DNA of 64,000 nt, from contig NC_092646.1 of assembly GCF_039555335.1 (NCBI RefSeq), forward strand, positions 20,357,029 through 20,421,028, read 5' to 3'. How positions within the stretch are numbered: position 1 is the first letter of the stretch; every line of letters starts with the position of its first letter. Origin of the DNA: Amphiura filiformis. Its lineage: Eukaryota > Echinodermata > Ophiuroidea > Amphilepidida > Amphiuridae. Position numbers and translations under genes: made by a program. Under the pieces are notes generated by a model. That model ran no database searches, was not told the origin of the DNA, and saw only the letters and a program-made list of their open reading frames with translations. Below, one piece after another: positions 1 to 64,000 of the stretch.

Positions 1-1618
1 ATATTGCCCTCTAATGAAACAATGATGTCTACTGAAGATAACATATTGCCCTCGAATGAAACAATGCTATCTACTGAAGATAGCATATTGCCCTCTAATG
101 AAACAGTGCTATCTACTGAAGATAGCATATTGCCCTCTAATGAAACAATACTATCTACTGAAGATGTCATATTGCCTTCTAATGAAACAATGCTGTCTAC
201 TGACGATAGCATATATATTGCCCTCTAATGAAACAATTCTGTCTACTGAAGATAGCATATTGCACTCCAATGCTACAATGCTTTCTACTGAAGATGGCAT
301 ATTGCCCTCTAATTAAACAGTGCTGTCTACTGAAGATACCATATTGGCCTAGCCTCTAATGAAACAATGCTATATACTGAAGATAGCATATTGCCCTCTT
401 ATTAAACAATGCTGTCTACTGAAGATAGCATATTACCCTCTTATGAACAATGTCATGTCTGCTGAAGATATCACATTACTCTTGTGAAACAATGCATTGC
501 CCCCGAAAGAAACAATGCTGTCTACTTTAGATAGCATATTACCCTCTAATGAAACAATACTATCTACTGAAGATAGCGCATTGCCGTCTAATGAAACAAT
601 GCTGTCTACTGAAGATAACATATTGCCCTCGAATGAAATAATGCTGTCTACTGAAGATAACATATTGCCCTCGAATGAAATAATGTTGTCTACTGAAGAT
701 AGCATATTGCCCTCTACTGAAGATAGCATATTGCCCTCTAATGAATCAATGCATCTACTGAAAATCGCATATTGCCCTCTAATGAAACAATGCTGTCTAC
801 TGAAGATAATATATTGCCCTCTGAAGATAGCATATTGCCCTCTAATGAAACAATACTATCTACTGAAGATGGCATATTGCCTTCTAATGAAACAATGACG
901 ATAGCATATATATTGCCCTCTAATGAAACAATTCTGTCTACTGAAGATAGCATATTGCACTCCAATGCTACAATGCTTTCTACTGAAGATGGCATATTGC
1001 CCTCTAATTAAACAGTGCTGTCTACTGAAGATAGCATATTGGCCTAGCATCTAATGAAACAATGCTATATACTGAACATAGCATATTGCCCTCTTACAAA
1101 ACAATGCTGTCTACTGAAGATAGCATATTACCCTCTTATGAACAATGTCATGTCTGCTGAAGATATCACATTACTCTTGTGAAACAATGCATTGCCCCCG
1201 AATGAAACAATGCTGTCTACTGACGATAGCATATTGGCCTAGCCTCTAATGAAACAATGCTGTCCACTGAAGATAGCATATTGCACTCTAATGAAACCAT
1301 GCTGTCTACTGAAGATGGCATATTACCCTCTAATGAAACAATGCTGTCTACTGAAGATAGCATATTGGCCTCTTATGAAACAATGCTGTCTACTGAAGAT
1401 AGCATATTGCACTCTAATGAAACCATGCTGTCTACTGAAGATGGCATATTACCCTCTAATGAAACAATGCTGTCTACTGAAGATAGCATATTGCCCTCTT
1501 ATGAAACAATACTGTCTACTGAAGATAGCATATTACCCTCTAATGAAACAATGCTATCTACTGAAGATAGCGCATTGCCGTCTAATGAAACAATGCTGTC
1601 TACTGAAGATAGCATATT
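1..1618. repeat. 42-bp minisatellite array, left block
   Basis: Tandem units of 42 bp, core ATATTGCCCTCTAATGAAAC followed by AATGCTGTCTACTGAAGATA and GC. Because 42 is divisible by three and the unit is stop-free in two forward and two reverse frames, long spurious ORFs run through it. Units differ by point changes (AATGAAACA or TATAAAACA) and some are truncated. A stretch at 211-560 recurs 695 bp downstream at 906-1220, and a three-unit (126 bp) repeat is seen at 1281 and 1407. There is no start context, splice site or codon bias to support translation, so I read it as non-coding satellite DNA. Confidence 0.95.
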
Positions 1619-2303
1619 CCCAGCAAACACAAAAATGTTTTAAAAACGTTTTAAATAAGTTATATTTTGGCTTTTGGTTTAGGTAAAAACGTTTTAATAA
1701 CATTAAAATGTCGGGTTATACAAAGGTCATGATAACGTTTTAAAACGTTTTTTATGAAAACACACTACAACAATATTTTGAAATGTTTTCAAAAAATGTT
1801 ATTGTAAACTATTTTGCAAACATTGTTGCCAAATATTGTGTCAATACTTAAATAACATTATGTTAAAATATTGGAAACCAGCAAACACAGAAATGTTCTT
1901 AAAATGTTTTTTCCAAAACCTTTTAATAACATTTAAATGTCGGGTTATATAAAGGTCATGAAAACGTTTTAAAACGTTATTGAAAATATTTTGGGCAAAC
2001 ATTTTTCGCAAAATATTTTTAAACTAAAATAACATTCTGTTTAGAATGTTTTGTATCAAGTTTTCAAGAATGTTTTTGGAATGTTATTAAAACGTTTTTA
2101 TACCCTTTATATAACCCGACATTTAAACGTTTTCTGTAAAACATTTTGTTTGCTGAGCAGTAGATTATCAAAAATGTTTTTAAGGTTATGCAAACGTTTT
2201 ATACTCTTAATTTACCCTTTATATAACCCGACATTTAAACGTTTTCTGACAACCTTTTATAACCTTTTGCGAATGATGTCGAAAACGTTTTGTGTTTGCT
2301 GGG
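1619..2303 (-). mobile_element. Inverted-repeat element (CCCAGCAAACAC ends), copy 1
   Basis: A 685-bp AT-rich element with ends CCCAGCAAACACAAAAATG and its inverted counterpart ending TTTGTGTTTGCTGGG. It is inserted in the 42-bp array, whose unit resumes directly on the right; ATT on both sides may be a 3-bp target duplication. The body is full of AAACGTTTT-type palindromes and the phrase ATAACCCGACATTT. Further copies lie at 17005-17702 and 53860-54512 in the opposite orientation, and a decayed one at 7387-9086. No coding capacity is seen, so it is non-autonomous. The superfamily is not recognised. Confidence 0.85.
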
Positions 2304-2492
2304 ATTGGCCTCTAATGAAACAGTGTTGTCTACTGAAGATAGCATATTGCCCTCGAATGAAACAATGCCGTCTACTGAAGATAACATATTGCCCTCTAAT
2401 GAAACAATGCCGTCTACTGAATATAGCATATTGCCCTCTAATGAAACAATGCTGCCTACTGTAGATAGCATATTGCCCGCTAATGAAACAAT
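2304..2492. repeat. 42-bp minisatellite, short middle block
   Basis: About four and a half units of the same 42-bp repeat lie between two insertions. This shows that the array was continuous before they landed. Confidence 0.93.
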
Positions 2493-3063
2493 ATTATATA
2501 CTTCATTAATATATTCTTGTTCATTGATTGGTTAAAAGTGGATCACATGACCAAAATAGTTCTACCATCAGTACTCCTATCCGTAAATAGTACCTCTAAG
2601 CCGTAAATAGTATTTTCAATGTCCCGGATGAGCCGTAAATAGTACCTCCAAGCCGTAAATAGTACTTTTGACCATGCCTTCCGCGTGCGCGCATTCGATG
2701 CGACGGAACAGTTCACGCACGCGAAACTGCCATAGCGTGATTTCCCGCTGCTGTAATTGGTTAACCCTGATTTTAGCCTATTCGATTTTTTTGAAGGGCA
2801 AAATATAGGTTTTGCTTAAATTGGTCGTGCTGTTCACTCAGGATAGAAGCTGGAGAGTCAAAACGTCAAATAAAATTCTTTTAACCAATCAATGAACAAA
2901 GAATATATTAATGAAGTATATAAAACAAATATATACTGCCTTTATTCGAAGTTCTGGTTAAAACTATGGTCCCTCGTTGAGATCAATTAAGAAATACTAC
3001 TAATTGATCTCACCTCGGGCCCATAGTTTTAACCAGAGCCTCTCATGGCAGTATATATTTGTA
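2493..3063. mobile_element. Nested palindromic insertion inside the minisatellite
   Basis: The arms TATATACTTCATTAATATAT (from about 2494) and their reverse complement (to about 2922) enclose sequence with four copies of CCGTAAATAGTA at 2579-2676. Immediately right lies a second hairpin, with CAAATATATACTGCC near 2927 and GGCAGTATATATTTG near 3047, and an inner pair around AACTATGGTCCCTCG and its mirror at 2960-3042. Both look like foldback elements. No ORF. Confidence 0.75.
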
Positions 3064-6000
3064 TACTATCTACTGAAGATAGCATATTGCACTCTAATGA
3101 AACAGTGCTGTCTACTGAAGATGGCATATTGCCCTCGAATGAAACAATGCTATCTACTGAAGATAGCATATTGCCCTCTAATGAAACAGTGCTATCTACT
3201 GAAGATAACATATTGCCCTCTAATGAAACAATGCTATCTACTGAAGATAGCATATTACCCTCTAATGAAACCGTGCTGTGTACTGAAGATAGCATATTGC
3301 CCTCGAATTAAACAATGCTATCTACTGAAGAGCGTATATTGCCTTCTAATGAAAAAATGCTGTCTACTGACGATAGCATATTGCCCTCTAATGAAACAAT
3401 TCTGTCTACTGAAGATAGCATATTGCACTCTAATGATACAATGCTTTCAACTGAAGATGGCATATTGCCCTCGAATGAAACAATGCTGTCTACTGAAGAT
3501 AGCATATTGCCCTCTACTGAAGATAGCATATTGCCCTCTAATGAATCAATGCATCTACTGAAAATTGCATATTGCCCTCTAATGAAACAATGCTGTCTAC
3601 TGAAGATAATATATTGCCCTCTGAAGATAGCATATTGCCCTCTAATGAAACAATACTATCTACTGAAGATAGCATATTGCCCTCTAATTAAACAATGCCA
3701 TCTACTGAAGATAGCATATTGCCCTCTAATGAAACAGTGCTATCTACTGAAGATAACATATTGCCCTCTAATGAAACAATGGCGTCTACTGAATATAGCA
3801 TATGGCCCTCGAATGAAACAATGGTGCCTACTGTAGATAGCATATTGCCCTCTAATGAAACAATACTATCTACTGAAGATAGCATATTGCACTCTAATGA
3901 AACAGTGCTGTCTACTGAAGATGGCATATTGCCCTGGAATGAAATAATGCTATCTACTGAAGATAGCATATTGCCCTGTAATGAAACAGTGCTATCTACT
4001 GAAGATAGCATATTGCCCTCTAATGAAACAATGCTGTCTACTGAAGATAGCATATTGCCCTCTAATGAAACCGTGCTGTGTACTGAAGATAGCATATTGC
4101 CCTCGAATGAAACAATGCTATCTACTAAAGATAGCATATTGCCCTCTAACGAAACAATGATATCTACTGAAGATAGCATATTGCCCTCTAATGAAACAAT
4201 GCTGTCTACTGAAGATAGCATATTGCCCTCTAATGAAACAATGCTATCTACTGAAGATAGCATATTGCCCTCTTATAAAACAATGCTATCTACTGAAGAT
4301 AGCATATTGCCCTCTTATAAAACAATGCTATCTACTGAAGATAGCATATTGCCCTCTTATAAAACAATGCTATCTACTGAAGATAGCATATTGCCCTCTC
4401 ATAAAACAATGATGTGTACTGAAGATAGCATATTGCCCTCTTATAAAACAATGCTATCTGCTGAAGATAGCATATTGCCCTCTTATAAAACAATGCTGTC
4501 TACTGAAGATAGCATATTGCCCTCTTATAAAACAATGCTGTCTACTGAAGATAGCATATTGCCCTCTTATAAAACAATGCTATCTACTGAAGATAGCATA
4601 TTGGACTCTTATAAAACAACGCTGTCTACTGAAGATACCATATTGCCCTCTTATAAAACAATGCCATCTACTGAAGATAGCATATTGCCCTCTAATGAAA
4701 CAGTGCTATCTACTGAAGATACCATATTGCCCTCGAATGAAACAATGCTGCCTACTGTAGATAGCATATTGCCCTCTAATGAAACAGTGCTATCTACTGA
4801 AGATAACATATTGCACTCTAATGAAACAGTGCTGTCTACTGAAGATGGCATATTGCCCTCGAATAAAACAATGCTATCTACTGAAGATAACATATTGTCC
4901 TCTAATGAAACAATGCTATGTACTGAGGATAGTATATTGCCCTCTAATGAAACAATGCTCTATACTGAAGATAGCATATTGCCCTCTAATTAAACAATGC
5001 CATCTACTGACGATAGCATATTGCCCTCTAATGAAACAGTGCTATCTACTGAAGATAACATATTGCCCTCTAATGAAACAATGCCGTCTACTGAATATAG
5101 CATATGGCCCTCGAATGAAACAATGGTGCCTACTGTACATAGCATATTGCCCTCTAATGAAACAATACTATCTACTGAAGATAGCATATTGCACTCTAAT
5201 GAAACAGTGCTGTCTACTGAAGATGGCATATTGCCCTCGAATGAAATAATGCTACCTACTGAAGATAGCATATTGCCCTGTAATGAAACAGTGCTATGTA
5301 GGCCTACTGAAGATAGCATATTGCCCTCTAATGAAACAATGCTGTCTACTGAAGATAGCATATTGCCCTCTAATGAAACCGTGCTGTGTACTGAAGATAG
5401 CATATTGCCCTGTAATGAAACAGTGCTATGTAGGCCTACTGAAGATAGCATATTGCCCTCGAATGAAACAATGCTGTCTACTGAAGATAGCATATTGCCC
5501 TCTAATGAAACAATGCTATCTACTGAAGATAGCATATTGCCCTCTTATAAAACAATGCTATCTACTGAATATAGCATATTGCCCTCTTATAAAACAATGT
5601 TATCTACTGAAGATAGCATATTGCCCTCTTATAAAACAATGCTGTCTACTGAAGATAGCATATTGCCCTCTAATGAAACAATGCTATCTACTGAAGATAG
5701 CATATTGCGCTCTTATAAAACAATGCTGTCTACTGAAGATAGCATATTGCCCTCTTATAAAACAATGCTATCTACTGAAGATAGCATATTGCACTCTTAT
5801 AAAACAATACTGTCTACTGAAGATAGCATATTGCCCTGCCATCTACTGAAGATAGCATATTGCCCTCTAATGAAACAGTGCTATCTACTGAAGATAGCAT
5901 ATTGCCCTCAAATGAAACAATGCTGTCTTCTGAAGATAGCATATTGGCCTCTAATGAAACAGTGTTGTCTACTGAAGATAGCATATTGCCCTCGAATGAA

Positions 6001-6770
6001 ACAATGCTGCCTACTGTAGATAGCATATTGCCCTCTAATGAAACAATACTATCTACTGCAGATAGCATATTGCCCTCTAATGAAACAGTGCTGTCTACTG
6101 AAGATGGCATATTGCCCTCGAATGAAACAATGCTTTCTACTGAAGATAGCATATATCGTCCTCTAATGAAACAATGCTATGTACTGAGGATAGCATATTG
6201 CCCTCTAATGAAACAATGCTGTCTACTGAAGATAGCATATTGCCCTCTAATGAAACAATGCTGTCTACTGAAGATAGCATATTGCCCTCTAATGAAACCG
6301 TGCTGTGTACTGAAGATAGCATATTGCCCTCTTATAAAACAATGCTATCTACTGAAGATAGCATATTGCCCTCTTATAAAACAATGCTATCTACTGAAGA
6401 TAGCATATTGCCCTCTTATAAAACAATGCTATCTATATACTGAAGATAGCATATTGCCCTCTAATGAAACAGTGCTGTGTACTGAAGATAGCATATTGCC
6501 CTCTTATAAAACAATGCTATCTACTGAAGATAGCATATTGCCCTCTTATAAAACAATGCTATCTACTGAATATAGCATATTGCCCTCTTATAAAACAATG
6601 CTATCTACTGAAGATAGCATATTGCCCTCTTATAAAACAATGCTATCTACTGAAGATAGCATATTGCCCTCTCATAAAACAATGCTATCTACTGAAGATA
6701 GCATATTGCCCACTTATGAAACAATGCTATCTACTGAAAATAGCATTATGCGATCTACTGAAGATAGGGG
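3064..6770. repeat. 42-bp minisatellite array, main block with higher-order repeat
   Basis: Nearly 90 units of the 42-bp repeat. A rare variant (TATGGCCCTCGAATG with GGTGCCTACTGTA) occurs at 3801 and again at 5103, exactly 1302 bp or 31 units apart. Flanking variants recur in the same order, which marks a higher-order repeat. Runs of a TATAAAACA subtype fill 4270-4660, 5540-5830 and 6330-6720. Two 48-bp units containing TGTAGGCCTACTG occur near 5290 and 5420. The array ends at unique sequence near 6771. The long open frame at 3695-4993 is a by-product of the repeat arithmetic. Confidence 0.95.
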
Positions 6771-7386
6771 CCAAATGTTATAAACTTACTGTTCAGCGTG
6801 AGTTCATTGGACAGCCAAGAATCCGCGCAGTTGTTTTACGTTTGACCTCAGGGGACCATTCAAACTTTCTGAGTATACGTACCACTTTAAAGAGCCATAT
6901 TTTAAGCTCCTCCCATGTTCAAAAATGTTGGTACATTGCAAGTGTATTTCAGCTGTGGTGAATGCCAACTGCTGACTAAGTTTAGGAAATATCACTTCAA
7001 AACCCTATAAATTTGATAATAACAGAAAGTGTGTCCCTCAGCCACCCTAAATCCGTCATTTTAGGCAAAGTCGCTACATTATGAGCACCATAATGCAAAC
7101 TCATGGAAAGCACGTTTTCTATCAAACAATATTATTTTATACCATCTCCCATGTCTCCCGTCACACCCCAATTAATATTTAGCCCGTGCGGTTTATGCAG
7201 ACCGCTTCCAGACCAGTCTTGGAATTTTGAGAAAAATATTCCATACTAATCTACATATTGCTCTAATGAAATAATGCTATCTACTGCAGATAGCAAATAG
7301 CTTTTCTATCCACCAAAGATGGCATATTTGATTTCATTTGAAACACAAATTTCCACTGAAAATTGTATTTTGCTCTCATGAAACAA
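6771..7386. other. No gene seen; degenerate 42-bp unit at its right end
   Basis: Unique-looking AT-rich sequence without a convincing exon. At 7253-7380 two or three decayed versions of the minisatellite unit can be read (TTGCTCTAATGAAATAATGC, then CTACTGCAGATAGC), so the repeat once extended further or was seeded here. Confidence 0.6.
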
Positions 7387-9086
7387 CCCAACAAACATAA
7401 AAATGTTTTTAAAACGTTATAAATTAGGGGTTCATTAATACGAGGGCTGGTCAATAAGTTCCCGCAACTAAGGTGTATCTCCGCTCATGCATGACTTGGA
7501 TGACTGTTACTTACGCTAAATTCAAGTTTGCACTTTTGTCTTTCAAAACGAATATGTATTAGCGATGCTGAATGCTTGATTACGTAATGACATTAGCATA
7601 AACACAATAGCGTATGGGCACTGCCTGATTTATGGTGAAAAGTAGTCAAGAAAATCTCGCGCCAAATTGAAGTATTGTTACATAATTCCAAATATCTCGA
7701 GAATAAAAGTATGGAATATGTCCCGGTTTTTGCAGCTTTATAGACCGATAACATAGGCATGATGGTGGACTCTTTTTAGACATATACCATTTTTATTAAA
7801 GAAAAGAAATCGTGTTGAATATCTCCAATTTTGAGTAGGTTTTATCACCCATTGTTCTTTACATAATAAGAGATAGAAAGATTAATCGATGACAAAATTT
7901 AACCAATGGTACCTGGTTTGATTGGGGATCTACTGATTATTAAAAAGGGAGGTCCCAGTGGTGAAATCATGAACATTTCTTTCTTAATGAACCCTTGTTT
8001 TCAAAAGGTCTTGTTTTTGTAATGAAAGTAGCACACCATAGAGAGGCTCTGGATTGAATAAGAAATTTGAATTTCGAAAGGTGTGTCTAATTTTAGCATA
8101 AGACTTGGTATAGCGATTCACTCACACAGCTACTGTTCCGCAAACCTTGTATTAGTCATATTTTAGCGCTTTTTTGATGAAATTTTACGTTTTTCATACA
8201 TTTTTGGTACATTCAATCATGCATACCATCAACGCATGCGCATATTTCCATTTTTGTTGCAACAAGTTCTATTGTCTTGACTCTGATCTCTAATACCATA
8301 CCAATAACCATATTTGGTTTTGTTTTATTTTGGAGATAATTTTGATTCTTTCTTCTGCCGTGTGGGCTCTTTTTCGCGATTTTCACACCATTTTTGCTTG
8401 TTGTTATAGGCCTATTTTTGGTAAAGTTCAAAGACGGTCCCTTTCCTCATCTGCTGACGGATACATTTCTTCTTTCACAGTTATCAATTGAATATACTCA
8501 GATTACCTCATACCAAAAATAAGGCTTGTAAAATGCTTTGGTCCTTACTTCTGCTTCTTTGTATTACACGTTCCTCAACGTCAATTCAAATTTCCCGCCA
8601 ATGTTGACAATTGTCAGTGTACATATAGCAATGCCTTTATGCAAATGAGATTACGTAATTAAAGGTACTCTGATACTAATTGTTGTGCGTTTTGAAAGAC
8701 AAAGGTACAAACTTTATTGATCGTAAGAAACAGTCATCTAAGTCATGCATGAGCGGAGATAAATAATGGTTGCGGGATATTATTGACCAACCCTCGTAGA
8801 ATTGAAGGCATGATCGGTTGCTTATAATGCTCACGGCAGAGCCGAGTGCAGACCTTGGCCGAGCTTCATAAACAACGATAAAAAAACCGTTTTATATGAA
8901 AACAATATATTTTTGAAAATGTCAAAATCATATTTTAAAATATTATTTGGCAACATTCTGTCAGCTTTTAAATGACATTATGTTTTTGCACCAACTTGTC
9001 AAAAATGTTTTATTTGAATGTTATTAAAATGTTTTACCTTATACCCCGACATTGGACGTTTTCTGGAACGTCTTGTGTGTGCTGGG
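7387..9086 (-). mobile_element. Decayed CCCAGCAAACAC-type element split by a later insertion
   Basis: The left end (CCCAACAAACATAAAAATG at 7387) and right body and end (about 8878-9086, ending TGTGTGTGCTGGG) match the 685-bp family but are diverged. The mariner-like element at 7441-8796 lies between them, with short unmatched flanks. It is the oldest of the four copies by eye. Confidence 0.65.
7441..8796. mobile_element. Mariner-like DNA transposon, inactive
   Basis: A 1356-bp element bounded by inverted ends CGAGGGCTGGTCAATAAG and its counterpart ending TTGACCAACCCTCG, each next to TA (7439-7440, 8797-8798), as expected for Tc1/mariner insertion. The arms match for over 100 bp, including CTCATGCATGACTT. 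The length fits mariner, but the longest internal ORF is about 70 codons (8213-8431, minus), with no recognisable catalytic triad, so it is dead. A truncated relative lies at 57685-58145. The superfamily call rests on size, TA flanks and ends only. Confidence 0.7.
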
Positions 9087-9660
9087 AATGCTATTATCTA
9101 TTCAAATAGCACATTGCTCTCATGGGATATATGGTCATGTTTTTTGAGGTGGGACCCAATGTGTCACATCTTGCAATTTGTCAAAAATCAACTCCTATTT
9201 TGTATTTCTGATTATATTTCTAAAAGTTTTCACCCAAACTAGTAAAGGTATACATTTTTAGAAAGCATATATTGTCATGATTGCAAATCTGTAAAGTTTG
9301 AGTGGATATACAGGGTGTACCAAAAAATATACAGGGTGATTCCATTGAAAAATACCGAAAAAATTTACTTTCTTTACCACTCCAATATTTCTACATAGTA
9401 TATTAAATTGGAAAATGAACTTGATATTTGGAATGTACACTGTTATTCCTTTCATTAAATATATAGTTTGCACTATATTTGTTAAACCCATTGTGTTATA
9501 CAGGGTGTGAAAAAAGTTGTAAATTAAATTTTTTAATTGATGTAAAATTTCCCTAAGTGCCATTAAATTTGGAAAATATATTCAAAATAGTTTACAGAAT
9601 TGCTATAATATCAAATATAAATATCCAATTCCTATATAGGGTGTTCCAAAAATCAATATA
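9087..9660. repeat. Short dispersed CAGGGTGT motifs
   Basis: ACAGGGTGTACCAAAAAATA, ACAGGGTGATTCC, ACAGGGTGTGAAAAAA and TAGGGTGTTCCAAAAA occur at about 9311, 9332, 9500 and 9637. Such CAGGGTG ends are common on short DNA-transposon derivatives, so these may be nested MITE ends. A decayed minisatellite unit is readable near 9090-9125. No coding region is seen. Confidence 0.4.
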
Positions 9661-11340
9661 CAGTGAATAATTAGTAACAAAGGTACATGTACATGTAGGC
9701 ATATACATGCACAATTAGCATATCAATAAACTATTTAACAATAAACCAGAGATCAATATATCATCAGATTAAATCCTTTGACTGTAATAATCTCCTGTGA
9801 GAAGATTTATTTTATATTTCAAACATAAAACAATATTGAAATTTATTTCATATGCATGCATGCAAAATTAAAGCCCATTGTATTGTATGACCCACATTCC
9901 ACTGCATTAATTAAAAGCTTGTTAAATCCTTAATTACTAAGTTTATTAAGATTAACTAGGCAATTATTGTTATAGAAAGTTAAAAAATAAGATTAACATT
10001 ATGCAAATGCATTTTTACTTCTACTAGGCAACAAAGTGCATAAATTTTATTAATGAACATCAACTTCCCATTGGAATTACACAGAGCTCCTCCGCTTCCG
10101 GCTCCTCCACTTCCGGCACCACCCCTGACTAATTAACCTAATTAAGCTGTTGTAATTAATTAATACATTTGTTTAATTGTATTTGTTATTAATTCATTAG
10201 ATTAATAATTTATCTTCAAAATAAGACCAAAACCATTTGTTCATGATGAATTTTGGCAAAAATATAGGAATAAGTAGACAAAATGATTTAGCAAAATGTG
10301 ACAGCACCACCTTTTTTAGGGTCCCAGTATAAAAAACATGACCATATGTTATCTACTGATGATAGCATTTTGTTCTCTCATAAAACAATTCCATATCTAC
10401 ATTACTGAAGATACCATTTTGCTCTTGTAAAACAAAACTGAAAACATGTTCCTTTCTCATGAAACAATGGCAATCTTGACTTTTAGACCACCCGAGCTGT
10501 ATGAGGACTAAATCTTTACTTTTGCATCAAGGTTTAGTGTTGCAGTCAGGGTTAAACAATTGCCAAACACTTTGGAGTCAAGATTTAGTGTATTGAAAGG
10601 AGAAAATATTGGGTAAAAAACAAGGTCGAAACAACTTTTTACACATCAAGTAAAAACGGCCATTTTTCTAGAGCTTTTTTTCTCGAAAAATGATTTTAAA
10701 ATAATCAAAAAAGCAAGAAACATGTCTTTATAACACCAGCATCACTTCCGTCACATGTAAAGATGACCGGATTAATGAAAAGCGGCAGAGAATTTAAGAA
10801 ATGAAGGGAATTTTCTCAGAATGTGAATTCATCACATCTTGAACGTCAAAAATAGGTATGCATAAGTAAGAATTGGGAAAACTGATGAGCAGTCTTTTCA
10901 TTGCAAGGATAAATATTATTGCTACCGGAAAACTTTTACCCTGAGTTCGGAGTTTCTTAGGAAATTCCTAACACTATACTATTTAAACGTAGCCTATATA
11001 AATTATGTACACACAAAACGTGTACAAAAATATCATGTTTCATGAGTCTGACTGAGAAAAATGAATATTGCAGTAACAAAGTAATCCTCAAACGCGTTGA
11101 AGCCATCACGAACGCGCGTCTTTAGTAAAACGCACCAGTGTGTACGCACAACGAACGCTAAGCGTAAACGCATATCCCGCGTACCACTCTTGAAAGCGCA
11201 GCTAGAAAAAAGAAGATTCTAATTATCAAGATCTGTTTGATTTACCCAATCTGTGGATTTACCACTTCGATAGGGAGGTAGATTTTTTGTGTAAATTTTG
11301 ATCAAAAATCTCGTACAAAATTGGAAATCTATTCTCAATA
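9661..11340. other. No gene seen; upstream region of the coiled-coil gene
   Basis: AT-rich sequence with no supported exon. Decayed 42-bp units occur at 10345-10470 (CTACTGATGATAGC, CTACATTACTGAAGATACC). The last 300 bases before 11341 should hold promoter and 5' UTR of the downstream gene, but no TATA or initiator could be assigned with confidence. Confidence 0.5.
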
Positions 11341-11667
11341 ATGCCTTTGAAGGCTTCATCCACTCCACCGGGAAAGAAAATCCAACATCAACACACGTCG
11401 AAGGGACAACAACGCAAGCTGAAGTTTAAAAGCTCACAGTCATCTCCGGTTCGCAATTATGATGAAGAGTTGCGCCAATATCTCGCTGCAACATCGCAAG
11501 AAGTGCCAGGCGTCAGGAGCGCTTCTGCCGATCTGTTGACTTCATCTCTGAAGATGCCATTTAGCAAGGATTTTGGCACTTTTGATTTGACAATTTGTGA
11601 AACGGATGACAAGAAATTTGTGGTTCTTGTGAAGTACGAGCGACGGGTTTTCATCAATGGTACACAG
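11341..11667 (+). CDS. Coiled-coil protein, exon 1
   Basis: First coding exon of a three-exon gene. The ATG at 11341 has A at -3 and is the first in this frame. The 109 codons end in CAG and are followed directly by the donor GTAGGC. The N-terminus is basic and rich in Ser, Gln and Lys (about residues 1-50), followed by a more ordered stretch with the segments FGTFDLTICETDD and FVVLVKYERRVFINGTQ, which continues without interruption into exon 2. This looks like a small globular N-terminal domain, but I do not recognise the family. The reading frame at the junction is phase 0. Confidence 0.75.
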
Positions 11668-11742
11668 GTAGGCCCAATGTTAAAAACAACTTTTTGAAAA
11701 AAATAAAAGATATTATATAGGCCTATAATAATAATCAATAAA

Positions 11743-12738
11743 TAGGGTAAATTGGGGTAAATGGAACGCTTAACTTGCAGTAAGTAAATCACTTTCTGTG
11801 GTCGGGAGGGTATCCATATGAATTGTTTTTGTTTCAATAAGTGGATAAATATGTTTTTACAACTTGGTATAACAGATTCGATTAACTCCCGTTTTATAAT
11901 TATCAGTCCAAATACATACATGGTCATGGTGTTCCAGTTACCCCAACAAATAGGGGTAAATGGAACAGTGGGTGGGTAATTGGAACAAGAGGCATTCATT
12001 ACTTGCAAGGATCCTACATTCATAGCTTTTTACATTGAAAAGACATCAGAATATTTTATTTAACATCTTTTTGTGACTAAACAAAAGAATAACAACAATA
12101 ATTTAGTTTTCATGTTTTTTTATGAACATGGTAAAATACCACGTAAAAATACATAACTGAAAGAAAAAAAAAAGGTTTTCAGATTTGAAAACCAATAGGG
12201 GCCTAATTTACCATGAATTAGTTATTTGTAGTATATAATTTCATAACATTTAAACCAATTGGCAAAAAATATCCACATGTTATAAATATTTAAAGTCAGT
12301 GAACCGTGTTCCATTTACCTCAAGTGCATCTATTGTGGGGTAAATGGAACACCGAACTAATTAATTAGCTAATTAGCATATTAATTTGCATAATTTCATC
12401 ATTAAAATCTGCTATTTTTTGTTTAAAACATTTATGTTTAATGTTGTTGATAAAAAACAAATTGCCAATATTGTATTACAATTCTCAGCACCATATTCAA
12501 ATATTTAGCTTTAAATTAGTATTGTTCACTGAACCGTAGTACCATTTCATGCAGTGACAACCTTTGAGATTTTCTTCCACTCCAATACCGAGTAAACCCA
12601 AGTTTGGGGGTATGAAACAAAAGCGGAACGTATGGCGTTGGGGTAAATGAAACACTCGGTGTGGTTCCTCTTGATTGAGGAAATTATATTCTCAGCGTTC
12701 CATTTACCCCACCGTTCCATTTACCCCAATTTACCCTA
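11743..12738. mobile_element. MITE in intron 1 with GGTAAATGGAAC arrays
   Basis: A 996-bp element with perfect ends TAGGGTAAATTGGGG and CCCCAATTTACCCTA. The phrase GGGTAAATGGAAC or its reverse recurs inside both ends and internally (near 11758, 11954, 12340, 12643 and 12700). No ORF. It lies wholly within the first intron and would be removed by splicing. Confidence 0.85.
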
Positions 12739-13428
12739 AAATCCGCACACGTCCCACAGGGGAGCGCTCTTGACACAAATTACCATAGGCATACACTAGG
12801 CATATAAACATGATAAAACAGGTATGTTCCTTCGGAAAGAGCACTGTTTTTACCGCGCAGCTCGCAACTCCGAAAAGACCCCTTACTTTTATACGGCGAG
12901 AAAAGACCCTTGATTTTGATAATTTCAGCTCCAAAAAGACCCCTTAATTGCTCATTCCTCACATTATTGTTTGTTTGTTTTTTCCAAGGAAACTTGGGAA
13001 AAAAAACCCCGCACCAGATCTTGATAATTAGACAATGTTTATAATATATGCCTATGGTCATTCATGCATTTGTGTTGAGTGTCAAAATGCCAAGAAAGAT
13101 CCTTGAATAAGGCTTGATTTTGACCATTCGCAGTTCCGAATTCGGGGAGAAATTATAGGCCTACCCCATTTTACCGGTATACCATGCATCAGCTTCCGAA
13201 AAGACCCACCATCTCCAAATTCCGGCGGGAACATGCCCACCAAAATATTGATGATGTGTCTCCACGCTGGACACGCCCTTCCTTGCATCAACATGTTGTT
13301 CTTATTCATTTTATTCGATTTCATTTTTGGCGGCAATAATTGATAAGATGATCATATCAGTGGATAGTTTTCTCCATTCATCATGTTCATGTCTTGAATT
13401 TTTACCTACAATTTCCTCATTCTTACAG

Positions 13429-13763
13429 GTTTACATCCGTCAAGATGGGCGCATATGCGACAGTCACGGCACCTACGATCCCATCTTACAGAAATACTAC
13501 GACCAAGCTTCGAAGATCAGACGCAAATTACGGAAAACATCTTCAACTTCTCTGACATCTGATGATAGTGATGCTGCTGACGAAAGAAAGCGATCGTTGC
13601 CGTCGAGGAATGGGATAAGTGAGACCCGAACACGATACAGCCACGGGGATTCTGTTGATAGTGACCAACCAAGTGGCGATGATGGTGATGCACAGTCTGA
13701 CGTCACTGCAAGTGAGGGTCTGGATTGTCAATGGGCTTTGCCTCTGCCTGTTAGCAAGAAAAG
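13429..13763 (+). CDS. Coiled-coil protein, exon 2
   Basis: The acceptor TCATTCTTACAG precedes GTTTACATCCGTCAAG. The frame continues exon 1 exactly (phase 0), giving INGTQ-VYIRQDGRICD. The exon encodes 111 complete codons plus AG (phase 2) before the donor GTGATT. After the end of the folded segment (YDPILQKYYDQASKIRRKL) the protein becomes acidic and Ser/Asp-rich, a likely disordered linker. Exon length, frame match and splice sites agree with exons 1 and 3, which makes the model internally consistent. Confidence 0.75.
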
Positions 13764-14236
13764 GTGATTGGCTAAAATAAGTGTGCCAAATTGTTAATTG
13801 TATAAAATTAGTGATCAAATTGAACATGTGCAGGGTCTGGAACACAGGTCGGACGCTCTAAACACTCTAGAAAGCTGATCATGATAAACAATGCGCATGA
13901 TTATCTCGCTACAGGCATTTGTTCTAAATGGGTTCTCGGACGCATCATTACGTGTCGCCGTGTTCTGCAGTTTTTGCAGTGTACGATAAATCTTTAATGT
14001 TAGTGAAATTCGCAGTAGAATTCACTTTCATTAAAATAAATCACGAATGATACAAATGAATCAATAACTTTGATCTGTGACACATTCCAAATGGTCGAAC
14101 TTAGCAACTCAAGAATTTTATTTTTACATGTTATTATCCGTTTTCCACTTAATTTGATGATTTCAAACACGTTTCACAATAAATTGCAAGAGAAAACGTT
14201 GTAATGTTTCATTTCTTATTTTCAATCTTACAGCAG

Positions 14237-16284
14237 AGTTTCAGTGGAAGCAGAGATTCATGACTTGGAAAAGGAATTCAACAAGCTCATCCATGCCCTG
14301 TGTACCTTGATCCTCGACGTCGCTGACCATGAAACAACCGACACAGAAAGCGCTCATTCCGAAGGAGATTCGCAGTACTCCGATCAGCGTCAGTTAGTCC
14401 AAGAAGCCATTCGACGATTTTCCTACCAGTTTCAATCCGTTTTGGAGCTAAGCAACAATCTGCGCGATGTGATCACGGCGCTGGATGACGACGGTGAAGG
14501 AGACGACGAAAGCTCTACCGTTGCATCGGAAACAGGCAGCGCTTCATCAGTAGTAGGGAACTATCGCGAAAAAATTGACGCGCAAGAAATCTACAGAACC
14601 TCAGGTGGCACCCCTGCATGGATACACGACGGCAAGTCTTGGAGGAATGAGAAGGCAAGGCTTCACGCTGAATTGGCGGCCGCCAGGAGCGAACAGCGAC
14701 GTATACAGCGACGGCACGAGGAGTTGCGTGTTCAATGTGAAAAAATGGAAGTAGACAGGGAGGAACTTCATGAATTACTAATCGAGTATGAAGAAGAAAA
14801 TAGCGCATTGAAACAGAGGTGCGCGCAGGTGGAATTGCTGGGATTAAAATCAGTTGATGAGGAAATCGTGGAAGAGCAACAGACGAAACTGAATAGCCAT
14901 ACAACGACGACAGAGGTTAAGCTTAATTCAGCCTGTCGTGGAAAGGAAGCGAAGACACAAGCCAAAAGTAAAAACGGTGAACGATCGGGTTCTCCGCCAA
15001 ACACGCATCGGCCACGCCACCAGAGCGGAAAGCTCCTGAAAACGGAAATGAAACGTCTGCGTCACGTCGCCGACGACATGGAAGAAGACATGGAGAGAAT
15101 CGTGCAGGAAAACGTCTCGTTACGCGTGCGGGCTAATCAACTAGAACGGGATCGCAAGGATTTGAAAGAGAAGGTACGCATCGCGGAAGCTTTGTGTGCT
15201 GAAACCAAATCCGATCTAGCGTGTCTGGATAAGAAGAATGCCGAACTTGAGACCCGATGTCAAAATCTGGAACGTGAGAAGGTCAACAGTGAGATGGAGA
15301 TTGCCCGGACGAGTAACATGTTGGTGGACTTGCGAAGTCGGTACAGGGCTCTGGAGAGAAGCTCTGGAGAGCTTGATAAGACTGTGAAAATGTTGAAGAC
15401 GGAGAAACAACAACAGAGGGAAGAGTTGGGTAAATTGGAGCGAGCTCAGATTGAATACAACAATAAATCGGTCAAGTTGGTGAAGGACAACGCGGAGCTA
15501 CAGTCGACTCTATCGCAGTTGAAACGGGATAAGGCCAATCTGGAAGCAGAGATTCACATGGTACGCGAGGAACATGAAGCGAATTGTGCCGTCCGGAAAC
15601 AGGCGGAGGAGGCCCGTAAATGGCCCTAAGAGAGCTCAGTGAATTACGGCGAGCACATGCCGAAATGTCTGAGCAGGTCAGTCGCTTGCAAGAAACCGCT
15701 GCCAGTGCCGAAATTTGTTGCAATAGTTTGAAGGAACAGAACGAGGAACTGGTGAGCAGAACACATGAATTAGAGGATCAGAACGAGACTTTGGAGACTC
15801 GAACCCGCGGTCTGTCCAACACCGGTCGTCTACTGGAAGTTGAGAATTCCGAGTTGAAGCATATGATGCGGAGATTACGGTCGGATAACGTGGACATCAA
15901 AGCCGCATGGCGACGTTGTCGAAATCCAACGCTGATTTCCGCACCAAGGTGGAGCAGTGGAATCGCGAGAATGCGAGCGCTGAAGGCAAGATGCGGAGTT
16001 TGGTGCGAGTGAAAGGCGATCTAGAGGGCATCATCCGTCAGATGGCATCGCTGGGCTCAGATGCGAAGAGTCAATTTGAGAGGATGGACTCCGAATGCGC
16101 GGGTTTGCAAGAGCAACAGCAGCGCAGTAAGACGCAACTTGTTGACGGTGGTGATGTGGGTGGGCTTTCATATGATGTGGATGGGCTTTCTTCATTGACG
16201 CTAGACCTCCAGGATTTGGTTGATGTAGAAGACAATGTACACAGAGGAAAAGGAGTTATGATCTCACCACCAATTCCACATTAA
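14237..16284 (+). CDS. Coiled-coil protein, exon 3 (terminal, two frame breaks)
   Basis: The acceptor is a tandem CAGCAG, so the exon may start at 14234 or 14237; both keep frame. It encodes about 680 residues dominated by long charged heptad stretches typical of a parallel coiled coil (for example EEHEANCAVRKQAEEAR, and ENSELKHMMRRLRSDN), with an acidic linker near the start. The frame breaks twice, at 15615-15622 and 15902-15909. Each is repaired by one missing base just before ATGG, and coding character continues on both sides. With both repaired, exons 1-3 encode about 903 residues ending at TAA 16282-16284. The breaks may be assembly errors or real damage. The family is not recognised; resemblance to myosin tail or cingulin would reflect only the coiled coil. 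Confidence 0.75.
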
Positions 16285-16493
16285 CAGTACACGTACATGT
16301 GAGCTCACTGTTGTGATGTAAGAAGAGAAACGCGGTGTTATTTACAAGGGCTCAGGACTTATTCTTTGCGAGGGAGAAAGGGTCACAGGGAAGGGGGTGG
16401 TTGGAAAGTGAGAGGCAGACAGAGAGAGCTAATACAGAAATTATCATAAACCTTATACTACCAATATATCAATCTTACTTGAATATACATACC

Positions 16494-16696
16494 AATAAAA
16501 TCTTCAAAATGTTAGAAAATGTGTTCCTGTGCATTGGTTTTAATGACTTGATTGATGCTGCATTATTTTGCCTTTACACTGGCAATCTTCCTATTAAAGC
16601 CATATTATAACATTTGCTGAGGAGAACGCCCTCAAAAAAATTTTAAATTCTAGTTTTTACACGATTGTAAAATACTTGGTCTGTTTAGTCAATAAA
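16494..16696 (+). promoter_or_regulatory. Candidate poly(A) signals of the coiled-coil gene
   Basis: AATAAA occurs at 16494-16499 and at 16691-16696, about 210 and 410 bases after the stop codon. Either could end the transcript. The call is based on the hexamer alone in AT-rich DNA. Confidence 0.35.
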
Positions 16697-17004
16697 GATA
16701 CTCTGCAAAAATCAAGACTTTAGGTGCTGTAGTTTGGTCAAAATCCGTGATTTTGAATAAAACGCTGGAACCGGCGTTTTATTATTACGATGGAAATATT
16801 AGTCGAACACGTATGCACAGTACGTACACGGCGTGCGGGATACACATACACACACACCCAGAGGATCGTACCGTATTACAACCGCGGGAGTAACATGCAT
16901 GTCCGCTAGTATATAGTAAATTCCAATTTTCTATGCTTTAGGCTTTACCTCACTTGTTCGGCTCAAAATTAAAAGGCGACATATCTGACAGTAAAAGCTA
17001 ACAT

Positions 17005-17702
17005 CCCAGCAAACACAAAACGTTTTCGACATCATTCGCAAAAGGTAATAAAAGGTTGTCAGAAAACGTTAAAATGTCGGGTTATATAAAGGGTAGGCCC
17101 TATATTAAGAGTATAAAACGTTTTCATGACCTTAAAAAACATTTTTGATAATCTACTGCTCAGCAAACAAAAATGTTTTACAGAAAACGTTTAAATGTCG
17201 GGTTATATAAAGGGTATAAAAACGTTTTAATAACATTCCAAAAACATTCTTGAAAACTTGATACAAAACATTCTAAACAGAATGTTATTTTGGGGTTGAA
17301 AAATATTTTGCGAAAAATGTTTGCCCAAAATATTTTCAATAACGTTTTAAAAACGTTTTCATGACCTTTATATAACCCGACATTTAAATGTTATTAAAAT
17401 GTTTTGAAAAAAATATTTTAAAAACATTTCTGTGTTTGCTGGGTTCAAACATTTTAACATAATGTTATTTAAGTATTGACACAATATTTGGCAAAAATGT
17501 TTGCAAAAATAGTTTACAATAACATTTTTTGAAAACATTTAAAAATATTGTTGTAGTGTGTTTTCATACAAAACGTTTTAAAACGTTTCCATGACCTTTA
17601 TATAACCCGACATTTTAATGTTATTAAAACGTTTTTACCTAAACCAAAACCCAAAATATAACTTATTTAAAACGTTTTTAAAATGTTTTTGTGTTTGCTG
17701 GG
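17005..17702 (+). mobile_element. Inverted-repeat element (CCCAGCAAACAC ends), copy 2
   Basis: A 698-bp copy, inverted relative to the one at 1619-2303: begins CCCAGCAAACACAAAACG, ends GTTTTTGTGTTTGCTGGG. The internal landmarks TCGACATCATTCGCAAAAGG and CATGACCTTTATATAACCCG are shared in order with the copy at 53860-54512. Non-coding. Confidence 0.88.
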
Positions 17703-17744
17703 ATGTTATGGAAAATAAATAGGCCTACTAATCTATTTTTACAG

Positions 17745-17812
17745 AACGTTATAATATGGCTTTAATGGAGAACTATGATTCGACGGGGTATGATGAACCA
17801 ACCAACAAGTAA
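17745..17812 (+). CDS. Possible short terminal exon
   Basis: The acceptor-like CTATTTTTACAG is followed by a 22-residue open stretch ending NYDSTGYDEPTNK and a TAA at 17810. It could be the last coding exon of an unseen gene, or chance. No partner exon was found and the sequence is not recognised. Confidence 0.2.
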
Positions 17813-18176
17813 TTCCGAACACTTACTTTATAATGGATGTGACCTGGATTGCATATTTATTTTTAAGGATTTATGCAAATTCCTCTTCATTTAAAATCGA
17901 GCTCGAGCCTATTGTTGGCCGAAAGTCATCATCAGACGACACGATAGACGACACAGGTGCAATCATTACAGTTGCAATGGAAGCAGAAAAACATTCTATG
18001 AAAAATGTTGGCCAAATTAATTGACTTAGATTCCGAGAAGAGATGCATCCCCCAATATTTTTATAAGGGGGGTCATACAATCACCTCCCCATCCCCATGT
18101 GGACGCCGCGGCCCGCGTGTGTGTTTTTGGACCACATGAGCAAATATATTTCCATATTTAAAGTGACAATTTTTTT

Positions 18177-18520
18177 TAAAGGAGTATTTCGTGATCCTAG
18201 CATCCTCTTTTTATGACATTTGTCAGTACATATCCACGAAAAAAGCATATTCCCAAAATTTCAGTTGATTCCGATATTGTGTTTGCGAGTTATGCATGAT
18301 TATGTGTATTACACTGCTCCATAGACAATACGTTGTAATTTCGTTCTGGTGCACCAGAACGAAATTCAAATTTCACGATATCTTTGCTAAACGAATTAAT
18401 CTGCAAGAAATATTTTGTACATAAACATTATGTAGCCAGAGGTTTCCAGTGATATAAAAATCTCAACTTTTTTGGAGAAAAGTGGGGGATGAGGCTGTGG
18501 ATCACGAAATGCCCTTTTAA
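18177..18520. mobile_element. MITE with TTTCGTGATCC ends, copy 1
   Basis: The left end AAAGGAGTATTTCGTGATCC and right end GGATCACGAAATGCCCTTTT are near-inverse. An internal palindrome TTTCGTTCTGGTGCACCAG lies at 18342-18361. A relative lies at 33921-34165. Non-coding. Confidence 0.75.
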
Positions 18521-18952
18521 ATGGCAACATTTTTCGGTTGCATCGCGCGCATTTGCACCAAAGGACTAGATTTATCTCTACATGCATGTAGCTACTTAAG
18601 AATATTTTGAAAGCACGCATAACCTGTACTCCCACCTTCCATGATTTTACTCGCCTTTGGTTCTATAATACTATACACAGTAGGCCTACACATTATAATA
18701 CGTAATTAATATATTGCGCATTTTTGCCAAAACGATCCGGACAATTTTGTGTCCAAATTATTGTGTTTGGTAAAATGAACTTAGAAGTGAGGTATTTAAT
18801 CCATGCGAAGTTGCAAGGCCTATGGCAAAAAGACACACCCTTTGATGCTATTTGATTTTGTATAGGGGTTACTCCTATCCACATTAAGTTGTTTGTTCAC
18901 AAAATGATAGGTACATGAATATCAAACTGTCAAAATGATTTAAGCTAAACTA

Positions 18953-18954
18953 CA

Positions 18955-19039
<85 letters not shown>

Positions 19040-19110
19040 TTAATAATAAAAATGATAATGATGATAATATTGATAAAAGTATTGATAATAACAATAATGA
19101 TAATAATAAA
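18953..19110. repeat. AAT trinucleotide microsatellite
   Basis: Nearly pure (AAT)n from about 18955 to 19040, decaying to interrupted AAT/GAT repeats through 19110. The leucine-rich reverse-strand ORF across it is an artefact. Confidence 0.95.
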
Positions 19111-19746
19111 AACATTGTTTGGTAAATAAGTATAAATACATTTCTAAACATTGTTATGCTTTGTAAATAAAAATGAAACTGTTGAGCTTTTTTTTTTTAA
19201 ATTTGAAATAAAAGCAGATGGATAGACCGTATTTACAATTTAAATAAATGCTTAGAGCCTATTGGAAGTTGGCACATTACCTTCCACTCGTGTTTACAAA
19301 AGCATCAGCATGGTGTTGTAAAAGTTTTATATTATTTTGCTATTTTTTATTAAATGTATAACTACACAATTTGTTACCATTTTAACAAATATTTACAGAT
19401 AAGATCGATCTTGAAAAAAATATATTAATAGTATTCTCGATATAAGGCGTTGCTTCCGGCGTTTGCAATTAAATAATTGATAAGATACTACAAATTATTA
19501 GATATCAGCAGCACGTTTCCATGGTGTTCAGGTATTGACGAACAGGCTCATTAAGTAATTGGTATAATTCTAAAGAGTTTTGCGCTACATTAATCTCCCG
19601 TGTCGCATGTGCTTATTATATCTCATATATTTTATCAACCAAGCGAGACAGACAGACTTTATCAATTGTCATTATTTTCGCGATTAATAATATTAAGCTT
19701 CGACTCTATTTTGCTCAAAACATGCTAGAACAAGCCTAATTGTTGC

Positions 19747-20028
19747 AATGTGCTATTCCAGTTGAAATCCATACTACCCCTGTCGAAGATTTTGGAAATA
19801 TGTTCCATAGGGGGAGTATGTTTTTCAAATGTAATTTGTCAGGGTTAATCATTTTGAAACTCATACTCCCCCTGTGTTATGACTTTACTTTTATTTTCCA
19901 CAACTGGAGTGAGTATTTCAAATGGAAGCTACCTAATTGGCTATTCTATTCGAAATTCATGCGCCATCAGTGGAAAACATTAGCTAAATCTTCCAAAGGG
20001 GTAGTGTGGATTTTAAATGGAATAACTT
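19747..20028. mobile_element. MITE with GCTATTCCAGTTGAAATCCA end
   Basis: The left arm (GAAATCCATACTACCCCTG) is mirrored by the right arm (CCAAAGGGGTAGTGTGGATT). Internal shorter palindromes (CATACTCCCCCTG and GGGGGAGTATG) lie at 19810-19880. Palindromic and non-coding. Confidence 0.7.
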
Positions 20029-20390
20029 AATATCGTAGTTAAAAGTGTATCATGATTATCATTTCCAATACTGGGCATGTGCAAAACAACAATTTTCAGT
20101 GTTTCCTTGACGACTCCCAAATAGGCCTAACAGAATAAACCAGTGGTTCCATGATGATATGACAAACACAAAAATTGTGTTTTATACTGTCTTATATGTA
20201 GGAGGGATTAATTATGTCTCACCACCGGATCATTCAAAAGAATTTACGACGACCACCATATTAGATCAAAATGGAATTTGATACTGTATTAGTATGTGTA
20301 ACAACGTGTTTGCTTATCTCGTGGTTTGAGGCAGTTGCTTCTATAGGAAACGTTAATGGAGGTTAGTTTGATCGAGGGGGAAAGTTACCT

Positions 20391-20762
20391 GAAGGTGGTA
20401 CTACACCCCTGGCCAATTTTTTGATATTTTTGCATTTTTCTCAATTACAGCGCGTTGGTGATAAGTAAGATATGTATATTATAGGGGCAAGGACTAAAAC
20501 TACTGCACTGGAAATTCAGCAACTCAAGGCAAATAGTTATTGATTTATTGATCAAATATTTAATAGTTTTCCCTCATTTTTGACCGTAACCCCACAACTG
20601 TTGTCTGTGCTGAAATAAAATTTCCAGTGCAGTAGTTGTAGTCCTTGCCCCTCTATAATATACATATCTTACTTGTCACCATGCAATACGCTATAACTTT
20701 TGAGAAAAATGCAAAAATAGGCACAACATTTGCCAAGGGTGTAGTAGGCCTACCACCTTAAA
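20391..20762. mobile_element. Foldback MITE with GGTACTACACCC ends
   Basis: The two halves are inverse over much of their length: AAGGTGGTACTACACCC at 20392 and GGGTGTAGTAGGCCTACCAC at 20739, with inner ATATGTATATTATAGGGGCA and its mirror TATAATATACATATC. It resembles the ends of the 3.8-kb element at 40319-44150. Non-coding. Confidence 0.8.
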
Positions 20763-21614
20763 GGTGGGTCAGTGAAAAGGGTGGCTAAATATTATTGGTC
20801 TGTGAAAAGGTAGCTTTTTACAAGAAGGTCAGTGATCAGGATTGGTATTTTCACATGCTCCAGATCAGTGTTTTCGGTGTGAAATTTGAGGGCCTGATGC
20901 TTGAGGATGACAACACACGAAAGTATTATGTGTGGCTCTCGCGGGATTCCATGTTTATTCCTTCATGGACACACAGTAAAACATGTTATTGTCCAACGGA
21001 ATAAAATATTTCAATGTTTGTTTCGCTTACAGATATCATAAGTTGATATCCCGGGTTGATATTAGGTTGCAAAATTGGCTATGATGAACAACAAGGTGTA
21101 TTAATATGACAGTAGCCGGCTAAAAGTTAGACGCTAGAGACGCGTCAGCTACAAATTAACACGTAAACGTTTAGCGCGAATTTTGCAATAAAACGTTTCA
21201 CTACGAAAACTGAAAGAATTCTTAAAATAATTCCCCAAAGTGTATTTGAGAGGATATTCGATATGTTATAATTCGAAATTTTCTGCATCTTTTGATCTAA
21301 AAATTGGTCGGGATTATTTGTCCAAGGCCCTACCCTCTCACGACCGGACTAAAAAGCCTCATCCACCACTTTACCCCGTCAAAATGCACTATTTTGTAAT
21401 CAAATGAAAGCTCCTGTTTTTCTCAGTACCATAATTGAAATTAAGTCTTATAAATCGTTATATTTCCGAAGATACCTCAAAAACCTGTCGAATTTTAGTT
21501 TCGACTGCATGTGCATGGTATACCACCACGTTCGAGACTAAAGGCATATGTAATGCGACCATTTTTGATGACATATTTGGTAATACACTAATTTCAACGA
21601 GAAAATCTAGGATC
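20763..21614. other. No gene seen
   Basis: AT-rich sequence without supported exons. The open stretch at 20795-21004 has no splice context or recognisable motif. Confidence 0.5.
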
Positions 21615-22129
21615 TTAAGGGATGGGGTATGAACGTTTGGACAGTATTTATTGTGGGACATTAGAGCACATCAGACATATCGAATTGCATTCTGAATACG
21701 AAGAATGTCCTGATGATATCAAATAATTTTGATTTTTTGAAATTCGCAATGTAATACACATTTGATATTTTTGATATTTAACAGTACTCGAAGTAAACTT
21801 TATAAATCCGATGATTTATACTTAAAGTGTATACGTAGGTGGGATGAAAAGCCAACGATCAATTGAAAATTTTGACCTTTCGTATTGAAGATATGGATTT
21901 TTTTCCCAAAACACCCCAAAAAAAAGGGTCTTTTTTGGAAAAAATCCATATCATATTTTAATAATTTGTCATAAAATTTGTATTATATCGTGAATTTCAA
22001 AAATGAAAATTATTTGATATTAGAAAGACATTCTTCGTATTCAGAATGCAATTCGATATGTCTGACGTGCTCTCATGTCCCACAAAAATACTGTCGAAAC
22101 GCTCAAAACGCTCATTCCAGATCCCTTAA
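21615..22129. mobile_element. TTAA-flanked MITE, copy 1
   Basis: Ends TTAAGGGATGGGGTATGAACG and CATTCCAGATCCCTTAA, with inner arms CGAATTGCATTCTGAATACG and its mirror. An A/T-rich central hairpin surrounds GATATGGATTTTTTTCCC. Copy 2 lies at 32847-33515 and a fragment at 49685-49985. No ORF. Confidence 0.85.
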
Positions 22130-23453
22130 TTTATATTCTTAATGAAATGTAGACCCCCAGTAGCACGCTGTATTAATGTCAGTTATCCCAAAAGGAATTT
22201 AATAGTTGCATGTACAAGGAACATTAACGTGCTATTTTTGCATGAATGCTTGATAGGGACCTAAACTAAGTTAGGGAAGAAATCAATATTCAACCGGCGG
22301 TCGACCGTGGGTCCGGGCGGTTTTTTTGTTTTCTAAATATATCGAGTTATATATAATAATAATATAAAAATTTAAAGTAGAACTCCAATTGTTACTAACT
22401 TGAAGAGCTGAGATATTTCCACCTACTATGACAGCACTGCTTGTGTGGTGGCAGTGGCGCGAAAAATTTGACTTTCATCGCTTGGAGGGGCGCAGAATCG
22501 ATGCTGAAATGGTAAATTTGGCGCCAGGGGCACGTTGCCCCCCTAGTTACGACATGGTTGTACTCGACCGTTTTTGCTAACGGTTGTGATCAGTAAATGT
22601 TTGTCAAACGTTCGGCGAAATTGGCTATGCAGGTCTATAATAGGCCTACAGAGCGCTTGGGGGCTTAGGGATACCATATTGTTCAAATACAGAAAACATA
22701 ACTTTAGCCCTAATGTTTGGAAATTTTTAACTTAATCACTCTAGCAATAAAAAACAACTCACAATTTTCGTGACTCATCCGAGTTTACTTCTTGACTTTG
22801 GCGGTACTGGATCATGTTTTCGATCATGTAATATCGAAGCACGTGAATCCAGAAGTTTTTCGTAGGTCTTTAGAAAGGTAGTGGCGGCCTCTGTCTCGGT
22901 TGAGATCTGTCCAAATCCCAAACTATTGATGCACAGTGTCGACGTCCTATACGATAAATATAAATTTAATACTCCGTTGGTGAGCGACGGGCGAGTGGTA
23001 GTGAGCGACAAGCGAGTGGTATTTCACTGAACGCAAGAAAAGGAGTTCTATCTGATTGGCTAGCAATCGATCGCTTAGGTCGCTCAGTAGTCAACTACAA
23101 ACTCAAAATGGAGCAACGTATTCAATTCGATTGAAATCGATTATTCTAATATTGACGTAGATAAAGAGAGTGATAGTGTGTCAATAATGTACATTGTATT
23201 GCACCTGGTTTTACATGCATTCCTTTATATAATTATTTCTCAAAGAGTTGAATATTATCACAATTTTTACAGCGGATTTCAAATGTTTTACATCAAAATT
23301 GCAGTTAAACATATCCACAGCAAAATACCGGTCCTCACTAATTAGTTAATTTAATTTCCAGGTAGTTAATTTAAACGAAACCTGTGATTTACGTGACAAC
23401 AAATAAAATTTTCTTACAATATAGAAATATCATATGGGATACTGATATGGTAG
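22130..23453. other. No gene seen
   Basis: No exon could be supported. A 78-codon reverse-strand ORF at 22775-23011 has some protein-like composition but no splice partner or motif. A GC-rich patch at 22440-22560 (GGCGCCAGGGGCACGTTGCC) resembles common transposon debris. Confidence 0.45.
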
Positions 23454-25035
23454 GCCGCAACCGCCACAACGTGGAGCTGCTACGCGTAGCTGACTTGTTG
23501 CTCCGTGGAGCCAAATTGACCAATCATGTTAGAGTTTTTCATTACTCGGAGGTAAAACTGACCAATCAAGTACGACTTAACTCATTACGTGAAGCGAATT
23601 TATTCATTAAGAATTTGCCAGACGAGCTTCACGTAGTTGCAAGATATCCTCGGTCACGAAAGTTATGATTCAAAAAGTAGTTTATGAAAAGTACGAACCG
23701 ACTTATTTAAGATGGACATGCACTCACAAGAAACCATGCACACAATTCTGCGATCTGCAGTGTATCGCCGGGAGCTGATTTGTACATCTTGCGCGGCGTG
23801 GCCTGCGGAATTCGACCTTCAGATCTCACACCACCAAATCAGAGTCCCATAGAGATATGTGCTAAATTTGTCTTTAGAAAACGTCATTTTTTCTTCACAG
23901 GAGCGACTCAGTTTTAAGCGACAGCTATGATGGTTGAAATCAGCCCTTGCCTGATCCCTCTGGCTGGGAAAAAATATAGGTTGACCGTCATTATTTTTTA
24001 CGACTGGCCCTCAAAGTCTACGATGTCTGGGAATTTCCTATTTTTCAGGCAAAACCATGCCGGTGTTTCTGTAAAGAAAAGGCTGCTTAAAATCATTAAA
24101 AGTTATTCGATCTCTCCCATCTGTGGTACACTTGCAGGAATTAATATTACTAATCATGACCAATCCAAATTTGGCTAAAATTATGCAAATTTCTGCTCAT
24201 TTTAATGCTTAAATTCAGAATCAATGGGTTTTTCTGAGAAGTGAAATTCAAGGGCGCACAACCATATATACTATTTGGTGGTGTGAAATCTTCAGCAAAC
24301 CAGTTCGGATTTACTTTAGTAGTAGGCCATACATACTGTAGTTACGGCACTGCCCGTTTTCCTATACACAATACTCAGTGCGCTCACCATTGACGCGTGA
24401 CCTAGTGTATGTTAGAAGTATTATGCCATTGCCTAGTAGACGTCACTGTGTAAAAAATAACCAGCCAATATTTAAAGTATTCTCTGAAATTCTAGAAAAT
24501 ATAGTTTTGTAACATTTCCTAAATTTTTAGCTAATTTAGGTGTTTGGAAATATTGGTAATTTTGTGTTTAATAGCTTTTAATGGGGTTTAAGTCCTTCAA
24601 AGGTCGTGGTGAATTCTACTGTAGACATGACTGCATCATGATTATGTTAAAGTCAACAACATTCAACAATATGATCACCGTGATAGTATGCCAGTATCAG
24701 TACCGTGGGTGTCAGTGATCCTGGCCTGACACAGTAGACAAACAAACAAACACGCCACACACATGACACATGCATGCAAGGTAACATTGACTATACACTA
24801 ATCAAACAATGGTATTGATCCTGTACAACTGTTTGTGGTTTATTTACATTCGATTCATTTAAAATCCACATAGTAAACATTAATTTTGGCAAGAGTTTTC
24901 TCTCTGGAACGAGGATGCATCAACTGGCTCCGCGTAATGAAAAGATCTAACATGATTGGTCAATTTAGCTCCGCGAAGCGAAAAGTAAGCTACGCGTAGC
25001 AGCTCCACGTTGTGGCGGTTACGGCCAGCCATATC
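23454..25035. mobile_element. Inverted-repeat element with about 100-bp arms, carrying a nested MITE
   Basis: Ends GATATGGTAGGCCGCAACCG and CGGTTACGGCCAGCCATATC, with arms sharing ACGTGGAGCTGCTACGCGTA and CCAATCATGTTAG. Inside, 23818-24295 is bounded by CAGATCTCACACCACCAAAT and TTTGGTGGTGTGAAATCTTC, a second nested inverted-repeat element. No transposase ORF is visible. Confidence 0.8.
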
Positions 25036-25669
25036 TGATCATGCGAAAATCGTAAAAACATAGAATAGAAATAGTGTGGCAGACTCTCAAAATCTCACAC
25101 AGGCGGTGATGGAAGCGATATCGCCAATTTTGAGGTCGCCATTGGATTAACACATAATCATGAAATCTTCACAAACAATTCTAAATTTGTTATGTGGTGT
25201 CAAAGCAAAATTATCTTACTCTAAAACCGTCGGGGTTCTACAAAGTACCCCACTGCAAGTATGTTAATTTTCCATTTATAATTGCTAACCGTGTATTTTG
25301 AATGGGGTTGTCAGCCCTGTATCTTCGCCAGCCTCGTACGTCACGTGTTGCGCTTCCTATGCCGCCTGATCTCACATTGTATGCTTAGCCTGAGTCGCTC
25401 GAATAAAATCACCATGCGTAGCTGTTGAAAAACGTGAGGATTCATCGTACTATCACGGCAATTCTTGACACGAAGATATAGGGACGATGATGGTGTGTGA
25501 TGGAATCAGAAGCTTTCTCAAAGTCGAGAAATATGAATGCCAAAGCAAAGGGAGTTGATAAGATATTCATTGAAGCCTACACGATCCTCCTCTGAGCCAG
25601 GTTGCTTCTCAGGACACGATGAACAATATCAGGGCGAATTATTCTAATGACACTGAGGCCTTCCTTTCG
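25036..25669 (-). pseudogene. LINE reverse transcriptase remnant in otherwise empty sequence
   Basis: On the minus strand at about 25500-25555 the peptide FALAFIFLDFEKASDSI is readable, matching RT motif A (F-x-D-F-E-K-A-F-D). About 50 bases upstream, in another frame, a G-F-R-E-G-R-like motif precedes it, as in LINE RTs. Frames are broken throughout. The left part of the interval holds nothing recognisable. Confidence 0.55.
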
Positions 25670-26823
25670 TACGGTGTCTGATCTCCGCCAAACTCCCCCT
25701 TTTATAATTCATCTCCCCAAATTTTCAGTTTTCCCCTTTTGCGAAATGCTTTCCCCTTTTTCAAATATTTCCCCTTTTAACTTTCCCCTTTTCAAATAGT
25801 TCCCCCTTTTCGACTTTCCCCTTTTCAAATAGTTCCCCTTTTCGACTTTCCCCTTTTCAAATAGTTCCCCTTTTCGAATTTCCCCTTTTCATATAGTTTC
25901 CCCATTTTCGAATTTCCCCTTTTCATATAGTTTCCCCTTTTCGAATTTCCCCTTTTCATATAGTTCCCTTTTCATATAGTTTCCCCTTTTCGAATTTCCC
26001 CTTTTCATATAGTTTCCCCCTTTTCGAATTTCCCCTTTTCATATAGTATCCTCTTTTCGAATTTCCCCCTTTTCATATAGTTTCCCCTTTTCATATAGTT
26101 TCCCCTTTTCGAATTTTCTTTTCACCTTTTACATAATACCATTTTACAGATTTTCCCCCATTAAAATAGTTTCTCCTTTTTTTTTTTGTTCCCTTTTTTT
26201 TACTCCCTTTTTTTTTTTATTCCCCTTTTCACGATGCGTAGGCTTTACCAGTAGGCACGGACCATCTATAGTACCGTGCATTCACGTCCCATGTACTTCG
26301 ATATTGAAATAGGTCCGGCCTACACGTTGAAAGCACGTGATTGTCTGATACAAATTCTTGAGCTAAATAAAATGAATAAAATGATACTTATTATGTAATT
26401 TATGAATTCTATAGGATATAGATCTACATTTAAGAAAAATCATAATCTGAATTATATCATGCAACTAAATAAAGACCCAGGAAAAGGCCAGGAGATTGGA
26501 ATTCGAATCAATTAGATTGGCTTATTAATCGTTATTATTTTGGACTTGTCTCGACTTTAAAAAAAGACTAGGCTTAATTGCTACTTAATTCTTCATCTAA
26601 CATATAGGGCCTACTAATTCTTTTTGGATTTTTGAGGCGTACACCACTGACCGAAGTCCCTGGTTCATTTGTCTGGTCAATTGAATATACGCCATAGAGC
26701 CTTTGATTAGAAAGCACATTTTTATTGTTATAGGTCTGTCACACTACGACGGCCTGGATCAACGTACATCACCGAATACAAAAATATTTTATTCGGTGGA
26801 AAAATCACCAGTCCAGTCCGGCA

Positions 26824-27172
26824 GAAGATTCGGTGGGATTTTGGGTCCGATTCCCGTTCGTCTCTCTATGCGTTGTGGCCGCTAATAATCCTGCAGGCGT
26901 CTTATATTCGATCGTTCAATGTCCGACAAATGACCGGATTTGGGGGTCCGATTCCCGTTCGTTTCGCTATGCGTTGTGGCCGCTAATAATCCTGCAGGCG
27001 TCTTATATTCGATCGTTCAACGTCCGACAAATGACCGGATTTGGGGGTCAACGTCCGACAAATGACCGGATTTGGGGGTCCGATTCCCGATCGTCTCTCT
27101 ATGCGTTGTGGCCGCTAATAATCCTGCAGGCGTTTTATATTCAATCGTTCAACGTCCGACAAATGACCGGCG
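26824..27172. repeat. 101-bp tandem repeat with 31-bp internal duplication
   Basis: TTCCCGTTCG recurs at 26851, 26952 and (as TTCCCGATCG) 27084. The spacing is 101 then 132 bp, the extra 31 bp being an immediate duplication of CAACGTCCGACAAATGACCG plus 11 bases. Units share ATGCGTTGTGGCCGCTAATA. The 147-codon ORF across it follows from the repetition, and I do not call it a gene. Confidence 0.9.
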
Positions 27173-27179
27173 AATCCGT

Positions 27180-29223
27180 CGCATGTGGCACCAACAGGGA
27201 CGTCCACCCTATCAGAAAAGTGGGGGAGGAGAGGGTGTTTGAGAGGGTTTTTGACCCCTTAGAGGCAGTGACGTAGCAAGTACTTTTTCAGAGGGTGAAC
27301 AAAGTGGGGAAAGACAACTTTTAAGGGGGAAACTTTGACGAAAATGGTCAAATATTGGCTAATAAGTACAAAAGGGCTACAAATCTGATATATCAGGGCA
27401 ACCAGCGTCCGGGGGCAATAGAGGTGAGAAACCTTTGGACAATGAAGGCCCAATTAAAGCCATTTGTCATTTTTTGGATAAATTTTAGCACTATTATTGG
27501 GTACTATTTTAGTTTGAAACAGCCGCAAATTGGTGAAACGAAAGCCTAATTGAAGCCATTGAAAAGTTTTCACCATTATTGTATAATATAAACAATTGTT
27601 TTAAAAATAACACGTGGATGTCCATAGCAGAAGCAAAAAGGAAGACTTGTCCATTTTTCAAAATGAAGGTCCAATTGAAGCCATTTGCATGGGGACTGTA
27701 GGGCCTATTTACATTATTAGGCCTAGGCCTATTGTGTAAAAATTTAGTTTTAAAAATGGAAAATTTGGAAAATTGTTTTTGGTGCATCATTTTTACACTA
27801 TTATTGCCTTAAACAAAAAAACAAAGAAGGCCCGAACTGAATTTGCAAAATTTAAAATGTTACACTGATCTACTAAAGACTTCAGACTCGTAATTTCAAG
27901 TAAAGCATGCATGGATTGATATGTTAAAGTCAGCAATAGACCTAAGTCCGTCTTAAATACTGACGTTGGTGACAAAATGTCACGAGCCCTACATATCGAC
28001 GGGCCGGCAGTAATTTTCACAGGCTTTTGGGCCAAGGAACCACATTAATTTTAAGCACTGCCTGTAATAATCACAGGCCTATACTTAGGCTTACTACTAT
28101 CCTGGGCCTACTCAATAACGTAGCCTACAATTTAACCTTTTCCATGTTTTTTCTTCTTTTTCTTTCAGAAAGTGCCCCTCTCTCAATACTACTTACATGC
28201 ACAGGCCTACTAAATTACGTGCAATTTAACTTTTTCTCTTCTCTTCTCTCTTCAATTTTTCTCACTTTCTTTTCTTTTTTTCTCTCCTTTCCCCATTTTT
28301 CTACTTGTCAGTCACTAAAGTACTGGGGGAAATATGATATTGCGTCACACACCCTTCAGAAGCCCCCCCCACTCCGGCAATATGCAGCACCATACGAACA
28401 CACATCGGATAAATACCGAACATGTGTATTCGGTACACTCCGTTTCAAGTTTTGTGCATGCACAAAACTTGCCGACGGACTTAACGAACATCACCTATAA
28501 CACGAAACGCATTTGGCGGATGATAGCAGGACATAAAAAGAACATAAAACGATCATTGACGAACAACAACGGATTAACTAAAATACCATCCGTTTCTTGT
28601 ACGGAAGACCTATTCGGTGTAGTGTGACAGGCGCTTTAACGGGATTGTTGACAAACAAAGAATAGAGAAAATTACTCGGAACTGGCTTAAAAATAAAGTT
28701 GCATAAAATCACACAGCCACACTTGTCATAAATATGCAATGCCCATTTTGTCCAGGCCCGTTTTATAAATGTATGCTTTATTGTCATTTCACTGTTAAGA
28801 CCGCTTGTTTTAAACTTTGGTGCTAACTTTAAAAAAAAAACCTTTTGAATAATTATATAGCACAAACAATTCTTATTATCTAGGCTTCTGTAACAATGGC
28901 AGCCAGTTGTTTGTTGTCTCTGACATATCCCTGTTTATAGACAAGTTCTTCACAGACTTTCAAACATCATTGCTATGAATTTGACCAGCATAAATATTTA
29001 TGCATGCCATTTCACCCGTTTAACATTCTGAACATCATTTGGTTTATCAATCATATCGGATTTGCTCTTTGTACAGCCCCTCTATAAACGTGCATAAAAG
29101 TTGACGGATCCCTAACCCATTGAATTTAGCGGCGCTTGCACAACAGGCTATAAATCTACCTACGTTGGTATCCAAATTCATGTAGAACGCCTTTCCAATA
29201 ATGGATGTAGCGGAATGAGCTCT
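27180..29223. other. Interior of the 4.2-kb element; no gene seen
   Basis: Mixed AT-rich and pyrimidine-rich tracts (28140-28300 is a CTTT-type run). Open frames such as 28027-28500 have no motif or splice support. CGAATACAAAAATATTTTAT near 26773 and ACCGAACATGTGTATTCGG near 28416 suggest further inner palindromes. Confidence 0.45.
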
Positions 29224-29995
29224 AGTGAGTGCACGGTACTCTCCAGGGTCCAGGCTTACTGGTAAAGCCTACGCACGGAAAACAGGGAGTACCCAAACAA
29301 AAAGGGAGTATTAAAAACAAAAAGGGAGTATTATTTAAAAAGGGAGAAACTATTTAAAATGGGAACCTATTTGTGAAAAGCGGGAGGAAAGTTAAAAGGG
29401 GTAAAAAAAGGGGGAACTATTAATTTTACAAAATGGGTGAAAATAAAAAGGGGTAGGCCTGTTATTTGTAAAGGGGGGAATTCGAAAACGCGGAAACTAT
29501 TGGAAAAGGAAAATTAAAAAGGGGGGAAACTATTTGAAAAGGGGGGATTCGAAAAGGGGGAAACTATATGAAAAGGGGAAAGTCGAAAAGGGGGAAACTA
29601 TTTGAAAAGGGGAAAGTCGAAAAGGAGAAACTATTTGAAAAGGGGCAAGTCGAAAAGGGGGAAACTATTTGAAAAGGGGAAAGTCGAAAAGGGGAAACTA
29701 TTTGAAAAGGGGTAAGTCGAAAAGGGGGTAAGTCGAAAAGGGGGAAAGTCGAAAAGGGGGAAACTATTTGAAAACGGGGAAAGTTAAAAAGGGGGAAATA
29801 TTTGAAAAAGGGGGAAAGCATTTCGCAAAAAAGGGGAAGGGATATGAATTATAAAAGGGGGAGTTTGGCGGAGATCAGACACCGTACTTTCGCATAGGAA
29901 ATATGACATTTGCAACCCGTTGACGTGTTGGCGAACAGGGTCGGATCCAGAATTTTGAAGGGGTTCTCTCAAAATATTTCTGCTCCCAATTTGCT

Positions 29996-30959
29996 CACCA
30001 AGTTCAAGTTCAAGTTTTATTTGTTTTCATCTCAATTCACAAAAAGTTATACAATTGGAAATGCAAGATAAGAAATACTTAATGATAATTACTTATAGAA
30101 ATACAATTATAAGAACATGAGAAGTGAAGAGATGTGGATGCCGCAAAGACGCAGAGCGTGAAGCTTGTGGCACCCAATCTGAACCAGATGGAAATTTAAC
30201 TTACGCTACAATATTAATATGTACTATAATGATGAAATCATGTGGCCGAAATAAGTATAAATGAAATTTAATTGAACGGAATCATTAAATCAGATAATCA
30301 AAAATACAATAATAAAAAAATATATAATAAATCACATATTTTGACACAAAGCTGAATGAAAAGAGAAGCGTATGATTCCTTCACATAAGGATAATTTGGA
30401 CAAGATCGGAATCAAATATATTGTGCCCAATAAATTAATGGAGTATGGACAGACTGAACAATACAAGACAGGACAGGACGGGACAGACCCAAGAGAGATG
30501 GAAAGTTTGAAAATACCCTTAATCAGTTGTGGTATAAGATTCGATTAAATAATCTTTAAGTCTATGTTTGAAAATAGCCAATGTTGGAGACTGTTTCAAT
30601 GATTGGTCGAGGGAGTTCCAGAGCAGGGCACCCTGAATCCGAAGGATATTTTCAGCCAGCCTGGTATTGGTAAGGCTTACATGAAGGTCATTCGAAAAAC
30701 GGGTGTCATGGGTGTGGATGTCTTTGTTGGTTATAAAATAGTCTGGGTCAGTAGTATGAGATGGTAGTTGGTCATGAAGGTAATTGAACATAAATTGGGC
30801 AGTTTGGAAAATGTAGAGGTCTTGGATTTTAAGCGTCCTGAGAGACTTGAATAAGGGGTCGGTGTGGGCGAGCCAAACTGAATAGGTACATGTTCTGATA
30901 ATTTTCTTCTGCATCAAAAAAAGTGTATGGAGATGGGAATTGTTTTTGTCGGGGTGCAC
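29996..30959 (-). mobile_element. 5'-truncated non-LTR retrotransposon (LINE)
   Basis: On the minus strand, 30959-30519 encodes 146 residues matching the C-terminal region that follows the RT domain in CR1-like LINEs: QKKIIRTCTYS, then HTDPLFKSLRTLKIQDLY, NDLHVSL, GALLWNSLDQSLKQSPTLA and FKHRLKDYL. A stop follows and a 500-bp 3' UTR leads to a tail of repeated CTTGAA hexamers at about 30000. The 5' side is cut where the AGTCCGA array starts, so RT and endonuclease are missing. The CR1-like placement rests on recalled motif order. Confidence 0.8.
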
Positions 30960-30962
30960 CGC

Positions 30963-31500
30963 TCAGTCCGACACGCCGCTAGTCCGACACGCCGCTAGTC
31001 CGACACGCCGCTAGTCCGAATCTGAAAAACACTTTTTAGTCCGACACTCCGCTAGTCCGAATTTAAAATACACTCTGCCAGTCCGACACGCCGCTAGTCC
31101 GAATGTGAAATGCAATGCGCTAGTCCGACACACCGCTAGTCCGAATCTGAAAAACACTTTTTCAGTCCGACACTCCGCTAGTCCGAATATGAAAAGCACT
31201 GCGCTAGTCCGAAACTGAAAAACACGGCGCTAGTCCGACACTGCGCTAGTCCGAATTTAAAAAGCATACCGCTAGTCCGAAACTGAAAACCATTGCGCTA
31301 GTCCGAATCTGAAAAGCACTGCGCTAGTCCGAATCTGAAAAGCACTGCGCTAGTCCGAATATGAAAAACACTGCGCTAGTCCGAATTTCGGACTAGCGCA
31401 GTGTTTCTCAGATTCGGACTAGCGCAGTGTTTTTAAATTCGGACTAGCGAAGTGCTTTTCAGATTCGGACTAGCGAAGTGCTTTCAAATTCGGACTAAGA
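30963..31500. repeat. GCTAGTCCGAA minisatellite with internal inversion
   Basis: Units of about 26 bp (GCGCTAGTCCGAATCTGAAA plus AGCACT) run forward from 30963 to 31385, then switch to the reverse complement through about 31500. The switch is the perfect palindrome GTCCGAATTTCGGAC at 31379-31393. The left end has shorter ACACGCCGCTAGTCCG units. It is a natural hairpin-forming array, possibly the end of a foldback element. Confidence 0.9.
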
Positions 31501-32846
31501 TTTTTTTTACTAGTCTCAAAACATATACAAATCACTGGCGTACAGTACATTTTACTTGGAGAAAAATCAACAAACACATGGTATTCGTTTCAAACCAGAT
31601 TTAAAGCAATACTATTAATAAGCATAAAGAATAGATTCCTATTTAAATTTTTGTTTTCACTGATCACATTATCCCTTTTAATTTCAAGCCAAACAAATGA
31701 GGTATACGAAGAAAATTGAGATTTCGTTCCAGCGCCTACATAATTTGCGTGTACTACATGTAATACTGCACGGAGCATCGCGCTCGACGTGTGTACATAT
31801 AAGCTGACGTGACACCCACGGGACATGTTAGCAAGCACTCGATCGGTGAACTCTGAATAAAACCGGATCTCCCCGGTTTTAATCTAAAAAGTTAAATTTT
31901 ATTGTTATTAAAGCACTTCAGGCTATTATAGTCTTTTACGTGGTATTTTAGTACACCACTGGGCATTATAACTATGCAAAGAGTGGAAATCCGAGTAAAA
32001 TTGAGGGCGTCGCTGTGAAGCAAATCATACATTATGGCTTTAACAACAGACAAGATATATGAAACCAGGCCAGTACGCATGATTTTTTTTTGGGGGGCAC
32101 AGCATCATCATGAGGTCAATAATTACATTTGTACAGACGAAATCACATGGAAATGTAAACGCACCATCAGCATGATCAGGCGCTGGATCCAAAAATAAAC
32201 TGAATTAATAAAATTCACCTCTAGAGATATCTTCCATTCCATTTAATCCAGGATAATTGAAGATTGCACTCTCTCATTGTATCTATAGAATTGATTGACA
32301 CACACCACACAGAGTTAAATTCATACAATACATACAAGAGCAGATTTCTGATTTTTTGAGCTAATAGGCCCTACATGTAAAAGTTCCTATTTTGATACAA
32401 GTTTGAAACCTTTTGATATGAATAAAGAAGAGTTTCAAAATATTGAAAACATTGTTTATCGGTGTTTAAATTACAAAGGGGTTTTTCAATTTCATTGTTC
32501 TTTTTTAACTAATTTTTTTTGTCATTTAAACTCAAGTTTGGACCTTCAATTTTAATAAAATTGCATAAAAATAATTAGATTTAAGTTATTTAAGTTTCTA
32601 TTTTGCTTTATTTATTTATACCACTGTTCAGTATTGTAAATTGTTATAACATTCAAAGTTTAATTTATATTAATATTTAATTGCAAATAACCATTCGTTA
32701 CATTTGCTTTTTGGACAAAACGGCATTGAACATAACTGAACGGTAATTGACATTTCTCGTATTTTTTTAAAATTTTCTGCACGTACTGCGAATGTTTGAA
32801 TTTTGCAGTTATGCACTTGTAAAAGATGTTCAAAAAACGTTTACTC
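31501..32846. other. No gene seen
   Basis: About 1.3 kb of AT-rich sequence without supported exon or recognised element. Confidence 0.5.
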
Positions 32847-33515
32847 TTAAGGGCTGGGGTATGAACGTTTGGACAGTATTTATTTTGGGACATTAGAGCA
32901 CATCAGACATATCGAATTGCATTCTGAATACGAAGAATGTCATTTTGATATCAAATAATTTTGATTTTTTGAAATTCGCAATTTAATACACATTTTATGG
33001 CAAATCATTAAAATTGATATTTTTGATATTTAACAGTACTTGAAGTAAACTTTATAAATCTGATGATTTATACTTAAAGTGTATGTAGGTGGGATAAAAA
33101 GCCGACGATCAATTGAAAATTTTGACCTTTCGTATTGAAGATATGGATTTTTTTTCCCAAAACACAAAACAAAAATAAGGTCTTTTTGGGAAAAAATCCA
33201 TATCTTCAATATGAAAGGTCAAAATTTTCAATTGACCGTCGGCTTTTCCTCCCTGCTACATACACTTTAAGAATATATCATTAGATTTATATAATTTACT
33301 TCGAGGACTGTTATATATCAAAAATGTGAAAAATATCAAATTTTTATAATTTGTCATAAAATTTGTATTATATTGTGATTTTCAAAAATGAAAATTATTT
33401 GATATCAGAAAGACATGCTTCGTATTCAGAATGCAATTCGATAGGTCTGAGGTGCTCTCATGTCCCACAAAAAATACTGTCGAAACGCAATAAACGCTCA
33501 TTTTAAATCCCTTAA
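32847..33515. mobile_element. TTAA-flanked MITE, copy 2
   Basis: A 669-bp relative of 21615-22129, beginning TTAAGGGCTGGGGTATGAACG and ending TTTTAAATCCCTTAA. It keeps a longer central stem: GACCTTTCGTATTGAAGATA at 33123 and its mirror near 33205, so nearly the whole element can fold back. It contains no ORF. Confidence 0.85.
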
Positions 33516-33920
33516 CATCAATTAATATCTTCATGAAAATGGCAAATCAGCAACCATTATGCGTTCATGTGCATCAAAATGACGAATGACAAATGTCGGC
33601 TATCATCATGCTTGTGTTTGAAATCGACATCCTGTCTAAAGTATCATAATTCAGGGACATCCACTAGTCTCAACACCCAGTCGCAAACGATGTTAGTAAT
33701 GTTAGTGACGTGCCGGCGCAGCGGACATAATTTTGCGAGAAGGCTTAAAAATTGTTATGTCTCAAAGCCGCCGCTCGCGTTCGTTTTTCTTAGCGCGTCC
33801 ATGTCAGCTGAAACGGCAAAATATGTTTTTATTTCCTTTTTTTATATAGTTTTTTGACGTAAAATCATAAAATTCTGAGACAAATTTGGAAAAAAATTGC
33901 TTGGCTCGATACTCGCACGG
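33516..33920. other. No gene seen
   Basis: A 96-codon open stretch (33567-33857) lacks motif and splice support. Confidence 0.4.
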
Positions 33921-34165
33921 TTAAAGGCCCATTCAGTGATTTGCTCATCATTAAAATTCAGATTTTGGTATCTTTGTCATTGTCATAGATGTGCTAACAT
34001 AGCTGGCGAGTGATTTAGCCGAAAGCTGTGTATTTAACGAATCTGTATTAATCGGCAAGAATTATTGTATACAGAAACAGTTCTGCCAGAGTTTTCCAGT
34101 GGTATAAAAATTATAAAAATCTGAATATTTCTGTACAAAGTGTGGATCACGGAATGCCCCTTTCA
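33921..34165. mobile_element. MITE related to 18177-18520, copy 2
   Basis: Begins TTAAAGGCCCATTCAGTGAT and ends GTGGATCACGGAATGCCCCT, with the internal phrase TTTTCCAGTGGTATAAAAAT also found (as TTTCCAGTGATATAAAAATC) in the other copy. The left end is more diverged. Confidence 0.65.
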
Positions 34166-34391
34166 AATTGTGTTGAATTGATGTCCAAATTAGTGCACAT
34201 CATTGAAATTACATACATGTTTGTAAATTACTTTAGTATATGACTTTGGGTTTACTTTTCATTACCATTTGTATATTACATGTACATGTTGAAGTGTTTA
34301 AAAAAATCCAATATGGGGTGGGGCCTACATATACACAAAATAGACCTACGTACACCATCGAAACCTGTTTCTTACTTCATGTATGTTGTGT

Positions 34392-34949
34392 TATACTCTG
34401 ATCAGCTCATAATAGGCGGGACTCATAACATTGTGGATTGATATACATGTAGTATGGCATACACACACAGCTGGGCGCAGCACCTACGCGGACTGCGCTT
34501 TGCATATTGCGTGAATGACATGCTTTTGTGAATTTACGCGCGGCGTAATTTGGAACTTTATTGACTTGCGCAGTAATTATCACAGAGGAGTAAGATAAGA
34601 CAGAGCGCGTACCACCAGTCAAAGTCTCCGCCTCATCCGATAATGAGGGCCGATTGTTCCATGAAATGCGACAGGCGAGACTGCTACGCAATTACCGCGT
34701 ATTTTCATGGTCTTTCGCGTAATCGCGAAAGCACGCAACGCTCTATCGCGTATACGCGAAGGCAAGCAGCGCTGGCGTGATTGTTTGACACAGCACGATC
34801 GAACAATCGGCCCTCATGAATATGCGAGAACTGGTACCATACAATACACGGGGACTTTGACTAGTGGTACGCGCTCTGTCTTATCTTACTCCTCTGTGGT
34901 AATTATACTTGCGAATAATTCCCGCCTATTAAGAGCTGATCATAGTATA
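34392..34949. mobile_element. 558-bp foldback element
   Basis: Left TATACTCTGATCAGCTCATA and right TAAGAGCTGATCATAGTATA are inverse. Inner arms share GAGGAGTAAGATAAGACAGA and GGCCGATTGTTC with their mirrors. The loop is small, so the whole element can form a long imperfect stem. GC-rich CpG-containing loop around 34690-34780. Non-coding. Confidence 0.85.
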
Positions 34950-35220
34950 AATATATAGAATAACATTAAAGCTATGGTACACTTTTTATAACAAGAAGTT
35001 TATTAGTAGGCCTACATGAATTACCACCGACCTACATTGCACAACCATGTTTTCCAATCATGCCTGAGCACTCCCTTTTAAAGGTTTTTTTTTTTATTCT
35101 TAATGGGGTTTTAGGTATTTAGATATGCCCAGAAAAACAAGTATGTTTTTGAAATGACCTTAATATTTTTCCAATACTCCTAGTTTGACAAATATAATAA
35201 GTCATTGTTTTATTTCACAG

Positions 35221-35535
35221 ATGTAGCACTCGTTGGTGGGAATAACGCATGGGAAGGACGGGTCGAGGTCTATTATAGCTCCGAATGGAGAACGGTTTGT
35301 GATTATGCCTGGGATGTCAATGATGCCGAGGTTGTGTGTCGGCAGCTGGGATATCCAACTACTGCCTCAGCTATAGCTTATCAGGGTTCAGTACATGTAT
35401 ATGGACAGGGAAGCGGTGTTAAAGTAATATATGATGTTGATTGTAATGGGTTAGGACTTACTTTTATGTCATGTAGTTTCAGCTGGTATGAGGATACTTA
35501 CAATATTTGTCAGGACGCCGGTGTTAAGTGTGATG
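35221..35535 (+). CDS. SRCR domain exon 1 of an SRCR/EGF gene
   Basis: Scavenger receptor cysteine-rich domain in one 315-bp exon, bounded by TTTATTTCACAG and donor GTAAGT, phase 1-1. It begins DVALVGGNNAWEGRVEVYYS and has the family signature EVVCRQLGYPTTAS and the ending QDAGVKCDG. Six cysteines at the usual C2, C3, C5, C6, C7 and C8 places (VCDY, VVCRQ, VDCN, MSCS, NICQ, VKCD). SRCR domains act in extracellular ligand binding, often in innate recognition. Upstream exons and any signal peptide were not found, so this is an internal module. The following intron start resembles those after the other two SRCR exons. Confidence 0.9.
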
Positions 35536-36379
35536 GTAAGTTGAGCTATTATTACTATTATTAGCTATTATTGATATAAATATGAGTGAAAAAAAGTATA
35601 ATATAAAATAACATAAAATGGCAGACACAAGTAAATACGCTAAATTCACACTATTATTGCACAATACATATATATAAAAAGCTGAAGTGTGCGTGCATAC
35701 AGGAAAACCGGAATAAACTGCGCGCTACTTGTTTAAGGGTTCATACTACACCACATTTCGCCATACTGCATTTTAGAAACGCTTGCTGTTAGAATAAGAA
35801 CATTTTTAATGCTAATTTATTGCACATTCTAGGGAGGCGTGGTTACCGTTTTGAAATAACCGAGTGAGAGGGTTTTCAAGAAAATATTTTTCCTGTCAAA
35901 ACTGAAGCATGCTCTGTATAAAAGAAAATATGAATATTAACTGCACATTATATATAACGATTCGTGATACCCAATTGTGGCACATTTGATGTTGTTTATG
36001 AGGCAGAGAATTTTATTTCAATTTTATATACGCCAAAATATTTTTTTAATTGAGCGAGAATGGCGATAGAAAAAACTTGAAAATTCCATGTAAAAATGAC
36101 ATTAGACCCTACCAATGATTACTGTTTCTTTTTTATGGTAATCTAATCTTTTATTTCCTGAAATAAAATTAGGGGTCTAATGTGGATTTATTGTATAAAT
36201 TATGAAAACATCGACGTGTATACAAGAAGCTACAAGAAAAATGGTAGGCCACGCCACACCGACATACTTTTGGTATACGGTGAGCACGTGCGAGTCAAAA
36301 TCAATATAACGTATGAAAAAACTATTGTGCGTAGGCTCATTAATTGTATATAGAACACGCAGTTATCAACAATTGAGCG
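35536..36379. other. Start of the 12-kb intron; no exon seen
   Basis: AT-rich intronic sequence after SRCR exon 1 with no recognised element. Confidence 0.5.
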
Positions 36380-36812
36380 CTATTCTATTACCTCCACGAC
36401 CCATTATTCAAAATCGCGCACTGTGATTTGTTGAAACGCGTCACGTGAGAGCCCATTATTCTGCAATAATGGGTCAAGCGCCGTAACACATTCTACGCAC
36501 AGCATTACGCTTGGTTACGCGTGCAATATTTCCGCGATACGCGCTGTCACATACGCGTACGCGCTCCACCTTGAAGTAAACAACTTAAAAAATATTTGTG
36601 CCAAAAAATGATATTTTCTCTTTAAATCGCACTATTTTCTGGTAATAGAATAGAAATAAAGGGTGCAGCATTATCCTTTACACGCAAATAATGTGTCCTC
36701 GGCAGTAAAACGTTTAAATAATGGGTTCGGCTACGCAAAACCCATTATTTACGTTTTTACTGCCTCGGACACATTATTTGGGTGTAAAGGATAAAGCATT
36801 ACCCTTTATTTC
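36380..36812. mobile_element. Hairpin element with CCCATTATT motifs
   Basis: A near-perfect stem spans 36654-36812: AAATAAAGGGTGCAGCATTA at the left and its mirror ending ACCCTTTATTT, with inner AATAATGGGTT and AACCCATTATT around a GC-rich loop. Left of it, CTATTCTATTACC (36385) mirrors GGTAATAGAATAG (36641), and CCATTATTCTGCAATAATGG (36453) is itself palindromic, so several foldback units are nested. Confidence 0.75.
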
Positions 36813-36941
36813 TTAATTAATGTTTTTAAACAAAGAAAATTCCAAAATATGGTACGTTTTCTGTCTTTGATTGTCACGTGGTATGTTGAAGTAATGAAGT
36901 TGCGATTATATGTTTAAATTTTCATCATGATGCAATCAAGC

Positions 36942-37036
36942 CCTTACGGCCGAGCGGTCTAAGGCGCTGGTATTATGTCAATTCTTTATAGTAGGCCTAC
37001 TGCTCAGTGCAGCGTGTGTTCGAACCCCGCCGGCGC
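36942..37036 (+). repeat. tRNA-Leu-like sequence, probable SINE head
   Basis: A-box-like GGCCGAGCGGTCTAAGGCGC and B-box-like GTGTTCGAACCCC at normal spacing for a class II tRNA. The acceptor arms do not pair well and the anticodon arm is disrupted by TAGTAGGCCTACTG, so a functional tRNA is unlikely. A tRNA-derived SINE or tRNA pseudogene fits better. Confidence 0.55.
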
Positions 37037-37396
37037 CTCTGCCAAAATAAATTTAATTTTAAATTTTTTTTATATTTCATATTATGTTAGAGAAATGTGG
37101 CTGGGAGAATGTATGTATGGCGAAGAGTGGTGTAGGTTCATACCACTAAATCCGCCTGTGAAGCGGTTTCCGGCAAAAGTTTATCACGCCTATAGTCCCA
37201 ACTTTGCACACAAATTGTGCAAAATCTGTGCAATATTAACACTTTTAGTGTTGAAAATCGTGTTTTTCTAGAACTTGTGAATGTGATCTCTACTAATTTG
37301 AAAAGAAAACGCAAAAATTTGAGTGATGTTTACGATGATGAGCGCATGATCACACGAGATCAAAACGCGGTTAGCGATAATTTTGTCAAAAAGTAG

Positions 37397-39072
37397 TAGT
37401 TAAGTCAAAAACCTCAATTCCGTGACCATTCACTGGCTAGTAAGGTTTGACGATTGATTCGACTTCTATGGACCATTTAGAAAAAATATAGCCCCCATGT
37501 CCCTCGCGAAAATCCCGGTATTTTTCGCTAGATGCCAAAATCCAAAATGGCCGCCGCCACCATTTTGAAAAATTAAGTTTGGAACCAGAGCACCTATAAA
37601 CCATGTACAAAGACACCTTTTCAGGTATATCGAGCGCAAGGATTCCGATGTTGACATTAGTTTGACATTACGGAATCATTTTCACCCAGAAATCCAAGAT
37701 GGTGGCCGGCACCATCTTGAAAAATTTAGTTTTGAACCAGAGGACCTAAAATTGTGTACAAAGACACTTTATATATTTGGATAAGTCGACCACAAGGATT
37801 TCAAATCTGACATTACTTTGACATTACGACCTCAGTTTTACCCAGAAATCCAAGAAGGCGGCCGCCGGCGCCATCTTGAAAAAACAAGTTTTGAACCAGA
37901 GTAACTTAAATCGTGTACAAAGACATTTTTTCGGGTAAGTCGACCCCAAGAAATCCGAATCTGACATTAATTTGACGTTATAACATAATTTTTGCCCAGA
38001 AATCCAAGATTTGGTAGAGCGTAAATATAATTTGTGAATGGGAGCACCTAGGATCATGAATTAGCTCCCTTTTTTGGCTAATTATAAAATAGTAATGGAT
38101 ATTGAAGCATAGGTATGTCATTTCAGCTTTATATGTTTATCTGGGGTTTAGATTGCTCTATCCGCGGTTTACGTCCCTTATCTATGGATAAGGCACCTTA
38201 TCTGGGGTTTAGATGCCTCATCTGGGGTTACGCTCCTTATCTGATTATCTGATGGAAGGCGCCTTATCTGGGGGTTAGGTTGCCTTATTTGGGCTTACGT
38301 CCCTTAGCTGGGGTTAAGGCGCATATGGGCTTAGATACCTTATCTGGGGTTTAGACTGCCTTATCTCGGGTTTACTTCTCTTTATATCTTAGGTTTATGT
38401 TCCTTATTTAGGGTTAAGGCGCCTTATTTGGGGTTGGGGCTGCTTTATCTGGGGTCTATGTCCTTTATCTGGTGTTACGGCGCCTTATCTGGGGTTTGGA
38501 CTGCTTTATCTGGGGTCTACGTCCCTTATCTGGGATTACGGTGCATTATCTGGGGTTTAAATGCCTTATCTGGGGTTTAGACTGCGATATGTTAAGGTTA
38601 AGGCATCTTAGCCACAGGTAAGGAAAGTAAACCCCGGATAAGCCCGTCTAAACCACAGATAAGGCGCCTTATCCCTAGATAAGGGATGCAAACCCAAGAT
38701 AAGGCAGTTTAAACCCCAGGTAAGGGACATAAACCCCAGATAAGGCGGAAATGACACACTTATGCTTCTGTTCAAAACTAAATTTGTCAAGATGTCGCCG
38801 GCATCCATCTTGGATTTCTGGGTAAAAATGATGCCGTAATGTCAAACTAATGTCAAAGTCGGAATCCTTATAGGTGCTCTGGTTCAAAACTTAATTTTTC
38901 AAACTGGCGGCGGTTGCCATTTTGGATTTTGGCCTCTAGCAAAAAAAGCCGGGATTTTTGCGAGGGACTAATGGGGGCTAATTTTTTTCTAAATAGTTCA
39001 TAGAAGTCGAATCAATCGTCAAACCTTACTAGCCAGAGAATGGTCACGGAATTGAGGTTTTTGACTTAACTA
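37397..39072. mobile_element. 1.68-kb inverted-repeat element with TTATCTGGGG arrays
   Basis: Ends TAGTTAAGTCAAAAACCTC and GAGGTTTTTGACTTAACTA, with arms of about 200 bp (GTCAAACCTTACTAGCC and its mirror). Next inside come repeats of CCAAGATGGCGGCCGCC and TTGAACCAGAG blocks. The centre (38140-38750) is an array of CCTTATCTGGGGTTTA units that switches to the reverse complement at about 38630. A truncated copy lies at 56760-57684. No transposase, so non-autonomous. Confidence 0.88.
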
Positions 39073-39235
39073 TAGACCTAAAATGTTGTGTCATTTTCAG
39101 ATAATATGTTGTGCAGAATTTTGTTCTGATTAAGTTGATATCAAATATATCTTTCAAAATTAGAGGTAACTCGACTTATGGCCTAAAACGTGACCCCTAT
39201 TTTGTCTCTGGAAAGCTATTTTGCGTTATGTACCC

Positions 39236-39574
39236 TTAATACATCAACAAAACAGGGGATGGGGCTGTTTTTGAAGCGGGATGTTCTGAAACGCAGCTGG
39301 GAGTAGTGATGCGCATTGCGGAAATTGCGAGCATGACTCGCCTGTATGGTAGAGGGGAGAAGATCATTGGTACGCGATGAGTTGGCAAGCCCTTCGGCAA
39401 ACCTGCGACAATGGTTCTTTCTCCTATCAAACAGGGACTCAAGCTCGCAAGTCCGCAAGGCGTCAGCATTGGCCCAGCGTAATCCTGCATGCACGACGTT
39501 GTAGCCTTACTCTGACCAGCAGAGAGTGAGGAGTGCCAGGCTACATCAACATATTCTAAAAGAAATTGAAACAT
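39236..39574 (-). pseudogene. LINE reverse transcriptase C-terminal fragment
   Basis: The minus strand reads EYVDVAWHSSLSAGQSK, then after a frameshift near 39480 continues ADALRTCELESLFDRRKNH and RTSRFKNSPIPCFVDVL. This is the order found after the RT domain of many animal LINEs (L-E-Y-x-x-x-x-W-H-x-x-L, later R-x-x-x-S-P-I-P-Y). 5'-truncated and frame-broken, so inactive. It sits immediately right of the 1.68-kb element. Confidence 0.8.
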
Positions 39575-39594
39575 TTTGTAAAATAAATTGAAAC

Positions 39595-40318
39595 ATATTG
39601 TTCCAAATCATATTTTATATACTCTTTATTGTACGTTAATATTGCCTTATCTGATTATGGAGTACTTTTATGGGGAAATACGTGTAAAACTTACTTAAAT
39701 AAAATGGTAAAAATTCAAAAACGGGCTATAAGAACGGTGGCAAACGGTCACTATAGAGACCACACAGCGCCATTGTTTGGTAATTATAACGTATTAAAAG
39801 TTGAAGATATGTACACACTGGAATTATAGGTAGCCCTACATTCATGTACAGGCACTCTATACATGAGCTGCCCTGTTCATTTGATAATTATTTTACCAAA
39901 CGTTCTGACATACGGTACATAACTACAAGACACGATATGTAAATGACATAAATCTAACCAAAAATAAGAAAGTCTTTTTTGATCATGCCATACAAACAAC
40001 AGGTCCCATTCTTTGGAATTCTTTAAATAAAATCTGAAAGCTTCAAAATCTGTTAAACATTTCCGCAATCAATTCAAAACAAAACTTATCTCTAAATATA
40101 ATTTCCGCGAGCACTCCCCCCCCCTTCCCTTTTCTTGTCTTTTAGTTATGTTATAAATGTAAAGTTGATTTGTTTTCTTAATATTATTTGATTTTTGGGA
40201 AAGGCTATTGTTCAGACCTTTTTGGCATTCCAGCCTTTTCCTCCATATGTACCGTGTTTGTATATTATTTTTTATGTAATGTCGTTGATTTTTATGGAAA
40301 TAAATATGAATGAATGAA
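39595..40318 (+). pseudogene. CR1-like LINE 3' fragment, plus strand
   Basis: 39620-39829 reads YGVLLWGNTCKTYLNKMVKI, QKRAIRTVANGHYRDHTAP and YNVLKVEDMYTLEL, the region after the RT domain in CR1-like elements. Stops then break the frame, although HTNNRSHSLEFFK-like remnants persist. The 3' end carries AATATGAATGAATGAATT, a short tandem tail typical of these LINEs. Inactive. Confidence 0.75.
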
Positions 40319-41495
40319 TTAAGGGGGTACTACACCCATCACATTTTTTTGCGGTTTTTTGCATTTTGTGAAGAAATGAGAAAAAAAATTGGACAAAGTG
40401 GTATGCAAAATGAAGGGCAAATCTTCTCGTTATATTGGTGGCATCGGTATGAATGTAGCTTACATGCTTTTGAAGATAGAAGCCAAAAGGAGGTACATCA
40501 CTCATGCTTTAAATTCACTTCATTTTGGAAAGCTTGCTATCAACGGATTTCGTTAAAATTTTGGATACGTGTTGCCAACGCATTAGAGAAATAATGTTGA
40601 TATGTAAAATGGGAATAAGTGGTTCCTGATGGCTTCATGAACTTGGTGATTTTCAGTGCTCCACGTCTATCAAAAACGAACTGGTTAAAATGCTTCTATT
40701 TTCAATGTTGAGCTATATTTTGTATTTGTAACTAGCGACATTATTTCACTGAAACTTAATTAAGCCATAGGTAACAGGTCACCACAACCATACTACAGCA
40801 ATGTTGAAAAAAATTGCATTTCTCGTCACCTATACCCACCATATTCAATAAGACTCGTAAGCTTAAGATTTGCCGATTTTGGTAACTATTTTGTCGTTAT
40901 TTTCTAATCCATTTCAACTAGGAACTCCAAAATTGATACAGTGATATAATATTTTAAGTGGATTAATATTTTTGAGTCTTACCTATCATTGTCGCTATCC
41001 AAGGCAAAAAAAGCAAATATATTCCATAGAATTCTGCACTCGCCACGGTATCCGAATTTTGACACGCGAATTTTGACTACAATCTATTGCGTCATAACCA
41101 GTTGCCGTGTTTTATGCATGTATATATTTAGGTATTTTTAAGCTCAAATTCTGGCGTATGGGGCAATCCCAATACGGAGCCATGGAGTAAAAAAAAAATT
41201 GGACAAGCCAAGACGGGCCGGGGGAAAGGAATTTGGGAAAATTGAGCAGATCGACGGGGAAAGCGATATTTGGTGCACATATATTAAATGGGACACGACT
41301 GATTTTTTAATAACACGCACTTTTGGAAGTCACGTAAGGCTACAGTATTACGCAGTCAAAATCATAAAAATTTTCCTGCACGTTATCCGGCACGCTACGT
41401 AGGCCCTACGCTCGCATTTAGACATTCCCATCTATACAATTTTAAAGGCCTTTCCAGTAATCCCAGCAAAGTGTGAAAAATTAAAATTGTTTATA

Positions 41496-41781
41496 ATGTC
41501 TAAAAGTGAAGGATACCCCGGTAAGTCATTTAAATTGTCATTTGGTATTTTTGAAATGTATAAATTTGGCATAGGATCCTATCAGCAGTAGGCCAATTGA
41601 TGTATGTGGCCTATCATAGGCTTAGCTAGTAATCAGATTCGTGTAAAATGTCTGATGATTTTTTTCTCGGGATGAGATTTTGTCTTTAGTACTCGGCGTT
41701 TGGCTAAACCACTAATACTATAACAACAAACAGGGACAACAAAGGCGATTATGGCCGGGGAAGGGAAGGGGAATGCAAGAG
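41496..41781 (+). CDS. Possible two-exon N-terminal coding segment
   Basis: ATG at 41496 opens MSKSEGYP and meets the donor GTAAGT at 41521. The acceptor AACAACAAACAG ends at 41733, and the next 48 bases keep frame (TTKAIMAGEGKGNAR) to the donor GTAAGA at 41782. The phase matches at the junction. No downstream exon or family was recognised, so this may be chance or a transposon gene start. Confidence 0.2.
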
Positions 41782-42639
41782 GTAAGAAATTTCAGTTGGT
41801 AGGCCTACACCATTTGGAAATCCTCCAGTGAGCCCCTTATCATGCTTATTGAATATTTTAGTAGTGTTATGACCCCGGGCTACTTTTATTTTTCCGTGTT
41901 ACCTTTAAAATGTACGCCTATCATTAAATTGCGGAATTGTAGGCCTATACTCGTGCTTTACACCGCTGATTCAGTTTATATTATCGCAACTCGCCATCTG
42001 GGGCGGTGAATTGCTTTCCCTATGCCAACAAATCTTTGCCTTCCCCACTTTAACATGCCAACCCCTCTATCGACATACCAAAACATTATCCCCCTACACC
42101 TAGGCCTACATGGCAGCCGGTACCGGTATTCAGTTTTAGGCAGGCCGAGAAGGGGCAAGCCGCAAGTTTTGGCACGTAGGCCTATATTATTGCAAAAGCC
42201 AAGTATTAATATACCCCGGGGTATAGGCCCTAATAGGTCTACTATTATTTAATACTAGATTTCGCGGTTCTCGGATTGGGTGGTTCTCGGGTTGGGTGGT
42301 TCTCGTGATAGGACTTTCTCTAATTACGCAACACCCGTTACCCATAGGCCTACCTGCGTTTTAAACTAACTATGATATACGTCTCTCAAAGATGAAGACT
42401 CAATTTGACACAATAGTAATAGTTTTGTAGCTGTGACGTTTACTTGGCCGTAATCTGGAAACCCATCGTTCGCCTCTTCCAAGCCCTGTCCTGCTACCAC
42501 ATATGAGCCCCCCAAAAGAATACCCTGGAAATAGCCATGTTCTGAGTAATAGGCCTCTGCACGTGTGTGTTGAAAATAGGCCTATTGATCCGATCAGATG
42601 CACCTGCACGATTAGCCACACTGTAATGCTTTCTGATGC

Positions 42640-42800
42640 TCGCACTGCGCCCGTTGGTACTCTGCGAACTACGTGATAGCGCACCGCGCGGACGCTCGCG
42701 ATGCCGCGCGGACGCTCGCGATGCGCACCGCGAGCACGCGTTAGTGAGCCGCGCGCACGCGATAGCGCGCGGACAGAGGACGGACGGACGGACACGCCAT
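42640..42800. repeat. CpG-rich patch with tandem GCGCGGACGCTCGCGATG
   Basis: A GC- and CpG-rich island in AT-rich surroundings. CCGCGCGGACGCTCGCGATG occurs twice back to back at about 42687-42724, followed by variants and a GGAC tetranucleotide run at 42778-42795. It may be a promoter or just a young GC-rich insertion. Confidence 0.5.
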
Positions 42801-44154
42801 TATTAGTATTAAGATGTTCACTTTTTCTACTCACTTTATTAGGGCCTACCATTTAAAATGTCTAAAATTGCGGAATTGTTAAAATGTCTTAAATTGCGGA
42901 ATTGAGCAAATTTCTCATAGGCCTACGTCCAGTGCCGTAGGCCCCTACTGTGGGAAGTCCGCCCCTAGACTAAATCCCCGGTCTCGAATATACGCACGGC
43001 CGTTGCACTGTGCTGTATACGAGCCGCCGCCATGTTTGTCCGCCATTTTGCGAGTGAGAGGCCAGGGACTCAGGCTAAGTCCGCCCCCCTTGGATGCGGT
43101 CGCCCTGAAGAATTTTACTAGGGTCTTTTTGTACTTTTGAGCCTATTTTGTTTCGTCACAAATTCCCCCTTGAATGAGGGTTTCCCCTTTCACTCCTTTG
43201 CCCCCCCCTTAAACATTCCTAGCTACGCCCATGATCCCCATGACGCCACTTCACGTGGAGGGAAGAGGCACAACATATATTTCTTGATTTTATCAGGGAT
43301 TTTACCCAGAGAAGGTGCTAGGCATACATGCTCATGTTTGAAACTGGCAACACGAGAACTTTGAACTTCTGCGGTAGTCTTGTAGCCGTCCGGCCCTGTT
43401 CAGTTTTATACACGCATTTGAATATGAATTGTTTTGCGCACTTACTTAATGCTTATGGAGCACATTTTCTTCATTAGTTTGTCAAGTTGATGTCAAATGT
43501 TCTATTCTATATTATTTGGCAATAGTGTTTTTTTTGCCTATAGTATGTCCAAACATGGTCCAATGTTGTAATTTGTTGTTTTTGATCGCAAAGGTCGGAT
43601 ATTTTTATTCCCGATTTAACTGTGCACCCGCCTGAGGGCTTCGCAAGGGTGCAGAATTCAACGAAAGTTTGACGGTAATTTTGCCTTTTTGACACTAAAA
43701 CGCATTCGATCCTTAATTTTATTTCAACAACATTTTTGATTAGGTAGCATAATGAGGCGGCTACCAACTTTTTTCCCAAATCTTAAAGAATTATTCTCAA
43801 ATGTCTGACCTGTGTATTTCCTATTGGTAATACAAATTGACGTGTCAGCCCTAAATATACATAGGCAGGTCGTATTTTGGACCGGTAGCGAGTCTAATAC
43901 GTACTGTATATGTGAATATCGATGAATGTTAGAAACGGCAGAAACCGGTTGTGAAGAAGACTACGTGGATCGTATAAGCGTCCTTACCAACCAGTCAACT
44001 TTAAGACAAATAGGTGAAAAATGACACTTTAACGACGTTCTTTCATATTTTTTTTTATTTCACATGATCAGTGCATATATCGCCTAGTTATAAATGAAAA
44101 AATATTTTTTAGACCAATCAAACCAATATATGGGTGTAGTACGCCCTTAAAGCA

Positions 44155-46506
44155 ACATTTTTCCAGCATGCGCAGCATGTATAATTTTTGGTTTGCTTTA
44201 GTTGTGATTTGAGGGATGTTCTTATTCCAACGGAGACCATTTTGACTAATATTTTTGCTTCATTGACGAAGTTCAGGGGGATGCCAGAAATATTTAAATC
44301 AGAATGAGCAGGAGGGTCTGTTTTGAAGCAGATCTGGATGGCTTGACACTTGGAGGGATTTAAGCTAAGCTTGTTGGTGTTAGTCCAGTCATTGAAATTA
44401 GTCAGTTCTTTTCCTGAAGCTTGCTTGGTTGTGGATGTGAGCGATTCTCTGCAAGTGTCAAGTCATCCACGTACTTCCAACATTTGATATCAGAATCCAT
44501 GTTTTCATGGTTTTGGGCTGCATCATTGATCACCACTTGAAACCCAATGGGACCAAGTTTAGTTCCCTGGGGAAGAGCTCCATTGAGGACCCTATACTCA
44601 GAGAGAGTTTGGTAAGTCACTTAACCATGAAACGATGGATGCGGACTCCAAGGCGGATAAACTTACTAATAAGGATAGTGTGGTCGATGATATCGAACGC
44701 CTTTGAAAAGTCCGTCAGAACCACCGTCCCAATGTTGTTGACTTTGTCAGCACCTTGGTGAATTGAGTGAAGAAGGCTGACCAAATAGTGCGATGTGGAT
44801 ATGCCCTTAATATTACCATACTGTTGGGGGTCAATCTTGTCCTGGATATCCTCCAGCACCCAGTCAGTGATGACCCCTTCACTGATTTTGGAAAAAACAG
44901 TCTGTTAAAGAGATGGGCCTGAGTTTATCAGCCCTAGGAGGGTTTGATTTGGGGATTGGAACCACTATGGCTCTCTTTTATTGAGTGGGCACAACACCTT
45001 CAGCGTATGAGCTGTTCAGAATATTGGTCAAGGGAACACTCAATTCATATGCAAATTCCTTAATTAATTTGGGAGAGATACCGCCTGGGCCACTAGCTTC
45101 GGTAGACTTGACCTTTTTGAGCTCAGCATACACATCCTAAGGGTAGAGTGATGGTGATTGATCCGGGGCCGGTAGGTAGGCCTCAAGATCCAGCGGAGGT
45201 ATGTTAGACGAGATGCTGACAAATTGGTCGTTAATTGTGTTGGGAATTGTACCATGATCATCATCACTTACACCTGAAATAGGAATACTGAGCTCAGATT
45301 TGGTGTTCCTGGTCATTGATCTTATTTGTTGGTGCCACTTTCGTAGCTCGTAGCTTAACGATTTCTTACTCTATTTGCATAATAGTCAACCTTAGATGTC
45401 TTAATTGCACGCTGGACCTTATTGCGTATCATTTTATAACGCTCTACATCATGGGCTGCAAATGCTTTCTGACGATCCTTTACAAGGGATTTGATTTTCT
45501 GAGTCATCCATGGTTTATTATTGCTATGGACTTTGAGTGTGGCAAGAGGAAGGTGTGAATCAATAGCATCATGAAGGGACCGGTAGAGTGCATCTGCTTT
45601 CAGCTGTGTGGTACTAGCAGTGAGAACATTGGACCAGTCATGATCTTGGATCCATAATCCAAATTCTCTGATCTGGGAGTCTTTGCGATGTTTGTCAATA
45701 TGAAGCACTGTTGGTCTCCAAACAATACAAATATGATCACTCTTTCCTAATGCCAAAACTGGTATGGGATCTTTGAAATGTGAGCTAATATTGCATGGTC
45801 ATGATAAGATCTAGTGTGGCTTCACCACGAGTTGGAAATGTAACTAGTTGCTTGAGATAACAGTTCTTAAGAACATTGTTCACATTCATTTTATTAAAGT
45901 CCCCCATTATTGTGAATCCTATTTCGGGATATTTGGTATGAAGAATATCCATGGATTCCAGCTGATGTTGATCGAGAAGATCCCGATGTGGCGAGTCGCG
46001 TGGAATTTAGACGCCGCACACAGCGATGACCGAGACATCTCTGGGGAGTCGTTTGGGTTGGGGCTTTACCCATAAGCACTCCAGTTCATCTGGGACAGCG
46101 ATTTCCTGGATCTCATTAGCAACAATATTGGATTTGACGTAAATTGCCACACCGCAACCCCTTTTTTGATTTTGTAAAAGGTTCGTAGCCGTCAATTGAT
46201 AGCATGTTGTCAAGAAGGTCTTTGTGAAACCATGATTCGGTGACAACGCCAACATCTATGTGCTCCTGATTATTAAGAGTTCAAATTCGTTTATGACTGA
46301 GCGTTCGTTAGCGTAAATGTGGGAAAGTCACTTCTTGGGCGTTCATGTGGGGTTCCACGAGTTGGGGTTTGAGGTAATTGCCTCAGATTGGAAAAATTAG
46401 CACCTTTCTGAGGGGCCGCAGGAATTTGATGATGGGCATTATGATTATGGTTTACAATGACATGAATCAGTCTTACTACAGGCACTGTATTAAGGATACA
46501 ATACAT
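44155..46506 (-). pseudogene. Degenerate endonuclease plus RT LINE
   Basis: A minus-strand element with several frame breaks. In coding order: an endonuclease start (FPTFTLTNAQS near 46310), RGCGVAIYVKSNIVAN at 46130-46170, the GDFN catalytic-region motif near 45897, a linker with NKPWMTQKIKSLVKDRQKAF at 45450-45510, RT motif A (VVLTDFSKAFDIIDHTI, 44680-44730), ALPQGTKLGPIGFQV (44530-44580) and the YVDD active-site box near 44470. It is almost full length for an EEP-endonuclease LINE ORF2 but cannot be translated through. It ends abruptly at the TTAA element. Confidence 0.85.
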
Positions 46507-46565
46507 GATTTACCCACAGGTGACTCATTTCGGAATGCGATCATGAATTTTTAAGAAAACAAAGT

Positions 46566-46650
46566 TTCCACAGGCTTCGTTGGGATTCGAACCAGCGATT
46601 CGAAACTTCCTTCGATTACGCGTCTAGCGCTTTACCGCTCGGCCACGATG
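46566..46650 (-). repeat. tRNA-like sequence, probable SINE head or tRNA pseudogene
   Basis: The minus strand has the A box TGGCCGAGCGGTAAAGCGC and B box GGTTCGAATCC with GCGTAATC between them at the anticodon position. The T stem and acceptor stem pair poorly and U33 is missing, so I do not call a functional tRNA. Confidence 0.55.
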
Positions 46651-47290
46651 GCAGTTGGGTGGAGGAGTATAATGATAAATGATAAATCTCATAATGCCAT
46701 CTTTAGCCTTTTGTTTACGAAAAAAGACGCGTTTTGTAAAGATAGATTAGCCGTTTTATGCATAAAGAGCACGAACGTTTGGGAAAGGTTTCAAACAAAT
46801 AATAAAGACACTGATGTGATGATGAAATTGCGTATGTCGGGAATATCTGCGTCGCAATGTTTTGTTTTGGTTCTAGGATCAAGGAATTTGACCTTAAAAT
46901 TGATAGACTTCATGACATTATCATTCGAAATCAACTAAAGATATTTCAACAGTATATGGCATCATTCTTTTTCTAGAATGTTTTATACATGTACGTGAAA
47001 TAGCTTCAACAATGGTTCGCTGCATAATGGTAAAAACAGCCTTGACCTAAAAAAGGGCGAGAGGTACCATATTTACGGATTCAGGCTAAATTTAAAATTG
47101 ATATAAAACGTTTGTTTTTTGATCGATTACAAAAATTAATTTTTGTCTTATAAAGAAATTGTGTCTGGCGTGAATTACACTAGAGTTTTTATTCTTAGGG
47201 CTCTTTGGCTTCTTCAAAATATGATTTTGTTAATGATAGAGTGAATCCCCTGGCCCTCTATAATTACGCACAAAAGATCGAGTCCCCTTA
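46651..47290. other. Intronic sequence; no exon seen
   Basis: AT-rich, no supported coding region or recognised element. It ends at the segmental duplication boundary. Confidence 0.5.
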
Positions 47291-47590
47291 ATATCGATTT
47301 CACTGAAAAAGGCCGTAACATATTATTCGTTAGGAAACTTGGAACTTATGCATATTGGGGACTTTGCAAAACGCCATTTCTAAACTTACTTCAACGCGAC
47401 TTTTGCATCACCTTCGTTCATTGATTATATAAAATTCTTGCTCAAAAGTTGTCAAGAAGAATTGTTTGAAATGTATAGAGAACTGTAGTATCATGCTTTT
47501 GTAAACACATGTAAGCTCATTTCTGATGTTAACATACACTTTACTTTCAGTGGGTGGGTTTATCTTGATGCAAACTGATTGTCTTATAAT

Positions 47591-47751
47591 CAGGGACAGG
47601 CGATTTGCGCGGAACTTTTTTTCCGCGCAATTCCGCGCAATTGGCTATTTTTTTTCCTATGGGCAGGGATACATGATTTGCACTGAAAAAAAGAGTTCCG
47701 CGCAATTCCGCGCAATTTGCTATTTTTTGCCGCGCAAATCGCCTGTCCCTG
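47591..47751. mobile_element. 161-bp hAT-like MITE with 8-bp target duplication
   Basis: Ends CAGGGACAGGCGATTTGCG and CGCAAATCGCCTGTCCCTG flanked by perfect CTTATAAT direct repeats (47583-47590 and 47752-47759). Internally TTCCGCGCAATTCCGCGCAA is repeated. The 8-bp duplication and CAGGG end fit hAT transposons. The paralogous site near 50611-50618 (CTAATAAT) is empty. Confidence 0.92.
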
Positions 47752-47846
47752 CTTATAATATATGGTAGAACAAATCTGTTGCTAATTTATTATGCTAATT
47801 ATTCTATTTCGACATGTCTCACATTCGTATTGTTTTGTGTGTGAAG

Positions 47847-47969
47847 ATGCTGATGAATGCGCAACAGGTACAAACAACTGTACTGCAGGAGCTACATGCA
47901 TTAATACCGATGGATCTTTCATATGTGCTTGCCAGGCTGGTGATGCTGAATATGGGATAACATGCACAG
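47847..47969 (+). CDS. Calcium-binding EGF-like exon 1
   Basis: A 123-bp phase 1-1 exon between TTGTGTGTGAAG and donor GTAAAT. It encodes one EGF module with six cysteines, starting DADECATGTNNC, as in calcium-binding EGFs (D-x-D-E-C), and with CINTDGSFICAC, which fits the Asp/Asn hydroxylation consensus C-x-[DN]-x4-[FY]-x-C-x-C. The last loop (AGDAEYGITC) is typical. It is most similar to the exon at 51873-51995. Role: rigid extracellular spacer between SRCR modules. Confidence 0.88.
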
Positions 47970-48080
47970 GTAAATCTACTTTATCACCCATCTACGAGCT
48001 TATTTTTTTAAATTTTGAAACACATTTTTGAACACATTAAATCGAATTCAAAACTGCTATGGGTGGGATTGTACAACTGG

Positions 48081-48160
48081 TAAAAGAAACTGAACAAAAA
48101 AGTGTTGTTCAACAATATTAAAACATCGTTGTACAACACTTTTTTGTTCAGTTTCTTTTA
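48081..48160. mobile_element. Hairpin insertion in copy A intron
   Basis: AAAAGAAACTGAACAAAAAA and its inverse TTTTTTGTTCAGTTTCTTTT flank a 23-base loop with TCAACAATATTAAAACATCG. The corresponding place in copy B (GTTAAAAGCTGTGATGTTTC, about 52118) lacks it. Confidence 0.75.
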
Positions 48161-48937
48161 ACTTTTACCATGCGATGTAACGTGTGACTCTTAACGTTTT
48201 TCTGGTAAAAACTGTGATGTTTCAATCAAGTTGAGAGAGAGATTATTCCATAATTTAGTGTTTTTTGCCATTCCTGACGGTGGTCCAGAAAATTGACTAA
48301 AACATATAAAAACTATATTTTTATCATTCATTTTCAGCATAATAAGTAAAAGTAATAATTTCTGTAACTTATACTCAAAGGATTAAGGAATTTTATGCTG
48401 GATAAACAATTTCTGTGTATTTAAAGCTTGTGTCAATTTTCAATATTTTGGGAAAAAGTGTAGGTGAATTCCAAAATACTCATCACGCATCTTTCTTTGG
48501 ATTTTGCATTTGTCAAAGTGGTGCTATGCTAAAACAATCATTTTAGATATTGGAGAAAATGAAATTCTCCATGTTTGGAATAATTTAAACTTCTAAATGT
48601 TGTTTTTTTAAAGAAATATTAGGTACCGAACACTATGCCCATTACGTGCTCCTATATAGGTGGTATAACTGTGTTGACTGTTGACACAGTAATTCCCAAA
48701 TACCGCTCACGCTCCAAAGATCAGAAATGGGGCTTAAGCACAGTAATGACATGGTATGGTGGAAGAAGCATATATGGGGGGGTGAGTGACGTAGGTCAAA
48801 TAGAAATAGGGGCGTTCTATCGACTAGTGGCATCAAAATAGTTTGCTAGGACGTATGGTTAGCGCATTCTGAGGACCCGATTTAGTTGCCATATCATTAC
48901 GGTTTGGTGTTATTATCATTATTTCATGATTTTGCAG

Positions 48938-49267
48938 ATGTAGCACTCATTGGAGGACATAACGCATGGGAAGGCCGCGTCGGAGTCTATTACAACTCCG
49001 AGTGGGCAACAGTTTGTGATGATGACTGGGATGTCAATGATGCCGTAGTTGTGTGTCGGCAGCTGGGATATCCAACTACTGCCTCAGCTATAGCTTATCT
49101 GGGTTCAGATCATGTATATGGACAGGGAAAAGGCGCGATATTAGTGGATGATGTTGCTTGTGACGGGTCAGAAAGTACTTTGATATCATGTATTTATGGT
49201 AGTTACGAATGGGATGCTCGTTATATTACTGGTGGATACTATGAGGACGCTGGTGTTAAGTGTGATG
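48938..49267 (+). CDS. SRCR domain exon 2, lacking the seventh-position cysteine
   Basis: A 330-bp phase 1-1 exon from ATGATTTTGCAG to donor GTAAGT. It begins DVALIGGHNAWEGRVGVYYN and carries VVVCRQLGYPTTASAIAY and YYEDAGVKCDG. Only five cysteines are present (VCDD, VVCRQ, VACD, ISCI, VKCD). The stretch between C6 and C8 (YGSYEWDARYITGGYYED) is lengthened by about four residues and has no cysteine where the other two domains have NIC or IHC. In group A SRCRs C7 pairs with C2, so C2 here should be free or pair differently. The frame is otherwise intact. Confidence 0.9.
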
Positions 49268-49399
49268 GTAAGTTGATCTATTGTTACGTTACCACTGCCT
49301 TCAACGTTTTCCTTTTTACCTCATTTGTGGTTCCCTGAGGTTTTCTATTTGTTATTGAGTTTACCACATAGACATATTGTCATATAACATAAAATAGCG

Positions 49400-50258
49400 T
49401 GGACAACCATCCTGGCTCAATTATGTGTCAATGGACTGGAGGAAAACCTCAAATAGGTGACGTAGCTGGGATTTTTGTCAGGGGAAGCCTGTATGGGGTT
49501 GGTATGTGGCCCAAATCCACCAAACAAAAATGGGGGTTGGTGCGACGCACCCCCATCGAAAAATGTGCACTTTTCAGAGTAAAATATCAAAGAAGGTCCA
49601 AAAATGCAAAACTGTTCAAAATAGCCCACAAAAGTCCATTTTTGCTGGATGTAGGCGCTTTCTTAAACCAAATTTTTTAAAAAAATGGCAATTTTAATAA
49701 TTTGCCATAAAATTTGTATTATATCGCGAATTTCAAAAAATCTAAATTTTTCAGAGTAAAATATCAAAGAAGGTCCAAAAATGCAAAACTGTTCAAAATA
49801 GCCCACAAAAGTCCATTTTTGCTGGATGTAGGCGCTTTCTTAAACCAAATTTTTAAAAAAAATGGCAATTTTAATAATTTGCCATAAAATTTGTATTATA
49901 TCGCGAATTTCAAAAATCTAAATTATTTTATATCAGAAGGATATTCCTCGTATTCAGCTGCAATTCGATATGTCTGATGTGCTCAAATTAAATCCTACAT
50001 TTTACAAGGAATTACCTAGTGCTTAGAATCGATAAGTCCCGTTGTTGCTATGCACCTCCGATTTGTTCAAATAGCGTGTGATATCGTGTCATATCACACG
50101 GCTAAGAACCAATAAGACTGCCGGAACTTTCTCAAGTGTTCAAGAATATTAATGTATACATATGTAGTCATGAATAGGATGTGATCTTATTCTGCAGCAT
50201 GATTTGGTTGTCAAACATTGGTATTCCCAGTTGCACTACAGGTAGGCCTACTGTATTA
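49400..50258. repeat. Intervening DNA with a 177-bp tandem duplication and MITE fragment
   Basis: TTTTCAGAGTAAAATATCAA begins two nearly identical 177-bp units at 49571 and 49748. Their right portion (AATTTGCCATAAAATTTGTA) and the sequence to about 49985 are a fragment of the TTAA-flanked MITE family. A palindromic GTGATATCGTGTCATATCAC lies at 50079. No exon. Confidence 0.8.
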
Positions 50259-50679
50259 ACATCGATTTGGCTGAAAAAGGCCGTAAAATATTACATATTC
50301 ATTAGGGAACTTGCAACTTACTATATTGTTAGACCTATCTGTTCCAGCTCTCTCGTGCATATTGGCGAGTTTGCGAAATGTATTATCCAAATTTACTGCG
50401 ACATGTTCGACGCGACTTTCCGTCAACTTCGTTGATTAATTATACAGAATTCATACTCGAAAGCTGTCAAGAAGAGAATTGTTTGAGACTTTATTTAATA
50501 CAGGGAATTGTAGCACAATTGTAAAATTGTAAACAAAGTTAAGCTGATTTCTGATGTTAACGTACACTTTACTTGCAGTGGGTTTAGTGATCTTGATGTA
50601 AACTGATTGTCTAATAATATCTTGTGGAACGAAACTGTTGCTGCTAACCTTTTTATACTAATGAATTATTTTATTACCT

Positions 50680-51830
50680 AGCTGGGGGGTTTACACCCCC
50701 AGCTAGGTACTGTAATGCTCTCCGATTCTTCTTTCTTTCTTCTTCTTCTTCTTCTTCTGGCAACAAACTTCAAAATGCTTCTCCTCCTACATGTTACACC
50801 CTACAATTACGTAACTTGCACATATGTATCGCCTATATCCAGTGCCCATATGGTGCAAACAGAATTGGGATCAAAGGTCATTAAAGGGGCATTTTCGGTA
50901 TATAACCAAATATCTTCAAAATGCTTCTTCTGCCACATATTACATAGCACAATGACGTCACTTACACATGTGCATCGGCTTTACCCAGTGCCCATACCTT
51001 GCACACAGAATTGGGGTCAAAGGTCATTAAGGGGTAAAATCTTACAATTGCATTATCTGGACATCTGTAAGGAGTATGGGGCTCAAACTCGATACAATAA
51101 ATCTCATGACCAGGGGAACATTTTGCGGGGGTCAGGTCAAAGGTCATGCAGAGGTCAAATTTTAGAAACGCATTTCCTGGACATCTGTAAGGGGTACGGG
51201 GCTCAAACTTGGTGACAACAAACTTAATGATCAGGGGAACATGTTGGAACACTTTGCAGGGGTCAGGTCAAAGGTTATCTGGGGTCAAATCTTTATAACT
51301 TCATTTTCTGGATATCTGCAAGGGGAATGGGGCTCAAACTCAGTGACAACAAATCTCATGACCAGGGGAACATTTTGCAGGGGTCAGGTCAAAGGTCATG
51401 TAGAGGTCAAATTTTCTAAATGCATTTTCTGGACATCTGTTAGGGGTACGGGGCTCAAACTCCACAACAACAAACTTACTGACCTGGGGAACATTTTGGA
51501 ACACTGTGCAAGGGTCATGTCAAAGGTCATCTGGGGTCAAATCGTAGAATTTCATTTTCTGGATATCTGTAAGAGGTACAGGGCTCAAACATGGTGACAA
51601 CAAACCTCAAGACCAGGGGAACATTATGGAACATCATGCATAGGTCAGGTCAAAGGTCATCTGGGGTCAAATCTTAGAATTGAATTTTTTGGACATCTGT
51701 TAGGAGTACGGGACTGAAACTCGGTGAAAACAAACCCCATGACCAGGGGAGCATTTTTGGAACATTTTGTAGGGGTCAGATACCTCCACAACACCAACAT
51801 GCCCCAGCTAGGTTTGTGGTCTATGACCAC
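50680..51830. mobile_element. Insertion with CCCAGCTAGG ends and alternating 120/131-bp repeats
   Basis: Left hairpin CCTAGCTGGGG..CCCCCAGCTAGG at 50678-50706 and right GCCCCAGCTAGG at 51811. Between them GGGGCTCAAAC recurs at about 51080, 51200, 51331, 51452 and 51582, spaced roughly 120, 131, 121 and 130 bp, that is, a 251-bp dimer. Each unit carries GGGGTCAGGTCAAAGGTCAT. Copy A lacks it. ORFs through it are artefacts of the repeats. Confidence 0.8.
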
Positions 51831-51872
51831 CATTTGCCACTAGTTTAAATTGTTATTGTTTTGTGTGAGAAG

Positions 51873-51995
51873 ATGCTGATGAATGCGCAGTAGGTGAACA
51901 CAACTGTCCTGCAACAGCTACATGCATTAATACCGTTGGATCTTTCGTATGTGCTTGCCAGGCTGGTGATGATGGATATGAGATAACATGCACAG
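51873..51995 (+). CDS. Calcium-binding EGF-like exon 2
   Basis: A 123-bp phase 1-1 exon, paralogous to 47847-47969 in length, splice sites and sequence. It starts DADECAVGEHNC and keeps CINTVGSFVCAC and the closing YEITCTG, with six cysteines and the calcium-binding and hydroxylation consensus. Differences from the first copy are scattered point changes that leave the frame open, which suggests both are functional. It lies directly right of the 1.15-kb insertion, about 40 bases from its end. Confidence 0.88.
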
Positions 51996-52295
51996 GTAAA
52001 TCTACTTTATCACCGATCTATTTTTTTTTTAAATTTTAATTTCAAACTTATTTTTGAACATATTAATTCAAAACTCCAGGTTTTGACTGCTACAATGGTG
52101 ATGGGTAGGATTGTACAGCTGTTAAAAGCTGTGATGTTTCAATCAAGTTGTCGATATGTACTTAAAAGACTCCCGTGAGTCCGTTAGGCATCAAGGTCAG
52201 CTTACACTCAGGCGCACACGTCCTCTCTATTACTATGAGAGAGAAGGGGAGAGACAAGAGAGAAGGGAAGGGAGGGGCGAGGATGATGGAACGTG

Positions 52296-52304
52296 AATGC
52301 GATG

Positions 52305-52346
<42 letters not shown>

Positions 52347-52360
52347 GAGAGTTAGAGAGA
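52296..52360. repeat. GA dinucleotide microsatellite
   Basis: (GA)n run with few interruptions in the intron between EGF exon 2 and SRCR exon 3. Its Glu/Arg ORF is an artefact. Confidence 0.95.
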
Positions 52361-52535
52361 GATCGCTGGCAGAAATTTTGAATTGGGAATCTTTAATTCT
52401 AATCCTCCGAATTCATTTCTATGTATTTGGATTGGTCAAGCATGTTCTTGAAACGGCCTGAATATTTTTTGCATGTAAATGATATACTCCTCCTTTGAGG
52501 AATAAAAGTCATCGTTTTATTTCATGAATTTACAG

Positions 52536-52853
52536 ATGTAGCACTCATTGGCGGGAATAACGCATGGGAAGGCCGCGTCGAAGTCTATTATAACTCCCAA
52601 TGGGGAACAGTCTGTGATCATGGATGGGATACCAATGATGCTGTAGTTGTGTGTCGGCAGCTAGGATATCCAACTACTGCCTCAGCTATAGCTTATGAGG
52701 GTTCAGAACATGCATATGGTCATGGAAACGGTGCAATATTGATGCATGATGTTGGTTGCTATGGGTTAGAAAATAATTTAAGATCATGTTATCCCTTATG
52801 GAATACTGGTATTCATTGTCAACACTATGAGGACGCGGGTGTTAAGTGTGATG
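52536..52853 (+). CDS. SRCR domain exon 3
   Basis: A 318-bp phase 1-1 exon from ATGAATTTACAG to donor GTAAGT. It encodes DVALIGGNNAWEGRVEVYYN, VVVCRQLGYPTTASAIAY and HYEDAGVKCDG. All six cysteines are present (VCDH, VVCRQ, VGCY, RSCY, IHCQ, VKCD), so the fold should be intact. The central 48 bases coding CRQLGYPTTASAIAY are almost identical in all three SRCR exons even at silent sites, pointing to recent duplication or gene conversion. A partial second copy of its 3' end lies just downstream. Confidence 0.92.
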
Positions 52854-52964
52854 GTAAGTCGATCTATTATTTCGTTACCTCCGTCTTATACGAAATGTAC
52901 ATGAGATTCCCCTGGGGTTTTCTATATGTTACTGAGTTTACCACATAGGCATGTTGTCATCAGG

Positions 52965-53122
52965 ATGCTGGTGTTACAATAGGTGTGATGGTAAGTCGAT
53001 CTATAATATAACGTTACCTCCGTCTTTTACGAAGTGTACAGTTTCACTTCATTTGAGATTCCCCTGAGGTTTTCTATATTTTACTGAGTTTACCACATAG
53101 ACATGTTGTCATATAACATGTA
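52965..53122 (+). pseudogene. Remnant duplicate of an SRCR exon end and donor
   Basis: CAGGATGCTGGTGTTACAAT followed by GGTGTGATGGTAAGTCGATC repeats the end of SRCR exon 3, its donor and about 100 bases of intron. The exon part is only about 35 bases and is frame-disrupted, so it is not a usable exon. Confidence 0.7.
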
Positions 53123-53859
53123 GGGCCTAGAACCCGAGGTACAATACATGACTCAGGCGGGTCAGTGAGTAAAATAAGCAGAACCGGATTTACCATTTGG
53201 CCATGCAGATGGTCCCCACATTTTTTGGGGCCCCCAAAATTGCCCTGTGCAAGTTCCTTTTTAGCCCGAAACTCATGTTTTGGACCAAAATATGGTAAAA
53301 TTACAAACAATTTGCGCACTTTACGTAGCAAAAATCACATGAAAAATTGTCTGAAATATAACAATTTTCGCGCACTTTGCGCGAAAATGTCTTAGTAAAA
53401 TCGGAACAAATACGCTCATCTTTACCACTGGCGATCTTATAGTAGGTCCCCAGGGTAGGTCCCTTATTTGTAAATCAAAACTTGGCTATTTGAGTGCTCA
53501 TACCTTCCTCACGGTGAGGTTGGGCCTCCCAATTTTGGCCTGGTCCATGGCCCCAAACTAGTAAGGGCTCTGAAAATAACTTATATGCAGTCATGTAGTA
53601 CGGCTTAGGCAAAACATCTTTTTTGATCCTATAGCGCTATCTGTGCCCAAAGAGGTACCGATGGCACTTCAAGTTATCAACGTACCCTGAATATTTCTAT
53701 AGTGCGTTCGGTTTTCTTGTTATTTAAATGAAAACCAATAACACTATGCAACAGGTGATTATTATGCTAGATGCAATTTATTACATCTCCAGGGAGTGAT
53801 GTTAAGAGTCATCGGTACATAACCGGGCACCGGTAGGTCCAAATTCGATGTGGTACCTT
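53123..53859. other. Intronic sequence; no exon seen
   Basis: No recognised exon. TTTTTTGGGGCCCCCAAAAT at 53221 is a small palindrome. ORFs here have no motif. Confidence 0.45.
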
Positions 53860-54512
53860 CCCAGCAAACACAAAACGTTTTCGACATCATTCGCAAAAGG
53901 TTACAAAAGGTTGTCAGAAAACGTTTAAATGTCGGGTTATATGGGTATATTAAGAGTATAAAACGTTTTCATAACCTTAAAAAACTTTTTTGATAATCTA
54001 CTGCTCAGCAAACAAAAATGTTTTACAGAAAACGTTTAAATGTCGGGTTATATAAAGGGTATAAAAACGTTTTAATAACATTCAAAAACATTCTTGAAAA
54101 CTTGATACAAAACATTCTAAACAGAATGCTATTTTGGGGTTGAAAAAATATTTTGCGAAAAATGTTTGCCCAAAATATTTTTAAAACGTTTTCATGACTT
54201 TTAATTAAATAACCCGACATTTAAATGTTATTAAAAGGTTTTGAAAAAACATTTTAAGAACATTTATGTGTTTGCTGGGTTCAAATATTTTCACATAATG
54301 TTATTTATTTGGGAAAAATGTTTGCAAAAATAGTTAACAATAACATTTTTTGAAAACATTTAAAAATATTGTTGTAGTGTGTTTTCATACAAAACGTTTT
54401 AAAACGTTATCATGACCTTTATATAACCCGACATTTTAATGTTATTAAAACGTTTTTACCTAAACCAAAATCCAAAATATAACTTATTTAAAACGTTTTT
54501 GTGTTTGCTGGG
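53860..54512 (+). mobile_element. Inverted-repeat element (CCCAGCAAACAC ends), copy 3
   Basis: A 653-bp copy in the same orientation as the one at 17005-17702, with small internal deletions (for example near 54306). Ends CCCAGCAAACACAAAACG and GTTTTTGTGTTTGCTGGG. It sits in the intron before EGF exon 3. Confidence 0.88.
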
Positions 54513-54782
54513 TTAGTACTAAGAAGTGACCTTTGTCTTAAGCATTTGGTTGTCAAGTATTGATAGTCTAAATACAGGTACTGATGACTTAATGAGTTTT
54601 GCCGTCGTTCTGTCTAAAAGTTCTGATGAATTTATACACATTCTTTAAGAGACCTGTAATCTAATGGGTTTCTTAATGACTCAATCACCAGACTAAATCA
54701 TTAGTTAATTGATCTCTTTTTATGTCTCACTCTTTTAGTCATTGATGAGGTCTTTAATTTCGAGTTTGCTTGATATATAATA

Positions 54783-55875
54783 CAGCCTGTCTCAAAAAAA
54801 GTTGTGCAAGTGAAAAGCGCCCTCTTTGGCAATTGGAAAATACAGTTGTGACATTATGCTTACATCAACGTCAAGGGCGCAGTCTTAGCTCTCAAATACC
54901 GTTTGTTCTGTTCGATTTGCTTGTTGCAATCTCGAGATATGTTTATTTAACAACGAAAGGGTAAAATCACAATTGTGCCACTTTTACTAGGGAAGAGAGC
55001 TGTACATGTAAAATCAATGATATAGCTGATGTTGATGCGTCTAATGCACTCTCCTTCGGGGCTCGACGCATTATTCGCATCAACATCAGCGCGCGTGCAT
55101 TATTTTGTCTAATTTCTCTCCCAACAAGTAATATAAACTTATAAGGTCCGTATGCACAAAAGAGTTAGACCGGGTAAAAAGTTAGACCTGATCTAAGTGG
55201 AATTTAATACCATGAGAAAGGACATTTTCCTTTGCATTTGCTTAACTTATTTTGTATTATTTTTGAACGTTGCATTAAAATCTTTAGAATTTGCTAGCTA
55301 CTCTAGGAAGGAAATAAGAGTAAAGGACCATTCCTAGTGGAACTTAATTCCAGTTAGACCAGGTCTAACTTTAGACCCTCTTTAACTCTTTTGTGCATAC
55401 GGACCTTAGTGTGCAATATTTGTTTGTCTTTTAACATGTCTTGAGTGACTAAGATAAGAGAACAACATCATTGATGTGCACATATATTTAATTTTACAGC
55501 AGAATGTGAAATATTTATTTATCTTTTTCGTGGAAAAAGAGAATCATTATTCCTGCATCATGATAAAATAGTAAAAACAGTTGTGTAATTGATGCATTCT
55601 TTTGATTACACGAAGGAACTCTTGATAAACTTGATGCTATCGCTTATTTACATGCAAAGCTCTCTTCCCTAGTAAAAGTGGCACAATTGTGATTTTACCC
55701 TTTCGTCGTTAATAAAGTATATCTCGAGATTAAAACAAGCAAATTGAACAGAACAAACGATATTTGAGAACTAAGACTATGCCCGTGACGGTGATGTAAG
55801 CATCATGGCACAACGGTATTTTCTAATTGCCAAAGAGGGCGCTTTCACTTGCACAACTTTTTTTGAGACAGGCTG
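54783..55875. mobile_element. 1.1-kb TA-flanked inverted-repeat element
   Basis: TA (54781-54782) then CAGCCTGTCTCAAAAAAAGT, mirrored at the right end by ACTTTTTTTGAGACAGGCTG and TA (55876-55877). Arms are about 215 bp and share GCCACTTTTACTAGGGAAGA. Tc1/mariner-like flanks, but no transposase. It contains the nested element below and a small hairpin (TGATGTTGATGCG and its mirror, 55028-55090). Its right end is only about 36 bases from the next exon. Confidence 0.85.
55142..55408. mobile_element. Nested MITE with TAAGGTCCGTATGCAC ends
   Basis: TAAGGTCCGTATGCACAAAA at the left and TTTTGTGCATACGGACCTTA at the right are perfect inverses, with the arms continuing through GTTAGACC and GGTCTAAC. 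It is inserted inside the 1.1-kb element. Confidence 0.88.
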
Positions 55876-55912
55876 TACAATGCATAACAATTTACTACTC
55901 ATCTCCTTATAG

Positions 55913-56038
55913 ATGTAGATGAATGTGCTTCTGATCTAGACATCTGTCATACTATGGCAACATGTACCAATCAGATTGGTAGCTTTACTTGTGCCTGTGA
56001 AACTGGATATAAAGGTGATGGGGTCACGTGTATTATAG
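55913..56038 (+). CDS. Calcium-binding EGF-like exon 3
   Basis: A 126-bp phase 1-1 exon from CTCCTTATAG to donor GTGAGA. A canonical calcium-binding EGF: starts DVDECASDLDIC, keeps CTNQIGSFTCAC (perfect hydroxylation consensus) and GYKGDGVTC. Six cysteines. It differs clearly from EGF exons 1 and 2, so it is an older module. It is followed in the gene by another EGF rather than an SRCR, and marks the switch to an EGF-only region. Confidence 0.9.
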
Positions 56039-56759
56039 GTGAGAGTCAAGTGCGGAAATTTAAATTATTTACATATCTACCTAAATCTCAATCTTTTAAC
56101 CATTGATGAGGTCTTCAATTTCGAACGATTTATATGAATATGTTAATGTATCCAGTAACTTTTTGCTTCAAATGATATCACATCAAGTGGTATCACTTGA
56201 AGTGGTTGCATCAATACACTTATATAAGGCAATAGGTAATGTAACTGTGTTACATTATGAATAGGCGATTATTACTAAGAGACTCCTAAAATTATAAATG
56301 TTCCCCCATTTGTCCACCTGTCTAGAGATATGGTCGATCACGTTTCATTGATTTATTTTACCTGTAAATTAAAACTAACATTATGGTTCAATAATTTTAT
56401 TATAATAAAAGTGCATTTCTATAAAATTGCTGATGATCATAATATATAATATTCATACACTCCTAGATAATGAGAACCAATCAGAGCAAGCGTTAGTAAA
56501 TTACTAGCCGTGCATTAATATTGTATAATTGCACGGGCGCGCACTCAGCTTGTACGCGGGATAGAGTTGGATTTCTCTCAGTGAGCGGGATAGAGTTGGA
56601 TTTCTCGCACTGAAAGATAGGGTGATTCAAATGAAAATAGATAATGTTTTAAAAAATTTTCAGGGCACCGCTCCAGATTATCTTAATTCTAATTTTACCT
56701 GTATTTCGTCCATTCAGTCCATTTCATTGTCCCCAAAGTCAAAGGCCAAGCTTTTTAAC
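56039..56759. other. Intron; no exon seen
   Basis: AT-rich. GCGGGATAGAGTTGGATTTC is repeated at about 56558 and 56587. No recognised exon. Confidence 0.5.
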
Positions 56760-57684
56760 CAACTTGCCTAATGCCCCGATAAGGCGCCGTAACCCCAGAT
56801 AAGGGACGTACACCTCAGATAAACCAGTCCCAACCCCAAAGGCGCCTTAACCCTAAATAAGGAACATAAACCTAAGATAAGAGAAGTAAACCCCAGACGG
56901 CGGCGCCTTATCTGGGGTTTAGACTGCCATATCTGAGTTTACGTCTCTTATCTGGGGTTAAGGCGCCTTATCTTGGGTTTAGATGCCTTATCTGAGGTTT
57001 ACGACCCTTATCTGGGGTTAACAACCCTTATCTAGAGTTAAGGCACCTTATGTGGGGTTTAGATGCCTTTTCTGGGGTTTATGTTCCTTATTTAGGGTTA
57101 AGGCGCCTTATTTGGGGTTTAGACTGCTTTATCTGGGGTCTATGTCGCTTATCTGGGGTTACGACGCATTATCTGGGTTTCGACTGCAATATGCTAAGGT
57201 TAAGGCATCTTAGCCACAGGTAAGGAACGTAAACCCAGGATAAGGCCGTCTAAACCACAGATAAGGCGCCTTATCCCTAGATAAGGGATGTAAACCCAAG
57301 ATAAGGCAGTTTAAACCCCATATAAGAGACATGAACCCCAGATAAGGCGGAAATGACACACTTATGCTTCTGCTCTCATTCAAAAATCACATTTACGCTC
57401 TACCAAATGGGGCCAACTTGGATTTCTGGGCAAAAATTATTTTGTAACGTCAAATTAATGTCAGATTCGAATTTCTTGAGGTCGACTTACCGGAAAAAGT
57501 GTCTTTGTACACGATTTTAGGTAATCTGGTTAAAAACTTATTTTTTTTCAAGATGGCGCCGGCAGCCACCATCTTGGATTTCTGGGTAAATATGAGTTCG
57601 TAATGTCAAAGTAATGTCAAATTTGAAATCTTTTTGGTCGACTTATCCCAAAAAGTGTCTTTGTACACGATTTTAGGACCTCTC
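56760..57684. mobile_element. Truncated copy of the TTATCTGGGG element
   Basis: Contains the same CCTTATCTGGGGTTTA arrays with a strand switch near 57215, then TTTACGCTCTACCAAAT and CAAGATGGCGCCGGCAGCC blocks as in 37397-39072. The outer arms with GTTAAGTCAAAAACC are missing on both sides. The right end stops at the mariner-like fragment. Confidence 0.82.
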
Positions 57685-58145
57685 CTTTTAATAATCAGTA
57701 GTTAACCAATCGAACCAGGTACCGTTGTTAAATTTTGACGTCTTATTATGTAAAGAACAATGGGTGATAAAGACTACTCAAAATTCGAGAAATTCAACAT
57801 GATTCCTTATCTTTAATAAAATGGTATAGGTCTAAAAAAACATAAAATTGCATCAATCCTATGTTATCGATCTACAAAGTTGCAAAACCGCGCCAGAATC
57901 CATACTTTTGTTCTCGAGATATTTGGAATTATGTAGCAATATCTCGATATCTCAACTTTTAACCATAAATAAGGTATTTTTTTATGCTAATGTCATCACA
58001 TAATCAAGTATTCCACATCGCTAATGCATATTTGCTTTGAAAGACAAAAGTACAAACTTGTATTTATCGTATGTAACATTCATCAAAGTCATGCATGAGC
58101 GGAGACATACCACAGCTGTTGTGGGAACCTATTGACCGTCCCTCG
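57685..58145. mobile_element. Truncated mariner-like element, reverse relative
   Basis: The right end TATTGACCGTCCCTCG next to TA, with CATGCATGAGCGGAGA and the internal ATGTAAAGAACAATGGGTGA, matches the inverse of the element at 7441-8796. Only about a third is present and no ORF survives. Confidence 0.75.
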
Positions 58146-58578
58146 TATATAAAGTCATTTCAACAGTGGCGTAGCTGCCGGGGGTGGGGGGGGGGGGGGG
58201 TGGGCAGAAAAATTGCCTATTTGGGCCCCGCCCCCTAGTGCAAGGAAAAAAGAGGAAAAAGGAGGGAGAGAGAGAGAGAGAGAGGAAAAAGAGAGGAGTG
58301 AGAGGGGGGAGAGTGGGAGAGGAGGGGAATAGAGATGGGGAATCCATACAATATGCAATACCATACGATTATTATCAAAAAGCCTGGCAAAAATTGTCTA
58401 TTTGGGCCCCCCTAGTGCTTTCTTTTCTTTCGGGTCGAACCACCCGCACCTACTCCCATTTTTGTTTGGTGGATTTGGGCCCCGCCCCATACAGGTTTGC
58501 CCCCACCCCCTGGAAAAAATCAAGTTGCTGAATTTAGATAGAGAGCTATAGAGACGGTTTATATTATTTGACACTTAT
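58146..58578. repeat. Low-complexity G-rich and GA-rich patch
   Basis: A G run at 58184-58200 is followed by a GGAGAGA-rich segment to 58340, then GTTTGGTGGATTTGGGCCCC, which is also found inverted near 49512-49530. This is shared transposon debris. ORFs here are compositional. Confidence 0.6.
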
Positions 58579-58982
58579 AAGGGGCTGTGCAATAATTATG
58601 AGCCCTGGGGAGGGTAAAATAGGGGGGGCAAGACATTTTTGGCAGGCCGAGGGGGGGGGGAGCAAGCGATTTTTGGCACGCATTCATGGGGCGCCTTTTT
58701 AATAAAATGCTCTAAAAATGCTTAGGAAATCACTACGGAAACGCTTAAATATGCAAATTTTCCTCCTCGCTGCGCTCGCAACATAGACCAAGACCATTTA
58801 AATTTTGCAATTTGGGATCCAAAAATTTGGCATGTTCAAGGGGGGGGGGGCAAAGAATTTTTGGCGGGCCGAGAGGGGGGGAAGAATTTTTGGCGGGCCG
58901 AGTGGGGGGGGTACGCGATTTTTGGCGAGCCGTTTGGAAATTTTACCCCCCCCCCGGGCTCATAATTATTGCACAGCCCCTA
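58579..58982. mobile_element. MITE with AGGGGCTGTGCAATAATTAT ends
   Basis: Left AGGGGCTGTGCAATAATTAT and right ATAATTATTGCACAGCCCCT are perfect inverses flanked by TA. Internally GGCGGGCCGAG with G runs recurs three or more times. It ends about 62 bases before EGF exon 4. Confidence 0.88.
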
Positions 58983-59044
58983 ACATGTCGTGTTCATAAC
59001 GATAATATACATTGTATAACATTTTATTCCTCACCATCTTTTAG

Positions 59045-59158
59045 ATACAGAAGTATGTACTGATGCGGATTGCGGTGCTACTTGTACCAGTCAGGTTAAT
59101 GGTATTACATGTGTCTGTATAAATGCGGGAAGGCCAACTGATGGAGTCACGTGTAGAG
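59045..59158 (+). CDS. EGF-like exon 4, non-calcium-binding
   Basis: A 114-bp phase 1-1 exon from CACCATCTTTTAG to donor GTAAGT. Six cysteines in EGF spacing (VCTDADCGATC, then CTSQVNGITCVC and DGVTCRG). The calcium-binding D-E before the first cysteine is replaced by T-E-V, and the hydroxylation consensus is lost (Ser for Asn, Ile for Phe/Tyr), so it probably does not bind calcium. It is the last exon of the gene that can be recognised, and the open donor shows that the gene continues. Confidence 0.82.
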
Positions 59159-61109
59159 GTAAGTGTCAAACTGAAACAAGGCACTTGCCGTTGAAAATTC
59201 AGTGTTTAACAAGTTTCTTTAAACGGTCACTCCATGCGGAAACACGCTTTTGTCTTGATGGAACAAGGCTCAAACAAAATGCTCAAGCCAGCCTAAAAAG
59301 CCTATGTGAATATGCTGGCCAATATCGAAATTCGAAAGAAAATAAAGAAACATAATTGAAGATAAAGATCAAGGACATGAACAGATCAAGTGAACAATTT
59401 TACTTTTATTATTAGCCTTTAGGTCAATTTGTTACTTGCAGTTACTTGTCAGTTACTTGCTCAGTGAATAGTTGTGAAAATCGTGCTCAATAACATTGAT
59501 TTAACTAAATTTTAATCAATTCTGTACAGTTAATAACAAATATCTACAGAAACTGTGGCATTAGGCAAGTTGGTTAAAAAGCTTAGTGTAAGTCATTGTA
59601 TGGATCAGGAGAAAATGAGAAGATGAGCTAAAAATACTCACAATTGTGGACACCATGAAAGCATTTTGCGACATAGTCCGTATATCTTCCTCGAGTCAGT
59701 AAAGTAAAATCTAATTTTATGATTCTCTCAAGTGTACATTTTTTAAGAAATCTGTTAGTCTAGTTGGATTCCTTGCATAATTTCCTTTCTGAAAATGTAT
59801 ACCGGTACCTTTATATATACTTCTCATCATTACATTTAAAGTTACAATAAAAAACAATACGTTAAATGTTAAATGTTTTCTATTACTGATTTAACCACAT
59901 AGACATGTTGTCATAATAACCAGAGGCAGTATGACTCAGACTGGTCATAAGTTAAAATTGAATCCCCCCATTGTTTAGAATATTATGAAGGGATATTTGA
60001 GTAATTCATGTAATTAATGGTCCAATAGTGTGACACATGACAAAAAGATGTTGAATGTTGACATTAAAACTATTTATGGAGAGAGTAATATTGTTAAGGT
60101 CATTTTTGGTCATCTAAGTATACTATTGTTGGATTGTCAGAATGTTCAAAGTTGTGTCAAGCGCATGTGATGTCAACTGAGTATTGATAGTCGGATTGTC
60201 ATAAAACGTGGTACGTATAATCACAATTAAGCGTCAAAACCATCAAGGTTATATCAAGGTTAACGGTTACCATAGTCAGAGCCCCAACCTTAAAAAAGGG
60301 CTCCAACATTTGAATTAGGTTACCTTGAAAGAACTTGTTTTAAAACCACTTGATATTGATAGTATGGAACCTCAGGATTATGAATTCAGAGGTCGTCTTT
60401 TTCTCCGGGATTGCAAAAAAATAGATATTGCGCAATAATGATGACGTCATCAAATTTTGGTGAAAAAGCTGCAAAATTTATTAAATTTTATTTTGCTTGT
60501 ATGGATACATTAAATACACTTCCTTTCATTTCTGTTAAGTTAGAAGCAGTATTATATTTAGATATTGTGTTAGGGAGGTTTTAATTTTATTTTTCCCATT
60601 GACATGTGTACTTAATATAATGTTTGATTGCGATTTTCTCAATATGCCGTTTTTTCACTTTTTCGTGGCTATAAATATTGGCCATTTCCTCTGATAAACA
60701 TATATTTTTACCAATTTTTAAATCTTTTAAACTATTTTCATATACACTTGGAACTTCTTAGTAAGAAACAATATGTTTGATTCCAAAATATATATTTGTA
60801 TAACGTCTATCGGTCAAAATATGATGACGTCATCAAATTTGACTCCACATATGAAAAATATCAAAATCATTTTAATTACTGAAAACGATAGCTGACATCA
60901 ATATATTTAATTTAAACTCAAGTAGGAACCTCAACCGGACTTTATTTACTATTTCTGAGCAAAACAAAATATAAACATGCATTGCTATCTGCATAAAATT
61001 GAAACTTCAAACGCATTTTTCTGGCTTTATGACGTTTAACAGCTTAATGTTGAACACGATTGAGCTTGGTGATATTTTGTACTTTATATTAATGAATCCC
61101 CAGCGTTAG
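59159..61109. other. Intron or intergenic; no exon seen
   Basis: No further SRCR or EGF exon. At 59890-59960, ACCACATAGACATGTTGTCA and ATGACTCAGACTGG resemble the sequence following the SRCR exons (53090-53160), hinting at an older duplicated fragment. The rest is AT-rich without structure I can name. Confidence 0.5.
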
Positions 61110-61690
61110 CACAAATACCCATATCCCTGCTCCCATCCATAGTGACAAAGACGCCACTCCTGAACCTCAGAATGGTGGAAGAGTGCATATTCCAGCAAAG
61201 CAAAATGAACAGGTCCTTAACATTGCGCAAGATATAACCGCAGCTGTGAATGGACTTCCTACCCCAAGCTGTGATTGGACTTCCTACCCCCAAGCAAGTG
61301 GGAACAGGACTCCATCAACTCAGCGTCAACAAAAGTAGAGAAACCATTATAGTGTTGAACAGATTGGGCAACAGCATCGGCTACAACGATGCACAGCGTT
61401 ATGTAGCAAGTATGGCAACTGAAGCTCAGGATCAGATCGATACTAATGGTTTCTTCACACCAAGTAATGTTAAATCTGGTCGTTTTACACACTTCCACGC
61501 ATGCAACTACGCACAATATATACCAATACAAAGAGGCTGCAGAGCAAACGTTGAAACCAACGAGGAGCGTACCTCTTGTAAAACCCGGGAAAACATCTAT
61601 ACCACTCCCTGAATACACGCCTACAGTGGACAGCAATCTCTCTCTCTCTCTCTCACAGATAGACAGAAAGCACGGTCCTTAGCAGACGAC
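61110..61690 (+). pseudogene. Broken member of an uncharacterised repeated coding family, part 1
   Basis: Protein-like but split over frames: LLPSIVTKTPLLNLRMVEE, then VIGLPTPKQVGTGLH, IIVLNRLGNSIGYNDAQRYV, TNGFFTPSNVKSGRFTHF, and in another frame HATTHNIYQYKEAAEQTLKP and PGKTSIPLPEYTPTVDSN. A tandem duplication of roughly 26 bp (GTGAATGGACTTCCTACC and GTGATTGGACTTCCTACC, from about 61236) and a deletion near 61495 explain the shifts. I recall similar segments in multi-copy uncharacterised animal proteins, perhaps transposon-borne, but cannot name the family. Confidence 0.6.
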
Positions 61691-61921
61691 GGTGGACTAC
61701 ATTATTCACTGTGGCAACAGTCAATATCGTAAACAAAACAGACAATATGACGGCAACACTGCCTTGACATTGGACGCCCCGTGCCGAGTTGTGTTTTTAG
61801 CTCTATTGGCCCCGTTACAGAAAAAAAATGCACAAAATATATTTCTCAGTGAATGTATAAATTTTCACATAAAAATAAATATTTTTGGATTCAAAATGAA
61901 TGTGAAGAAAAAAAAATTCTA

Positions 61922-61998
61922 ACCGGGAGTGAGCGGGGCTCGATCTCGGAACCCTCTGCATCGCAGACGACAGCTTTACCATTACACCACGCTAGCCG
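61922..61998 (-). repeat. tRNA-like sequence, possible SINE head
   Basis: The minus strand reads TAGCGTGGTGTAATGGTAAA, then CTGCGATGCAGAGG and GATCGAGCCCCGCTC, giving D-arm, anticodon-arm and T-arm features. The anticodon position reads GAT, but U33 is absent and the T-loop deviates from TTCGANN, so it is more likely a tRNA pseudogene or SINE than a working gene. Confidence 0.5.
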
Positions 61999-63059
61999 TG
62001 ATACACAATGGGGGGAAATTTTAGGTATATATCATAAACATACCGTGCGTTATTCATACAAAACATTCAAAAAACAGTACTTACAATGAGGTTCACTGTC
62101 GAACCTCAACGGATTTAGACTGATAAAATAGTGCTTAATAACATACGTACAGTTTTGGAATAATTTGAGACATTTTTGTGTTTACGTGTAAAACCAATGA
62201 CGACGTCAAAATTCAGCCAATCTTGGCCGGCCCCCCCCCCTGGTCCTTAGAAGGGTATCTCTCTTACAAGAAGACGATAATTCCAAAAATCAAACGAGTC
62301 ATCGTGACTTACTTCGGCACTTGACCCGGATGTGTCCAACTTCTCTCATTGCAATTGATGACATCAACGTTGATTTCATCTGCCCTACGTGGAGGGTATT
62401 TAAAGAACGCATCATGCAGTTATTGTTAACTACATGTATGCACACAACACAGGGGCACTCACAATAGGCAATTGAACCCTACTGGTAGCGCTGTATCGTG
62501 GCTATTGGGGATGAACTAGTTAGTATCATATATCAAAACGTATAAAAGCTATGATTTTAGTACTTTCTCTCTGTTTCAATTACTTATTCTTTTCCAAATA
62601 TCTGAATCTTCAACCCGGTACAAGCTTTAATAACGGGGGAACATACATTTTTATTAAAATCATCTATCCAAACTCGCCGTGTTATTCCAATGCACATTTT
62701 ACTTCACCGGGCAGCCATTTTTTGATTGTGTTTTGAAGATTGGCGTCATAAAACCGTCATAGGTACAAATTTAGTACTTTCTGTCAATCAATTATGGCTT
62801 ATTCTCTACATGTCAATCTTTAAATAATGATGAGTAAATGACAGCAAACGGCTGCAAACCAGTGAAAAATATCCCAAAACTCGTTCAGTGGGGCTCCGTT
62901 CGTGCATGTCAATAGAGTCATTATCGATTGGATTAGTCGTCCGTAGCGGACAATTCGGTCGCTCATTGGATCAATATTATCAGGTGGTAATAAATTTGCA
63001 TTGGACAATAGATTACTATATAATGGTTTAGTACTGCATATATCGGTTTAATCTTCAAT
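61999..63059. other. Sequence between the two pseudogene parts; no gene seen
   Basis: A C run at 62229 and AT-rich sequence. With the tRNA-like unit it may be inserted DNA that splits the pseudogene. Confidence 0.4.
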
Positions 63060-63570
63060 AAGCGGGTTTATGGCTGGAAAGGTCACGGTGAATTCGCCGT
63101 GGACGTAAGTGCACTATGGAATGATCTAAATGAAGTAAATCTTGACACAGTCATTGGATATGGTTCCATCTATCCACGGTTACCAACAAGCCCTGACGTT
63201 GTTAAAAGTTCAATAGACTACTGTTTCAACATGGCTGCCAAATTAGGTCAGGAATTCAAAATAGTAACTTGTGATCAAGCAATCTATGACACAGAAGAAG
63301 AAGCCGGAGAAATACAAAAAAATGATTCTTCGAATGGGAGGTCTCCATATTGCATGGGAGCTATTGGTTACCTAATGAAGTCAACAGGAATTGAAGACAT
63401 TGGTAGAATCGAAAACATGTTTAATGGCACGGAAAGACTACTACTTGCTACGGGCACATCGTTATAGTGACAGATACTATGTTTGAATTATACTGGGAAT
63501 CATTTGAGCAGTGGCTTCAGGATGAAGGAAAAGATGAGTGCGTTTCTGGCATATCCCTATACAAGAACTT
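63060..63570 (+). pseudogene. Broken member of the same family, part 2
   Basis: Reads KRVYGWKGHGEFAVDVSALW, VIGYGSIYPRLPTSPDVVKS, DYCFNMAAKLGQEFKIVTCD and QAIYDT in one frame. MILRMGGLHIA (63323-63356) is in a second frame, MGAIGYLMKSTGIEDIG back in the first, and VTDTMFELYWESFEQWLQDE and CVSGISLYK in a third. At least three small indels break it. It continues the same family as 61110-61690, and the pieces lie in the expected order. Confidence 0.6.
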
Positions 63571-64000
63571 ATGCAGTGGCGTACCGTGGCCGCCCCTTCC
63601 CCGGGGGGCTGAAGAAAATCCAATTTTGCCGCTCCTTCCTCAACAGCCCGAAAAGGTTGCCCCAATTTTTTTTACGGTCTTTGAAAAAGTGAAGAGCAAA
63701 AAAAAAAAAAAAAAAAAAAAAGGTTTTATAGACGCTACCGCTTCAAAAGCAGCACATTTTGATGTATAGTACAATTTTTTCACATTTTCCTCCCTTTTTC
63801 TTTACTAATTCTTTTTGCCGCCCCTTCTTCTTCCGCTGCCCCTTCTTCTTCCGCTGCCCCTTTGATTTGGCCACCCCCTGCTTTGACTCCGGGGGGCTGG
63901 CGCCCCTAAAGCCCCCCCAAATGTGACCCGGCAGCACAAACGAGCCGTAAATTCCCTAAATTGTATTCTGAGTTATGGTGTAAAATGTGTACGAAGGTCG
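63571..64000. repeat. Repeat debris with poly(A) and an 18-bp tandem unit
   Basis: AGTGGCGTACCGTGGCCGCC at 63575 is a phrase typical of dispersed repeats. An A run lies at about 63699-63720, and CCGCTGCCCCTTCTTCTT is tandemly repeated near 63820-63860. No coding evidence to the window end. Confidence 0.55.

Follow-up and report, generated by a model that had tools for sequence, protein, structure and literature searches.

Tandem duplication of an EGF-SRCR module pair in a predicted extracellular mosaic gene

Exons and domains of the predicted gene

The 64,000-nucleotide stretch of DNA analysed here (the window) very probably holds part of a multi-exon animal gene, probably from a marine invertebrate, predicted to encode an extracellular SRCR/EGF mosaic protein, within which a pair of modules has been duplicated in tandem. 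We give this reading, which is drawn from sequence, a probability of roughly 0.85. Seven exons follow one another on the forward strand in the order SRCR, EGF, SRCR, EGF, SRCR, EGF, EGF-like, and a short relic lies beyond the last of them:

35221-35535, + strand: SRCR exon A (SRCR-A), 315 nt, phase 1-1, 6 Cys, Pfam SRCR E 1.6e-22
47847-47969, + strand: EGF-1 exon, calcium-binding EGF, 123 nt, phase 1-1, EGF_CA E 1.1e-10
48938-49267, + strand: SRCR exon B (SRCR-B), 330 nt, phase 1-1, 5 Cys, Pfam SRCR E 4.1e-24
51873-51995, + strand: EGF-2 exon, calcium-binding EGF, 123 nt, phase 1-1, EGF_CA E 1.7e-11
52536-52853, + strand: SRCR exon C (SRCR-C), 318 nt, phase 1-1, 6 Cys, Pfam SRCR E 1.9e-28
55913-56038, + strand: EGF-3 exon, 126 nt, phase 1-1, EGF_CA E 1.7e-12
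59045-59158, + strand: EGF-like exon 4, 114 nt, phase 1-1, six Cys in EGF order
59875-59920, + strand: relic of about 46 bp from the intron flank downstream of SRCR exons (blastn)

All seven exons have AG/GT borders and open in phase 1. The initial annotation had described them as phase 1-1 exons with lengths in multiples of three, and the borders, open frames and lengths all fit that description. Every exon is thus a class 1-1 mobile module (phase 1 at each border, length divisible by three), in agreement with the proposal that whole modules can be gained or lost without frame damage. With 12.3 kb separating it from EGF-1 downstream, SRCR-A might be part of another gene.

Domain assignments rest on curated Pfam cut-offs (26.1 bits for PF00530 and 27 bits for PF07645). 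The three SRCR exons A, B and C score 80.1, 85.2 and 99.2 bits against PF00530, and three of the four EGF exons (EGF-1, EGF-2 and EGF-3) score 41.9, 44.6 and 47.8 bits against PF07645. These three also begin with D-x-D-E-C, the motif of calcium-binding EGF. Exon 4 had no hit to any Pfam EGF model up to E 0.1, which leaves it outside PF07645, and it aligns with EGF-3 over 28 residues by tblastn (E 1.6e-4). Six cysteines are present in SRCR-A and SRCR-C; SRCR-B has five, an odd number that follows from replacement of the conserved Cys near EDAG. Group A SRCR domains are defined by six conserved cysteines and group B by eight (PMC10855680), and eight cysteines were found in none of the three copies.

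A scan for cysteine-rich symmetric exons on the + strand from 16 kb on, with thresholds of our own that were chosen with the seven exons already in view, returned 26 rows, each within or overlapping one of the seven. The whole - strand, used as a control, gave 17 rows in 6 clusters, and the + strand below 16 kb gave 5, of which 4 fall in a 42-bp tandem array. Counted as distinct donors, the real sequence holds 9 against a mean of 1.2 and a largest value of 4 in 30 base shuffles. The region upstream of 35 kb was judged to hold no further EGF or SRCR exons: the scan gave none there from 16 kb on, and tblastn found in it one 10-residue chance EGF match (29125-29154, E 0.47). The window was likewise judged to lack a fourth SRCR exon, tblastn at E up to 1 having returned three; blastn showed only the relic at 59875-59920, a possible trace of a lost block. 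The stretch 3' of the last exon (59159-63500) yielded no transmembrane exon. At 16300-47846 no signal-peptide exon was convincing; two weak, overlapping signal-like rows there share one donor (19800/19818-19908; controls gave 0 and 1). The name "receptor" in the initial annotation therefore finds no backing in the parts searched, and the gene may extend outside the window.

Structure of the two blocks

The duplication is made up of the following features:

47295-49390, + strand: block 1, with a 5' intron piece, EGF-1, an intron, SRCR-B and a 3' intron piece (blastn against block 2)
47591-47751, + strand: 161-bp transposon-like element with inverted ends CAGGGACAGG..., in block 1 only
48081-48160, + strand: hairpin with 39-nt arms, 92% complementary, in the block 1 intron
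50263-53119, + strand: block 2 of the tandem duplication (blastn against block 1)
50678-51817, + strand: tandem repeats of about 130 bp, in block 2 only (borders approximate, as cut for comparison)
52959-53119, + strand: partial second copy covering the end of the SRCR exon, its donor site and the 3' flank of the intron, in block 2 (blastn)

Block 1 corresponds to block 2 as a single colinear duplication in the order intron, EGF exon, intron, SRCR exon, intron. The blastn pairs are 47295-47348/50263-50320 and 47349-47590/50356-50618 in the 5' part, 47828-48086/51854-52128 and 48202-48233/52119-52150 around the EGF exon, and 48919-49383/52517-52960 around the SRCR exon. With inserts omitted, the sequence from 47349 to about 48046 aligns with block 2 over 583 continuous columns at 75.3%, which together with the colinear pieces bears out the tandem EGF-SRCR duplication. 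The 161-bp element of block 1 is flanked on both sides by an 8-bp target duplication, CTTATAAT, and block 2 retains the corresponding empty site with one base changed. For the hairpin at 48081-48160, no clean empty site is visible in block 2. The two colinear blocks of the initial annotation thus stand, and block 2 additionally repeats part of the end of its SRCR exon. Its "matching introns" hold only in part, in the colinear pieces, because both blocks contain stretches without a counterpart.

Divergence, selection and alternative histories

Non-exon sequence of the two blocks differs at 103 of 612 sites (16.8%) in local blastn alignment and at 131 of 573 (22.9%) in end-to-end MAFFT alignment of five pieces; since end-to-end alignment of pieces can overstate divergence, we give the range as 17-23%. 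Exon differences (64 of 441, local alignment) are slightly below the non-exon value of 103/612. Ks between the block copies SRCR-B and SRCR-C is 0.324, and the comparisons with SRCR-A give 0.335 and 0.369, so the three SRCR exons are near-equally distant. The EGF-SRCR block duplication, judged from these distances, is old. The initial annotation had called it a live example of expansion, a description that is unsupported because the blocks separated from each other not much later than from SRCR-A and because of the same divergence and private insertion that speak against an artefact.

These exon distances would underestimate the age if gene conversion had first homogenised the exons and selection on amino acids had later diversified them, a history that we consider unlikely. 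It would account for a set of substitution patterns that involve few sites and were picked after looking at the data: EGF-1 and EGF-2 differ at 0 of 27.5 synonymous and 13 of 92.5 non-synonymous sites (p 0.04), the synonymous sites of this pair also stand apart from non-exon sites (p 0.0015 end-to-end or 0.014 local), and SRCR codons 29-58 have low Ks (A-B p 0.0016; B-C p 0.04). However, the core of the A-C pair did not differ significantly from the rest (p 0.26), and a mosaic test over the three SRCR exons was not significant (p 0.18, 1000 permutations), so a proven gene-conversion mosaic was rejected.

It is improbable that one or both blocks consist of decaying exons that are no longer spliced. 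The conserved Cys lost from SRCR-B, the modest pyrimidine tracts (0.59) of the EGF-1 and EGF-2 acceptors, and SRCR Ka/Ks values of 0.55-0.69 would fit such pseudo-modules. Partial decay is possible because exon and non-exon divergence are close and non-synonymous divergence between SRCR-B and SRCR-C shows no significant deficit against synonymous divergence (p 0.12). Against decay, all four duplicated exons are open, in frame and bordered by AG/GT. Depending on the alignment, exon indels between the blocks are 9 + 3 nt, 8 + 1 + 3 nt (net in frame) or one 12-nt gap, and 6 of 8 (end-to-end) or 13 of 15 (local) non-exon indels are not multiples of three. In one-rate simulations of neutral decay (20,000 runs), the four exons stayed free of stops in 0.7% (end-to-end-based) or 1.8-2.0% (local-based) of runs, and both stop-free and in frame in 3 or 0 runs, respectively. 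The open frames of the duplicated exons look selected.

Uncollapsed haplotypes usually show up in an assembly as colinear copies in direct orientation, and the initial annotation had named an assembly duplication as a finding that would overturn it. Such an artefact is very unlikely, to the point of being nearly negligible, because non-exon divergence of 17-23% exceeds ordinary allelic divergence and the 161-bp insert of block 1 has its empty site in the other block, and the SRCR-B-to-SRCR-C distance moreover nearly equals that from SRCR-B to SRCR-A.

Proposed origin, function and relation to known systems

Under the favoured reading of an old tandem duplication within one gene, an intron stretch with one EGF exon and one SRCR exon would have been copied, with unequal recombination between introns as the likeliest mechanism, to give copies now about 3 kb apart. 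The added pair would contribute about 150 residues with the frame unshifted because phase 1 introns bound every exon. Since then each copy would have gained insertions of its own and the non-exon sites would have diverged by 17-23%, with open frames and splice-site dinucleotides retained.

The protein would probably present SRCR heads alternating with calcium-binding EGF spacers. The acidic cation cluster is kept only in SRCR-B, two ligands being changed in SRCR-A and in SRCR-C. SRCR domains bridge to anionic ligands via cations bound at this cluster (PMC7043408). SRCR-B is predicted to do the same; SRCR-A and SRCR-C would bind differently, or not by the cation route at all. In SALSA SRCR8, D1020 and D1058 both coordinate the cation of site 3 (PMC7043408), and the equivalent residues, as placed by alignment and spacing, are D/D in SRCR-B, H/H in SRCR-C and Y/Y in SRCR-A. 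A re-tooling of the copies into distinct binding heads, in which the two residues would seem to change together, is rather doubtful. The same reading takes in the EGF spacers, which differ at amino-acid-changing sites only, the SRCR 3' half, where Ka is close to Ks, and the synonymous sites of EGF and SRCR core, which are unusually quiet. Were it true, a single gene would carry, next to one another, a cation site, an aromatic patch and a possible histidine (transition-metal-like) site.

The SRCR domain and the acidic residues of SRCR-B recall SALSA/DMBT1, whose SRCR domains share >88% identity and have four disulphides (PMC7043408). In contrast, the three SRCR copies here share 65-71%, have 5-6 cysteines and are altered at the cation site in two of three cases. 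A likeness is also found in sea urchin, where PMC10855680 describes a tandem array with one exon per SRCR domain (one gene excepted), an expansion of the six-cysteine group A type, EGF-like as the commonest partner domain, a superfamily that grows both through tandem copies and at the domain level, and exon loss between sibling paralogs. The present locus shares the single-exon SRCR domains, the EGF partner and both kinds of growth, whereas 15 of 16 genes in that array are SRCR-only and here a two-exon EGF-SRCR unit is doubled within one predicted gene. Among the papers listed by our literature search, none pointed to work on an EGF-SRCR tandem unit closer than PMC10855680. Pattern searches for relatives gave 1 and 21 stretches in viral contigs and 32 in prokaryote genomes; none was confirmed, an outcome in keeping with an animal gene.

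SRCR and EGF modules have phase 1 intron flanks and are mobile without frame damage (PMC3927616). The exons described here are of that class 1-1 kind, duplicated internally in tandem and not inserted into another gene. The kind of event is a textbook class 1-1 module duplication, whose general principle is long established. Beyond the initial annotation, the analysis adds the 13 non-synonymous and 0 synonymous changes of the EGF pair and an acidic cluster kept in the middle SRCR only, despite its lost Cys. The locus shows cleanly how an extracellular gene can acquire whole modules through phase-symmetric exons, and comparing intron with exon for each copy gives a direct test of selection-driven divergence in duplicated SRCR/EGF modules.

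Exon set and tandem blocks

The exons of a putative SRCR/EGF mosaic gene were located by tblastn, and their borders were then fixed.

Exons of the putative SRCR/EGF gene, with the evidence for each
35221-35535, + strand: SRCR-A exon (tblastn, border analysis, Pfam SRCR)
47847-47969, + strand: EGF-1 exon (tblastn, border analysis, Pfam calcium-binding EGF)
48938-49267, + strand: SRCR-B exon (tblastn, border analysis, Pfam SRCR)
51873-51995, + strand: EGF-2 exon (tblastn, border analysis, Pfam calcium-binding EGF)
52536-52853, + strand: SRCR-C exon (tblastn, border analysis, Pfam SRCR)
55913-56038, + strand: EGF-3 exon (tblastn, border analysis, Pfam calcium-binding EGF)
59045-59158, + strand: EGF-like-4 exon (six cysteines, weak tblastn match)

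As the initial annotation had proposed, all seven exons are phase 1-1 and a multiple of three in length, and each has AG/GT borders and an open frame in phase 1. Pfam recognized SRCR in all three SRCR exons and calcium-binding EGF in three of the four EGF exons. No Pfam EGF model matched EGF-like-4 at E up to 0.1, and its putative assignment rests on its six cysteines and the weak tblastn match. When the + strand from 16 kb onward was searched for symmetric exons rich in cysteine, at thresholds chosen with these seven exons in view, 26 rows with 9 different donors were obtained, every one of them within or overlapping one of the seven. Among the controls, the opposite strand gave 17 rows (6 clusters) and the + strand below 16 kb gave 5, and 30 base shuffles averaged 1.2 donors, with a maximum of 4.

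The two EGF-SRCR blocks are indeed colinear, as had been claimed, with block 1 at about 47295-49390 and block 2 at 50263-53119. With inserts removed, the 5′ intron, EGF exon, and start of the next intron form a single alignment of 583 columns at 75.3%, and the SRCR exon with its flanks aligns over 465 columns at 79.4%. Block 2 also carries a second copy of its SRCR exon end, donor site, and 3′ flank (52959-53119), which is identical to the first at 120 of the 137 sites aligned. Beyond the final EGF exon, 59875-59920 matches the intron flank 3′ of SRCR-B and SRCR-C at 82-86%. No SRCR exon was detected in its vicinity, and the match may be a trace of a further, lost block or a small dispersed repeat.

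Insertions and neighboring features

An element of 161 bp in block 1 (47591-47751) has inverted termini and is flanked on both sides by the exact 8-bp duplication CTTATAAT; the counterpart site in block 2 is uninterrupted with one base changed. Judging from the 8-bp duplication and CAGGG ends, it may be a non-autonomous hAT-type element. A hairpin at 48081-48160 is also restricted to block 1, and its empty site in block 2 is not cleanly visible. Block 2 has tandem repeats of ~130 bp (about 50678-51817) and a GA-rich stretch (52307-52362).

A probable decayed non-LTR retrotransposon lies on the - strand at 44118-46255, within the long intron that separates SRCR-A from EGF-1; three open pieces were scanned there, and one of them matched reverse transcriptase weakly (E 4e-5, below cut-off). 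Inverted repeat arms of 199 nt, 90% complementary, 634 nt apart, and transposon-like, lie at 54814-55012 and 55647-55845, and a dispersed repeat at 53859-54500 has a copy, 91% identical, about 37 kb away at 17004-17679. Tandem arrays of the CGCTAGTCCGA motif at 30959-31497 switch strand at about 31386. Arrays of a 42-bp tandem repeat (1-1618, 2304-2495, and 3066-6746) have long open frames on both strands, and a tRNA-Leu call inside one of them (6635-6728) is probably spurious. A 473-aa open frame at 14208-15626 (+ strand), coiled-coil in look by eye, probably belongs to an upstream gene; it gave no more than a weak match, to HAUS1 (E 2e-5, below cut-off).

Divergence and selection

Non-exon divergence between the blocks was 131/573 sites (22.9%) in an end-to-end MAFFT alignment of five pooled pieces, which can overstate it and which left out a sixth piece (32 sites, 2 differences), and 103/612 sites (16.8%) in a local blastn alignment, which can understate it and which left out the second partial copy of the SRCR exon end. 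The exons differ at 64/441 sites (14.5%). Nei-Gojobori distances among the SRCR exons were Ks 0.369 and Ka 0.201 for A-B, 0.335 and 0.232 for A-C, and 0.324 and 0.198 for B-C; the tandem event is therefore only slightly more recent than the divergence from SRCR-A, and the description of this expansion as "live" finds no support.

The exon reading frames look to be held by selection. Indels within the duplicated exons are net in frame, and outside the exons 6 of 8 or 13 of 15, depending on alignment, are not multiples of three. In two simulations of neutral decay, approximate because a single substitution rate was used, the four exons stayed stop-free in 0.7% or 1.8-2.0% of runs, and both stop-free and in frame in 3 or 0 of 20,000 runs, the latter with either block taken as ancestor. 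The non-synonymous versus synonymous divergence of SRCR-B and SRCR-C (p 0.12) counts against strong constraint.

EGF-1 and EGF-2 differ by 13 non-synonymous and 0 synonymous changes (Ks 0, Ka 0.156), a synonymous deficit for which p is 0.04 inside the exon itself, 0.0025 in comparison with SRCR synonymous sites, and 0.0015 or 0.014 in comparison with non-exon sites, depending on the alignment. SRCR codons 29-58 likewise show few synonymous changes (A-B p 0.0016, B-C p 0.04, A-C p 0.26), and a shared-site mosaic among the three SRCR exons was not significant (69 sites, p 0.18); all of these tests involve few sites and were picked after looking. The synonymous quiet suggests either DNA-level constraint on the EGF and SRCR exons or conversion with later change of amino acids, neither of which is proven.

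Cation site and module shuffling

Relatives with solved structures include CD163, CD5L, DMBT1 (SALSA), and MARCO. The prokaryote and viral sequence collections searched yielded no confirmed relatives. According to PMC7043408, cation site 2 of SALSA SRCR8 is held by D1019, D1020, and E1086 and site 3 by D1020, D1058, D1059, and N1081, and changing D1019 or D1020 to alanine abolished binding to all three ligands tested. By alignment and spacing, with N1081 not placed, equivalent residues can be inferred in the three copies. The acidic cluster CDD, DDV, EDAG occurs in SRCR-B only; SRCR-C has CDH, HDV, EDAG and SRCR-A has CDY, YDV, QDAG. The D1020/D1058 equivalents are identical to each other inside each copy (D/D in SRCR-B, H/H in SRCR-C, and Y/Y in SRCR-A). 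SRCR-B has five cysteines, with GGT where SRCR-C has TGT, and therefore one or more of the five must be unpaired inside the domain. In the protein that we propose, EGF spacers would alternate with SRCR heads, of which only SRCR-B would be predicted to keep canonical cation-bridged binding. The label "receptor" is unsupported in the stretches scanned, where a search of 59159-63500 for a transmembrane exon gave none and a search of 16300-47846 for a signal-peptide exon gave nothing convincing.

It is established that class 1-1 modules, including SRCR, are shuffled (PMC3927616). For sea urchin, PMC10855680 describes an array with one SRCR domain per single exon (one exception), EGF-like as the commonest partner domain of SRCR, and family growth by tandem and domain-level duplication. 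The Amphiura filiformis EGF-SRCR locus is a new example of this already known kind.
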